Below, piece by piece: positions 1 through 64,000 of a stretch of DNA of 64,000 nucleotides. Position 1 is the stretch's first letter. The number at the start of each line of letters is the position of its first letter. The DNA comes from Agroathelia rolfsii (lineage: Eukaryota; Basidiomycota; Agaricomycetes; Amylocorticiales; Amylocorticiaceae): assembly GCA_018343915.1 (NCBI GenBank), contig JABRWF010000008.1, positions 1,612,001 through 1,676,000 of the forward strand. The letters are read 5' to 3'. The translations under genes and the position numbers were made by a program. The notes beneath the pieces are model-generated. The model had not been told where the DNA came from. It worked only from the letters and a program-made list of their open reading frames with translations, and did not search any database.

Positions 1-2214
1 CTTTTGTCATGTTGATCCAATAGTAATTTCTGCTTATAAGTTCTAGCGTTTTTGTGCATCCTGGATGTCCTGCCAGTGCTGAGTCATGATATTTGGCCAA
101 AATTTTTTCTTTCAGACTTTTGTTGGGGGGCACAAATACTTTCTCTCTGTATAGCACTAGTCCGTCTTCTGTCTCCCAATCCTGTAAACCCAAGGCGATT
201 TGTTGTGGACCTATCTTGACAATCTGATAGAGGGATTCCAGTAACTTGGTGCTCTCCTGTCTAATTTCTGCCAAGATCTCCTTTTCTCCTTCAACCAAAA
301 CATGTCCTCTTTTTGCAGCCATAATTTTAAAGTGGGTGGGTTGTAAGACAGTAACATTGAGATTGTCCTGCAAATCTTCCGTGTAGAAATCTGGTCGTCG
401 GGATAGGGCGTCAGCTCGTCCGTTGGTTGATCCTTTTTTGTAGCATAGGGTAAAATTGTATTCTTGTAGGATTCTGTACCAATGTGCTTGTTGTCGACTT
501 AAATGTTGACTTGTCGCCCAATATTCCAAATTTTTATGGTCTGACCAAATTTCTACCGGTTTAGGCAATCCAATGATGTAATGGCGCCATTCTTCTAATG
601 CTTGTATTATTGCCAGCATTTCCTTATCCCAGATGTCATAGTTTTGTTGTACATCATCCATGGATTTGGAATGGAAGGCAATAGGGTGCCATTCTCCATC
701 ATCCTGTAACTGGGAGAAAACTCCACCAGTTGCATAACCCGAGGCATCAGTTTCGATTCGACTTTCTCTTTGATGATCATATATTGCTAATACTGGGGCT
801 GTAGTAAAAGCTTTCTTGAGAGTATCGAAGGACTGCTGTTCCTCTTTTTCCCATTTCCAAACACTTTTGCCAGTCAGTTTATCAAGGGGTTTAGTAATAT
901 CGCTGAACCCTTTGATAAACCTTCAGTAGTAATTAGCTAGACCCCGAAATTTTTGCACATCTTTGACCATTTTAGGGGCAGGCCAGTCTAAGATTGCTTG
1001 GACTTTTTTGTTGGTTATTTGTACACGGTTGTAGCTAATTATTACGCCTAGGAACTCCACCTCTGGTACTTCAAATAGGCATTTTTCCAGGTTTGCGAAT
1101 AGATCGTTTTCTGCTAACCTTCGTAAAACTTCATGTACCAATTATTGGTATTCTTCTAGGCTTGCAGTGGCAATAATAATGTCATCTATATATACATACA
1201 CTAATCCTTGCACGATTAGGTCTGCAAATATTTCATCCATCATGGCTTGGAAAGTGGCTGGGGCATTACATAAGCCAAATGTCATTACTAGGGGCTTAAA
1301 GAGTCCTCGAGGGGTTATGAATGCTGCCCGCTCTTGGTGTCCTTCTTTGATCAATACATTATTATATCCCCATCGTAGATCTAGTTTGGTAAATATTTTA
1401 GCCCTAGAGAGTCTGTCAATGATAGAGGAAATGAGCGGCAATGGATAGGAGTTCTTTATAGTGATGTTATTCAATCGTCAATAATCCACTATTGGCCTTA
1501 ATTTTCCATTTTTCTTAGGTATGAAAAAGAAAGGTGAGGCATAGGGGCTTTGGGATTTTCTTATATAGCCCTTGGCCAGATTTTCCTCCAAATACGCATC
1601 TAGCTCCTTTAACTCTGGGATTGACAGAGGGTACACCTTAGCCCTTTTCATCTCTGCTCCTTCCACCAGTTCAATCTTGTGGTCATAAGGTTTGCTGGTA
1701 GGGAATCGCTGAGACTCAGCTTTAGAAAACACCCTGGCATGTTGTTGATATTGGGGTGGCAAGCCCGATGTTGCTGCCAGTTTTGGAGGAGATTCCTCAT
1801 CTTTTATGATTTTATTGATTTTTTTATATTCCTTATCCTTTAACAAATTGTCCATTAACATTACATTTCCCTTTTTCCAATTAATGACAGGGTTTTCTAG
1901 TCTTAGCCAATCGATACCTAAGATCACATCTTTGGTGCCAATGTCTACTACCAAAAATACCAATCATCGTTTTTCTTGTCCTATCTGAGTCAAAAGGGTA
2001 ACATATTCTGAAATAAAACCAATTGCATTGGGAGAGTTGTCTATATTATACAAAGGAATTTTTTTATGTAAGGGTGATGTTTTTATATTGTTTTTTTCTA
2101 TGAATTTTTTATTTATAAAGGTGGAGGTAGCTCCAGAATCGATCATAGCTGATACGGAAATAGTCGAGAAGTGTCCATGGAACATAATAGGTATATTTAG
2201 GTGTTGTCCATGCA
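1..2214 (-). pseudogene. pol: Family A gypsy pol (protease-RT-RNase H-integrase start), broken
   Basis: Read right to left this is a Ty3/gypsy polyprotein. The aspartic protease has AMIDSGATSTF near 2150, and a second protease motif DVILGIDWLRL lies near 1925. RT starts around 1620 (KGYIRKSQSPYASPFFFIPKKNG), with an intact YIDD motif near 1185. RNase H follows (ETDASGYATG near 750, YDIWDKEML near 640). The window edge cuts the H2C2 zinc motif of integrase (YHDSALAGHPG, 60-100). Four in-frame stops interrupt it at 1964-1966, 1478-1480, 1142-1144 and 923-925. Each fits CGA to TGA or CAA to TAA, so the frame is otherwise continuous. The product would have been a reverse-transcribing, integrating polyprotein acting in cytoplasmic particles. 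It is a dead copy and the outermost element visible. Its protease is separated from the pol N-terminus by a solo LTR. Confidence 0.9.
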
Positions 2215-3227
2215 TATCAAGGCTTGCGCTCTTGACTTAACCAACAAACACAACCTGCTGTAAGGTATGCAGGCGGGCCGTAAAGCCGGGTTTTACGTGT
2301 GTCACTAGGTTGGTTGTACTTTGGAGACCCACGTGCTCCCATTGCTACTCTTTGTAATAGTATACCTTAAACGGCTACTTTGCTAGGCTTGTGTTCGGTA
2401 CTCTAGATGTAGTGTCTTCCCATGTACTCGCTTTGCGTCAAATAGTCTTTTAAAGTATTTCTTACTTGAGATAGGCGGCTTAGCCCACCGTGGTCAACTG
2501 ATCTCCGCAAGGACTTTTTACTGCCTTGGCCTAAGTGAATAGGGCTTATGATCACACGTGTGCCCTCTGGATATATTAGGGACTTAAGACCTTATACCTT
2601 CTTGTATCAAGGCTTTATGTGTACACTTACTAAGTTGCCCTATAGGCCTTATACTTAATAAGGAAAAGAATGAATGAGGGGGAGATGGGCTAGGATGGGG
2701 AACAAGCCTGAAGGCGAGATGATATATTAGTCTTATGTAAAGAATACAAAGTGGGGTGCCCTTACCTGAAGGCAAGAAGGTCGAAGCTAAGGTTCAGGTA
2801 AGGGCTACATGCTTGTATTTATACATAAATGAAAGGGCCCATGCGCAGCCTTGGTGGTCTGTGCGCAGCCAGGGTTCGTAAGCGGAAATGACAGTAATTC
2901 AGGGGCAGTGCTTTGTGACTAAGTCCGATGAGCATCTGATCGGAATGATGAGTCTAGTACTCCTTAGTAATCGCATAGTGATCGGAATGACCCTGGTTCC
3001 TGAGTCTAGACCTTTTGATGAAAAGGAATGATCTAGACTCCGCCTTCCTAATATACTCTTGTCACGAGCACTCCTGTCACGTGGGGCTAACACAGCCAGT
3101 CACACACGCGTCAAGATGTTGCCTGCAAGGTATTTCATCCATAACTCCATGAATAAAAATCGTAAAAATATAATAAAAATATGTACAGGTACGTAAAGAA
3201 AATGCGAAAAATGTCCAACTCATAACA
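2215..3227 (-). repeat. Solo LTR, family C, inserted in element A
   Basis: A full family C LTR in minus orientation: its left end matches the terminal ...CTTGACA (mutated to TGATA) and its right end is the complement of TGTTATGAGTTGG. It is flanked by the perfect 5-bp duplication ATGCA (2210-2214 and 3228-3232). It splits the element A pol just before its GQHLNIPIMFHG motif. No internal region remains, so it is a solo LTR left by LTR-LTR recombination. It has the TATA box and hairpin core typical of the family. Confidence 0.93.
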
Positions 3228-3937
3228 ATGCACACCTTGTACAGAGGAAGCAGAAATTGAGAAAGAAGAAGATGTGAAGATAGAAGACATTTTATTTTGT
3301 ATAAATTGGTCAGTAGCATTGGCCGCATACTCTGACCGATTTAAAAACCCAACTTGTCTTTGAGGGCTGCAATCATTTGACCCTGTTCCTGGATCATGTT
3401 AAACATGTCATCCTGGGTCATTGGGCTGCTGGATGGCCCTTGAATTGTTGGTGGTGGTGGTGTTGGTGTTGGTATTGGTGCGGATGCTGCTGCCACCTTT
3501 TGGAAAGGATTGTTTGAGCTGCCTTTATCAGCTTTTGGACTTCTACAGTCCCGTGCTATGTGCCCTTTCTTTTGGCAGTTGTAGCAAATGATATCCTTCT
3601 GCCTGAAAGGGTTGTTGGATTGTGTGGTCGGATTATTTTGCGTTGTAGCCACTTGCAACGGGGAGGTCTGTTGAACAGGACCTACGCTCAGGAATGGGTT
3701 TTTTGATGTATTGGGTGTCCTTCCCAATATGGTAGCTGAAATATCCATGGCATCAGGATCATTTCGCTGGAGATCTGACTAGGGGTTATTGTTATACCAG
3801 TATCTTTTACTGGACAACATCTCTTCCTTCATTAAATTGACTTCTGCATCATGTGCTGCATTTATCAATTTCGTTAGGGTTGAGGTATCCCTATCCCAGC
3901 CAGTGATGATACGTCGCAGCTTGACGTTCATCCTTTC
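3228..3937 (-). pseudogene. gag: Family A gag C-terminal part and gag-pol junction, truncated
   Basis: Minus-strand gag remnant. From about 3930 leftwards it reads a capsid tail (LRRIITGWDRDTSTL), an in-frame stop near 3780, a proline/asparagine-rich linker and a single CCHC zinc knuckle CYNCQKKGHIARDC near 3560-3600. The C-terminal helix ends ALKDKLGF at the stop at 3341-3343. Pol continues in the -1 frame from there to 3228 and, across the solo LTR, to the protease. The zinc knuckle would bind genomic RNA in the particle. The N-terminal half of gag and the 5' LTR are missing because a family C element starts at 3938; the rest of A is not found on the other side within the window. Confidence 0.85.
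3344..3350 (-). promoter_or_regulatory. -1 frameshift heptamer, element A
   Basis: On the minus strand gag reads TTG GGT TTT TAA; the slippery heptamer G GGT TTT lies in the correct X XXY YYZ phase directly before the stop. Pol (FLNRSEYAANATDQF) is in the -1 frame. The same arrangement occurs in families B and C. That it works as a frameshift site is inference from phase and conservation. Confidence 0.75.
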
Positions 3938-4939
3938 TGTTATGAGTTGGACATTTTTCGCATTTTCTTTACGTACCTGTACATATTTTTATTATATTTT
4001 TACGATTTTTATTCATTGAGATACGGACAAAATACCTTGCAGGCAACATCTTAACGCGCGTGTGACTAGCGGTGTTAGCCCCACGTGACAGGAGTGCTCG
4101 TGACAAGAGTATATTAGGAAGGCGGAGTCTAGATCATTCCTTTTCATCAAAAGGTCTAGACTCAGGAACCAGGGTCATTCCAATCACTGTGCGATTACTA
4201 AGGAGTACCAGACTCATCATTCTGATTGGTTGCTCATTGGACTTAGGCACAAAGCACTACCCCTGCATTATTACATGTTCCCGCTTACAAACCCCGTCTG
4301 TGCACAGACCATCAAGGCTGCGCACGGGCCCTTCTATTTATGTATAAATACAAGCATGTAGCCCTTACCTAAACCTTAGCTTTGACCTTCTCGCCTTTAG
4401 GTAAGGGCACCCCCGTTTGTACTTCTTACATATCACTAATATATACTCTCGCCTTCAGGCTTGTTTGCCCTAGCCCACATCACTCTCCCTTCTTCTTATT
4501 AAGTGTAAGGCCTTTAGGGCATCTTAGTAAGCGTCTCCATAAGCCTTGTTACAAGAAGGCGATAAGTCATAAGTCCCCAATACATAAGGGGCACTGCGCG
4601 TGATATCAAACCCAGTTCAGTCTGGTCAAGGCAGTAATAAGTCCTTGCAGGGATTTCGTAGACCATGGTGGGCTAAGCCGCCTGTCTCGAGTAAGAAGTA
4701 TTGTATAAGCTATTTAACGCAAAGCGAGTACACGGGAAGACATCAAGTCTAGAGTACCAAACACGAGCCTAGCAAAGTAGCGTATAAAGTACCCTATTAC
4801 AAAGAGCAGCAACGGGAGCACGTGGGTCCCTAAGAAACATCTGACCAAGTCACACACGTAAAACCCGGCTTTACAGCCCGCCTCTGTACCTTACAGGAGG
4901 TTGTGTTTGTCAGATCAGTCAAGAGCGCAAGCCTTGACA
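3938..4939 (+). repeat. Chimeric 5' LTR of C1 (left end C3-type)
   Basis: TGTTATGAG...CTTGACA, 1002 bp. TATAAATA lies at 4343-4350 and the putative transcript start/self-primer AGCTTTGACCT at 4378-4388. These are enclosed by the inverted repeat GCCCTTACCTAAA (4361-4373) and TTTAGGTAAGGGC (4396-4408). The first roughly 140 bp match the C3 3' LTR type (GCATTTTCTTTACGTACCTG, TTATTCATTGAG) and not the 3' LTR of C1 (CTTTTTCTTACGAACATG, TTGACTGAG). The remainder matches C1 with only scattered transitions, so the crossover lies at about 4080-4240. Confidence 0.85.
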
Positions 4940-4941
4940 TT

Positions 4942-4952
4942 AGGTTGAAGCT
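4942..4952 (+). promoter_or_regulatory. C1 self-primer binding site (decayed)
   Basis: Two bases after the LTR end lies AGGTTGAAGCT, a one-base variant of AGGTCGAAGCT. The consensus complements the LTR segment AGCTTCGACCT that begins about 35 bp after the TATA box. No CCA-tailed tRNA complement (TGG...) is found at the LTR edge. The C-to-T change here breaks one pair. Confidence 0.7.
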
Positions 4953-5360
4953 ATACCTAAAACCACCCGTTGAGCCTTAGCTCCAGGTGTGCAGTTCCAG
5001 ATATCTGCAAAATAGCATAAGCCAAGAACCATTTTTTATTTTTCTCATTTGTAAGCATACAAAAAGTCCTGAACTGTTTGTGGAAGCAATTGGTAGAGAT
5101 TAAAACCCTCTATTCAACCCATTTTGATTTAGGCTTGTTAGTACCTGTACTTCCAGGGAAAACTTGTGTCGTTACCCAAAGGCGCTAGTGTGGAGTTAGT
5201 CCACTGCTTCTAGGGACACCTTACCAAAGGTGCAAAACTGCTTGACTTTTCATACACATTTTACTATACGCTTTCATTACTTTTACCAGAAGGTGGTTGG
5301 CTTACCGCCTTAAGTTTCAAAGAAGAAAAATCTGTGTGTTGAGCCTTTGCTCCACTGTAT
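4953..5360 (+). other. C1 untranslated leader
   Basis: About 400 bp between the primer site and the gag ATG, matching the leaders of C2 and C3. It holds no conserved reading frame. It is expected to carry packaging and dimerisation signals, but none can be identified by eye. Confidence 0.6.
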
Positions 5361-6362
5361 ATGAGCCAATCCAGAAAAGGAAAGGCACCTGCACAACCCG
5401 TTGCAAAAACCTCTGCCCGCCCATCTGTGTCCACACCCGCTCCCCAACCCACCTTCTCCTAACCACCCAAAGTCCCTATGCCTCCAAAAGTTCCTTCTCC
5501 CCCCAAACCGGCATCACCTGAGGAATCTGATGAAGAGGACGACGAGGAGGAAGAACCTGAAGAAGAAAACTATCCGTCCCCTTCCGAGTATCGAAAGCCA
5601 TCTCCCGAACCCATTGCGTCTTGCACCCGTTCACGCGTACCTACACCTGCCGTTACACCAAAAATCCGTACTCCTATCCCTACCCCTCGCACTTGCACCC
5701 CCGCAGTCACCCGCCCCCTATCACCTGCCATGTCATCCGGTTTTGAACAGTTTATGGGTCAAATGCTGGAGATGCAGCATCAGACCACCAAGATGATGCG
5801 CCACATGACTGAGACGCAACGAAAACTGGTTGAGATTGCTGATCGCCCAGCACCTGTTCCCGCTCCCACTCCAGCACCTCCACCTCAGGTCGTAACGGTG
5901 GCCTCGACCAAAGAAAGGGGTAAAGAACCCTCGAAGTTCACGGGTGACCGTGAGAAATATAAGGACTTTATCCTAGGTTTTGAAAATTATCTAGGTTTAA
6001 ACCCTACCTTGTATAGCATGGATCGTGACAAGGGCAGGTTGTTAATCTCGCTGTTAGAAGGAGGCCCAAGAAGGTGGTCGGAAAAATGGTCCGACATGAT
6101 CAAACAGGAGGAAGAAGGAGAAGTTAAGCCGGAAAACCCTTTTGTCTTCCAAGATTTCTACAAGGCCTTCTGAGGACTTTATGGGTCATGGGACTATAAG
6201 AGGTCAGCTCTTGACAAGCTGAAGAACCTAAAACAAGGGTCGCGCAGCACCCAGGAGTTTATCACAGACTTCTGGTCTACAGCGCAGCAAACTGACCTGT
6301 CGGAAGAAGACTGGCGTGTACGGTTCCTGGATGGGTTAAATCCCAAGATCTGGAATGTACTT
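5361..6362 (+). pseudogene. gag: C1 gag, N-terminal part
   Basis: Starts at ATG 5361 (MSQSRKGKAPAQP, matching the starts of C2 and C3). A proline- and acid-rich N-terminus is followed by a coiled region (QFMGQMLEMQHQTTKMMRHM near 5750) and the capsid domain (KFTGDREKYKDFILGFENY near 5940, GGPRRWSEKW near 6060). Stops at 5460-5462 (CAA to TAA) and 6171-6173 (CGA to TGA) break it. The frame then runs to NPKIWNVL, where B1 is inserted; it resumes at 23221 (GGWDQTNLETVQKA). Gag would form the virus-like particle. Confidence 0.9.
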
Positions 6363-7216
6363 TGTCAAGGGTACACTCCTTGACTCTTGAGAATTTGTGG
6401 GACAACTCCCTCAAATATCTTTTAAGTCTAAGACTGTCCTTCTTAACACTAAGTATACGTGAAGTACCTAAATGCAAGTGTTCCCATAGCTATCACACCC
6501 TTATATCTATTGAAGGGGGACCGGGTACTTTCTTAGCTTGCACTTAATCGCTGCTCTTACGTTTCACACGCACACAAGAGGGGATTTGCACTGCCTCCAA
6601 GTAAGGGATGTAGGAGAAAAGGGAAAGGGAGGTGGGCTAGGACGGAAGGCCTAGGCCTGAGAGATGAGTACCCTGAAGGCGAAGTTTTATTAGCAATCTA
6701 TGTAAAAGGGAATACAAACTTGGTTACTTGCCTGAAGGCAAAGAGGTCGAAGCTGAGCTCTTTAGGACAAGTTACATATGCTATATATACTACTATTGAA
6801 TGGTCCGTGCACAGCATTAGTGGTCTGTGCACAGAGGGAGATAGAAGCATAGTTGTGGCAATGCAGGGGAAGATCTTTCAGCCTAACTCCACCGGGCATC
6901 CGTGTGGAGATCCGTTTCCGGATTGGTACTGGTAACCGTTAGGAATTAATCAGGGAAGGAAGTCTGTGTTCCTAGGCTATACGTGATGGTGAAATGGAAG
7001 TTTGCACAGCCCCGAGATTACTCCTGTGACGTGCGGCTTGGAACATGTGAGGGCCAATCACATGACCACTGCACTGCCCATAGTCCACGCCCTAAAAGGG
7101 TAATTTTTATAAGGAAATCAAGGAAAAAGGAAAGAAAATGTAATAACTAAATAAATACTGGTTCAAATAATACAGGAAATAGACCGAAAAATCGGCAAAA
7201 ATTCCATCTCATGACA
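6363..7216 (-). repeat. B1 3' LTR
   Basis: Family B LTR reading leftwards, TGTCATGAG (7216 inwards) to CCCTTGACA (6363). It is preceded in element sense by the polypurine tract at 7217-7230 (complement of GGAAGGGGGTAA). The start/primer motif, seen as AGGTCGAAGCT on the plus strand, is at 6744-6754, inside a hairpin. U3 carries a CCAAT-type box and a CACGTG palindrome near 7040. Confidence 0.92.
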
Positions 7217-7227
7217 TTACCCCCTTC

Positions 7228-10200
7228 CTAAGGGGATTTCCTCCAGAACATCCCAAGTTCCCATGTCCCTCCAATCTTCTCCGTCGTCTCCGTGAAGTTC
7301 TCAATTGGTCGGAATGGGAGATCCGCAAAGACTGCAGCCAAAAGGCATTTAGGTGCTTTGGGGTTCTTTTTGTGGAATTCTTTGATCAGACGTGGGGCGT
7401 TTGTGATATTGGCTTCCTTTTCCCACAAGTCTTCTCCCGGGTATCCTTTCCATTCAACTAGGTATTTGAGTTTCTTTGTTCGCAGGCTTAGTCGGCTGTC
7501 CTTAATTCGCAATACCTTGTGCTCTTCCTCTCCTTCTATTTCGACAACTTCTGGAATGGGAGCAAGGGGTCTGGACTCTACTTGGATGTGAGGTTTGATT
7601 AGGGATACATGAAACACGTCATGAATTGTCCATCTCTTCGGAATTGCGAGCCGGACCGCTTGATTTCCGATAAGCTCTGTGATTTTGTAGGGACTGATCT
7701 ATTTTGCCGAGAGCTTCTTTGACAGTTGGGCCAGCTTGATGTTTTCCGTGCTTAGCCACACTTTATTACCAACCGCGTACTTCGGAACTTCTGCTGCGTG
7801 TTTGTCAAAGAAGTACTTCATTTGGCTGGCTGCGTGTTCTAAGGCTGACTTTGCGTCTTCTTGCAACTCTTTGACCTTTTCTGTCTATGACTGGGCTCCT
7901 TCGGTGCTAGAAATTCCTGCAGTTATAAGGTTCATTTACGGTGAAAATCCATAGTTCATTTCAAAGGGGGAAGACCCAGTAGATGCTTGTTGATGATTGT
8001 TTAGTGCAAATTCCGCAAGTGGTAAGAGGCCGGCCCAATTGTCTTGACAATGGGAAACGTAATTTCTGAGGTAAACCTCAACCTCCTGATTGAGTTGTTT
8101 GGTTTGCCCATTAGATTGGGGGTGATAAGCGGTGGAGAGGGAGGTTTTGATTTCCAGTCGCTTATGGATTTCCCTCATTACTTTCCCTGCAAACTGGGGT
8201 CCTCGGTCTGACGTCCATTGATGGGGTAAGCCGTGTAGCTGGAAAACATGTGCCAGGTATAGATCTGCCATTTCTGATGCCGTGATTGCTTCCACACAGG
8301 GGATTAGGTGATACATCTTTGTCAGCCTGTCCACTACTACCAAGATAGAATCAAAGCCCTGTGATTCTGGAAGCTTTACGATCATGTCAGAAGTGACGTG
8401 TTCTCAAGGTCTTTCAGGGGTTGGTAGGGGCGCCAAAGGTCCCACGGGCATGGATCGGGCTGTTTTAGAGGCGAGGCAGCTTGGGCATGAAGCAACATAA
8501 TCATTAACGGATTTAGTTAGTCCTGGCCACCAATAGTTCCTAGATACGAGTTCAAGTGTCTTGTGCCGTCCGGGGTGGCCGGCTGATGGAACGTCGTGAT
8601 GGAGACGGATAATGTCGTTACGGAGTGGGGTGTCTCATGGTACGTAAACCTTTCTGAGGTGTAAGATTAGGCCATTCTCCTCATTCCATTCTTCCAGACC
8701 TTTTTGGAGTTTTACTGGTCCGAGCTCCTTGACTAGTCCTAGGGCATTTGCAATCTCTGCATCTCTGGCTTTTCCCCTGATTTGGTCTAGAATATCCTTT
8801 TCTCCTTGGATTTCCATATGTCCCCTTCTTGCTGCATTGATTCAGAACAGTTTTGGGTCTAGAACGACCTGATCTAAGTTGTCTTCTTTGTCAGAGCGTT
8901 GGAAATCAGGTCAGTAAGAGAGCGGATCAGCTCGTCCATTTTCCAATCCTCGGAGATATGAGATTGTAAAGTGGAATTCGGAGAGGAACAAGGACCACCT
9001 TGCCTGTTGTCATGTCAAGTTCTGCGCTGTTTTCCAATACTCTAGATTCTTATGGTTGGTCCAAATTTTGAACGGGTGAGGTAAGCCAATAAGATAGTGT
9101 CTCCATGCATCTAGGGCCCTAATAATGCCTAACATCTCTTTGTCCCAAATGTCGTAGTTTTGTTCGGCATCGTTCATTGCCTGGGAGAGAAATGCAATCA
9201 GTTGCCAAGAGTTGTCTCCTTGTTTCTGAAGTAGTACTGCCCCCATGGCAAAGTTGGAGGCGTTGGTTTCCAACCATGTTTCTGCTGTTTGTGAATATGC
9301 TCCCAGTACTGGTGCCGAAGTAAAAGCCTTTTTCAAACTGTCGAATGCATCTTGTTCTTCCTTATCCCACTTCCATTCAGTCTTACCGGTTAAGCGGTCT
9401 AGAGGTTTACATATTTGGGCGAAGTTCCAGATGAAGCGACGGTAGTAATTTGCAAGTCTGCGGAAATGCCAGACGTCGGAGACTTTCTGGGGGGTAGGCC
9501 AATCTAGAACCGCTTTGACTTTTTCTGGGGTCATTCGTATTGATCCGAAGGAAATGAGGGCGCCAAGGATATCGACCTCAGGGACGTTGTATTCAAATTT
9601 CTCCAGGTTAGCAAAGAGGTCATTTGCTTTGAGGATACCTAGAGCTTCTAGAACACGCTTTCGTAGTTTGGTCTCAGTTTGTGCACCAATGATGATGTCG
9701 TTGATATAGTGAACCAGCCACCCTAGTTGGTTAAGCTTATAGAAAAGGTCATCCATCATGGTTTGCATTGTTGCTGGTGCATTACACAGACCAAAGGTCA
9801 TTACTGTAGGTTCAAACAGTCCCTTGTTGGTGATAAAGGCGGCTTTATGTTCGTCACCTTCTCGGATTCGAATGTTGTTAAAACCCCATCGTAAGTCGAT
9901 TTTGCAAAATGTTCAAAACTTAGTCATTTTGTCCTGGAGCTCGGAAATAAGGGGGAGGGGGTACGCATTCTCAATTGTTTCTGCGTTGAGTTTGCAGTAG
10001 TCCTGGACTGGCCGAAGTGTACCATTCTTTTTTGGAACAAAGAACATGGGGGCAGCAATTGGGCTTTCAGACTTCCTGATGTACCCCTTTTCAAGGTTCT
10101 CCTTAAGGTAATCTACTAAGGCCTCTTCTTCTTTTACTGAAAGTGGGTAGGCCTTGCTTCTTTGGAGTTGTGCACCATCTCTGAGCTCGATCTTGTGATC

Positions 10201-10330
10201 CCAGGGTTTTTGGAGTGGCATTCTCTGGGAAGCTTCTTTAGAGAATACTGATGCAAATTCCAATGCCCATTCTGGTAAAAGGCTGGAAGCGATGGTTAAG
10301 CGACCAGGGTGTGCAACTTTCCCTGCAGAC
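7228..10330 (-). pseudogene. pol: B1 pol: RT, RNase H, integrase, chromodomain
   Basis: Right to left: RT (KGYIRKSESPIAAPMFFVPKK near 10060), RNase H (ETNASNFAMGAVLLQKQ near 9240), H2C2 and integrase core (SDMIVKLPES near 8375, WTSDRGPQFAG near 8200), then a C-terminal chromodomain (KLKYLVEWKGYPGEDLWEKE near 7440). At least nine in-frame stops, for example near 9913, 9010, 8910, 8843, 8635, 8398, 7936, 7887 and 7705, all fit C-to-T or G-to-A. The RT active site reads YIND instead of YIDD (9697-9708), and the integrase motif reads NGQTKQLNQ instead of DGQTERLNQ, which loses the catalytic Glu. The protease lies beyond B2 at 18986-19430. The copy is dead. Confidence 0.92.
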
Positions 10331-11178
10331 TGTCATGAGAAGGGAATTTTTGCCGATTTTTCGGTTATTTTCTTGTATTATTTGGACCAGTATTTAATTA
10401 GCTATCGTATTTTCTTTTCACTTTTTCTATTTTTCTTATAAAAGTTACCCCTTTAGGGCGTGGACTGTGGGCAGTGCAGTGGTCATGTGATTGGCCCTCA
10501 CGTGTTCCAAGCCGCACGACACAGGAGTAATCTCGGGGCTGTGCGAACTTCCATTTCACCATCATGCACAGCCTAGGAACACAAGACCTTTCTTCCCTGA
10601 TCAATTCCTAACAGTTACCGGTACCGGTCCGGAAACGGATCTCCACACGGATGCCCGGTGGAGTTAGGTTAAAAGATCTTCCCCTGCATTGCCTCTTTCA
10701 TACTTCTATCTCCCTCTGCGCACAGACCATCAATGCTGCGCACGGACCATTTAGTAGTAGTATAAATAGTGCATGTAACTTGTCCTGAAGAGCTCAGCTT
10801 CGACCTCTTCGCCTTCAGGCAAGTAACCAAAAGTCTGTATTTCCTCTAAAAGTAGATTGCTAATAAATCTTTGCCTTCAGGGTAAAACTCTTAGGCCTAG
10901 GCCCTGTGTCCTAGCCCCCCCTCTCTCTCTCTCTCTCTCATCCTTAACTTGGAGGTGGTGCAAATCCCCTCATGTGTGTGCGTGAAATAAGAGCTACGAT
11001 TACAAGTGAGATAATAAAGTACCCGGTCACCCTCTCAATAGAATAAGAGTGGTGATATCTGTGGGAACACTCATTTGTAGGTACTTCAGTATTTAGTGTT
11101 GAGAGGTACATTGTTTGATTAGTGCACAAGTAGGCTCTCCATGCCCAACGTCACAAGTCAAGGAGTCTACCCTTAACA
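10331..11178 (+). repeat. B2 5' LTR
   Basis: TGTCATGAG...CCCTTAACA. TATAAATA is at 10761-10768 and the putative start/self-primer AGCTTCGACCT at 10796-10806, exactly 35 bp from the TATA start. Inverted-repeat arms are ACTTGTCCTGAAG (10778-10790) and CTTCAGGCAAGT (10813-10824). The poly(A)-like AATAAA is at 10862-10867. U3 holds ATTGG and CACGTG boxes near 10490-10505. Confidence 0.93.
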
Positions 11179-11180
11179 TT

Positions 11181-11191
11181 AGGTCGAAGCT
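11181..11191 (+). promoter_or_regulatory. B2 self-primer binding site
   Basis: AGGTCGAAGCT two bases after the LTR is the exact reverse complement of AGCTTCGACCT at 10796-10806. Pairing stops at both ends, giving exactly 11 nt. The position and length are those of the self-primer of the fission yeast element Tf1. Function is inferred. Confidence 0.78.
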
Positions 11192-11655
11192 ACCAGGAAA
11201 TCCCTTGGACTCCCGCGGTCTGAGAAGAAGCAAGTGACAATTGCTTACAAAGAGCACCGAATTCTTTTTTTTCTCTTACATACAACTTCTGAGTGCGGAA
11301 ATGATAAACTACTTTGGAAAGCAATTGTGCAGTGCCCTACATAGCCTGTTTACAACTCTGTCTAGACAGAAATAGTGTGTACGTTCCACGCGATTTTCTG
11401 GCTGTATCCGAAGCACAAGACAGGTCTAAACCACCTGGTGTTCTAGGAGTCTCCCTTGGAGATCAAAGTTTATTGTCGTTAAACGCAAGTGGCACCTTTT
11501 CCACCCCTCCCTGCCATTAAAATTTTGCGCAAATTTTTGTGTGATTACGATACGGGCAAGCTCTAGCCCCAGCCGAAGAAGAAAATACTGTCAAATGCAT
11601 CCGGAAACCGGTACGACCACCGGTGATAAAGAAGACCGCTACAAAAGCTCTGTGA
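11192..11655 (+). other. B2 untranslated leader
   Basis: About 460 bp between the primer site and the gag ATG, alignable with the leaders of B1, B3 and Binv. A short upstream reading frame around 11596-11660 overlaps the gag start. I see no other signal. Confidence 0.55.
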
Positions 11656-13113
11656 ATGAGCACACGAAGGGGCACATCCTACAAGCCCAAAGAAGTCCTG
11701 GTCCCCTGGGCCACCAAACCCACTGCGTCACCCCCAGAAGTTACTAAAGAAATCGCGTCGAGCTCGGCTCTGCATATTTTTGAAGAAGAAGAGGAAGAAT
11801 CTGGCGAGGAAGCCATCTCCACACAAGCGTCACCACCCAAGACACCAGAAGGTCAAGAAGAGGCTCCATCAGAATACCCCTCACCATCAGAATTCCGCCG
11901 TTGGTATACCACCAAAGCTTCATACCCCAAGTCACCCATCGTCCCCCATCCATCTCCGTCCAAAAGCCGCCGCGAACGTTGCAAAGAAAAGAAACGCAAA
12001 CCTTCCCCTCCTCCCAAAATGTCCCTTCCCCAGGAACTCGGCCAAATTTTGGCCCTATTACAGGCAAACCAAACTCGTATCCAAGCTTCAATGGAACAGA
12101 TGCAGGAAACACAAGCTCGGTTCGCCGACCTGCTAGAAAGAGAACAGCCAGCTCCTGCCACTGTTGCCTCCTCTTCTATCCCCAAAGAAATCAGGCAACC
12201 CCCTGAAAAGTTCTCAGGAGATTGGACTAAGTATCAGTCCTTCGTGTTCGGCTTTGAGAATCACATCAAGCTAAACCCCAAAATTTACTCCTCGGACTAC
12301 ACGAAGGCACGCTTCTTTGTGGGACTTCTAGAAGGGGCTCCAAAAGCTTGGAGTCAGAAGTTCGATGACGCTATCGACACAAAGGGCTTCAACTTTGAAA
12401 GGGACCTGTATGCAAGGTTCAAGGCTCTCTATGGTGCTAGAGACTTTGGTAGAATTGCGCTTCAAAAGCTCCAGGATCTCAAGCAAGGAACCTTGTCAGT
12501 TGCAGACTTCACGGCTGCCTTCTCAACCCTGGCCAACCAGACTAAGCTGTCGGGAGAAGATCAGAGGGTACGCTATTGGCAGGCCCTATCTCCAAAAATC
12601 AAAGGAGTCATTGGTGGTTATCCGAAGGAACGTAGAGATACTTTGGAACACCTAATAGAAGCTGCCGTCGATGCCGAAGAAGGCCTCAGAGATGCAGGGA
12701 TATGGACGGACGGATGGAAACCAAAACCTCGTTTCCAGAATACTCAGGGAACTGCCACCAACCCCATAACAATCAATGCAGCACAGGCAACCCCTGCCTC
12801 TCCAACCCCAGTCAGCCAAGGAAGCCGGCAACCTCCAAGGGATCTAAGTACGGTACAGTGTTACAACTGTCAATAATGGGGGCACTTCGCTTCCAACTGC
12901 ACAAATCCAAGGGTCTCCAGATACCAAGGATCGAGGCCAAGGGTCCAGGCCACAACCACCATGGCAACCCCTGTTCCCGATCAACTTGGTCCCTCTGCAG
13001 CAAACGACGACATCAACGAAGGATCCTCAACAATGACAATGGCCGACCTACAGGCCTTAGTGGAACAGCAAGTGATGGCACTTGCCGCCTTCAAAGATAA
13101 GGCGGGTTTTTAG
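11656..13113 (+). pseudogene. gag: B2 gag
   Basis: Starts at ATG 11656 (MSTRRGTSYKPKEV). Order: acidic and proline-rich N-terminus (EEEEEESGEE, SPSKSRRER), a coiled region (MSLPQELGQILALLQANQTR near 12020), capsid (EKFSGDWTKYQSFVFGFENH near 12210; LEGAPKAWSQKF near 12340) and a CCHC knuckle CYNCQQWGHFASNC-type near 12860. One stop, TAA at 12874-12876, falls inside the knuckle (CAA to TAA). The last codons GCG GGT TTT TAG contain the frameshift heptamer. The structural protein would be about 485 residues. B1 and B3 have ATA where this copy has its ATG. Confidence 0.9.
13104..13110 (+). promoter_or_regulatory. -1 frameshift heptamer, B2
   Basis: G GGT TTT in gag phase immediately before TAG (13111-13113). 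Pol continues in the -1 frame as GGFLEGLTERAISADPYL. Confidence 0.78.
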
Positions 13114-14093
13114 AAGGGTTGACGGAAAGGGCCATTTCGGCCGACCCTTATTTGTCGAATCGTTTCTTTTCTCTTCTTTCTTGTAATTCTGTTTCCATTT
13201 CCGGTGCGCATGGACAGCACCTTCATATCCCAATCATGTTCCATGGACATTTCCTTTCACTTGTAACTTTAGCTATGATAGATTCTGGTGCATCTTCCTC
13301 TTTTGTCTATTCTCGCTTTATTAAAGAAAATAAAATAAATACAAAAAAACTTCCTCATGTAATACCTATACATAACATAGACAACTTGCTTAACGCTCAA
13401 GGGAAAATCGAAGAAATTGCTATTCTTGAGACAAGCATCGGCGGGATAAGAAAGAAACTCCCATTCTTAGTCACCGATATCGGGCAAGAAAATGTCATCC
13501 TGGGAATTGACTGGCTTTGGTTGGAAAACCTGGTAATAGACTGGTCAGCAGGAAAGATTGTGCACCCCAACTGCATAACCATATCCTCCAGCCTCCTACC
13601 AGAGTGGGCAGCAGAGTTTACTTCCGTATTTTCTAAAGAAGCCTCCCAAAGAATGCCGCTCCGAAAACCTTGGGACCACAAAATCGAACTCAAGGATGGG
13701 GCACAACTCAGGAGAAGCAAGGCATACCCTCTTTTGGTTAAAGAAGAAGAAGCGTTAGTAGATTACCTCAAAGAAAATCTTGAGAAAGGCTACATCAGAA
13801 AATCGAAAAGTCCTATCGCCGCTCCTATGTTCTTTGTCCCTAAAAAGAACGGTTCCCTTCGACCAGTCCAAGACTACCGGAAGCTTAATGCCGAAACAAT
13901 CGAGAATGCTTACCCACTCCCGCTAATTTCGGAACTTCAAGACAAAATGACCAAATTCAGAACTTTCTGCAAAATTGATTTAAGATGGGGGTTCAATAAT
14001 ATCCGAATCAGAGAAGGTGACAAACACAAAGCGGCCTTCATCACAAACAAGGGATTATTTGAGCCCACAGTCATGACATTTGGTCTATGTAAC
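13111..14093 (+). pseudogene. pol: B2 pol, protease and start of RT
   Basis: The -1 frame after gag is open without stops up to the solo LTR. The protease shows AMIDSGASSSFVYS near 13275 and ENVILGIDWLWLEN near 13490. RT begins at KGYIRKSKSPIAAPMFFVPKK near 13790 and reaches TFGLCN at 14093, where the F LTR cuts it between N and A of NAPATMQTMMD. The frame resumes at 14726. Confidence 0.92.
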
Positions 14094-14720
14094 TGTCACG
14101 TTCCGCTCCACAATACTCTCGGGAGTACGTCTCCGCCATCTCCAACGGCACCTCCGCATCGGGGCCTCCGCAACGTACATGACATACTCCTCCCACGCTC
14201 CGCCCTCTCCCTCCGCCATCAGCTCCGGAAGCCGGATCCTGCGAGCCTTTTAGAGTCAATCAAAACCACCGAGTTAGTTGTCTCACACGCGTTCCTATCT
14301 TTTGTGCATTCCCATTGTTTGTTCCCTGTTCCTTATTTCATTTCCCATGAACACTCTTGGCTCTGATGTATACTATATGATTATTTCCCACCCCCTATTC
14401 CTATTATCTTTCTAGCTTTTCTGTGTCTCGCTACTACCACAGTATTTATACCAATACATGATGTACTTAGCACCTCAGTTCAGAAATCAACTAAGTTCCC
14501 CATCCTCTGTCCAACCTCTGTCCCAGACCGCAACTAGGCAAGGGCCTGACACATACGTCTTGGCCAAGTCCGGTTTCCCCTTTCTCTCATCTACCCATCC
14601 GTTGCTTTCTACCCACTCTGTCATCTCCGCACCCTTTCCGTCTCCGCCTCCACTTCCGCTCCGCCTCCACACCCTTTCCGCTCCGCCTCCTCTTTGTACT
14701 CCCTCTGTCCGAACTTAACA
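14094..14720 (+). repeat. Solo LTR, family F, in B2 RT
   Basis: A 627-bp segment with TGTCACGTTC...ACTTAACA ends, flanked by a perfect GTAAC duplication (14089-14093 and 14721-14725). Removing it restores the RT reading frame exactly. It has a TATA-like TATTTATA near 14447 and CT-rich, CTCCGCC-repeating ends. No internal sequence or second copy of this family occurs in the window, and orientation is uncertain. It lacks the AGCTTCGACCT core of B, C and E. Confidence 0.88.
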
Positions 14721-14725
14721 GTAAC

Positions 14726-17278
14726 GCACCTGCCACCATGCAAACGATGATGGACAATTTGTTCTACAAATTCAATCAACTAGGATGGCTAGTACATTAT
14801 ATTGACAACATCATCATCGGAGCAGAAATAGAAGCTGAATTACGTAAAAGGGTCTTAGAAGTACTAGGAGTTCTTAAAGCAAACGATCTGTTTGCAAACC
14901 TGGAAAAGTTTGAGTACGATGTCCCGGAAGTAGATATCTTGGGTGCCCTGGTTTCATATGGCTCCATCCGCATGACCCCGGAAAAGGTCAAAGCAGTCCT
15001 GGAATGGCCCACCCCTCAGAAAGTTTCCGACCTCCGACACTTCCGTGGTCTTGCCAACTACTACCGACGCTTCATTCGGAATTTCGCACAGATCTGTAAG
15101 CCCCTAGACCGTTTAACCGGAAAAGTAGACTGGAAATGGGAATTGGAGGAGCAGGAAGCCTTCGATGCCCTAAAAGCGGCCTTTACTTCGGCACCTGTAC
15201 TTGGGGCATACTCGCAGACAGCAGAAACACAGTTGGAAACAGATGCTTCTAACTTCGCAACAGGGGCAGTTCTTCTCCAAAAATAGTCAGACAACTCCTG
15301 GCGACCAATTGCATTCCTCTCCCAAGCAATGAACGATGCCGAGCGAAATTATGACATTTGGGACAAGGAAATGTTAGGGATCATCAGGGCTCTGGACGCC
15401 TGGCAACACTACCTCATTGGTCTTCCCCACCCCTTTGAAATACGAACTGATCATAAGAACCTGGAATATTGGAAAACAGCTCAAAACCTGACCAGACGAC
15501 AAGCAAGATGGTCCCTTTTCCTTTCTGAGTTCCGGTTCACGATCTCTTATCTCCGAGGATCCGAGAATGGCCGCGCTGACCCCCTATCTCGACGACCAGA
15601 CTTTCAACGATCTGATGAGGAAGACAACTTGGATCAGGTTGTCCTGGACCCCAAACTCTTCCGAATCAATGCCGCTAGAAGGGGCCACGTAGAAGTTCAA
15701 GGAGAAAAGGGAATCTTAGATCAAATCAGAAGCAAGGCAAAGGATGCTGAAATTGCAAATGCCCTAGGAATAGTCAAAGAACTAGGCCCGGTCAAACTGC
15801 AAAAAGGTCTCGAAGAATGGAACAAGGAAAACGGCTTAATTTTACACCTTGGAAAGGTCTATGTACCTCGCGACACCGTTTTACGAAATGACATCATCCG
15901 TCTTTGCCACGATGTACCAGCGGCTGGTCACCCAGGCCGGCACAAGACTCTAGAATTAGTCTCAAGAAACTATTGGTGGCCCGGCCTTACAAAAGCAGTC
16001 AATGATTACGTAGCCTCGTGTCCCAGTTGCCTTGCCTCAAAGACATCTAGATCTATGCCAGTAGGACCCTTAGCCCCTCTACCAACTCCGGAACGACCCT
16101 GGGAACATGTCACCTCAGATATGATCGTTAAACTCCCAGAATCCTAAGGCTTCGACTCTATTTTGGTAGTAGTAGATAGGCTTACCAAGATGTGCCACCT
16201 AATCCCTTGCGTAGAAGCGATCACGGCTTCAGAAATGGCGGACCTATACTTGGCCAACATATTCAGACTCCACGGCTTACCCAAACAATGGACTTCGGAC
16301 TGAGGACCCCAATTTGCTGGAAAAGTCATGAGGGAAATCCACAAGCGTTTAGAAATCAAAATGTCCCTTTCTACCGCCTATCACCCACAGTCTGATGGCC
16401 AAACAGAACGCCTCAACCAGGAAGTCGAGGTATACCTTCGGAATTACGTCTCCCACTGGCAAGACAACTGGGCCGGTCTTCTACCACTAGCAGAATTTGC
16501 GCTTAACAATCAGCAGCAGGCATCAACAGGAACCTCCCCCTTTGAGATGAACTACGGATTCTCCCCATGCATGAACCTAATAACAGCAGGGATCCCAAGT
16601 ACAGAAGGAGCACAATTGTGGACAGAGAAAATCAAAGAACTACAGGAAGATGCTAAGGCGGCCCTAGATCACACAGCAAGCCGAATGAAATACTTCTTTG
16701 ACAAGCACGCCGCGGAAATTCCTAAGTACGCAGTAGGCAACAAAGTTTGGCTGAGCACAGAAAACATCAAGCTGGCCCAACCCTCAAAGAAGCTCTCAGC
16801 CAAGTGGATCGGTCCTTACAAAATCACCGAACTTATTGGAAACCGAGCAGTCCGGCTCGCCATCCCAAAAAGATGGACCATTCACGACGTTTTCCACGTT
16901 TCATTGATCAAGCCACATGTCCAAGTAGAATCTAGGCCACTTGCCCCCATTCCAGAAGTCATCGAGGTGGAAGGAGAAGAGGAACACAAAGTCCTACGCA
17001 TCAAAGATAGCCGACTAAGCCCAAGAACGAAGAAATTAGAATACTTGGTTGAATGGAAGGGATATCCTGGAGAAGATTCATGGGAAAAGGAAGCGAATAT
17101 CACCAATGCCCCTCGTCTGATCAAGGAATTCCACAAGAAAAACCCCAAAGCACCTAAACGCCTATCGGCTGCAGTCTTTGCGAATTTACCATTTCAACCA
17201 ATTGAAAATTTCACAGAAACAACGGAAAAGATCGGAGGAACATGGGAACTAGGGATATTCCGGAGGAAATCCCCTTAG
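14726..17278 (+). pseudogene. pol: B2 pol: RT end, RNase H, integrase, chromodomain
   Basis: Continues RT with the active site YIDN (14798-14809), where Asn replaces the second catalytic Asp. RNase H follows (ETDASNFATGAVLLQK near 15240; YDIWDKEMLGI near 15355), then H2C2 (GHPGRHKTLELVSRNYWW near 15940), the integrase core (SDMIVKLPES near 16120, DGQTERLNQE with intact Glu near 16400) and the chromodomain (KKLEYLVEWKGYPGEDSWEK near 17040). Stops at 15284-15286 (CAG to TAG), 16145-16147 (CAA to TAA) and 16301-16303 (CGA to TGA) interrupt it. The polypurine tract GGAAGGGGGTAA at 17278-17289 primes plus-strand synthesis. Confidence 0.92.
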
Positions 17279-17289
17279 GAAGGGGGTAA

Positions 17290-18980
17290 TGTCATGAGAA
17301 GGGAATTTTTGCCGATTTTTCGGTTATTTTCTTGTATTATTTGGACCAGTATTTAATTAGCTATCGTATTTTCTTTTCACTTTTTCTATTTTTCTTATAA
17401 AAGTTACCCCTTTAGGGCGTGGACTGTGGGCAGTGCAGTGGTCATGTGATTGACCCTCACGTGTTCCAAGCCGCACGACACAGGAGTAATCTCGGGGCTG
17501 TGCGAACTTCCATTTCACCATCACGCACAGCCTAGGAACACAAGACCTTCCTTCCCTAATCAATTCCTAATGGTTACCGGTACCGGTCCGGAAACGGATC
17601 TCCACACGGATGCCCGGTGGAGTTAGGTTAAAAGATCTTCCCCTGCATTGCCTCTTTCATACTTCTATCTCCCTCTGTGCACAGACCATCAATGCTGCGC
17701 ACGGACCATTCAGTAGTAGTATAAATAGTGCATGTAACTTGTCCTAAAGAGCTCAGCTTCGACCTCTTTGCCTTTAGGCAAGTAACCAAAAGTCTGTATT
17801 TCCTCTAAAAGTAGATTGCTAATAAATCTTCGCCTTCAGGGTAAAACTCTTAGGCCTAGGCCCTGTGTCCTAGCCCCCCCCCTCTCTCTCTCTCTCTCAT
17901 CCTTAACTTGGAGGTGGTGCAAATCCCCTCGTGTGTGTGCGTGAAATAAGAGCTACGATTACAAGTGAGATAATAAAGTACCCGGTCACCCTCTCAATAG
18001 AATAAGAGTGGTGATATCTGTGGGAACACTCATTTGTAGGTACTTCATGTCATGAGAAGGATATTTTCGCCGATTTTTCGGTTATTTTCTTGTATTATTT
18101 GGACAAGTATTTAATTAGTTATCGCATTTTCTTTCTATCTTTCATATTTTTCTTATAAAATTACCCTTTAGGGCGTGGACTGTGGGCAGTGCAGTGGTCA
18201 TGTGATTGGCCCTCACGTGTTTCCAAGCCGCATGCCACAGGAGTAATCTCGGGGCTGTGCGCACTTCCATTTCATCATTGCGCACAGCTCAGGAACACAG
18301 CCTTCCTTCCCTGAACAATTCCTAACGATTACCGGTATCGATCCGGAAACGGATCTCCACACGGATGCCCGGTGGAGTTAGGGTAAACGTTCTTCCCCTG
18401 CATTGCCACCATTCATGCTTCTATCTCCCTCTGCGCACAGACCACTAAAGCTGCGCATGGACCCTTGTATAGCAGTATAAATAGTGCATGTAACTTGTCC
18501 TGAAGAGCTCAGCTTCGACCTCTTCGCCTTCAGGCAAGTAACGGTTTGTATTCCATAAATAGATTGCTAATAACACTTCGCCTTCAGGGTTATATTCCTT
18601 AGGCCTAGGCCCCTCATCCTAGCCCCTCTCCTTTCTCTCTCTATTACCTTACTTGGAGGCGGTGCAAATCCCCTCTCGCGTGTGTGTGACATATTCATAA
18701 GAGCATCGATAAGAGAATAAGCAGAGTACCCGGCGCACCCCAATAGATAAGGGACTTGCGTATCTGTGGGAAAACTTAGTTTCTTAGGTACTTAGTCCTT
18801 GTATTAAGAAAGTCTATTGTTTGATAGTGTCACAAGTAGGCCCTCCACGCCCAACGTAACATAGTCAAGGAGTAGACCCTTGACACTTCAGTATTTAGTG
18901 TTGAGAGGTACATTGTTTGATTAGTGCACAAGTAGGCTCTCCACGCCCAACGTCACAAGTCAAGAAGTCTACCCTTGAGA
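17290..18980 (+). repeat. B2 3' LTR, split by a solo LTR
   Basis: 17290-18047 and 18891-18980 together make 848 bp, the same length as the 5' LTR. The break carries a CTTCA duplication. The outer end TTGAGA abuts the CAGAC duplication shared with the left edge of B2. Confidence 0.92.
18048..18885 (+). repeat. Solo LTR, family B variant, in B2 3' LTR
   Basis: 838 bp, TGTCATGAGAAGGATATT to CCCTTGACA, flanked by CTTCA (18043-18047 and 18886-18890). It diverges from B2 (for example GTGTTTCCAAGCC, CATTCATGC) and so belongs to another B lineage. The TATAAATA and AGCTTCGACCT core is near 18475-18520. Youngest on the deepest path of the nest. Confidence 0.93.
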
Positions 18981-18985
18981 CAGAC

Positions 18986-19430
18986 CAGTCAATTACTGGG
19001 TTTTCCAACCAGAGCCAGTCAATTCCCAGGATCACGTTTTCTTGTCCTATGTCTGTCACTAGAAATGGGAGTTTCTTCCTTATCCCTCCAATGCTTGTTC
19101 CGAGAACAGCGATTTCTTCGATTTTTCCTTGAGCATTCAATGAATTGTCTATGTTATGTACAGGAATAGAGTGTGGTAATTTTTTTGTGTTTATTTTGTT
19201 TTCTTTTACAAAGCAAGAATGAATAAAGGAGGAAGATGCGCCAGAGTCTATCATGGCTAGTGTTACAAGGGAGGAGAAAAGTCCATGGAACATAAGAGGG
19301 ATATGGAGGTGCTGTCCATGCGCACCAGAAATGGAAACTGATTTACAAGAAAGAAAGGAAGAGAATCGATTAGAAATATAGGGGTCGGCCGAAATGGCCC
19401 TTTCCGTCGACCCTTCTAAAAACCCGCCTT
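18986..19430 (-). pseudogene. pol: B1 pol N-terminus and protease
   Basis: Minus-strand continuation of B1 pol across B2. It reads from the gag-pol junction (TERAISADPYISNRF near 19390) through HGQHLHIPLMFHGLFS and the protease MIDSGASSSFIHS near 19240 to ENVILGIDWLWLENPVIDWS at 18990, where B2 interrupts. No stops are seen in this part. Confidence 0.9.
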
Positions 19431-20890
19431 ATCCTTAAAGGCGGCTAACGCCATTGCCTGCTATTCTACTAAGGCTTGTAGGTTGGCCATCGTCATGGTT
19501 GTTGACCCTTCATTGATTTTGTTGGCGGCTGCGGAGCTACCGAGTTGATCCGTGGATGGGGAGGCTGAGCTTGTGGTTGCTTGTACCCTTGGTCTAGACC
19601 CCTGATAGCGAGATACCCTAGGATTCGTACAATTGGAAGCAAAATGTCCCCATTGCTGGCAGTTGTAACACTGCACAGTGCTGAGGTCTCGTGGTGGGCG
19701 GCGGTTTGCTTGTGCGGTTGAAGATGAGGGGACCGGCAGAGCTTGTGCTGAATTGATTGTGATGGGATTTGCAGCAGTGCCTTGTGTGTTCTGGAAATGG
19801 GTTCTAGGCTTCCACCCATCTGTCCAGATTCCTGCATCTCTCAACCCTTCTTCTGCGTCTACCGCGGCTTCCATTAAATGTTCCAGGCTATCCCGCCATT
19901 CTTTAGGATAACTACCAATCACACCCTTGATTTTAGGGGAAAGGGCTTGCCAATAGCGGACCCTGAGATCTTCTCCAGATAGCTTGGTCTGGTTTGCAAG
20001 GGTGGAGAAAGTTGCCGTAAAGTCCGCGACTGAGGCTGTGCCCTGTTTCAGGTCCTGTAATTTTTGAAGGGCAATCCTCCTAAAGTCTCTTGCACCATAC
20101 AATGCTTTGAATTTGGCGTACAAATCCTTTTTGAAGCTGAATCCTTTTGTGTCAATAACGTCGTCAAACTTCTGACTCCAAGCTTTTGGAGCGCCTTCTA
20201 GTAGACCTACAAAGTATCTGGCCTTTGTGAAATCAGTGGCATAAATCTTTGGATTGAGTTTTATGTGGTTTTCGAATCCAAAGATAAATGACTGGTATTT
20301 TGACCAATCTCCCGACCATTTTTCTGGGGCTTGGCCTATTTCTTTAGGGGTGGATGATGACGCGACAGTGACGGGGGCAGGTTGTTCTCGTTCAAGAAGG
20401 TCGGCGAAGCGCGCCTGAGTTTCTTGCATCTGCTCCATAGAGACTTGGATGTGGGCTTGGTTGGCTTGAAGAAGTGCCAGGATCTGGCCTAACTCCTGCG
20501 GTAGCAACATCATTGTTGGTTCTTCTTCTTCTGGAATTTCTCTGCGCTTTTCCCGGCGGCATTCTCGACGGCTTTTAGAGGGAGAAGGATGTGGTACAAT
20601 GGGTGATTCGGGGTATAAGGCTTCTGTAGTAAAGCGTCGACGGAATTCAGAGGGGGAGGGGTATTCTGAAGGTGCTTCTTCTTGCCCTTCTGGAGTTTTT
20701 GGGGGAGAGGCTTGTGTAGAGATGGCCTCTTTGCTGGATTCTTCTTCTTCTTCGGATATATGCGGAGCGGAGCTCGACGCAATCTCTTTTGTAACTTTGG
20801 GGGGGGATGCGGTGGACTTAGTGGCCCAGGAAACTGGAACTTCTTTGGGCTTGTAAGAGGTGCCCTTGCATGTGCTTATTCACAGAGCAA
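19416..20890 (-). pseudogene. gag: B1 gag
   Basis: Right to left: N-terminus TSYKPKEVPVSWATKSTASP near 20860, acidic stretch EEEEESS, coiled region PQELGQILALLQANQAHIQ near 20490, capsid (EKWSGDWSKYQSFIFGFENH near 20300; LEGAPKAWSQKF near 20190), intact zinc knuckle CYNCQQWGHFASNC near 19650, C-terminal helix. A stop at 19461-19463 (CAG to TAG) precedes the natural stop at 19416-19418. The codon matching the ATG of B2 is ATA, so the canonical start is lost or lies elsewhere. Confidence 0.88.
19419..19425 (-). promoter_or_regulatory. -1 frameshift heptamer, B1
   Basis: Minus-strand GGGTTTT in gag phase directly before TAG (19416-19418); pol continues in the -1 frame. Confidence 0.75.
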
Positions 20891-21355
20891 GTAAAATGGT
20901 CTTCTTTGTCACCGGTGGTCATGCCAGTTTCCAAACGGGTAGCGGGATTTTCTTCTTCAGCTAGGGCTAGAGCTTGCCTGTATAGTAATCACACAAAAAT
21001 AATCACGCAAGTTTGAAATAGCAGGGGGGGGTGGAAAAGGCGCCACTCACGCTTAGCAACAATAAACTTTGATTCCCAATGGGAACTCCTAGAACACCAG
21101 ACGTATTAGGCCTGTATAGTGCTTTGGATACAGCCAGAAAATCGTGTAGAACGTATATGCTATTTCTGTCTAGACGGAGTTGTAAACAGGCTTTGGAGGG
21201 CTCTGCACAATGGCTTTCCAAAGTAGTTTGTTGCTTACGTGTTCAGAAGAAAGTACTTAAAAAGATTTATGAAGGGGGTGCTCTTCGTAAGCAATTGCTA
21301 ATTGCTTCTTCTCAGACCGTGGAAGTCCGAGGGAGGCCTGGTAGCTTCGACCTAA
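20891..21355 (-). other. B1 leader with self-primer binding site
   Basis: Untranslated leader matching that of B2. The primer site, read on the plus strand as AGCTTCGACCT, is at 21343-21353, two bases from the LTR edge at 21356. It exactly complements the start motif in the B1 3' LTR (6744-6754). The 5' LTR copy of the start motif has one C-to-T change. Confidence 0.75.
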
Positions 21356-23215
21356 TGTCAAGGGTACACTCCTTGACTCTTGAGAATTCGTGGGACAACT
21401 CCCTCAAATATCTTTTAAGTCTAAGACTGTCCTTCTTAACACTAAGTATACGTGAAGTACCTAAATGCAAGTGTTCCCACAGCTATCACACCCTTATATC
21501 TATTAAAGGGGGACCGGGTACTTTCTTAGCTTGCACTTAATCGCTGCTCTTACGTTTCACACGCACATGAGAGGGGATTTGCACCGCCTCCAAGTAAGGG
21601 ATGTAGGAGAAAAGGGAAAGGGAGGTGGGCTAGGATGGAAGGCCTAGGCCTGAGAGATGAGTACCCTGAAGGCGAAGTTTTATTAGCAATCTATGTAAAA
21701 GGGAATACAAACTTGGTTACTTGCCTGAAGGCAAAGAGGTTGAAGCTGAGCTCTTCAGGACAAGTTACATACGCTATATATACTACTATTGAATGGTCCG
21801 TGCACAGCATTAGTGGTCTGTGCGCAGAGGGAGATAGAAGCATAGTTGTGGCAATGCAGGGGAAGATCTTTCAGCCTAACTCCACCGGGCATCCGTGTGG
21901 AGATCCATTTCCGGATCGGTACCGGTAACCGTTAGGAATTGATCAGGGAAGGAAGTCTGTATTCCTAGGCTGTGCATGATGGTGAAATGGAAGTTCGCAC
22001 AGCCCTGAGATTACTTGTCAAGGCTTACGCTCTTGACTAACCAAACAACGTTAACCCTCTCGAAGGTACGAGGGTGGACTGTAAGGTCCCTTTTACAACG
22101 CGTATATGTTCGGTCTTAGGTAGGTGCGTACGTGCTCCCGTTGCTATCCTTTGTAATAGGAGCCTTGAAATTCTACTTTGCTCGGATTGCGGTCGGTACT
22201 CTAGCCTGTGGCTTCCCGTATGCTCTCTTTGCGTCAAATAGTTTTTACAAGACTTTCTTACTCGGAGTAGGCGGCTTAGCCCTCCGTACTTCTACTAACG
22301 CCTAAGGGGACTTGTTACTGCCCCTACCTGAATGAACAGGGTTTGATTTCACACGCAATGCCTCTATATATTGAGGACTTGTAACCTTACTGCCTTCTTG
22401 TATCAAGGCCTTATATATATACTTAATAAGCTGCCCTTGAGGCCTTATGCTTACTAAGAGGATAATGAAAGAGGAGGTGGGCTAGGACAAGTGTAGGCCT
22501 GAAGGCGAAAGGATATATTAGTATGATAAGTACAAGAGGGGGGGGTGCCCTTACCTGAAGGCAAAAAGGTCGAAGCTAAGGTTCAGGTAAGGGCTACATG
22601 CTTGTATTTATACATAAAACAAAGGGCCCGTGCGCAGCCTTGATGGCCTGTGCGCAGCAGGGTTTGTAAGCGGAAATGACAGTAATGCAGGGGCAGTGCT
22701 TTGTGCCTAAGTCCGATGAGCAACCGATCGGAATGATGAGTCTAGTACTCCTTAGTAATCGCACAGTGATTGGAACGACCCTGGTTCCTGAGTCTAGACC
22801 TTTTGATGAAAAAGGAATGATCTAGACTCCGCCTTCCTAATATACTCTTGTCACGAGCACTCCTGTCACGTGGGGCTAACACAGCCAGTCACACGCGCGT
22901 CAAGATGTCGCCTGCAAGGTATTTCGTCCATAACTTGGTCAAATAAAATCGTAAAAATATAATAAAAATATGTACATGTCCGTAGAGAAAATGCGAAAAA
23001 TCTTCAACTCATAACATTACTCCTGTGACATGCGGCTTGGAACACGTGAGGGCCAATCACATGACCACTGCACTGCCCACAGTCCACGCCCTAAAAGGGT
23101 AATTTTTATAAGGAAATCAAGGAAAAAGGAAAGAAAATGTAATAACTAAATAAATACTGGTTCAAATAATACAGGAAATAGACCGAAAAATCGGCAAAAA
23201 TTCCATCTCATGACA
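21356..23215 (-). repeat. B1 5' LTR, split by a solo C LTR
   Basis: 21356-22015 plus 23022-23215 total 854 bp, equal to the 3' LTR. The interruption has a TTACT duplication. The outer end (TTCCATCTCATGACA) abuts TACTT, the duplication generated when B1 entered C1. Confidence 0.92.
22016..23016 (-). repeat. Solo LTR, family C, in B1 5' LTR
   Basis: 1001 bp in minus orientation, from TGTCAAGGCTTACGCTC to the complement of TGTTATGAGTTGAAG, flanked by TTACT (22011-22015 and 23017-23021). The start motif, seen as AGGTCGAAGCT on the plus strand, is near 22570 within the TACCTGAA/TTCAGGTA inverted repeat. It shows family C kept transposing after B1 had landed. Confidence 0.93.
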
Positions 23216-23220
23216 TACTT

Positions 23221-23724
23221 GGCGGATGGGACCAGACCAATCTGGAAACGGTCCAGAAAGCAATGGATGCGGCTCTACGTGCAGAACAAGGACTACGCTC
23301 TGCAGGTCTATGGCAGGATACGTGGCGACCTCGGGTCCCTGTTGCTGGTTCAGCAACAAACCCCATCTCTATAAACGCAGCCCAGATTGCTGTCCCTTCA
23401 ACCAGTCAACCCTCTTACCAGGGAAGACCATCGTTCCTGCCTAGGGATTGGTCGAAGGCACAATGCTTTCACTGTGGGCAATTGGGCCATCCAAAGCATC
23501 GCTACCCCCTTCTGGGATACAAACTAAGGCCATTCGCACCACCTGGACAAGCTTCCATATCCGCATCAGTCCAACCTGTGGTATCAGCAGTAGCTCCAAC
23601 TCCCGTAGGCCCGCCTTCCTCCGCAAGTCCTCCTGCATACACGGTTCCGGACTATGTGATGCAAATCATGGAGGAACAAGCAGCTGCCATCGCTGCCCTA
23701 AAAGATCAGATGGGTTTTTCTTGA
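23221..23724 (+). pseudogene. gag: C1 gag, C-terminal part
   Basis: Resumes the frame broken at 6362: GGWDQTNLETVQKAMDAAL, a linker, and a zinc knuckle reading CFHCGQLGHPKHRY near 23463. The last Cys ligand has become Tyr (TGC to TAC; C3 has Cys), which should abolish zinc binding. A Pro/Ser/Val-rich tail ends in ALKDQMGFS and TGA at 23722-23724. This half has no stop of its own. Confidence 0.9.
23712..23718 (+). promoter_or_regulatory. -1 frameshift heptamer, C1
   Basis: ATG GGT TTT TCT TGA: G GGT TTT is in gag phase, one codon before the stop. Pol reads DGFFLRSAERAIQSDQ in the -1 frame. Confidence 0.77.
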
Positions 23725-25885
23725 GGTCAGCTGAAAGGGCTATTCAGTCTGACCAGTATATTCAAAATCGTTTTTCTTCTCTCTCTTTTTGTAACACTAT
23801 TTCCATTTCCTCTTCTTCCTACTTTTCCCTTGCAGGTGTGAATAGACAGCACCTCAAGGTTCCTATCATGTTCCATGGACCTTTTAGAAACTTTTCTACT
23901 TCCGCTATGATTGATTCCGGTGCCTCGTCCTCTTTTGTAAATTATAAATACGTAGAAAAGCACAAAATACCTACAAAAAAATTACCTCGTCCTATCCCGT
24001 TGTATAACATTGATAACTCCGCAAACCAGATAGGAAAAATTGAATCTGTTGCAATACTCGACACTACAATTAGATCTGAACGAAAATACCTGCCCCTCTG
24101 CGTTGTTGATATAGGCCAGGAAGACGTTATTCTTGGCATCAATTGGCTGTGCCTTGAAAACCCGGTAATAGACTGGAAATCTGCAGAGATCACCTTCCTA
24201 CCCGAAAAGGAAACCATACAAGCCGCTACAACCATGCCACCAGGCTATGAAGACTTTGCCGACGTATTCTCCAAAGAAGAAGCAAGTAGACTACCTAGCC
24301 ACAAGTCATCTGACCATAAGATTGAGTTGCTTGATGAAACCAAGCTCAGACAAGGGCGTGTATACCCCCTCAGTAGCAACGAGACTGATACACTCAATGA
24401 ATGGATTGATGATAACTTGGCAAAGGGGTATATTTGTAAATCCAAAAGCGAATTTGCCGCCCCTATGTTCTTCGTACCCAAGAAAAATGGGAAGCTTTGC
24501 CCTGTTCAAGATTATTGAGCCCTCAACAAACAGACTGTCAAAAACGTGTATCCTCTTCCCCTGATCTCAGAGATTGTTGAACATATGACCAAATTCCACT
24601 GGTTCACGAAAATTGACTTACGAGCCGGGTTCAACAATATCCGGATTAGGGAAGGAGATGAGCGTAAAGCGGCCTTCATCACGTCACGTGGTCTATTCAA
24701 ACCCCTGGTCATGCCTTTCGGCCTCTGCAATGCCCCTTCATTAATGCAAGCATTAATGGACGATATTCTCCTTTGACTAGTTCAACTGGGATTTGTCCGG
24801 GTTTACATAGATGACGTCATCATTGGAGCAGACACAAAAGAGGAGTTACGGAAGATCACTCAAGAGGTTTTGTCTATCCTGAGAGAACATAACCTATACG
24901 GCAACTTGGACAAATTCGAAGTTGAAAAGCCCGAAGTAAATATTCTGGGATTCATTGTGTCTCACCGCCAAGTCCGCATGGACCCCAAGAAGGTTAAGCC
25001 TATCCTAGACTGGCCTACGCCTAAGAATGTCAAGGAAGTCTGCAAGTTTCGTGGCCTGGCCAATTACTACAGGCGCTTCATTCGTGATTTCGGGAAGATC
25101 TGCAAACCCCTGGATCGCCTTACGGGCAAGGTTGATTGGACTTGGGGATCCGAGGAGCAAGAAAGCTTCGAGAACCTCAAGAAGGCCTTTAGTTCCGCCC
25201 CAGTCTTGTGAGCCTATGATCAAAAGGCCTCAACCCGAGTAGAGACGGATGCCTCATCCTATGCTACTGGTGCAGTTCTAAGCTAAAGGGATGAATCTGG
25301 TGCCTGGCATCCAATAGCTTTCCTATCTCAATCCATGAATGATGCCGAAAGAAATTATGATATTTGGGATAAGGAAATGCTTGGAGTCATCCGCACCCTG
25401 GACCATTGGCGTCACCTGCTCCAAGGTTTACCCAAACCATTTGAGATCTGGACTGATCACAAGAACCTGGAATACTGGACGACTGCACGTAATCTCACTT
25501 GCCGCCAGGCCCGATGGTCCTTATTCTTGGCGGATTTCAATTTCCGGATCCACTACCAGAAGGGTGCTGAAAATGGCAAGGCTGATGCCCTCTCCTGACG
25601 CCCAGATCTTCAGGTCTCCAACGCTGATGACAATCAGGATGTAATTCTACTTGACCCCAAATTGTTCCGTATAAATGCCGCTCGGAGAGGTCATGTCCTT
25701 ATGGAAGGAGAATCCGAACTGCTTAAAAAGATCCGGAATGCTTCTCCCAAAGCAGAGGTCATAGAAGCACTTTGGATGGTCAAGGACTTAGGCCCCATTA
25801 AGCTTCAAAAGGGCTTAGAGGAATGGAATCAGGAAAACGGGGTCATTCTACAACAAGGCAGAGTTTACGTACCAGCAAACAAGGA
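23725..25885 (+). pseudogene. pol: C1 pol: protease, RT, RNase H
   Basis: Protease MIDSGASSSFVNYKY near 23905 and EDVILGINWLCLEN near 24120. RT from KGYICKSKSEFAAPMFFVPKK near 24425, with the active site YIDDVIIGAD intact near 24805. RNase H with ETDASSYATGAVL near 25245 and YDIWDKEMLGVI near 25358. Stops at 24516-24518, 24774-24776, 25209-25211, 25284-25286 and 25596-25598; four clearly fit CGA to TGA or CAA to TAA against C2 or C3. The frame reaches QGRVYVPANK at 25885, where the E LTR enters, and continues at 26749. Confidence 0.92.
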
Positions 25886-26743
25886 TGTTATGAGTTGCAA
25901 TTTTGGACTATAAATTTTTTGTTATTATTTAAACAATGTATTATATTTCGTTTCATTTTCTTTCATTATATTACCCTCAGAGCGTGGTCTGTAGGCAGTG
26001 AGCGGTCCTATGATTGGCCCTCATATGACTAAGCCGCACGCTACAGGAGTAATCATGAGTTGTGCGTTTCCTGTTCACCATTCCGCACAACTCCGGAGTA
26101 CAAACCTCCGATCACTGACCGACTCCTAATGGATACTGGTTCTGCTACACACTTCCGAGCTTCATCTCTGGAGCTCCTCCGGAGCTCCGCTCCTGAGCGC
26201 GGAGCCTCCGCAAGTGTTGTATCTCCGCACGGCTGCCCGTCGGAGTTAGGGAAAAGGTCTTCCCCTGCGTATTCTACTTTCTCTATCTCTTGTCTCCGCG
26301 TCGGAACTAGTGCAGAGCTTTCGTAGTAGTATAAGTAGTTGATGTAACTTGTCCTGAAAGGCCAGCTTTGACCTCTTCGCCTTCAGGCAAGTATTTAGTG
26401 TTTGTATTCCTCTTAGAATTACTCAATCAACTTTGCCTTCAGGGTTTATTTACCTCTGGGCCTAGCCCAGCGTCTTAGCGCAACAACACATTCAATTAGT
26501 AGGGTGAAATTCCCTAGATTACTTAGTTAGACGTGTGACGCATGAATCGGAAGTTCCGGAACCTCCGCTCCCCTCCGACTTAAGTCTCCGGAAGCTTCGT
26601 AAGGCGTAAGCAGAGTACCCTTACCACCCTCAATAGATAAAAGGGTTTGTGTAGTGTGGGAAAACTTGCGACTTAGGTACTTTTATTTAGTGGCAGGAGG
26701 TTACTTTGATTATCTCCGCATAGTCAAGAGTGATCCCTTGACA
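25886..26743 (+). repeat. Solo LTR, family E, in C1 pol
   Basis: 858 bp, TGTTATGAGTTGCAATT to CCCTTGACA, with a perfect AAGGA duplication (25881-25885 and 26744-26748). It is distinct from B and C along most of its length but has the same core: TATAAGTA at 26330-26337, AGCTTTGACCT at 26364-26374, arms ACTTGTCCTGAA and TTCAGGCAAGT, and the terminal GTCAAG...CTTGACA. It also holds palindromic GGAGCTCC/CCGGAG clusters near 26165-26215. No internal region is present. Confidence 0.92.
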
Positions 26744-26748
26744 AAGGA

Positions 26749-26804
26749 AATACATACCCAGGTCATCTCTATATACCACGACAGTCTGCTCAGTGGTCAC
26801 CCTG
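26749..26804 (+). pseudogene. pol: C1 pol fragment (integrase zinc domain)
   Basis: A short in-frame piece of pol between the E LTR and C2: EIHTQVISIYHDSLLSGHP, the start of the integrase H2C2 domain. It is cut at GHPG by C2 and resumes at 41493 with [14 protein letters not shown]. Confidence 0.88.
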
Positions 26805-27535
26805 TGTCAAGGCTTGCGCTCTTGACTAATCTGACAAACACAACCTCCTGTAAGGTATGGAGGCAGGCTGTAATGCCAGGTTTTACGTGTGTTACTTGGT
26901 CAGATGTTTCTCAGGGACCCATGTGCTCCCATTGCTGCTCTTCGTAATAGGGCACTCTACACACTACTTTGCTAGGCTTGTGATTGGTACTCTAGACTTA
27001 TCGTCTTCCCGTGTACTCGCTTTGCGTCAAATAGTTTGTATGATGCTTCTTACTCGAGACAGGCGGCTTAGCCCACCATGGTCTTTGTAATCCCTGCAAG
27101 GTCTTATTACTGCCTTGACCAGAATGAACTGGGTTTGATCACGTGCAATGCCTCCTGATTGATTGAGGTCTTTATAACTCACAGCCTCCTTGTATCGAGG
27201 CTTACGTGTACGCTTACTAAGACGCCCTAAAAGCCTTACTCTTAATAAGGTAAAAGGAGAGGGAAGGGGTGTGGGCTAGGACGAGTGTAAGCCTGAAGGC
27301 GAAATATATTAGTTTTATGTACGGGATACAAGTGGGGGGTGCCCTTACCTAAAGGCAAAAAGGTCAAAGCTAAAGTTCAGGTAAGGGCTACATACTTGTA
27401 TTTATACATAAATGAAAGGGCCCGTGCGCAGCCTTGATGGTCTGTGTGCAGCCGGGGTTTGTAAGCAAGATCGTGTCAAATGCAGGGGCAGTGCTTTGTG
27501 ACTAAGTCCAATGAGCAACCGATCGAAGTGATGAG

Positions 27536-28389
27536 TGTCATGAGAAGGATAATTTCGCCGATTTTTCGACTATTTTCTTGTATTATTTGGACTATTATTT
27601 AACTAGTTATGGTATTTTCTTTCCTTTCTTTTATTTTTCTTACGAAAATTACCCTTTAGGGCGTGGACTGTGGGCAGTGCAGTGGTCATGTGATTGGCCC
27701 TCACGTGTTCCAAGCCGTATGTCACAGGAGTAATCACAAGGCTATGCACACTTCTATTTTCATCATTGCGCATAGCCTAGGAACACAGACTTCCTTCCCT
27801 GATCGATTCCTAACGGTTACTGGTACCAGTCCGGAAACGGATCTCCACACGGATGCCCGGTGGAGTTAGGGTAAAAGATCTTCCCCTGCATTGCCATCAC
27901 ATACACTTCTATCTCCCCTGCGCACAGACCATTGAGGCTGCGCACGGACCCTTCAATAGTAGTATAAGTAGTGCATGTAACTTGTCCTGAAGAGCTCAGC
28001 TTCGACCTCTTCGCCTTCAGGCAAGTAAAGAGTTTGTATCCCCTTAAGTAGATTGCTAATAAAAAAACTTCGCCTTCAGGGTACTATCTCTCAGGCCTAG
28101 GCCCCTTCGTCCTAGCCCACCCCCCCCCTTTTCCTCTCTCTCATATCCCTTACTTGGAGGCGGTGTAAATCCCCTTGCATGTGCATGTGAAACGTAAGAG
28201 CATTGATTAAGTGCAAGCTAAGAAAGTACCCGGTCCCCCTTCAATAGATATAAGGGTGTGATAGCTGTGGGAACACTTGCATTTAGGTACTTCACATACT
28301 TAGTGTTAAGAAGGGCAGTCTTAGACTTAAAAGATATTTGAGGGAGTTGTCCCACAAATTCTCAAGAGTCAAGGAGTGTACCCTTGACA
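27536..28389 (+). repeat. B3 5' LTR
   Basis: TGTCATGAGAAGGATAATT to CCCTTGACA. TATAAGTA at 27963-27970 and AGCTTCGACCT at 27998-28008, 35 bp apart. The hairpin arms and the downstream AATAAA are conserved. Confidence 0.93.
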
Positions 28390-28391
28390 TT

Positions 28392-28402
28392 AGGTCGAAG
28401 CT
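28392..28402 (+). promoter_or_regulatory. B3 self-primer binding site
   Basis: AGGTCGAAGCT, two bases from the LTR edge, is the exact 11-nt complement of 27998-28008. Confidence 0.78.
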
Positions 28403-28869
28403 ACCAGGCATCCCTCGGACTCCCGCGGTCTGAGAAGAAGCGAGTGACGATCGCTTACAAAGAGCATCCCCATTCTCATTTCATAATTATGTACAAATTT
28501 CTGAGCTTGTAAGCAACAAACTACTTCGGGAAGCCATTGTGTGTGACCCTCCAAAGTCCACTAACAACCCCGTTTAGACAAGGATAACGTGTACGTTCCA
28601 TGTGATTCCTTGGCTGTATCCGAAGCACATCAACAGATCTAAAACATCTGGTGTTCTAGGAGCCCTCACAAGGGGTTAAAGTTTATTGTTGCTAAGCAAG
28701 AGAGGCACCTTTTTCCATCCCCCCCTGCCTTTACGAATTTTGTGTGATCTTGTGTGATTACGTTACAGGCAAGCTCTAGCCCCGGTTGAAGAAGAAAAAT
28801 CCCGTCACCCGTATTTGGAAACCGGTACAACCGCCGGTGACGAAGAAGAACGCTATCCTTGCTCTGTGA
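28403..28869 (+). other. B3 untranslated leader
   Basis: Leader alignable with B1 and B2. It includes a segment near 28780-28800 (CTAGCCCCGGTTGAAGAAG) that is the breakpoint of the aberrant insertion Binv at 62064. I see no convincing coding. Confidence 0.55.
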
Positions 28870-30336
28870 ATAAGCACACGCAGAGGCACCGCATACAAAC
28901 CGAAAGAAGTCCCAGTCCCTTGGGCCACGAAGTCTACCGCCTCCCCTCCCGAGGTTACAAGAGAAGTCGCGTCGAGCTTGGCTCCGCATTTATCTGAAGA
29001 AGAAGAAGAATCCGGAGAAGAGGGCCTCTCCATGCAAGCTTCACCTCCAAAAACACCAGAAGGCCAAGAAGAGGCCCTGTCCGAATATCCATCCCCCTCC
29101 GAATTCCGCCGACGTTACACCACCAAAGCATCATACCCAGAGTCCCTAGTAGTCCCTCACCCTTCTCCTTCTAAAAGCCGCTGAGAACGCCGCCGTGAAA
29201 AGAAAAGAGAAGCTACCCCAGAAGAACCCACCGAAATGTCCCTTCCTCAAGAACTCGGGCAAATCCTAGCCTTGCTCCAAGCAAACCAAGCACGAATTCA
29301 AGCATCCATGGAACAGATGCAAGATACCCAAGCATGCTTCGCAGATCTTCTAGAACGAGAACAGCCTGCCCCCGCTGTTGCCGCCTCCTCCTCCACCCCA
29401 AAAGAAATCGGGCAATCTCCCGAAAAATGGTCAGGCGATTGGACCAAGTATCAGTCTTTCATTTTTGGGTTTGAAAATCATATCAAACTCAACCCAAAAA
29501 TTTATGCATCGGACTACACCAAGGCGAGGTATTTTGTAGGGTTACTGGAAGGAGCTCCCAAGGCTTGGAGCCAAAAATTCGATGACCTTATCGATACAAA
29601 AGGTTTCAGCTTTGAGAAAGATCTCTACGCCAAGTTCAAGGCATTGTATGGGGCACGGGACTTTGGGAGAATCGCTCTCCAAAAACTACAAGACCTGAAA
29701 CAGGGCACGTCATCGGTTGTGGACTTTACAGCAACATTTTCCACCTTGGCAAATCAGACCAAACTGTCGGGTGAAGACTTGAGAGTTTGCTACTGGCAGG
29801 CCTTGTCCCCAAAGGTTAAAGGAGTAATTGGAGGATATCCGAAGGAGCGGCGTGACAGCCTAGAACATCTGATGGAGGCTGCCATAGATGCAGAAGAAGG
29901 GTTACATGATGCAGGGGTATGGACAGATAGATGGAAGCCTAGACCGCGCTTCCAGAACACACAGGGCACTGCTGCAAACCCCATCACAATCAACGCAGTA
30001 CAAGCACCATCTGCCCCCTCGCCTTCAGTCACACAAGGAAGCTGCCGCCCACCACAAGACCTCAGCACTGTACAGTGCTACAATTGCCAGCAATGGGGCC
30101 ACTTCGCCTCCAATTGCACAAACCCATGGGTCTCAAGGTATCAGGGGACCAGGCCAAGGGTCTAAGCAGCCATGACGACAACCCCTCAAACCCCATCAGC
30201 CGACCAACTTGGCACTTCCGCCGCTGCCGATGACATTAACGAAGGATCTTCTACGATGACAATGGCAGATCTACAAGCCCTGATGGAACAACAGGCAATG
30301 GCACTCGCTGCGTTCAAAGACAAAGTGGGTTTTTAG
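28870..30336 (+). pseudogene. gag: B3 gag
   Basis: The frame begins at ATA 28870, where B2 has ATG (ISTRRGTAYKPKEVPVPWAT), so the start is lost or translation starts at ATG 29236 (MSLPQELGQILALLQANQ). Capsid EKWSGDWTKYQSFIFGFENH near 29420, zinc knuckle CYNCQQWGHFASNC intact near 30078. Stops: 29182-29184 (CGA to TGA) and 30163-30165 (CAA to TAA); the natural stop is TAG at 30334-30336. Confidence 0.9.
30327..30333 (+). promoter_or_regulatory. -1 frameshift heptamer, B3
   Basis: GTG GGT TTT TAG: G GGT TTT in gag phase directly before the stop at 30334-30336; pol continues in -1 (FLEGSMERAILADPYL). Confidence 0.78.
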
Positions 30337-33300
30337 AAGGGTCGATGGAAAGGGCTATTTTGGCCGACCCCTACCTTACAAATCGTTTCTCCTCTTTTCT
30401 TTCTTTAAATTCTGTTTCTATTTCCGGTGCGCATGGACAGCACCTTCACATCCCCATCATGTTCCATGGACAATTTTCATCCCTTGTTACAGTAGCTATG
30501 ATTGATTCAGGAGCCTCTTCCTCATTTATTCATTCTCAATTTATCAAAGAAAATAAAATACATACAAAAAAATTACCTTGAACAATCCCTGTGTATAATA
30601 TAGATAACTCGCTTAATGCCCAAGGGAGCATTGAAGAAATTGCTGTGCTTGAAACAAGTATTGGAGGAATCCGAAAGAAACTCCCATTTCTGGTCACAGA
30701 TATCGGCCCTGAAAATGTGATCCTAGGGATCGATTGGCTTCGACTAGAAAATCCGGTAATAGACTGGTCTGCGGGAAAAGTTACGCACCCAGAACGCCTA
30801 ACCATCTCCTCCAGCCTATTGCCAGAATGGGCTTCGAAATATGCATCAGTCTTTTCCAAAGAAGCTTCCCAAAGGATGCCCCTTAGAAAACCTTGGGACC
30901 ACAAGATCGAGCTCAAAGACGGAGTGCAACTCCGAAGAAGCAAAGTGTACCCCCTTTCGGTCAAAGAAGAAGAAGCCCTGGTCGATTATCTAGAAGAAAA
31001 CCTTAAGAAAGGTTACATCAGAAAATCGGAAAGTCCTATCACCGCCCCAATGTTCTTCGTACCAAAGAAAAATGGCTCCCTCAGACCGGTCCAGGATTAC
31101 CGAAAGCTTAATGCCAAAACCATTGAAAATGCCTATCCACTTCCCCTCATTTCTGAACTTCAAGATAAAATGACCAAGTTCAAGACATTCTGCAAAATTG
31201 ACCTGAGATGGGGGTTCAACAACATTCGCATCAGAGAAGGCGACGAGCACAAGGCCGCTTTCATCACAAATAAGGGACTGTTTGAACCTACCGTAATGAC
31301 GTTTGGATTATGTAACGCGCCAGCCACAATGCAGACAATGATGGATGATTTATTCTATAAGTTCAACCAACTAGGCTGGCTAGTGCATTACATTGACAAT
31401 ATCATTATTGGTGCACAAACAGAAAGTGAACTGCACAAAAGAGTTTTGGAAGTATTAGGCATCCTTAAGGCAAATGATTTGTTTGTGAACCTTGAGAAGT
31501 TTGAGTATGATGTTCCAGAAGTTGACATCTTGGGCGCCCTGGTTTCCTTTGGTTCGATCCGCATGACACTCGAGAAGGTCAAAGCAATCCTAGAATGGCC
31601 AACCCCAAAAAAGGTCTCTGACATCTGACGTTTCCGAGGCCTCGCAAATTACTACCGACGATTCATCAAAAACTTCGCGCAAATGTGTAAACCGCTAGAC
31701 CGCTTAACCGGCAAAACTGAATGGAAGTGGGACTTAGAAGAACAAGAAGCCTTTGACGCCCTGAAAAAGGCTTTTACCTTGGCACCAGTGTTAGGAGCAT
31801 ATTCCCAAAAAGCAGAAACACGCTTGGAAACTGATGCTTCCAACTTTGCAACTGGGGCAGTGCTTCTACAGAAACAGCCTGACAATTCCTGGTGACCAAT
31901 AGCCTTTCTCTCACAAGCAATGAACAATGCTGAGAGAAACTATGACATATGGGACAAAGAAATGCTAGGAATCATTAGGGCCTTGGATGCTTGGAGACAC
32001 TACCTAATCGGACTTCCCCACCCCTTTGAAATCAGAATGGACCATAAAAATCTCGAATATTGGAAAACGGCACAAAACTTAACCCGCCGTCAAGCAAGGT
32101 GGTCTTTATTCTTATCTGAATTCCGGTTTACCATCTCCTACCTCCGAGGTTCTGAAAACGGACGAGCTGATCCTCTCTCTCGCCAACCCAATTTCCAACG
32201 AGCCGATGAAGAAGACAACCTCGATCAAGTGGTTCTCAACCCCAAGCTGTTCCGCATCAATGCTGCTAGAAGAGGGCACGTAGAAGTACAAGGAGAGAAA
32301 AGCATTCTAGACCGTATTCGAAGCAAAGCTAGGGACGCGGAAATTGCCAATGCGCTGGGAGTAGTCAAAGAACTTGGTCCAGTAAAATTGCAGAAAGGGT
32401 TAGAGGAGTGGAACAAGGAAAATGGCTTAATCCTACACCTGGGCAAAGTTTATGTACCCCGAGACACGACCCTTTGTAATGACATTATCCGGCTATACCA
32501 TGATGTTCCGTCAGCTGGTCACCTGGGCCGCCATAAGACTCTGGAACTAGTTTCTAGAAATTATTGGTGGCCTGGACTCACAAAGGCAGTCAATGATTAT
32601 GTTTCCTTGTGTCCCAGCTGCCTCGCCTCTAAAACAGCCCGATCCATGCCCGTGGGACCTCTAGCACCCCTGCCAACCCCTGAAAGACCTTGGGAATACG
32701 TCACTTCTGACATGATCGTAAAGCTCCCAGAATCCCAGGGTTTCGACTCCATCTTGGTAGTGGTAGACAGATTAACTAAGATGTGCCACCTAATCCCGTG
32801 CGTAGAAGCAATTACTGCGTCTGAAATGGCAGACTTATACCTGGCAAACATTTTTTGGCTACACGGCCTCCCCCGGCAATGGACTTCTGACCGAGGACCC
32901 CAATTTGCCGGAAAAGTCATGCGTGAAATTCACAAGAGGCTAGACATCAAAACTTCCTTGTCCACCGCTTATCACCCGCAGTCTGATGGACAAACCAAAC
33001 GACTTAACCAAGAAGTTGAAGTCTACCTGAGGAACTACGTGTCACATCGACAAGACAATTGGGCCGGTCTCCTACCGCTTGCAGAGTTTGCACTGAATAA
33101 CCGACAGCAAGCTTCTACTAGTTCATCACCGTTCGAAATGAACTACGGCTTCTCCCCCAAAATGAACCTTACAACTGCAGGACTACCAAGTACGGAAGGG
33201 GCGCAACTATGGACAGAGAAGGTTAAAGAACTTCAAGAGGATGCCAAAGCAGCACTGGATCACGCGGCAAGTTGTATGAAGTACTTCTTTGACAAACATG

Positions 33301-33869
33301 CGGCAGAAATCCCGAAGTACGCTGTGGGAAACAAAGTTTGGTTAAGTACCGAAAACATCAAACTAGCACAACCCTCGAAGAAGCTCGGGGCAAAATGGAT
33401 CGGTCCATACAAAATCACCGAACTAATAGGAAACCAAGCAGTTCGGCTCACCATACCCAAGAGATGGACCATCCACGACGTTTTCCATGTCTCTCTAATC
33501 AAACCTCATGTTCAGGTAGAATCCAGACCGCTTGCGCCCATCCCGGAAGTCGTTGAAGTAGAAGGAGAAGAAGAGCACAAGGTACTACGCATTAAAGATA
33601 GCCGTCTAAGCCCACAAACAAAGAAGCTTGAATATTTGGTCGAATGGAAAGGATATCCAGGAGAGGACTCGTGGGAAAAAGAAGCCAACATTACCCACGC
33701 CCCTCGTCTGATCAAGGAATTCCATAAGAAAAACCCCAAAGCACCTAAACGCCTATCGGCTGCAGTCTTTGCAGATTTACTATTCAGACCAATAGAAAAC
33801 TTCACGGAAACCTCGGAAAAGATTGGAGGAACATGGGAACTTGGGATGTTCCGGAGGAAATCCCCTTAG
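30334..33869 (+). pseudogene. pol: B3 pol: protease, RT, RNase H, integrase, chromodomain
   Basis: Full domain order on one frame. Protease MIDSGASSSFIHS near 30505; RT KGYIRKSESPITAPMFFVPKK near 31010, active site YIDN (31389-31400) instead of YIDD; RNase H ETDASNFATGAVLLQKQ near 31828. From 31920 there is a 649-codon open stretch with the end of RNase H, H2C2, integrase core and chromodomain (KKLEYLVEWKGYPGEDSWEK near 33625). The catalytic Glu motif reads DGQTKRLNQE (Glu to Lys, near 32995). Stops at 30579-30581, 31626-31628 and 31893-31895, each CGA to TGA. Chromodomains can direct integration to heterochromatin, which fits this nested locus (family knowledge). Confidence 0.93.
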
Positions 33870-33880
33870 GAAGGGGGTAA

Positions 33881-34736
33881 TGTCATGAGAAGGATAATTT
33901 CGCCGATTTTTCGACTATTTTCTTGTATTATTTGGACTATTATTTAACTAGTTATGGTATTTTCTTTCCTTTCTTTTATTTTTCTTACAAAAATTACCCT
34001 TTAGGGCGTGGACTGTGGGCAGTGCAGTGGTCATGTGATTGGCCCTCACGTGTTCCAAGCCGCACGTCACAGGAGTAATCACGAGGCTATGCACACTTCC
34101 ATTTTCATCATTGCGCATAGCCTAGGAACACAGACTTCCTTCCCTGATCGATTCCTAACGGTTACTGGTACTAGTCCGGAAACAGATCTCCACACGGATG
34201 CCCAGTGGAGTTAGGGTAAAAGATCTTCCCCTGCATTGCCATCACATACACTTCTATCTCCCCTGCACACAGACCATTGAGGCTGCGCACGGACCCTTCA
34301 ATAGTAGTATAAGTAGTGCATGTAACTTGTCCTGAAGAGCTCAGCTTCGACCTCTTCGCCTTCAGGCAAGTAAAGAGTTTGTATCCCCTTAAGTAGATTG
34401 CTAATAAAAAAACTTCGCCTTCAGGGTACTATCTCTCAGGCCTAGGCCCCTTCGTCCTAGCCCACCCCCCCCCCCTTTTCCTCTCTCTCATATCCCTTAC
34501 TTGGAGGTGGTGTAAATCCCCTTGCATGTGCATGTGAAACGTAAGAGCATCGATTAAGTGCAAGCTAAGAAAGTACCTGGTCCCCCTTCAATAGATATAA
34601 GGGTGTGATAGCTGTGGGAACACTTGCATTTAGGTACTTCACATACTTAGTGTTAAGAAGGGCAGTCTTAGACTTAAAAGATATTTGAGGGAGTTGTCCC
34701 ACGAATTCTCAAAAGTCAAGGAGTGTACCCTTGACA
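33881..34736 (+). repeat. B3 3' LTR
   Basis: Follows the polypurine tract GGAAGGGGGTAA (33869-33880). 856 bp, same core elements as the 5' LTR. Confidence 0.93.
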
Positions 34737-35008
34737 ATGAGTCTAGTACTCCTTAGTAATCGCACAGTGATTGGAACGACCCTGGTTCCTGAGTCTAGAC
34801 CTTTTGATGAAAAGGAATGGTCTAGACTCTGCCTTCCTAATATATTCTTGTCACGAGCACTCCTGTCACGTGGGGCTAACACAGCCAGTCACACGCGCGT
34901 CAAGATGTCGCCTGCAAGGTATTTCATCCGTATCTCAGTCAATAAAAATCGTAAAAATACAATAAAAATATGTACATGTTCGTAAGAAAAAGACGAAAAA
35001 TGTCCAAC

Positions 35009-38000
35009 TTATAACATTACCCCCTTCTCAAGGGAGTTACTCCGGAACTTCCCTAGTTCCCATCCTGCGTTTTCCTTTGTATTTGTTTCCATGAAATTTT
35101 TGATTGGCCTAAAAGATAGTTCCCCAAAGACTGCAGCGTTTAAGCGTTTAGGTGCATTAGGGTGTTTCTTGTGAAAGTCCTTTATCCTGGCCTGGGCGTG
35201 AGTCAAGTTGCTAGCAGGTTCCCAATTATCTTCTCCTGGAGCATCCTTCCAGCTGACCAGGTATTCAAGTCGTTTGGGTCTTCCCGAGATTCTGGAATCC
35301 TTAATCTTGGCGACCTCCCATTCTTCTTCGCCCTCTACCTCCACGGGTTCAGGTGGAGGTTGATCATGTTCAGATGGCTTATGTCCGGATAGCAGGGAGA
35401 CGTGGAAAACATCGTGAATGGACCAAGTGCGGGGGATTTTAAGACGATAGGCAAGAGGGCCAATTCCTTCCAGGATTTCATAGGGTCCTGCAAATTTGGC
35501 CGAGAGCTTCTTGGTTGGCTGAGAGGTTTTGAGGTTCTCAGTGGAAAGCCAGACCTTGTCCCCCTTTTCCCAGTGAGGTGATTCCCGAACATGTTTATCA
35601 AACGACTCCTTCATCTTTTCAGCTGCCAGGTTAAGGGCAGATAGAGCGTCCGATTGAGCATCAGCAATGACATGTAACCAGTCTTCTACAGCCGGGGTTT
35701 CAAAGATTCCTGACAGCGAGAAGTCCATTCAAGGGTCAAATCCATAGTTCATTCGGAATGGAGACATCTTGGTAGCGGAATGTTGACGGTTGTTTAATGC
35801 AAATTCCGCGGAAGGAAGGAATCGTGCCCAGTCATCCTGGCGATGTGAGACAAAGAACCTAAGATAAGCTTCCAGTTCCTGGTTGACCCGTTCTGACTGT
35901 CCATCTGTCTGTGGGTGATAAGCGGTAGACATGGCTGTAGTGATCCCTAGGCGTTTATGAACTTCCTTCATGACCTTGCTTGCAAATTGGGGGCCACGGT
36001 CCGAAGTGATCCTGGATGGTAACCCGTGGAGCTTAAAGACATGTGACCATAAAAGCTCGGCTGTCCCAATGGCATTGATCTTTTCCGTAGTAGGGATGAT
36101 GTGAGTCATCTTTGAGAATTGGTCAACTACTACTAAGATACTATCGTAACCTTGGGAATCCGGGAGCTTGACTATCATGTCCATAGTGATGTGATCCCAA
36201 GGTCTAGTGGGCGTGGGAAGGGGTTCCAGGGGGCCAAATGCGGGTAAACAAGATGCCTTGTTTTGGGTGCAGATCTGACAGGTCTCTACATATTCATTTA
36301 CAGCTTTAGTTATGCCAGGCCACCAGTAGTTGCGTGATACTAGTTCGAGGGTTTTGTGTTGACCTGGGTGACCACTAAGCAAACTGTCATGGTACATAGA
36401 AATAATCTGAGTCCAGATTTCCTTATTGGCAGGTACGTAAACCCTTCCTTGTCACAGAATAACCCCATTCTCCTGATTCCACTCCTCCAGTCCTCTTTGA
36501 AGTTTGACAGGACCTAGATCCTTGACCAGCCGAAGTGCCTCCACAACCTCTGCTTCGGGAGAAGCATTCCGGATTTTCTTGAGCAGTTCACCTTCCCCTT
36601 CCATAAGAACATGACCTCGTTGAGCAGCGTTTATCCGGAATAGCTTAGGATCAAGTAAAACCACATCCTGGTTGTCATCTGCGTCAGAGATCTGGAGATC
36701 AGGGCGCCAGGATAATGCATCAGCCTTGCCATTTTCGGCACCCTTCTGATAGTGGATATGGAAGTTGTAATCTGCCAGGAAAAGGGACCAGCGAGCCTGG
36801 CGGCGGGTGAGGTTACGAGCTGTTGTCCAATACTCGAGGTTCTTGTGATCAGTCCATATCTTGAAAGGTTCAGGTAACCCCTGGAGCAGGTGACGCCAAT
36901 GATCCAGTGCACGAATAACTCCAAGCATTTCCTTGTCCCAGATGTCATAATTCCTTTCGGCATCATTCATAGATTGAGATAGGAAACCTATTGGGTGCCA
37001 GGCCCCAGATTCATCCTTTTGGCTAAGAACGGCACCAGTAGCATAGGACAAGGCATCGGTTTCTACACGGGTTGAGGCCTTTTAGTCATATGCTTGTAAG
37101 ACGGGGGCAGAACTGAAGGCCTTCTTGAGGTTCTCAAAGCTTTCTTGCTCTTCGGATCCCCAAGTCCAATCAACCTTGCCTGTAAGACGATCCAAGGGTT
37201 TGCAGATTTTCCCAAAGTCACGAATGAAACGCCTATAGTAGTTGGCTAGTCCGCGGAACTTGCGGACTTCCTTGACATTCTTAGGTATGGGCTAGTCTAG
37301 GATAGGTTTGACTTTCTTGGGGTCCATGCGTACTTAACGGTAGGAGACAATGAACCCCAGGATGTTGACTTCGGGCTTTTCCACCTCGAACTTGTCCAAG
37401 TTACCATATAAATTGTGTTCCCGTAGAATGGAAAGAACCTCTTGTGTGATCTCTCGTAGTTTCTCCTTAGTGTCAGCCCTAATAATGACATCATCAATGT
37501 AAACCCGGACGAATCCTAATTGAACTAGGTGCAGGAGGATATCATCCATTAATGCTTGCATGAAAGAGGGGGCATTACAGAGACCGAAAGGCATGACCAA
37601 GGGTTCAAAGAGACCACGTGACGTGATGAAAGCTGCCTTGCACTCATCTCCTTCTCTGATCCAAATGTTATTGAAACCGGCACGAAGATCGATTTTGGTA
37701 AACCATTGAAATTGCGTCATATGTTCTACAATTTTGGAGATTAAGGGGAGAGGGTAGGCGTTTTTAACTGTCTACTCATTCAGGGCTTGATAATCTTGGA
37801 CTGGCCGTAATTTCCCATTTTTCTTGGGGACAAAGAACATTGGAGCGGCAAATTCACTTTCAGATTTGCGGATATATCCCTTGGCCAGGTTGTCGTTGAT
37901 CCATTCATTGAGTGCATCAGTTTTGTTGCTGCTGAGGGGGTATACACGCCCTCATCTGAGCTTGGTTTCATCAAGCAACTCAATCTTATGGTCCGATGAC

Positions 38001-38590
38001 TTGTGGCTAGGTAATCTACTCACCTCCTCTTCAGAGAAGATGTCGGCAAAGTCTTCGTACCCTGGTGGCATGGTACTAGTGGCTTGTACAATTTCCTTTT
38101 CAGGTAGGAAGGTAACTTCTGCAGATTTCCAATTGATCACAGGGTTCTCGAGGCGTAACCAGTCGATTCCCAGGATTACATCCTCTTGTCCTATATTGAC
38201 GACACATAACGGCAGGTATTTACGTTTGGATCCAATTGTGGTATCGAGTATAGCAATGGATTCTATTTTTCCTATCTGGTTGGCGGAGTTGTCTATATTA
38301 TACAAGGGGATAGGGTGAGGTAATTTTTTTGTGGGGATTTTATGTTTTTCTACATATCGGTAATTTACAAATGAAGAAGAAGCACCAGAATCAATCATAG
38401 CGGAAGTGGAAAAATCTCTAAAGGGTCCATGGAACATAATAGGAACCTTGAGGTGCTGTCCATTTGCACCAGCAAGGGAAAAATATGAAGAGGAAGAAAT
38501 AGAAATATTTTTACAAGAAGAGAAGGAAGAGAAACGATTCTGAATATACGGGTCAGACTGAATAGCCCTTTCAGCTGACCTCAAGAAAAA
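35009..38590 (-). pseudogene. pol: C2 pol: protease to chromodomain
   Basis: Right to left: protease MIDSGASSSFVNYRY near 38395, EDVILGIDWLRLEN near 38170, RT KGYIRKSESEFAAPMFF near 37870 with YIDD intact near 37495, RNase H near 37060-36750, H2C2 GHPGQHKTLELVSRNYWW near 36360, integrase MDMIVKLPDSQGYDSIL near 36180 and ITSDRGPQFAS near 36000, DGQSERVNQE near 35905, chromodomain KRLEYLVSWKDAPGEDNWEP near 35270. Stops near 37952, 37773, 37334, 37294, 37083, 36452 and 35729, nearly all C-to-T or G-to-A. The natural stop overlaps the first bases of the 3' LTR (TTATAA here, TTATGA in C1 and C3). Confidence 0.92.
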
Positions 38591-40068
38591 CCCATCTGAT
38601 CCTTGAGGGCAGCAATGGTGGCTGCTTGTTCTTCCATGATCTGCATTACGCGATCTGGAACCATATATGCCGGCGGGCTCGTAGGAGGTGGCAGGGGGGC
38701 AGATGAAGCAGCTGATGACATGGTCGGTTGAACTGAGGCGGAGATTGAAGCTTGGCCAGAGGAACCAAACGGTCTCGGTTTGTATCCCAGGAGAGGACAG
38801 CGGCGTTTTGGGTGACCTAGCTGGCCACAATGAAAGCATTGTGCTTTCGACCAATCCCTAGGCGGGAATGATGGTCTTCCCTGAAAGGAGGGTTGACTGG
38901 TCGAGGGCACGGCGACTTGGGCCGCGTTGATTGTAATGGGGTTTGTTGCAGAACCGGCAACAGGGACCCAAGGGCGCCATGTATCCTGCCATAAACCTGC
39001 AGAATGCAGCCCTTGTTTAGCACGGAGTGCTGCGTCCATTGCCTTTTGCACTGTTTCCAGATTCGTCTGGTCCCATCCGCCAAGGACATTCCGGATCTTG
39101 GGGTTAAGCCTATCCAAGAAACATACGCACCAATCCTCCTCTGATAGATCTGTCTGCTGAGCCGTAGACCAGAAATCCGTGATGTATTCCTGCGTACTTC
39201 GCGAACCCTGCTTCATGCCCTTAAGCTTGTCAAGGGCGGACCGCTTATAGTCCCATGATCCATAGAGACCTCTGAAGGCCTTGTAGAAGTCGTTGAAGAC
39301 AAAAGGAACTTCTATCTTAACTTCTCCTTCTTCTTCAGCCTTGATCATGTCGGACCATTTTTCCAACCACCTCCTTGGGCCACCTTCTAGCAGTGAAATA
39401 AGCAATCTGCCCTTATCACGGTCTGAACTGTACAGGGTTGGGTTTAAACCTAGGTAGTTCTTGAATCCTAGGATAAAATCTTTGTACTTTTCACGGTCGC
39501 CCGTGAACTTAGAAGGCTCCTTGCCTCTTTCTTTGGTTGAGGCCACCGTGACAACCTGTGGGGCTGGCGTTGGTGCAGGAGCTGGTCTGTCGGCAATCTC
39601 CACCAGCTTTCGTTGTGTCTCTGTCATGTGACGCATCATTTCTGTTGTTTGACGCTGCATTTCCAGCATCTGACCAAGGAACTATTTGAATCCTGCAGAC
39701 ATGACAGGGGATGTAGGGCGGGTAATGGCAGGAGTGCGGGTGCGGGGGGTTGGAACAGGGGTACGAACTCTTGGTGTTACAATAGGTGTAGGAATGCGTG
39801 AACAAGTGCGGGATGCGATGGGTTCGGGTTCTGGTTCACAGAAGTTGGATGGAGAGGGGTATTCTTTCTCAGGTTCTTCCTCGTCATCTTCTTCCTCCTC
39901 GGATTCTTCAGGTGTTGCTGGTTTAGGAGGAGAAGGGAGTTTAGGTGGGGTGGGAACCTTAGGAGGTTGAGAAAACGTAGGCTGAGGGGCAGGGACGGAT
40001 ACGGAGGGACGAGCGGAGGATTTGGCAGATGGTTGTGCAGGAGCTTTACCCTTGGAAGGTCTGCTCAT
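38581..40068 (-). pseudogene. gag: C2 gag
   Basis: ATG at 40066-40068 (MSRPSKGKAPAQPSAKSSAR). Proline-rich and acidic N-terminus, one stop at 39682-39684 (CAG to TAG within FEQFMGQ), coiled region MLEMQRQTTEMMRHM, capsid KFTGDREKYKDFILGFKNYL near 39490, intact knuckle CFHCGQLGHPKRRC near 38830, tail ending ALKDQMGFS at 38584. Close to C3 gag. Confidence 0.92.
38587..38593 (-). promoter_or_regulatory. -1 frameshift heptamer, C2
   Basis: Minus-strand ATG GGT TTT TCT TGA; the heptamer is one codon before the gag stop (38581-38583). Confidence 0.76.
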
Positions 40069-40481
40069 AAAAGTTTGTAGAGCAAGGGCTCAATACAGAT
40101 TCCTTTGTCTTCTTCAGGACTCAGGCACTAAGCGGAGTGCCTCTGGTAACGTAATAAAAGGAATAAAGGATTTGAATTGGGCAGGCAGTTTTACACCTGA
40201 AGAGGTGTCCCTAGAAGCAGCAGGCTAACCCTGCAGTAGCGCCTTTGGGTAATGACACAAGGTTTCCCTAGAACGTACAGGTACTCCTAAGCCTAAATCT
40301 GAATGGGTTAAAACTAGGTATTAGATCCTAGCTAATGGCTTCCGCAAACAGTTCAAGCCCAAAACAAATTTAACAAATGAAATGTATGTAAAATTCTTTT
40401 CTTTGCTTGTGCTACTTGGCAGAGAATCAATCTGCACACTGGAGCGAGGCTCAACAGTGGTTTAGGCTAGCTTTGACCTAA
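40069..40481 (-). other. C2 leader with self-primer binding site
   Basis: Leader similar to C1 and C3. The primer site reads AGCTTTGACCT on the plus strand at 40469-40479, two bases from the LTR. It is the variant form, perfectly complementary to the variant start motif in both C2 LTRs (27361-27371 and 41038-41048). Confidence 0.75.
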
Positions 40482-41487
40482 TGTCAAGGCTTGCGCTCTT
40501 GACTAATCTGACAAACACAACCTCCTGTAAGGTACGGAGGTGGGCTGTAATGCCGGGTTTTACATGTGTTACTCGGTCAGATATTTCTCAGGGACCCACG
40601 TGCTCCCGTTGCTACTCTTCGTAATAGGGCACTCTACACACTACTTTGCTAGGCTTATGATTGGTACTCTAGACTTGTCATCTTCCTGTGTACTCGCTTT
40701 GCGTCAAATAGTTTGTATGATGCTTCTTACTCAAGACAGGCGGCTTAGCCCACCGTGGTCTTTGTAATCCCTGCAAGGTCTTATTACTGCCTTGACCAGA
40801 ATGAACTGGGTTTGATCATGCACAATGCCTCCTGATTGATTGAGGTCTTTATAACTTATAGCCTCCTTGTATCGAGGCTTACGTGTACGCTTACTAAGAC
40901 ACCCTAAAGGCCTTACTCTTAATAAGGTAAAAGGAGAGGGAAGGGGTGTAGGCTAGGACGAGTGTAAGCCTAAAGGCAAAATATATTAGTTTTATGTACG
41001 GGATACAAGTGGGGGGTGCCCTTACCTGAAGGCGAAAAGGTCAAAGCTAAAGTTCAGGTAAGGGCTACATGCTTGTATTTATACATAAATGAAAGGGCCT
41101 GTACGCAGCCTTGATGGTCTGTGCACAGCCGGGGTTCGTAAGCAAGATCGTGTCAAATGCAGGGGCAGTGCTTTGTGACTAAGTCCGATGAGCAACCGAT
41201 CGGAGTGATGAGTCTAGTACTCCTTAGTAATCGCACAGTGATCAGAACGACCCTGGTTCCTGAGTCTAGACCTTTTGATGAAAAGGAATGGTCTAGACTC
41301 CGCCTTCCTAATATATTCTTGTCACGAGCACTCCTGTTACGTGGGGCTAACACAGCCAGTCATACGCGCATCAAGATATCGCCTGCAAGGTATTTCGTCC
41401 GTATCTCAGTCAATAAAAATCGTAAAAATACAATAAAAATATGTACATGTTCGTAAGAAAAAGACAAAAAATGTCCAACTCATAACA
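40482..41487 (-). repeat. C2 5' LTR
   Basis: 1006 bp in minus orientation. TATA box (complement TATTTATA) at 41076-41083 and start motif (complement AGGTCAAAGCT) at 41038-41048, inside the inverted repeat CTTACCTGAA / TTCAGGTAAG. Confidence 0.93.
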
Positions 41488-42847
41488 CCCCGGTCAACAC
41501 AAGATACTTGAGCTAGTATCACAAAACTACTGGTGGCCGGGAATGACCAAGGTGGTAAACAAATACGTAGAAACCTGCTAAACTTGCATCCAGAACAAGT
41601 CATCACGCCTTCCTGCTTTTGGTCCCCTTGAACCCCTTCCGACACCTACCCGTCCTTGGGATCACATCATGATGGACATGATCGTTAAGCTACTAGACTC
41701 TCAGGGTTACGATAGCATTTTAGTCGTAGTAGACAGATTCTCCAAAATGACCCATGTCATTCCTACTATGGAAAAGATCAACGCCATCGGAACAGCGGAG
41801 CTTTTATGGTCACAGGTCTTCAAGCTCCATGGATTACCATCCCGTATTACATTGGATCGCGGACCCCAGTTCGCAAGCAAGGTCATGAGAGAAGTGCACA
41901 AGCGTCTAGGGATTACCACAGCTATGTTCACAGCCTACCATCCACAGACCGACGGTCAATCAGAACGAGTTAATCAGGAGCTGGAAGCGTACCTCAGATT
42001 CTTCGTATCTCACCGCCAAGACGATTGGGCTTGACTACTTCCTTCCGCTGAATTCGCCCTAAATAACTGGCAACATTCTGCCACCAAGATCTCTCCCTTC
42101 TGCATGAACTATGGGTTTGACCCCCGAATGGACTTCTCACTCAATGGGGTTTTCAAAACCCCTGCCGTTGAAGATTGGATGCATGTGATATCTGATGCCC
42201 AATCCAATGCGCAAGCTGCTCTTAACCTAGCAGCTGAAAAGATGAAGGAGTCATTCGATAAGCATGTACGGGAATCCCCTCAGTGGCAGAAAGGTGACAA
42301 AGTCTGGCTATCCACAGAGAACTTGAAAACCTTGCAACCAACCAAGAAGCTAGCCGCCAAATTCGCAGGACCTTACGAAATCCTGGAAAGGATCGGTCCC
42401 CTTGCTTATCGTCTTAAGATCCCTTGCACTTGGTTGATTCATGACGTTTTCCATGTCTCTCTCTTATCCGGACATAAACCATCAGATCGGGATCAACCTC
42501 CGCCTGAACCCGTGGAAGTAGAAGGAGAAGAAGAGTGGGAAGTAGCCAAAATTAAGGACTCTAGAATCTCAGGCAGACCCAAGCGGCTCGAATACCTTGT
42601 CAGTTGGAAAGATGCGCCAGGAGAGGATAATTGGGAACCTGCAGATAATCTAGCACATGCTAAAGCCAGGATACGAGACTTCCATAAAAGGCACCCTAAT
42701 GCACCTAAACGCTTAAACACTGCAGTCTTTGGGGAACTACCTTTTAGGCCAATCAAAAATTTTACGGAAACAAATACGAAGGAAAACGCAGGATGGGAAC
42801 TAGGGAAGTTCCGGAGTAACTCCCTTGAGAAGGGGGTAATGTTATGA
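41488..42847 (+). pseudogene. pol: C1 pol: integrase and chromodomain
   Basis: Continues from 26804 after C2. H2C2 remainder, integrase core (MMDMIVKLLDSQGYDSIL near 41670, LDRGPQFASKVM near 41855, DGQSERVNQELEAYLR near 41950 with Glu intact), chromodomain (KRLEYLVSWKDAPGEDNWEP near 42580). Stops at 41579-41581 (CAA to TAA) and 42032-42034 (CGA to TGA). The natural stop TGA at 42845-42847 lies inside the 3' LTR start; the polypurine tract is at 42826-42839. Confidence 0.92.
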
Positions 42848-43841
42848 GTTGGACATTTTTCGCCTTTTTCTTACGAACATGTACATATTTTTATTGTATT
42901 TTTACGATTTTTATTGACTGAGATACGGACGAAATACCTTGCAGGCAACATCTTGACACGCGTATGACTGGCTGTGTTAGCCCCACGTGACAGGAGTGCT
43001 CGTGACAAGAGTATATTAGGAAGGCGGAGTCTAGATCATTCCTTTTCATCAAAAGGTCTAGACTCAGGAACCAGGGTCGTTCCAATCACTGTGCGATTAC
43101 TAAGGAGTACCAGACTCATCATTCCGATTGGTTGCTCATCGGACTTAGGCACAAAGCACTACCCCTGCATTATTACATGTTCCCACTTACAAACCCCGTC
43201 TGCGCACAGACCATCAAGGCTGCGCATGGGCCCTTCTGTTTATGTATAAATACAAGCATGTAGCCCTTACCTGAACCTTAGCTTCGACCTTCTCGCCTTC
43301 AGGTAAGGGCACCCCCATTTGTACTTCTTACATATCACTAATATATACTCTTGCCTTCAGGCTTGTTCGCCCTAGCCCACATCACTCTCCCTTCTTCTTA
43401 TTAAGTGTAAGGCCTTTAGGGCATCTTAGTAAGCATCTCCATAAGCCTTGTTACAAGAAGGCGATAAGTCATAAGTCCCCAATACATAAGGGGCACTGCG
43501 CGTGATATTAAACCCAGTTCAGTCTGGTCAAGGCAGTAATAAGTCCTTGCAGGGATTTTGTAGACCACGGTGGGCTAAGCCACCTGTCTCGAGTAAGAAG
43601 TATTGTATAAGCTATTTGACGCAAAGCAAGTACATGGGAAGACATTGAGTCTAGAGTACCGAACACAAGCCTAGCAAAGTAGCATATAAAGTACCCTATT
43701 ACAAAGAGCAGCAACGGGAGCACGTGGGTCCCTGAGAAACATCTGACCAAGTCACACACGTAAAACCCGGCTTTACAGCCCGCCTCCATACCTTACAGGA
43801 GGTTGTGTTTGTCAGATCAGTCAAGAGTGCAAGCCTTGACA
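42840..43841 (+). repeat. C1 3' LTR
   Basis: 1002 bp, TGTTATGAG to CCTTGACA. It is immediately followed by CCTGAACCTT, part of another family C LTR, with no match to the left flank of C1. Confidence 0.93.
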
Positions 43842-44429
43842 CCTGAACCTTAGCTTCAACCTTTTCGCCTTCAGGTAAGGGCACCCCATTTGTGTTTCCT
43901 TATGTAAACAACTAATATATTTCGCCTTCAGGCTTACGCACGTCCTAGCCCACCTTCACTCTCCCTCTCTCTCCCCCCCTCCTTATTAAGTATAAGGCCT
44001 ATAAGGCATCTTAGTAAGTGTGTAAGGCCTTGTTACAAGGAGGTCTCTAAGTATCAACAAGTCCCTAATATATCAGAGGGCATACGCATGATAAGAAAGT
44101 CCTATTCATTTAGGCCAGGGCAGTAACAAGTCCCTGTGAACATTTGTAGACTACAGTAGGCTAAGCCACCTATTCTGAGTAAGAAGCACAACAATAGTAT
44201 TTGACACGAAGCGAGTAACATGGGAAGACTAAAACGTCTAGAGTACCAATACACAAGCCTAGTAAAGTACTAGAGAAGTGCCCTATTATGAAAGAATAGC
44301 AACGGGAGCACGTGGGTGTTTGTAAAACATCCAACCAAGTAACACATGTAAAACCCGGCCTTACCGCCCGCCCTTGTATCTTACAGAGGGTTGTGTTTGT
44401 TGGATTAGTCAAGTGCGCAAGCCTTGACA
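43842..44429 (+). repeat. C3 5' LTR, right part only
   Basis: 588 bp from CCTGAACCTT through AGCTTCAACCT (43852-43862), the hairpin right arm TTCAGGTAAGGGC and the U5 end GCAAGCCTTGACA. U3 and the TATA box are missing here. CCTGA at 43842-43846 would be the target duplication of C1. Confidence 0.85.
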
Positions 44430-44431
44430 TT

Positions 44432-44442
44432 AGGTCGAAGCT
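44432..44442 (+). promoter_or_regulatory. C3 self-primer binding site
   Basis: AGGTCGAAGCT two bases after the LTR end, the consensus complement of AGCTTCGACCT. The C3 5' LTR itself now reads AGCTTCAACCT, a one-base decay. Confidence 0.75.
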
Positions 44443-45850
44443 TAACCTAAACCACTGTCAAGCCTCGCTCCAGTGTGCAGATCCGATTCTCTGCAAATAA
44501 GCACAAGCAAAGAAAATTTTTACATACCTTTCTTTTGTAAGATTTAATTGGTCCTGAACTGTTTGCAGAAGCAATTGGCTAGGATCTAATACCTAGTTCA
44601 ACCTGTTAAGATTTAGGCTTGGGAGTATCTGCATGTTCCAGAGAAACCTTGTGTCGTTACCCGAAGGCGCTACCGTGGAGTTAGTCTGCTGCTTCTAGGG
44701 ACACTTTACCCAAAGTGTAAAACTGCTTGACCAATTAAATTTCTTTATACTTTTATTACTACATTACAAAAGGCACTCCGCTTGGTGCCTAAGTTTGAAG
44801 AAAACAAGAATCCTGTGTTGTGTCAAGGCTTACGCTCTTGACTTAACCAAACGACGTAACCCTCTCGAAGGTACGAGGGTGGACTATAAGGTCCCTTTTA
44901 CATGTATATATGTCTGGTCTTATGTAGGCGCGTACGTGCTCCCGTTGCTATCCTTTGTAATAGTAATCTCGAAATACTACTTTGCTAGGATTGCTTTTGG
45001 TACTCTAGCCAGTGGCTTCCCGTGTGCTTTCTTTGCGTCAAATAGTTTTTACAAGATTTTCTTACTCGGAGTAGGCGGCTTAGCCCTCCGTACTACTACT
45101 AACGCCTAAGAGGACTTATTTCTGCCTCTACCTGAATGAACAGGATTTTTATCACGCGCACTTGCCTCTGTGTATTGAGGACTTATGACTTATTTGCCTT
45201 CTTATAATAAGGCCTTATGTGTACTCCTACTAAGTTGCCGTTAAGGCCTTATACTTAATATGGAAAGGTGTGTGAGAGGGAGAGGGGATGGGCTAGGACT
45301 TGTAAGCCTGAAGGCGAAAATATATTAGTTTATGTGATTAAGTACAAGGGGGGGCGCCCTTACCTGAAGGCGAAAAGGTCGAAGCTAAGGTTCAGGTAAG
45401 GGCTACAGGCTTGTATTTATACATAAAATGAAGGGCCCGTGTGCAGCCTTGATGGTCTGTGCGCAGCCGGGGTTCGTAAGCAGGAACATGTAAAATGCAG
45501 GGGCAGTGCTTTGTGACTAAGTCCGATGAGCAACTGATCGGAATGATGAGTCTAGTACTCCTTAGTAATCGCACAGTGATTGGAACAACCCTGGTTCCTG
45601 AGTCTAGACCTTTTGATGAAAAGGAACGATCTAGACTCCGCCTTCCTAATATACTCTTGTCACGAGCACTCCTGTCACATGGGGCTAACACAGCCAGTCA
45701 CACGCGCGTCAAGATGTCGCCTGCAAGGTATTTTGTCCATATCTCGATGAATAAAAATCGTAAAAATATAATAAAAATATGTACATGTTTGTAAAGAAAC
45801 GGCGAAAAATATCTAACTCATAACATGTTGAGCCTTCGCTCCACAAGTTT
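44443..45850 (+). other. C3 leader, split by a solo LTR
   Basis: 44443-44820 and 45831-45850 are C-family leader. Nothing coding is seen. The insertion point is only about 20 bp upstream of the gag ATG. Confidence 0.6.
44821..45825 (-). repeat. Solo LTR, family C, in C3 leader
   Basis: 1005 bp in minus orientation with a TGTTG duplication (44816-44820 and 45826-45830). Right end is the complement of TGTTATGAGTTAGATA. Carries the TATA box near 45416 and the hairpin core near 45365-45400. Confidence 0.93.
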
Positions 45851-47353
45851 ATGAGCCAATCCAGAAAAGGAAAGGCCCCCGTACAACCCACCGCCAAAAC
45901 ATCTGCACGACCTTCTATATCTGCTCCTGCCCCTCAGCCTACCTTTTCTCAACCTCCCAAAGTTCCAACTCCGCCTAAAGTTCCCTCTCCCCCTAAATCC
46001 GCATCACCCAAAGAATCCAAGGAGGAAGAAGATGACAAAGAGGAACCTGAAGAGGAAACGTATCTGTTCCCCTCCAAATACCGAGAACCCGGACCTATTG
46101 CCTCTCGTACCAGATCACAAGTCCCCACACCTGTTGTCACCCCAAAAATCCGCACACCAATTCCCACTCCACGTACCCGTACACCCGCTATCACTCGTCC
46201 TCCCTCCCCTGCCATGTCTTCAGGTTTCGAACAATTCATGGGCCAGATGCTGGAAATGCAGCGCCAGACCACCGAAATGATGAGGCACATGACAAAAACC
46301 CAGTACAAGCTGGTTGAGATTGCTGACCGCCCAGCCCCTATGCCTGCCCCCACACCAACACCTGCACCCCAGGTCGTTACGGTTGCCTCAACAAAGGAAA
46401 GAGGCAAGGAGCCCTCTAAGTTCACGGGCAACCATGAAAAGTACAAGGATTTCATCCTAGGGTTCGAAAACTACCTTGGGTTGAATCCGACCTTGTACAG
46501 TACAGATTGGGACAAGGGAAGACTATTGATCTCTTTGCTAGAAGGAGGTCCAAGGAGGTGGTCAGAAAAGTGGTCTGACATGATCAAGGAAGAGGAAGAA
46601 GGGGAAGTCAAGGGAGCACCTCCCTTTGTCTTTAATGATTTCTACAAGGCCTTCCGAGGTCTTTATGGGTCTTGGGACTATAAGAGATCAGCCCTAGACA
46701 AGATGAAGGGAATGAAGCAGGGGTCCCGTAGTACCCAAGATTATATTACGGACTTCTGGTCCACGGCTCAGCAGACTGACCTATCAGAGGAGGATTGGCG
46801 CGTATGCTTTTTGGATGAACTCAACCCCAAAATTCGGAATGTTCTTGGTGGTTGGGATCAGACAAACTTGGAAACTGTGCAAAAGGCAATGGATGCAGCA
46901 CTTTGGGCTGAACAAGGTCTACAATTTGCAGGTCTGTGGCAGGACACATGGAAACCTTGGGTCCCTGTAGCTGGGTCAGCTACAAACCCTATCACAATTA
47001 ATGCGGCTCAAGTTGCTATGCCCTTGACCAGTCAACCCTCATTTCAGGGAAGACCATCATTCCCGCCTAGGGATTGGTCGAAGGCGCAGTGTTTCCATTG
47101 TGGCCAATTAGGTCATCCTAAGCGCCGTTGCCCCCTCCTTGGGTACAAACCTCATCCGTTTGCTCCTGCTGGACAAGCATCTATATCCGCCTCCGTCCAA
47201 GCAGCAGCCGCACCAACAACTCCCTCTATCCCCGCTCCACCTCCAGTTTCTATGAGCCCGCCGGCATACACGGTCCCGGACCATGTAATGCAGATTATGG
47301 AGGAGCAAGCAGCTGCTATTGCTGCCCTTAAAGATCAGATGGGTTTTTCCTGA
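45851..47353 (+). CDS. gag: C3 gag, intact 500-residue ORF
   Basis: The only gypsy gag in the window without a stop. It starts at ATG 45851 (MSQSRKGKAPVQPTAK) and ends at TGA 47351-47353. Residues 1-110 are Pro/Ser/Thr-rich with an acidic patch (EEEDDKEEPEEE). About 125-150 form a coiled segment (FEQFMGQMLEMQRQTTEMM), about 185-380 a capsid-like domain (KFTGNHEKYKDFILGFENYL, GGPRRWSEKW, WDYKRSALDKMKG). The CCHC knuckle CFHCGQLGHPKRRC lies at about 415-430, and a Pro/Ala tail ends ALKDQMGFS. Role: particle formation and RNA binding. Its pol is dead, so it could at most act in trans; Asp-to-Asn-type changes (for example TGNHEKY for TGDREKY) suggest it too has been mutated. Confidence 0.9.
   Translation: MSQSRKGKAPVQPTAKTSARPSISAPAPQPTFSQPPKVPTPPKVPSPPKSASPKESKEEEDDKEEPEEETYLFPSKYREPGPIASRTRSQVPTPVVTPKIRTPIPTPRTRTPAITRPPSPAMSSGFEQFMGQMLEMQRQTTEMMRHMTKTQYKLVEIADRPAPMPAPTPTPAPQVVTVASTKERGKEPSKFTGNHEKYKDFILGFENYLGLNPTLYSTDWDKGRLLISLLEGGPRRWSEKWSDMIKEEEEGEVKGAPPFVFNDFYKAFRGLYGSWDYKRSALDKMKGMKQGSRSTQDYITDFWSTAQQTDLSEEDWRVCFLDELNPKIRNVLGGWDQTNLETVQKAMDAALWAEQGLQFAGLWQDTWKPWVPVAGSATNPITINAAQVAMPLTSQPSFQGRPSFPPRDWSKAQCFHCGQLGHPKRRCPLLGYKPHPFAPAGQASISASVQAAAAPTTPSIPAPPPVSMSPPAYTVPDHVMQIMEEQAAAIAALKDQMGFS
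47341..47347 (+). promoter_or_regulatory. -1 frameshift heptamer, C3
   Basis: ATG GGT TTT TCC TGA: G GGT TTT in gag phase one codon before the stop; pol is in the -1 frame. Confidence 0.77.
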
Positions 47354-50300
47354 GGTCAGCTGAAAGGGCTATTCAGTCTGACCAATACGTTCAGAATTGT
47401 TTTTCTTCTCTTTCCTCTTGTAATAATATTTCTATTTCCTCCTCTTCTTATTTTTCCCTTGCAGGTGTGAATGGACAGCACCTCAAGGTCCCTATCATGT
47501 TCTATGGACCCTTTAGAAACTTTTCCACTTTTGCTATGATTGACTCTGGTGCTTCATCTTCTTTTGTAAACTACTGATATGTAGAAAAACACAAAATCCC
47601 CACAAAAAAATTACCTTGCCCTATTCCCTTGTACAATATAGATAACTCCACAAACCAGATAGGAAAAATAGAATCCGTTGCCATACTTGATACTACGATA
47701 GGATCCAAAAGAAAATACCTGCCTCTCTGCATTGTTGATATTGGCCAAGAAGACGTTATTCTTGGAATCGATTGGCTATGCCTTGAAAACCCAGTGATAG
47801 ATTGGAAGTCTGCAGAAATAACCTTCCTACCAGAAAAGGAAGCTATACAAGCCACCACGATCATGCCGACAGGCTACAAAGACTTTGCCAATGTTTTCTC
47901 TGAAGAAGAAGCAAGTAAACTACCTAGCCATAAGCCATCCGACTATAAGATTGAGTTGCTTGATGAAACCAAGCTTAGATAAGGGCGTGTATACCCCCTC
48001 AGTAGCAATGAAACTGATGCACTCAATGAATGGATTGATGACAACTTGGCCAAGGGGTATATTCGCAAATCTGAAAGTGAATTTGCCGCTCCTATATTCT
48101 TTGTTCCAAAGAAAAATGGGAAACTCCGCCCTGTATAGGACTATCGAGCCCTTAATGAGCAAACCATCAAAAACGCCTACCCTCTCCCCCTGATTTCGGA
48201 AATTGTGGAACACATGACCCGCTTTCGATGGTTTACAAAGATTGACCTTAGAGCAGGATTTAACAACATCCACATCAGGGAAGGGGATGAGCGCAAGGCA
48301 GCCTTCATTACATCACGAGGTCTTTTCAAACCCTTAGTCATGCCTTTTGGTCTCTGTAACGCCCCATCTTCCATGCAAGCCTTAATGGATGACATCCTAC
48401 TTCGCCTAGTTCAGTTGGGATTTGTTAGGGTTTACATCGACGACGTTATTATTGGGGCTGAAACCAAGGAGAAACTATGGGAAATTACCAGGGAAGTCCT
48501 TTCCATATTGAGGCAGCACAACCTCTATGGTAACCTAGATAAATTCGAGGTAGAGAAACCTGAAGTCAACATCCTTGGTTTTGTCGTCTCCTACCAGCAA
48601 GTTCGTATGGACCCAGAAAAAGTCAAACCTATCCTGGACTGGCCAACTCCCAAAAATGTCAAGGAGGTCCACAAATTCCGAGGATTGGCCAACTACTATA
48701 GGCGTTTCATCCGAGATTTTGGGAAAATCTGCAAACCCCTAGACCGTCTCACAGGCAAGATTAACTGGACTTAGGGAACCGAAGAACAAGAAAGTTTCGA
48801 AAATCTTAAAAAGGCCTTCAGTACTGCTCCTGTACTATGCTCCTATGATCAGAAGGCTCCCACCCAAGTTGAGACAGACGCTTCTTCTTACGCTACCAGT
48901 GCAGTCCTCAGTCAGAAAGATAAATCGGGCGCCTGGCATCCAATCGCTTTCCTATCCCAATCCATGAATGATGCAGAGAGAAATTATGATATTTGGGATA
49001 AGGAAATGCTTGGGGTTATTCGCGCATTGGATCACTGGCGTCATTTACTCCAAGGATTACCGGAGCCCTTTGAAATCTGGACAGATCACAAGAACCTTGA
49101 ATATTGGACAACTGCCCGTAACCTCACCCGCCGATAAGCCCAATGGTCCCTCTTCTTGGCTGATTTCAATTTCCGTATTCACTATCAGAAGAGTGCCGAA
49201 AACGGCAAGGCCAATGCACTATCGCGATGCCCTGATCTTCAAGTCTCGGATGCCGAGGATAATCAGGATGTTGTTCTGCTTGATCCCAAGCTATTCCGGA
49301 TAAACGCTGCCCGATGAGGTCATGTGCTTATGGAAGGGGAATCCGAGCTGCTCAAGAAGATCCGGAATGCTTCCCCTGAAGCAGAGGTTGCAGAGGCGCT
49401 TTGGTTGGTCAAAGATTTAGGACCTGTCAAACTCCAAAAGGGACTAGAAGAGTGGAATCAGGAAAATGGGATTATTCTATGACAAGGAAGGGTTTATGTA
49501 CCAGCAGACAAGGAAATACGCACCCAGGTCATCTCAATGTATCATGATAGCTTGCTCAGTGGCCATCCCGGTCAACATAAGACTCTCAAATTAGTATCCC
49601 GTAACTACTGGTGGCCCGGTATGACCAAGGCCGTAAATGAATACATGGAAACTTGCCAAACCTGCATTCAGAATAAATCCTCCCGACTACCCGCTTTTGG
49701 CCCCTTAGAACCTCTACCTACGCCTACTTGTCCTTGGGATCATATAACAATGGACATGATTGTCAAACTTCCGGATTTGCAAGGCTATAATAGCATCCTT
49801 GTAGTAGTCAATAGGTTTTCCAAAATGACCCATATCATACCAACTACGGAGAAAATCAATGCCATCGGAACAGCAGAACTCTTGTGGTCACAAGTATTCA
49901 AGCTCCATGGCTTGCCATCTCGGATTACTTCCGATAGGGGACCCCAGTTTGCAAGCAAGGTCATGCGCGAAGTTCATAAGCGTTTGGGTATCATCACAGC
50001 CATGTCCACAGCATATCACCTGCAGACAGATGGCCAATCAGAACGTGTCAATCAAGAACTAGAAGCATATCTGAGATTCTTTGTTTCTCACCGTCAGGAT
50101 GATTGGGCCCGACTACTCCTGTCTGCTGAGTTTGCTCTGAATAACCAGCAACACTCGGCCACCAAGATATCTCCATTCCGAATGAACTACGGGTTTGACC
50201 CACAAATGGATTTCTCCCTTACTGGGCTTTTTGAAACTCCTGCCGTGAAAGACTGGATGCATGTAATATCAGATGCACAGGCCGACACTCAGGCTGCTCT

Positions 50301-50925
50301 CAATCTAGCAGCAGAGAAAATGAAGGAATCCTTCAATAAGCACGTCTAAGAAAGCCCTCAATGGAAAAGGGGCGACAAGGTCTAGTTATCCACAGAAAAC
50401 CTGAAAACTTCCCAGCCAACCAAGAAACTTGCTGCCAAGTTTGCAGGACCCTATGAAATCCTAGAAAGAATAGGACCCCTCGCTTACCGCCTTAAAATTC
50501 CTTGCACATGGTCCATCCACGATGTCTTTCATATCTCCCTTTTATCAGGACATAAACCATCAGATTGAGATCAGCCTTCTCCAGAGCCCGTCAAAGTTGA
50601 AGGAGAAGAAGAATGGGAGGTAGCGAAAATCAAGGACTCTAGGATTTTGGGAAGACCTAAGCGGCTTGAATACCTCATTAGCTGGAAGGATGCACCAGGA
50701 GAGGACAACTGGGAACCTGCCGATAACCTAACACATGCCAAGGCCAGGATTTGTGACTTCCATAAAAGGCACCCTAATGCACCTAAACGCTTAAACGCTG
50801 CAGTCTTTGGGGAATTACCTTTTAGACCAATAGAAAATTTCACGAAAACAAATATAAAGGAAAATGCAGGATGGGAACTAGGGAAGTTCCGGAGTAACTC
50901 CCTTGAGAAGGGGGTAATGTTATGA
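47354..50925 (+). pseudogene. pol: C3 pol: protease to chromodomain, heavily mutated
   Basis: Protease MIDSGASSSFVNY near 47540, EDVILGIDWLCLEN near 47750, RT near 48050-48600 with YIDD intact near 48435, RNase H near 48870-49200, H2C2 near 49537-49620, integrase MDMIVKLPDLQGYNSIL near 49755, ITSDRGPQFAS near 49925, DGQSERVNQE near 50030, chromodomain KRLEYLISWKDAPGEDNWEP near 50665. At least ten stops: near 47576, 47980, 48136, 48772, 49135, 49315, 49480, 50347, 50383 and 50566. They fit CGA to TGA, CAR to TAR and TGG to TAG; the one at 50347 needs two transitions. The natural stop is TGA 50923-50925, overlapping the LTR. Confidence 0.92.
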
Positions 50926-51554
50926 GTTGGACATTTTTCGCATTTTCTTTACATACCTGTACATATTTTTATTATATTTTTACGATTTTTATTCATTGAG
51001 ATACAGGCAAAATACCTTGCAGGCAACATCTTGACGCACGTGTGACTAGCAGTGTTAGCCCCACATGACAGGAGTGCTTGTGACAAGAGTATATTGGGAA
51101 GGCGGAGTCTAGACCATTCCTTTTCATCAAAAGGTCTAGACTCAGGAACCAGGGTCGTTCCGATCACTGTGCGATTACTAAGGAGTACTAGACTCATCAT
51201 TCCAATTGGATGCTCATTGGACTTAGGTATAAAGCACTGCCCCTGCATTTTTACATGTTCCTGCTTACGAACCCCGGCTGCGCACAGACCACCAAGGCTG
51301 TGCACGGGCCCTTTCATTTACATATGAATACAAGCATATAGCCCTTACCTGAACCTTAGCTTTGACCTTTTTGCCTTCAGGTAAGGGCACCCCATTTGTG
51401 TTTCCTTATGTAAACAACTAATATATTTTGCCTTCAGGCTTATGCACATCCTAGCCCACCTTCACTCTCCCTCACTCTCCCCCCCTCCTTATTAAGTATA
51501 AGGCCTATAAGGCATCTTAGTAAGTGTGTAAGGCCTCATTACAAGGAGGTCTCT
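50918..51554 (+). repeat. C3 3' LTR, left part
   Basis: 637 bp from TGTTATGAGTTGG to GGAGGTCTCT, cut by D. The start motif AGCTTTGACCT is near 51358. Its first 140 bp are the type found at the left end of the chimeric LTR at 3938. The rest of this LTR should lie beyond the right edge of the window. Confidence 0.88.
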
Positions 51555-51804
51555 TGTCACAACCCGCCAACGCACCTGGCCGCCGAACGTCCCGATTGCA
51601 CACATCGACACACGCGAACATCTACGACGGAGCCACCAGTGACATCCTCCCTTCTGCACCGCCGTGTGTCCCGTGCATCAGAAGCGTTTCCGATGTGTCT
51701 GCCGACGTTTCCCCGGAGCCATGTGCATAGCACCTTCCCACGCTTCCTTCCCATCATTGATGCGCTTCTGTCCATCAGAGCATTCCACATACCGACTGGC
51801 CTTC

Positions 51805-52158
51805 TGTTGAAGGGCAAAGCTGGATAAAGGTTTATATGTATATTCCAAACTCTTTTCCTTTTCCTAATTCACATGGAACGATAAACGGACATTTACATTA
51901 TATACTGTACATAACTCGTTACATGTGTTATTTGCTTCCGCGGTCACATAACTAGTGTTTACTTCTGTGACGCGTTTGGACTTCGTACATCTCAGTTGTT
52001 TCCTTTACTACAACTGAGGTGTAAGTGGACACTTATTCTCCTGTTTTACATTCACTACTAATTCCCTTGTAGTAATATTATATAGGTGAATATCATAGTT
52101 GTTTCCTTTACTACAACTGAGGTTAATATTATATAGTATTACACCCCTAATTTTGACA
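51805..52158 (+). repeat. copia 5' LTR
   Basis: TGTTGAAGGGC to AATTTTGACA, 354 bp. It contains a repeated segment CAGTTGTTTCCTTTACTACA twice, at about 51985 and 52098, with CTGAGGT after each. Confidence 0.94.
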
Positions 52159-52171
52159 GGTTATGAGCACG
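52159..52171 (+). promoter_or_regulatory. copia primer binding site (initiator tRNA-Met half type)
   Basis: Directly after the LTR: GGTTATGAGCACG. GGTTATGAGC complements GCUCAUAACC, the anticodon-loop region of initiator tRNA-Met. This resembles the internal tRNA priming used by Drosophila copia and yeast Ty5. Inference from sequence match only. Confidence 0.6.
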
Positions 52172-55100
52172 AACGCTTCCATGTCCGTTAAGTCCGCCTC
52201 ATGAAACCACTCTAGCCGTGCTACTCACGTCCGGCTAACACATCTAAATGATGATGGATCGAACTGGCTTCTCTACTCAAAAGAGATGTCCAACTACCTC
52301 ACCTTGAAGGGACTGAAAAGATTCCTCAACGGCACTACAAAGGTCCCAACATACCCTCCCACCACGAAGGATAAAGAGGGGAATGAGATCAAGCCAACGA
52401 GCGAGCAGGTCAAAGCTTACAAGGAAGAGGCAGACGAGTGGGACGAAAAGGATAAGGACGCTCAGGTCACAATTACGCAGACCCTTCCTGAGACCCTCAA
52501 AATCAAGGTTATCGACTGCGCGACAGCCACCGGAATGTGGGCCATTCTTACAAAGAGGTTCACACGAGTCAATTTCATGACAAAGGCGGAGTATGTGAAG
52601 AAAATGTTCATGACAAAGTGCCCGGAGGATGGCAACCCCCGCGACACTTTAAATGACCTCGAACTCCTACGCAAACAACATGCTAGCGTAGGAGGAAACA
52701 TGGAGGACGAAACCTACTCATCCATCATCCTTATGGCAATGCCGGAGCGCTATCGACAGCTGCTCCTCTCATTCCTCAGCGGAAAGGAAGCCTCGAAAGT
52801 CGAACCTACAGCAGACGACATCGCAAAGGCCATTCGCTCCTTAGCCCAAGACGATAAAACCCTCGGCAGTCAATCTGTCCAGTCATCACCCTCCATTGCC
52901 CTAGTGGCATCCACCCCCTCTACCCAACCTAGCTCATCCAAGTCGATGGGCAAGTTTTGTGAGAACTGCAAGCAGACAAATCATGTGAAAGCAGATTGCT
53001 TTGCAATAGGGGGAGGTTGTGAAGGAAAAGGTCCAAGGCAGGCTAAAACAAAGGGGAAGAAGAAAGCCAAAGGGAAGGCGAGCGCAGCAGTAGCCCAGGC
53101 TGCTAGCAGCGATGACGACAATGATGACGACGAGATTTTTGCATTTGCAGTATCAACAAACTTCTCCATCGTGGCAAAGGCCAATGCGTCAGAGAGCAAA
53201 TTCACCCGTCTACTCGATTCAGGAGCATCAAAGCATTTTGAACCCCACCGAGAAAGCTTCACGACATACCAGGAAATACCCCCATCACCAATCACATCTG
53301 CTGACGGCCACACCTTTCAGGCCATCGGGGAGGGAGAGGTCATTATCCGACTGAAGACGGAATGCGGCCATGCAAAACTACGCCTACAAAAGGTCCTCCA
53401 TGCACCATCCATGCCAACAGCACTAATATCTGTCAGTGCCATGATGAAAGGAAAATTTGACATCAACTTCAAATGGAAGGAACACGCAGCTCACCTTATC
53501 TCGCCCAATGGCAAGCTCCTGCTATGCATCCCCAACCGTGGTGGGCTGTTCCCTCTCGAAGGGGAGGTAATCTTGGGTTCCAGCCAAGCACCCCCAGCCA
53601 AGGCAAGACCTAGCTCAAAGCCTAAAGCTGAGAGCGCAATGATAGTGGCTCCTGTATCCAAAATGTCAATGGAGGAGTTCCACCGCTGCATGGCCCATGC
53701 TAACACACCCGCTCTATTGAAGATGGTGAACGAGGGGATTGTAAGAGGCATAGAACTCACTGACTCCAACATGCCCACATGCGAGGTTTGTATCAAAGCC
53801 AAGCACTCCCGCGCCTCTTTTCCAAAAACCCAATCTGAACCACCCACCACCCGCTATGGCGAACGCATTCACTGCGATGTATGGGGACCTGCCCAAGTAC
53901 GATCAACAGGCGGCAAGTACTACTATGCCACCCATTTAGATGACTACACCAACGAAGCGACAATCCTCTTTATGTCAGCAAAATCGGAGACATTTGAGAA
54001 GTATAAGGCATACGAGGCATAGGCAAAAGCCCAGAGAGGCTGCTCTGTAATCAAAGAGCTGCAATCGGATCAAGGGGGAGAGTACACAAGTGAGGAATTC
54101 ACCCAACACCTCGAAAGTGAGGGCACCGTCCGCCGTCTAGCAACACATGACTCACCTCAGCAAAACGGCAAGGCTGAACGCCTAAACCGTACAATCGTTG
54201 AGCGTGCGCGAGCACTCCTTTTCAATGCTGGCCTCCCAAAGTCCCTGTGGCCAGAAGCTATTTGTCATGCAGTATACATTCGAAATCGCACGACGACATT
54301 GCAAACATGAGGCTTGACTCCATATGAGCGAGCAACAGGGCAGAAACTGGACCTCTCCAAGCTGCGATGCTTTGGAGAGACAGTCTGGGTAAAGGTCGAA
54401 GGGGTAGGAAAGCTTGACCCATGGTCAAAATTGGCAAGATGGCTTGGGATTGACACTGAGAGCAAGGCCCACCGGGTATACTGGGAAGGCACAGGACGAA
54501 TTTCGGTTGAACGCAACGTCAGATTTGGTGATATGCCGTATACCGTTGTATCTGCTGAGGGGGAGACAAGGACTAAGTCTAGAAAATCCACCAGAAACGA
54601 CGAGAATGCCGCAGAGCAGAGAGCAGAGGTCCAGGGGGAGTTAGAGCAGAGCAGTGACGACAACCGCTCGCCGACTGTAGAGATCTCACCCTCATCCCCA
54701 TCACCATCAGCACCTGACGCACCGGAACTGGCACCTAACCCAGCTGGAGACGATGCCATCGAGAAGGTTCATCACAGACCCGAACACGAGCCCGCCCAGG
54801 CCCAGACCGCCGAGACAGACCAGCCGCGCCGTTCCGAGCGAGAGCGAAAGCCTACCGCAAAAGCAAAGGCAGCTCAGAGCAACAGCAAAGCCAGTGGAAC
54901 GCAGAAAATACCCAAGAGCTTGATACCAGCAATAGCCAAGCTGGCAATGAGTTTTAATGAGGTTGATGAGGAGGAATGGACCATCGAAGGCGATGACGCC
55001 GACACCAGCTCCCTCTTTGCGCTAGCAGCCATGGCAGGCGACGAGCCTACGTATAAGCAAGCTATGGCGAGTCCGGACCGCAACAAGTGGGTAGCGGCAT

Positions 55101-56596
55101 GCGAAGCAGAGCTTGACGCCCTCAGATGGACGGGCACTTACCGTTTGGTCGAACCCCCAAAAGGCGCTCACGTAATCGGTTGCACGTGGGCGCTGCAACG
55201 GAAGCGAAACGAGCGAAATCAAATAGTCAAGCACAAGGCTCGACTTTGCGCGCAGGGATTCACTCAAATTCCTGGCATCGACTATCATGATACAAGCGCA
55301 CCTACCGCTCATCCCTCCTCGCTTCGTCTCATCCTCTCTCTGGCTGCTGTGCATGATCTGGAACTCCACCAAATCGATTTCAAAAATGCCTACCTTAACG
55401 GTGACCTCGATGAGAACATATACATGCGTCAGCCAACTGGTTTTGTCGACCTGAAGCATCCGAACGCCGTTTGGAAGCTCGTGAAGGCGTTGTATGGACT
55501 GAAGCAGGTGGGGCATCAGTGGTACAAAAAGGTACGCGCCCTCTTTGAGAGCATTGGACTGAAACGATTGGCGTACGACCCCGCCGTTTTCCTTAGAATT
55601 TCGCGCATGTCTACCACCATCGTTGCTGTGCACGTCAACGACTGCACAATCGTCACAGCCACGCTTGCCAAAATGGTTGAACTTAAACGGTGTCTCAATG
55701 CCCAGTATGAGCTTGTCGATCTCGGCGAGGCTCACTGGCTACTGGGGTATGAAATCCAACGGGACAGGCCAAACCGCCGAATCTCAATGCACCAAGGCGT
55801 GTATATCGATCAAATTATCGAACAAGCACAAATGCTCGATTCACGCCCACTCTTGGTCCCCATGGAATGACACGCCAATCTCAGCACCCTTGAGGCTGAC
55901 AAATCCGACCGCGCGGTTATGCAAGGCAAGCCATACGCGATGCTAGTTGGCTTGCTCATGTACGCGGCCGTTGGCACGCGCCCAGACATTTCGTTTGCAG
56001 TTTCCATACTTGCTCGTGTCCTTGCTAATCCCACAGTCCCGCACTGGAGTGCCGCACGCCGACTGGTCCAATATCTTAAGTTCACCCGCAATGACGCTCT
56101 CACCTTCAGCGCCAATGCCCACGAAGGGCTCATTTCTTATTCTGATGCCGACTTTGCTGGCCAGGACGACCGTCACTCGATTTCCGGATCCGTATTCCTG
56201 TACGGCGGTGCCGCCATCAGCTGGTCCTCGCACAAGCAACCTCTTGTCGCGCTCTCCTCAACTGAGGCAGAGTATATCTCCACATCCGACGCCTGCTGCA
56301 AGTTGAAATGGCTTACAGGCCTCATCAACAAGCTCACGAACGGCTCGCTCGCACCTTCCCAGGTCCTTTACTACGATAACTAGAGCGCAATCAAATTGGC
56401 GCGGAACGGTTTATTCAACCCACGCACGAAGCACATCGATGTGCGATACCACTATATATGGGAGGAGATCGAGCGCGGTACTGTCGACCTTCAATATTGC
56501 AATACCAATGAGATGGCTGCGGATTTATTCACGAAGCCACTCGGCTCGAAGAAGCTCAACTACTTCAAGTTCATGATTGGACTCCTTCTACTTTGA
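52163..56596 (+). pseudogene. pol: copia gag-pol polyprotein, broken
   Basis: One frame from ATG 52163. UBN2-type gag (IKVIDCATATGMWAILTKRF near 52505), CCHC-like CENCKQTNHVKADC near 52960, protease LLDSGASKHF near 53213, pre-integrase HRCMAHANTPALLKM with CEVC near 53785, integrase IHCDVWGP near 53867, QSDQGGEY near 54065, GKAERLNR near 54172, RT WALQRKRNERNQIVKHKARL near 55190, RNase H SDADFAGQDDRHSISGS near 56140 and STEAEYIS near 56258. Stops: 52202-52204, 54020-54022, 54308-54310, 55868-55870 and 56381-56383 (the last turns DNQSAIKLARN into DN*). All fit C-to-T. The RT active site reads HVND at 55631-55642, where family members have VDD, so a catalytic Asp is lost. Confidence 0.93.
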
Positions 56597-56603
56597 GGGG
56601 GAG

Positions 56604-56957
56604 TGTTGAAGGGCAAAGCTGGATAAAGGTTTATATGTATATTCCAAACTCTTTTCCTTTTCCTAATTCACATGGAACGATAAATGGACATTTACATTAT
56701 ATACTGTACATAACTCGTTACATGTGTTATTTGCTTCCGTGGTCACATGACTAGTGTTTACTTCTGTGACGCGTTTGGACTTTGTACATCTCAGTTGTTT
56801 CCTTTACTACAACTGAGGTGTAAGTAGACACTTATTCTCCTGTTTTACATTCACTACTAATTCCCTTGTAGTAATATTATATAGGTGAATATCATAGTTG
56901 TTTCCTTTACTACAACTGAGGTTAATATTATATAGTATTACACCCCTAATTTTGACA
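56604..56957 (+). repeat. copia 3' LTR
   Basis: 354 bp, nearly identical to the 5' LTR; ends TTTTGACA followed by the CCTTC duplication. Confidence 0.94.
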
Positions 56958-57244
56958 CCTTCTCGACAACATTCCCCGAGTCGCCATGTGCCCGCACCAG
57001 CGGATCCTTCCTATCTGGGAAGATCGCGCTTGGACTCTCCTATGATTGCACTCTGATCGACGATCAGACCGCTGATGGTTCCGAAGGAAGGCAACCCCGC
57101 CTTTGTGCACAGTATGGCACGACTACCAGAGCGCGCGGCGCGCGCTATTACTTATTGTTCCTATTGTCTTCATCTATTTCTTTATTTATCATTTTCTTGA
57201 CTACTGTACTTAGTATATAGTACTGTACTTGATGTAGTAGATAC

Positions 57245-57602
57245 AGTAGTCGGAAAATTAAGTGTGTATCACCCTAACCCAGCCTACACCCGCTGCATAG
57301 CCAGCGGTCAACCTGTGGACTCGAGCGTCCTCGAGTATCTCGTTCTGTTTCTCCCTCTCTGGCTTTTCACCTCTCGCTCCACGCCTGATCTTGCCAGACC
57401 ACCCGTTCAACTTGCCGTACGCCGTGACTGCTTGCTGCGTCACCCGTATCGCCGCAAGCTCCGAGATATCAAAGAGGCAACTCCACAAACCCATAGGGCT
57501 GCCATCCGGCAGTGAGTCGCTTAGCAACTAGTGCTCCAGGGGCATCGCCGCACTGCCCAAGCTAGCTGCGAAGGCAGCTCTTAACAGTATTTTCCGACTA
57601 CT
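57245..57602. repeat. Inverted-repeat-bounded segment in D
   Basis: AGTAGTCGGAAAAT at 57245-57258 and its complement ATTTTCCGACTACT at 57589-57602 bound about 358 bp. A second near-copy of the right arm (ATTTTCCAACTACT) is at 57666-57679. The left arm recurs at about 63836 in the second D repeat as AGTAGTTGGAAAAT. No duplication of flanking bases is seen, so a small DNA transposon is only a possibility. Confidence 0.35.
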
Positions 57603-57996
57603 TTCTTAATTGTCCTTCCTTTTTCTTCTACCTGACCTTTGAGTCAGAAAATCCTGCCTGACAGTATTTTCCAACTACTATCTTAATCGTCTTTTTATTG
57701 TCTTCATTATGTCTCTGCGACAAGACCTTCCATCTTCATAATTCTCTGTGGTCTCGTCATTTCCTTGTATTCACATTCATTTTGGACTATGCTATACTTT
57801 GATAGTATTTTGCATCATCATTTATTCCCTTGACAAGACTCCCTTATGTTTTCTCCCTTCTCTGCTTGTCATGGTTTTCCTGGCCTTAGTGCCTATTGTT
57901 TTTCTATTTCTATATTTTCCTTTTCACACATTTGGATGCCGACACAGGATTTATTAGCGGCCGTGGACTGCGGTGACTACAAGAGATATACAACCA
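57603..57996. other. Non-coding pyrimidine-rich stretch of D
   Basis: About 390 bp, CT- and T-rich, no supported gene. It includes a partial direct repeat of the 57586-57610 sequence at 57662-57690. The boundary of the D left repeat may lie in here. Confidence 0.4.
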
Positions 57997-59780
57997 CTAT
58001 TGAGAGGGCAAAGATGCGCCGGAGCCTTTGGCAACGTCCTCCTCCTTGCCCTTCCCCTCCTCGTTTTCGTCCGCCACCTCACCCTCATCCTCCACAGGCT
58101 GCTCTTCCATCTCCTCCTCGCCGACCTCTCCGGGCACCTCCTCAGCATCTTCATCCCTCGCTATGCCGGAAGGTCCGGCAATCGACCCTACAACCAACTC
58201 CTCCACTGAGGGCGGCTCAATGGCCTCGACGTGCTGCACTGTCATGAGTAGGAAATTTTTGGTGATTTTTCTATGATTTTCTTGTAATATTTGAACAAGT
58301 ATTTAATTAGTTACTGCATTTTCTTTCCTTTTTCTTATTTTTCTTATAAAAATTACCCTTTAGGGCGTGGACTGTGGGCAGTGCAGTGGTCATGTGATTG
58401 GCCCTCACGTGTTCCAAGCCGCACGTCACAGGAGTAATCTTGGGGCTGTGCGCACTTCCATTTCATCATCACGCACAGCCTAGGAACATAGCCTTCCTTC
58501 CCTGAACAATTCCTAACGATTACCGGTATTGGTCCGGTAACGGATCTCCACACGGATGCCCAGTGGAGTTAGGATAAAAGTTCTTCCCTTGCATTTCCAC
58601 TTTCATACTTCTATCTCCCTCTGCACACAGACCATCAATGCTGCGCACGGACCATTCAGTAGTAGTATATATAGTGCATGTAACTTGTCCTGAAGAGCTC
58701 AGCTTCGACCTCTTTGCCTTCAGGCAAGTAAACCCCAGGTTGTATTCCCTTACAAACAGATTACTAATAAAATCTTCGCCTTCAGGGTACATACTCATAG
58801 GCCTAGGCCCTCCGTCCTAGCATTCCCTTCCCTCCCTCTCTCTCTCTCTCTACTTGAAGGTGGTGAAAATCCCCTTATGTGTGACTTAAGAAAATAAGAG
58901 CATCGATTAAGTGTGAGTTAATAAAGTACCCGGTCCCCCTTTCAATAGATATAAGGGCGGGATATCTGTGGGAACCCTCGCATTTAGGTACTTCCATATA
59001 CTTAGTGTTAAGAAGGGCATTCTAAAGACTTAAAAGACGTTTGTGGGAGTTGTCCCGCAATTTCTCTAAAGTCAAGGAGTGTACCCTTGACATGCACGCC
59101 GGCGCCTCCGCTTGTCGCTCGTCCCGCCAGCCTATCCGTGATGGCTTCGAGAACCTTTGTGATCCTCTCCAGGGCATCCAAAAGCCCCACGACGAGGGGA
59201 TCGTTAGCCCTCAACCCGTTCCCGGGCCCGACGAGGTCGATCCCATTGCATTTGAGGTGGCTGGCCTAGCACGGCACGCACTTGGCCCCACCATTTCGCG
59301 GCCACTTGCAGGCCTTCAATCGCCGTTGGCATGTGTCGCATGCCTGTCCAATTGTTGTTAAGGAAAATAATAGTTTTTGTTTTATTTTGAGGAGAACTCA
59401 CCACAGGAGGCAACGGCTCTATCGCCCTTCGCTTTGTTGCGGGGGCCTTGACCTCAATGACTTCGGCGTCACCAGCGCGTTTGCGTGCCTTGCCACCCTC
59501 AGGCATAATGCGGGCAGGTTTCCACTGCTCCGCCTGCTTTGCCGCCTCAGCCTTGCGCTGCTGCTTCGCCTCCTCCCTGCGTTGTCTCTCCTCTTCTTCC
59601 TGCTTTTTCTTCTCCTCCGCCGCACGCTCTGCTGCTTCACACTTTTGTCGCGCTGCGTCCCGTTCTTTGCGCAGACGCGCCATCGTCTCCTCATGCTCGC
59701 GCATCTGGTGCTCGAGCTCCTCCTCTTGATCGATGTCGGAGTTGGGCCTTGCCCTTTCCTTTGTTATTATGAGGAGCCAT
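57997..59780 (-). pseudogene. Zn2Cys6-type coiled-coil protein gene, broken by a solo LTR
   Basis: Minus strand. ATG at 59778-59780 (MAPHNNKGKGKA). After an apparent one-base frameshift near 59750 it reads NSDIDQEEELEHQMREHEETM, then a long Glu/Lys/Ala coiled coil (to about 59500) and a basic segment. A 58-bp GTGAGT...ACAG intron occupies 59344-59401. Joining gives ACDTCQRRLKAC then CVPC and SHLKC, six cysteines spaced C-x2-C-x6-C-x9-C-x2-C-x6-C as in fungal Zn2Cys6 DNA-binding clusters. A TAG at 59266-59268 lies inside the cluster (CAG to TAG). A helical segment (LLDALERITKVLEAI) follows, then the solo B LTR 58240-59092. After it an acidic tail runs to TAG 57997-57999. It could be a captured host gene or a D-encoded accessory protein. 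Confidence 0.7.
58240..59092 (+). repeat. Solo LTR, family B variant, in the Zn2Cys6 pseudogene
   Basis: 853 bp, TGTCATGAGTAGG to CCCTTGACA, flanked by TGCAC (58235-58239 and 59093-59097). AGCTTCGACCT at 58701-58711. Removing it and one TGCAC copy restores the coding frame on the minus strand (GAGVQHVEAIEPPS). It is the same B subtype (GAGTAGGAAATTTTTGG) as Binv. Confidence 0.93.
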
Positions 59781-60033
59781 GGTTATATTGAAGCAAGAGT
59801 TGTTTGCACAGTCACAACGTCACGCGGTCCAATTAGAAGTTTTCTTCTGCAACCCTGTTGCATACGCGTCTCACGCCGCACAGCCCGATTGGCAATCAAA
59901 GTGGCCCCAGACATACGCACACAACACGCCGCATGACCCGACAGCACCATCGTTGAATTTGACATGCAAAGGAAGTTGTTTTACTTTTAATTATTTTTGC
60001 TCACCTTTGTTTTTACACTTTGCACACTTTGTT
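59781..60033. other. Intergenic stretch upstream of the Zn2Cys6 gene
   Basis: About 250 bp between the two minus-strand gene remnants. It could hold the promoter of the Zn2Cys6-type gene; no clear TATA box is seen. Confidence 0.35.
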
Positions 60034-60669
60034 TTATTTCCTGTGCATGTGGTTTATTTTGTTTCTTTTTGTTTTTATTTCTTTTCTTGGCACACATATG
60101 GAACGCTTTTCTTCTTGTAGTATACTTGTATACTTTTCATCATTTGTTTGATGTTCTACACTTTGTTGTTTTTCTTCTCTTGCCACACTTTGTTTTGGCT
60201 GTTTGTTTTCTTCTCCATTTTGGAACAGTTGGCACCATCCGCTGCAGGGTACTTGTACCGCTGCACACTCCTGCCATAACTCCCGAAATGTGTTCTCATC
60301 AGGTTCCGCACGCTCATCGCCGAGGTTCCCGATCGACACTATCTTTTCACTCCTTGGTATCGACAGTACCCCAAGCCTAGCCAGCTCCCGCCCTGGTTTG
60401 CCAAAGCCTACGACGTACACATTACTCGCCTCACTTGGCACCCGTTGGAGCCCCGAGCATGAAGTAAATTATTGCGACTGAAATCTTCGAACAACGCATG
60501 GCACCTGCACGTGCAACACCCCCCGGCCTTTGTAAAGCCACCTGACAATGGACTTTGGATTTTTGTAAATATCAGCGGCAGCATAGTCTACCATCACAAT
60601 GTGATGTTGTTGTGACACCGCGCCAAAGATGTTTGTGATACTCTTGTCTCTGTCGAATACCTTGCCCAT
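60034..60669 (-). pseudogene. Unrecognised protein gene remnant
   Basis: Minus-strand frame from ATG 60669 (MGKVFDRDKSITNIFGAVSQ) with one internal stop at 60469-60471. It continues in the same frame (SNVYVVGFGKPGRELARLG, ERAEPDENTFRELWQECAAV near 60290) and becomes low-complexity after about 60220, where an intron could begin. Codon-like composition and a globular pattern (VMVDYAAADIY, YKGRGVLHVQVPCVVRRF) argue for real past coding. I do not recognise the family. It has the same strand and the same damage type as the Zn2Cys6-type gene beside it. Confidence 0.5.
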
Positions 60670-62032
60670 TATTTATCATGGATGAATGGGACATCCACTG
60701 AGTAGGGGGATACGCTCCCGCTGCCATCCCCGCTCGTCCGTTTATTCTTTTGTCTTCACCTTCTTTTCCCACCTTGCACCTACCCTTCAACGTTTTCCAA
60801 CGTCGTCACCCATCCCTTCGACACTTCTCGTGTCGTCGCCCGTTCCTTCAGCACTCATCAGCATTGTTGCCCAATCCTTCGATACCTTGTCACCGTCGTC
60901 GCCCGTTCTCCCGGTCTTCGGACCGTCCGTCCTTCGTGTCGGACTTTCTTTTGGGTTTGCATGTTTCTCTTTTGTTCCTGTCCCCACTCTCGGGCCTTTT
61001 GGCGAGCCACATACCACTGGGTAGACCAGCCCGCGCAACGCATTTTGCTGGTCACCAAATCAGAGGGAGTGCTTCGTACTGGCCTTATAAGTACTAACAA
61101 ATCAATCGACATTTGCCGCATTCTCCGATGGAATTTTCTGCACGTCGCCCGCCTCCGGCACCTTCCAGTGTCGTCACCCTTCCCTTCAACGCTCGTTAGC
61201 ATTGTCGCCCATCCTTTGATGCTTCATAGCATTGTCACCCGTCTTTCCAGTCTTGTACCATCTGTCCCTTCATGCCGCAGCCTCTGAGAGGTCTTCCTGC
61301 ACGTCGTCCGTCCCAGGAGCAAGCCCGTCATATTATTCTTAGTGCTAGGCACTTCGCCCGTCAAAGGTTACGTTCTAACCTTTTTATTTTGTTTGTTTTT
61401 TCAACATTCCTCTTCCCACTGTGTCCCTACCATGTTGCCCTTGTTTTCATCTTTGTTTTTCCTTCTGTCCTTGTCGGCCTTTTTTCTTGTTGTCTGCATT
61501 TTTGCATTTCTTCGCCATGATTGGCCGTTGCTCCACATCTTGATGTGTTAACGTTTCCCTTCCTTGGTTTAACCCTTACGATCATTTCACACGTGCTCTC
61601 GCCAAGCATCCTGACGCTTTATTTTGTCTTACAAACAATAAGCTTCACCCTTCACCGCCTTTAATCTTTTCAAGTTCCGGCTCTTCACCCTTCATCGCCG
61701 GGAACCCCGATCTTTTTGCAAGTCTTGTTATATTCCTTTTAATTCATTTTCACTTCCTTGTGACTTTTTGCCTTTCTCTACACCTTGTGCATTTCCTAGT
61801 TGAATTTTAACTTTTGCCTTTCCATGCGCCTTTGCGCTGTTTTTTCTTTTTCACTTCAATCTCTTGTGCTATTACTTCTATTCCTTTTTCACTTGAAATC
61901 TGTTACTTTTTACTTTTTACTTTTACTTTTCAACTTTTCTCCTCTGGTTCGTCAAACCGCATGCCTATGGTGTTCCCCTACGTCTAGAGTCTCAACCGGT
62001 CCTTCGAGGGCTCAGGACGTAGTAGGGGGACA
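60670..62032. other. D interior, no supported gene
   Basis: CT-rich sequence with imperfect short repeats around TCGTCGCCCGTTCC (about 60770-60930 and 61150-61250) and TTTTTACTTTTACTTTT runs near 61905-61940. Open frames here are short and of low complexity. The stretch ends AGTAGGGGGACA at 62032, a polypurine-like run just before the Binv insertion and the second D repeat. Confidence 0.45.
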
Positions 62033-63296
62033 TGTCATGAGTAGGAAATTTTTGGCGATTTTTCTTCTTCGTCCGGGGCTAGAGCTTGCCCGTATAGTAA
62101 TTACACAATTCACACAAAATATTTGAATGGCAGGGGAGGGTGGTAAAAGTGCCACTCACGCTTAGCAGTGATAGACTTTGATCCCCACAAGGGACTCCTA
62201 GAACACCAAGCTTTTTAGGCTTGTATTGTGCTTCGGATACAGCTAAGAAATTGGGTAGAACGTATACCCTATTCTTATCTAGACGGGGTTGTTAACAGGC
62301 TTTGGAGGGCGCTGTATAATTGCTTCCCGAAGTAGTTTCACTGCTTACGTGCTCAGAAAGTGTTCGTATGAAAATATGAATGGGGGTGCTCTTCGTGCAA
62401 GATTGCTAATCTTGCCTTCTCGGTCCGTGGAAGTCCGAGGGACACGGGTAGCTTTGACCTAATGTCAAGGGTCTACTCCTTGACTATGTTACGTTGGGCG
62501 TGGTGGGCCTACTTGTGACACAACAAGAAAATAAACCTTCTTAACACTAAATCTAAGTACCTAAGAAAATAGGTTTTCCCACTGATACGCAATTCCTTAT
62601 TTTATTGAGGATGCGCCGGGTACTCTGCCTATCTCTTTACGATGCTCTTATGGGTGTCACACGCTTATGAGGGGATTTACACCGCCTCCTAGTAAAGAAA
62701 AGAGAGAGAGAGATGGGGGGGGCTAGGAACCTGGCTCTAGGCCAAAAGAATAAACCCTGAAGGCGAAGTTATTATTAGTAATTGAACTATGGAATACAAA
62801 CCGCTACTTGCCTGAAGGCGAAGAGGTCAAAGCTGAGCTCTTCAGGACAAGTTACATGCACTATTTATACTACTATGCAAGGGTCCGTGCGCAGCTTTAT
62901 TGGTCTGTGCGCAGAGAGAGATAGAAGCATGAATGGTGGCAATGCAAGGGAAGAACTTTTACCCTAACTCTACCGGGCATCCGTGTGGAGATCTGTTTCC
63001 GGATCGATACCGGTAATCATTAGGAATTGTTCAGGGAAGGAAGGCTGTGTTCCTGGGCTGTGCGTGATGATGAAATGGAAGTGCACACAGCCCCAAGATT
63101 ACTCCTGTGACATGCGGCTTGGAACACGTGAGGGCCAATCACATGACCACTGCACTGCCCACAGTCCACGCCCTAAAGGGTAATTTTTATAAGAAAAATA
63201 AGAGAAAAGAAAGAAAATACGATAACTAATTAAATACTCGTCCAAATATTACAAGAAGATAGCAGAAAAATCGCCAAAAATTTCCTACTCATGACA
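62033..63296 (-). mobile_element. Binv: B-type insertion with two inverted U3 ends
   Basis: Right part: a full family B LTR in minus orientation (62464-63296), the primer site (plus-strand AGCTTTGACCT, 62450-62460) and the leader down to 62064. There, instead of gag, it ends in 62033-62063, the first 31 bp of the same LTR in opposite orientation. So both outer ends are TGTCATGAGTAGG. Flanks are GGACA (62028-62032) and GGATA (63297-63301), a duplication with one transition. The junction lies at AGAAAAATC, nine bases shared by the leader and the inverted LTR end. It encodes nothing. Confidence 0.85.
62464..63296 (-). repeat. Binv LTR
   Basis: 833 bp family B LTR. TATA box (complement TATTTATA) at 62862-62869 and start motif (complement AGGTCAAAGCT) at 62824-62834. 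The variant start motif is matched exactly by the variant primer site at 62450-62460. Confidence 0.9.
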
Positions 63297-63302
63297 GGAT
63301 AC

Positions 63303-64000
63303 TGTCACAACCCGCCAATGCACCCGGCCGCCGAACGTCCCGATTGCACACATCAATACATGCAAACATCTACGACGGAGCCACCGGTGACATCCTCCCT
63401 TCTGCGTCACCGTGTGTCCCATGCATCGGAAGCGTTTCCAATGTGTCCGCCAACGTTTCCCCAGAGCCATGTGCACAGCGCCTTCCCGCGCTTCCTTCCC
63501 ATCATCAATGCACTTCTGTCTATCAGAGTGTTCCACATGTTGACTGGCCTTCTCGACAACATTCCCCGAGTTGCCATGTGCCCGCACCAGCGGATCCTTC
63601 CTATCTGGGAAGATTGCGCTTGGACTCTCCTATGATCATGCTCTGATCAACGATCAGACCGCCGATGGTTCCAAAGGAAGGCAACCCTGCCTTCGTGCAC
63701 AGCGTGGCACAACTACCAGAGCACGCGGCGCGCGCTATTACTTATTGTTCCTATTGTCTTCATCTATTTCTTTATTTATCATTTTCTTGACTACTGTACT
63801 TAGTATATAGTACTGTACTTGATGTAGTAGATACAGTAGTTGGAAAATTAAGTGTGTTTGGCCCTAAACAAGCCCTACACCCACTGCATAGCCAGCGGTC
63901 AACCTGTGGACTCGAGCGTCCTCGAGTATCTTGTCTAGTATCTTGTCTCCTGCTTGATCTCTCTGTCTATGCACAATCTTGCCGGACCACCTGCTCAACT
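63303..64000 (+). repeat. D right terminal repeat, runs off the window
   Basis: Copy of 51555-51804 plus 56963-57410, without the copia element. It provides the empty-site proof for the copia insertion at GGCCTTCTCG (about 63547). It diverges from the left copy mainly by C/T changes and, after about 63850, by small indels. Confidence 0.8.

Follow-up and report, generated by a model that had tools for sequence, protein, structure and literature searches.

A candidate self-primer in chromodomain LTR retrotransposons of Agroathelia rolfsii, with integrated fold-back copies

In the LTR retrotransposon B2 of Agroathelia rolfsii and its relatives, the 5' end of the element's own RNA very probably serves as the primer of reverse transcription, in the manner of Tf1, and this explanation includes a fold-back route to which two integrated palindromic copies can be assigned. 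The initial annotation of the 64-kb stretch of DNA analyzed here (the window) had proposed priming from the element's own RNA start, and this proposal is supported as the best reading, the RNA start itself being placed by inference. It is preferred because the complement between primer and primer-binding site (PBS) is exact in most motif-bearing copies, genome-wide, and common to four LTR types. Moreover, the pair changes in step in family E, its distance from TATA is fixed in families B, C, and E, a U5-IR helix like that of Tf1-type leaders is present, and no tested tRNA fits the site as well. According to this proposal, transcription would start at the A of AGCTTCGACCT, the leader would fold with nucleotides 1 to 11 pairing with the PBS, and RNase H would cut after nucleotide 11. 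The primer would then be extended through U5 and R, and plus-strand DNA would later copy it into a new PBS.

Organization of element B2

Window positions 10331-18980 are occupied by a single element, B2, flanked on both sides by the 5-bp duplication CAGAC; all its features described below lie on the plus strand. The 5' LTR (10331-11178, TGTCATGAG...CTTAACA, about 850 bp) has its borders defined by the repeat with 17290 onward and by CAGAC at 10326-10330 and 18981-18985. The 3' LTR (17290-18980) is interrupted by a solo LTR at 18048-18885 with its own duplication CTTCA, a later insertion.

Within the 5' LTR, a TATA box (TATAAATA, 10761-10768) is followed by the left arm of an inverted repeat across U3/R (ACTTGTCCTGAAG, 10778-10790), the proposed 11-nt self-primer at the R start (AGCTTCGACCT, 10796-10806), and the right arm (CTTCAGGCAAGT, 10813-10824), which pairs with the left one. 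An AATAAA at 10862-10867 is likely the polyadenylation signal that would end R, judging from its sequence. Further on are the two strands of the U5-IR helix, AGGGTA at 10879-10884 and TACCCT at 11168-11173, the latter being the end of U5; they pair with each other and are supported by covariation between families. After the 5' LTR and the dinucleotide TT comes the PBS (AGGTCGAAGCT, 11181-11191).

The coding part begins with a gag ORF (11656-12876, PF03732), followed by an open piece with the protease and the start of the reverse transcriptase (13119-14366, PF08284 and PF00078), another with RNase H and the integrase zinc-binding domain (15329-16147, PF17917 and PF17921), and the end of pol with SH3_Tf2-1 and a chromodomain (16328-17278, PF24626 and PF00385). 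In a second B element, the open piece at 31920-33869 carries the integrase core (PF00665) before the chromodomain/SH3_Tf2-1, and PF17917 is also present. Because gag, protease, reverse transcriptase, RNase H, integrase, SH3_Tf2-1, and chromodomain pieces are found in the B elements, B2 and its relatives are classified by their predicted domains as chromodomain Ty3/gypsy LTR retrotransposons (chromoviruses).

The primer/PBS pair in the window

The PBS of B2 had been described as the exact complement of the LTR motif, located two bases after the LTR, with pairing of exactly 11 nt. Both points hold, since 11181-11191 is the exact reverse complement of 10796-10806, and the match ends after 11 nt on both sides. 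Counted from the first T of the TATA box (10761), the motif lies 35 bp downstream, and the TGG expected of a tRNA-type site is absent at the LTR edge of B2, also as first annotated. Pair and spacing had further been claimed for the other B, the C, and the inverted B copies; the pair and the TATA-motif spacing of 35 are indeed common to them, but not all copies are still perfect.

Among the seven LTR/PBS pairs examined in the window, four are exact, while two have one mismatch and one has two. Besides B2 (10796/11181), the exact ones are the second B element (27998-28402, plus strand; motif 27998-28008, PBS 28392-28402), an inverted B-type element with both sides in T/A form (62450-62834, minus strand; motif 62824-62834, PBS 62450-62460), and an inverted C element (40469-41048, minus strand; motif 41038-41048, PBS 40469-40479). 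One mismatch is found in an inverted B element (21343-21747, minus strand; motif 21737-21747, PBS 21343-21353) and in a C LTR truncated at -10 by the end of a different LTR (43852-44442, plus strand; motif 43852-43862, PBS 44432-44442), and two mismatches in a C element (4378-4952, plus strand; motif 4378-4388, PBS 4942-4952). The E solo LTR carries the motif as AGCTTTGACCT (26364-26374, plus strand), and its TATA-motif spacing is 34, in agreement with the initial annotation. The distance between motif and PBS differs between families, being 374-394 in B and 564-580 in C. Allowing at most one mismatch, the 11-mer has 27 matches in the window, compared with a mean of 1.02 in shuffled sequences.

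Conservation of the pair across the genome

In the 37.7-Mb genome, the PBS pattern CANNAGGTYRAAGCT has 342 matches, against 9 for the reversed pattern. The sites examined were the first 100 listed of these 342, all on contigs C1 and C2, and 86 of them were kept as PBS-type sites. The matches left out have the spacers 'AA' (12), 'GA' (1), and 'AG' (1); as PBS candidates, the 'AA' matches and the single 'GA' match were rejected because their sequence context looks like antisense LTR motifs of the D family.

The partner motif AGCTTYRACCT is located 300-620 nt upstream in 68 of the 86 PBS-type sites, the other 18 having no exact motif at the expected distance. These 68 copies belong to four LTR types (B 26, C 24, E 15, and D 3); in two loci classed as E (L067 and L068), the PBS is followed by C-like sequence, and nested pieces may be involved. 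Primer and PBS match at 11 of 11 positions in 47 copies, with one mismatch in 18 and with two in 3, and if G-U pairs are allowed all 11 positions pair in 62 of the 68. Beyond the 11-mer, position +12 pairs in none of the 68 copies and position -1 in 31. A TATA-type box is located at 35 in 22/26 B and 22/24 C copies and at 34 in 13/15 E copies; by the strict pattern, it is found in none of the three D copies.

As a control, only 1 of 8040 neighboring 11-mers downstream of the PBS has an exact complement in its own LTR, leaving out the fold-back locus L077; with this locus, which carries an inverted U3, the count is 75 of 8160. Chance as the origin of the primer/PBS match is excluded. The mismatches sit at the motif's CpG, where old copies would be expected to decay, but the motif and PBS patterns allow variation only there (in the PBS pattern, also in the spacer). 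In family E, both sides are in the T/A form in 14 of 15 copies (AGCTTTGACCT with AGGTCAAAGCT), that is, they have changed in step. When the partners were shuffled, none of 5000 shuffles over all families and 1 of 5000 within families gave duplexes as good as the own primer-PBS duplexes; copies within a family are related, so that shuffle counts in this work are not probabilities.

Leader RNA helices

Leaders of the Tf1 type have a helix upstream of the PBS, as described in the parts of the source consulted (PMC10085805), and a helix in the same position is formed here by the U5-IR sequences, in which the U5 end just before the PBS pairs with a stretch of R/U5 located some 75-90 nt downstream of the motif. 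Its letters are AGGGTAT with GTACCCT or ATACCCT in B and AGGCTTG with CAAGCCT in C, and E has its own variants. The own duplex has an energy of -16.4 kcal/mol versus -14.0 kcal/mol for shuffled partners, a difference reached by 0/5000 shuffles over all and by 28/5000 within families. The helix covaries between families and corresponds to the PBS-upstream 'pretzel' helix with the LTR. The PBS-downstream helix with R, the third 'pretzel' helix of Tf1, was not supported by a scan in which 324/5000 and 2061/5000 shuffles did as well.

In minimum free energy folds computed from the motif onward, at least 8 of the 11 primer pairs form in 15/26 B, 12/15 E, 23/24 C, and 2/3 D leaders, and the primer helix is absent from the fold in 11/26 B leaders. 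Also, the U5 end (window 11157-11177 and homologues) can form a local hairpin, GTCAAG...CTTGAC, before the PBS, which would compete with the U5-IR helix.

Comparison with host tRNAs

Since tRNA priming is common among LTR elements, the site could be a tRNA or half-tRNA PBS, with the LTR match as a by-product. The tRNA set comprised 66 predicted tRNAs (54 distinct), an incomplete set, together with three initiator-type Met-tRNA loci found by pattern. In this set, 30 of the 66 predictions, some from overlapping loci, read tRNA-Tyr(ata), several being exactly 262 bp apart (for example G000 C1:602055/602317 and C8:2047459/2047721/2047983), which points to a tRNA-like repeat or array.

A copia element of the window (51805-56957, with 354-bp LTRs and flanking CCTTC) served as a positive control: the anticodon arm of a host Met-tRNA forms 10 nt of pairing with the site that follows the 5' LTR, starting at the first base after the LTR, in a manner that resembles half-tRNA priming. 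This match shows that the comparison is able to find a tRNA, and it is also a point in favor of tRNA priming in this host. For the chromovirus sites, the longest Watson-Crick run with the 11-mer in the 54 distinct tRNAs is 7 for B and 6 for E, which is the level of shuffled 11-mers, and 4 in the three Met-tRNA loci. The longest 3'-terminal run is 1 in the same incomplete set of 54, and none of these tRNAs fits as well as the LTR. Nor does the PBS start with TGG and pair with a tRNA 3' end, as in tRNA-primed Ty3/gypsy elements.

The best case for a tRNA is the anticodon arm of tRNA-Ser(CGA), which pairs over 14 nt with the C-type 19-mer when G-U pairs are included, a length reached by 1 of 200 shuffled 19-mers. 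Nonetheless, with Watson-Crick pairs alone it covers only 7 in C, the pairing falls to 11 nt in B and to no more than 8 nt in E and D, and in B and C it stops short of the LTR edge, which is left unpaired. The 14-nt pairing with the C-type PBS and the bases that follow is probably due to chance. Moreover, tRNA priming would leave the 11-nt match to the own LTR, seen in four LTR types, to be explained in some other way. Taken with the LTR edge devoid of TGG, and for the incomplete tRNA set compared, this makes tRNA priming extremely improbable, and self-priming is retained.

An inverted repeat around the primer

The motif sits in the loop between inverted repeats across U3/R (window 10778-10824, 43263-43310, and 26347-26392). 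The arms are ACTTG(T)CCTGAAG and CTTCAGGCAAGT in B, and GCCCTTACCTGAA and TTCAGGTAAGGGC in C, and the paired cells amount to 308/312 in B, 156/165 in E, and 305/312 in C; the left arm is lost in one of the three D copies (L129). Arms of C paired with those of other families reach -9.8 kcal/mol versus -23.0 kcal/mol with their own, and partner shuffles over all families gave 0/5000. The B and E arms are nearly alike, and variation within families is too small for such a comparison (485/5000 shuffles).

This repeat opens a different reading, in which the RNA would start upstream, the repeat would form a 5' leader hairpin whose loop holds the primer, and RNase H would cut inside the RNA, leaving extra 5' sequence ahead of the primer region. 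Conservation of the repeat, with stems that differ between families and yet pair, speaks for it, as does the folding of three LTRs with the left arm, which is better than that of shuffled sequences (z of -2.8 to -4.3, compared with -0.1 for B2 from the motif onward). The alignment folds with 25 upstream bases are divided, the one of B preferring the hairpin over the primer-PBS helix and those of C and E preferring the primer-PBS helix. Against an upstream start, the left arm of B2 begins only 17 bp after the start of the TATA box, too close for ordinary Pol II initiation. Also, the match between PBS and LTR ends at the first base of the motif, or one base past it, in B2 and the copies examined, as expected of an 11-nt primer. 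An upstream start therefore seems unlikely.

R-U5 duplications, with the LTR end CTTGACA joined to U3/R pieces, were considered as markers of the RNA start and rejected, since they join at CA without TT, like the insertion of an LTR into another LTR. Such junctions were recognized by eye in 7 of 16 matches (one of them, C1:5237156, doubtful) and in 3 more from a second search, with breakpoints from -10 to about -43, and the junction at window 43841 is of this kind. LTRs inserted into other LTRs are seen in the window (18048-18885 and 43841) and among the genome matches, and several of these insertions separate the TATA box from the R start.

With transcription starting at the motif, as self-priming would have it, the left arm would belong to U3, and the hairpin could form only in DNA or, in the RNA, within the 3' LTR. 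Among the possibilities, it may keep the R start accessible to the PBS or to minus-strand transfer. A loose parallel is found in Ty3, where part of the PBS is located in U3, according to the portion of the source consulted (PMC5371799). No report of a U3/R hairpin was found in the open-licence literature, in searches none of which was aimed at the hairpin alone. The inverted repeat is a testable part of the LTR.

Integrated fold-back copies

Two integrated palindromes with the order U3-R-U5-TT-PBS-inverted U3 were found, in families C and E, each with a perfect 5-bp target duplication. The first sign was locus L077, where the PBS is followed by an inverted U3; the larger locus L167 contains the whole structure. 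In this family C copy (L167 1980-4309, corresponding to G000 C1:1074374-1076703, minus strand), ATAAG is followed by U3-R-U5, TT, the PBS, the inverted U3 to its end, and ATAAG again. The palindrome sits inside a B LTR, its inverted arms are 97-98% alike, and it is interrupted by a B-type solo LTR with its own duplication AATAT. The family E copy (L168 1217-2553, corresponding to C7:4106616-4107952, 1337 bp) has CTTCC on both flanks and inverted arms 96% alike; of the two dinucleotides at its ends, one has mutated from TG to TA.

The junction search covered the families with a TT spacer, leaving out D with its TC spacer. C, B, and E were searched with up to three mismatches, and no third case was found below three mismatches among the matches listed; the candidates with three look like ordinary antisense LTRs and were rejected. 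For B, no fold-back copy with two or fewer mismatches is present among the 100 listed of 223 matches, a list apparently sorted by mismatches. There are thus two fold-back cases against 342 PBS matches.

From their sequence, the palindromes resemble plus-strand strong-stop DNA in which the copy of the primer had annealed to an LTR at its R start. Since the copied PBS would be able to pair with the R start within the plus strand, this DNA could anneal to its own LTR or to that of a partner. It would then be extended to the end of U3, and integrase would insert the resulting palindrome through its two U3 ends. Alternatively, the copies could derive from a deletion between two elements in opposite orientation that share the 11-mer, reverse transcription playing no part; the junction is indeed an 11-bp sequence shared by both. 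However, if two insertions had been joined by such a deletion, the flanks should be unrelated, and each copy has perfect 5-bp duplications at both U3 ends. In addition, the B LTR that is the target in L167 continues across the insertion with just 5 bases repeated. We therefore regard the deletion as quite improbable.

Self-priming probably has a built-in failure mode, in which strong-stop DNA, ending in a primer copy able to pair with the R start of any LTR in the plus strand, snaps back or pairs with a co-packaged partner and a palindrome with two U3 ends is integrated. That this failure mode operates and, in addition, that the conserved U3/R inverted repeat is a dedicated structure steering that choice is a tentative proposal, which we consider rather doubtful. 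No report of fold-back or two-U3 products was found in the open-licence literature.

Relation to known elements

In Tf1 of Schizosaccharomyces pombe, an 11-nt self-primer at the RNA start pairs with a PBS near the LTR, as stated in the portions consulted of two sources (PMC7175516, PMC10085805). The elements described here are like Tf1/Tf2, so far as these portions describe them, in the 11-nt complement near the LTR, the chromodomain, and the leader helix next to the PBS. They differ, in a comparison with Tf1 by description only, in the U3/R inverted repeat that surrounds the primer and apparently in the PBS-downstream helix, which was not found beyond the level of shuffles. The part consulted of PMC7175516 presents self-priming as common in the Tf1/sushi group, including a proposal for the basidiomycete element Tcn1; the likeness to Tcn1, a gypsy element of Cryptococcus neoformans, is likewise by description only (PMC7175516). 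In the excerpts available to us, Tj1 of S. japonicus has a PBS complementary to its RNA start, and the leaders of Tj1 and of Tosmo1-3 of S. osmophilus, all from fission yeast hosts, are able to form the 'pretzel'; these excerpts mention no fold-back copies. Finally, marY1 and other GyDB clades (Maggy, Pyret, and the V-clade with sushi-ichi) are tabulated as Tf1/sushi-related chromoviruses in the part consulted of PMC6317226, and their likeness to the elements described here is one of classification.

Of the features that define the Tf1/sushi group, the elements have the chromodomain after the integrase (PF00385, PF24626), the RNase H in the reverse transcriptase (PF17917), and a PBS complementary to the R start, whose role as RNA start is inferred. 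For the open piece of the second B element, 8 of the 120 relatives listed are from named organisms, with 41-44% identity. Seven are basidiomycetes (Ganoderma, Trametes, Rhizoctonia, Lyophyllum twice, Amanita, and Ceratobasidium), three of them labelled Tf2-like, and one is Absidia. Among solved structures, Ty3 ranks first, followed by other reverse transcriptases (best 60 of 204). A search of NCBIfam gave only weak transposase matches, far below the cut-off, and in viral contigs one stretch matched a pattern and no relative was confirmed.

Self-priming itself is already known, from Tf1, the Tf1/sushi group, and the proposed case of Tcn1, and the elements described here are a new, well-supported case. 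Through them, the self-primed group gains several LTR types from a single host, represented by hundreds of PBS-pattern copies, and from one family to another both the primer/PBS pair and the U5-IR helix are seen to change in step. If the proposed failure mode is true, a palindrome with U3 at both ends is a product that tRNA-primed elements cannot make by such a route. The fold-back copies would then be DNA fossils of one step, in which the self-primer is copied into plus-strand DNA, and they can be sought in any genome with Tf1/sushi elements, as well as in the existing Tf1 insertion libraries.
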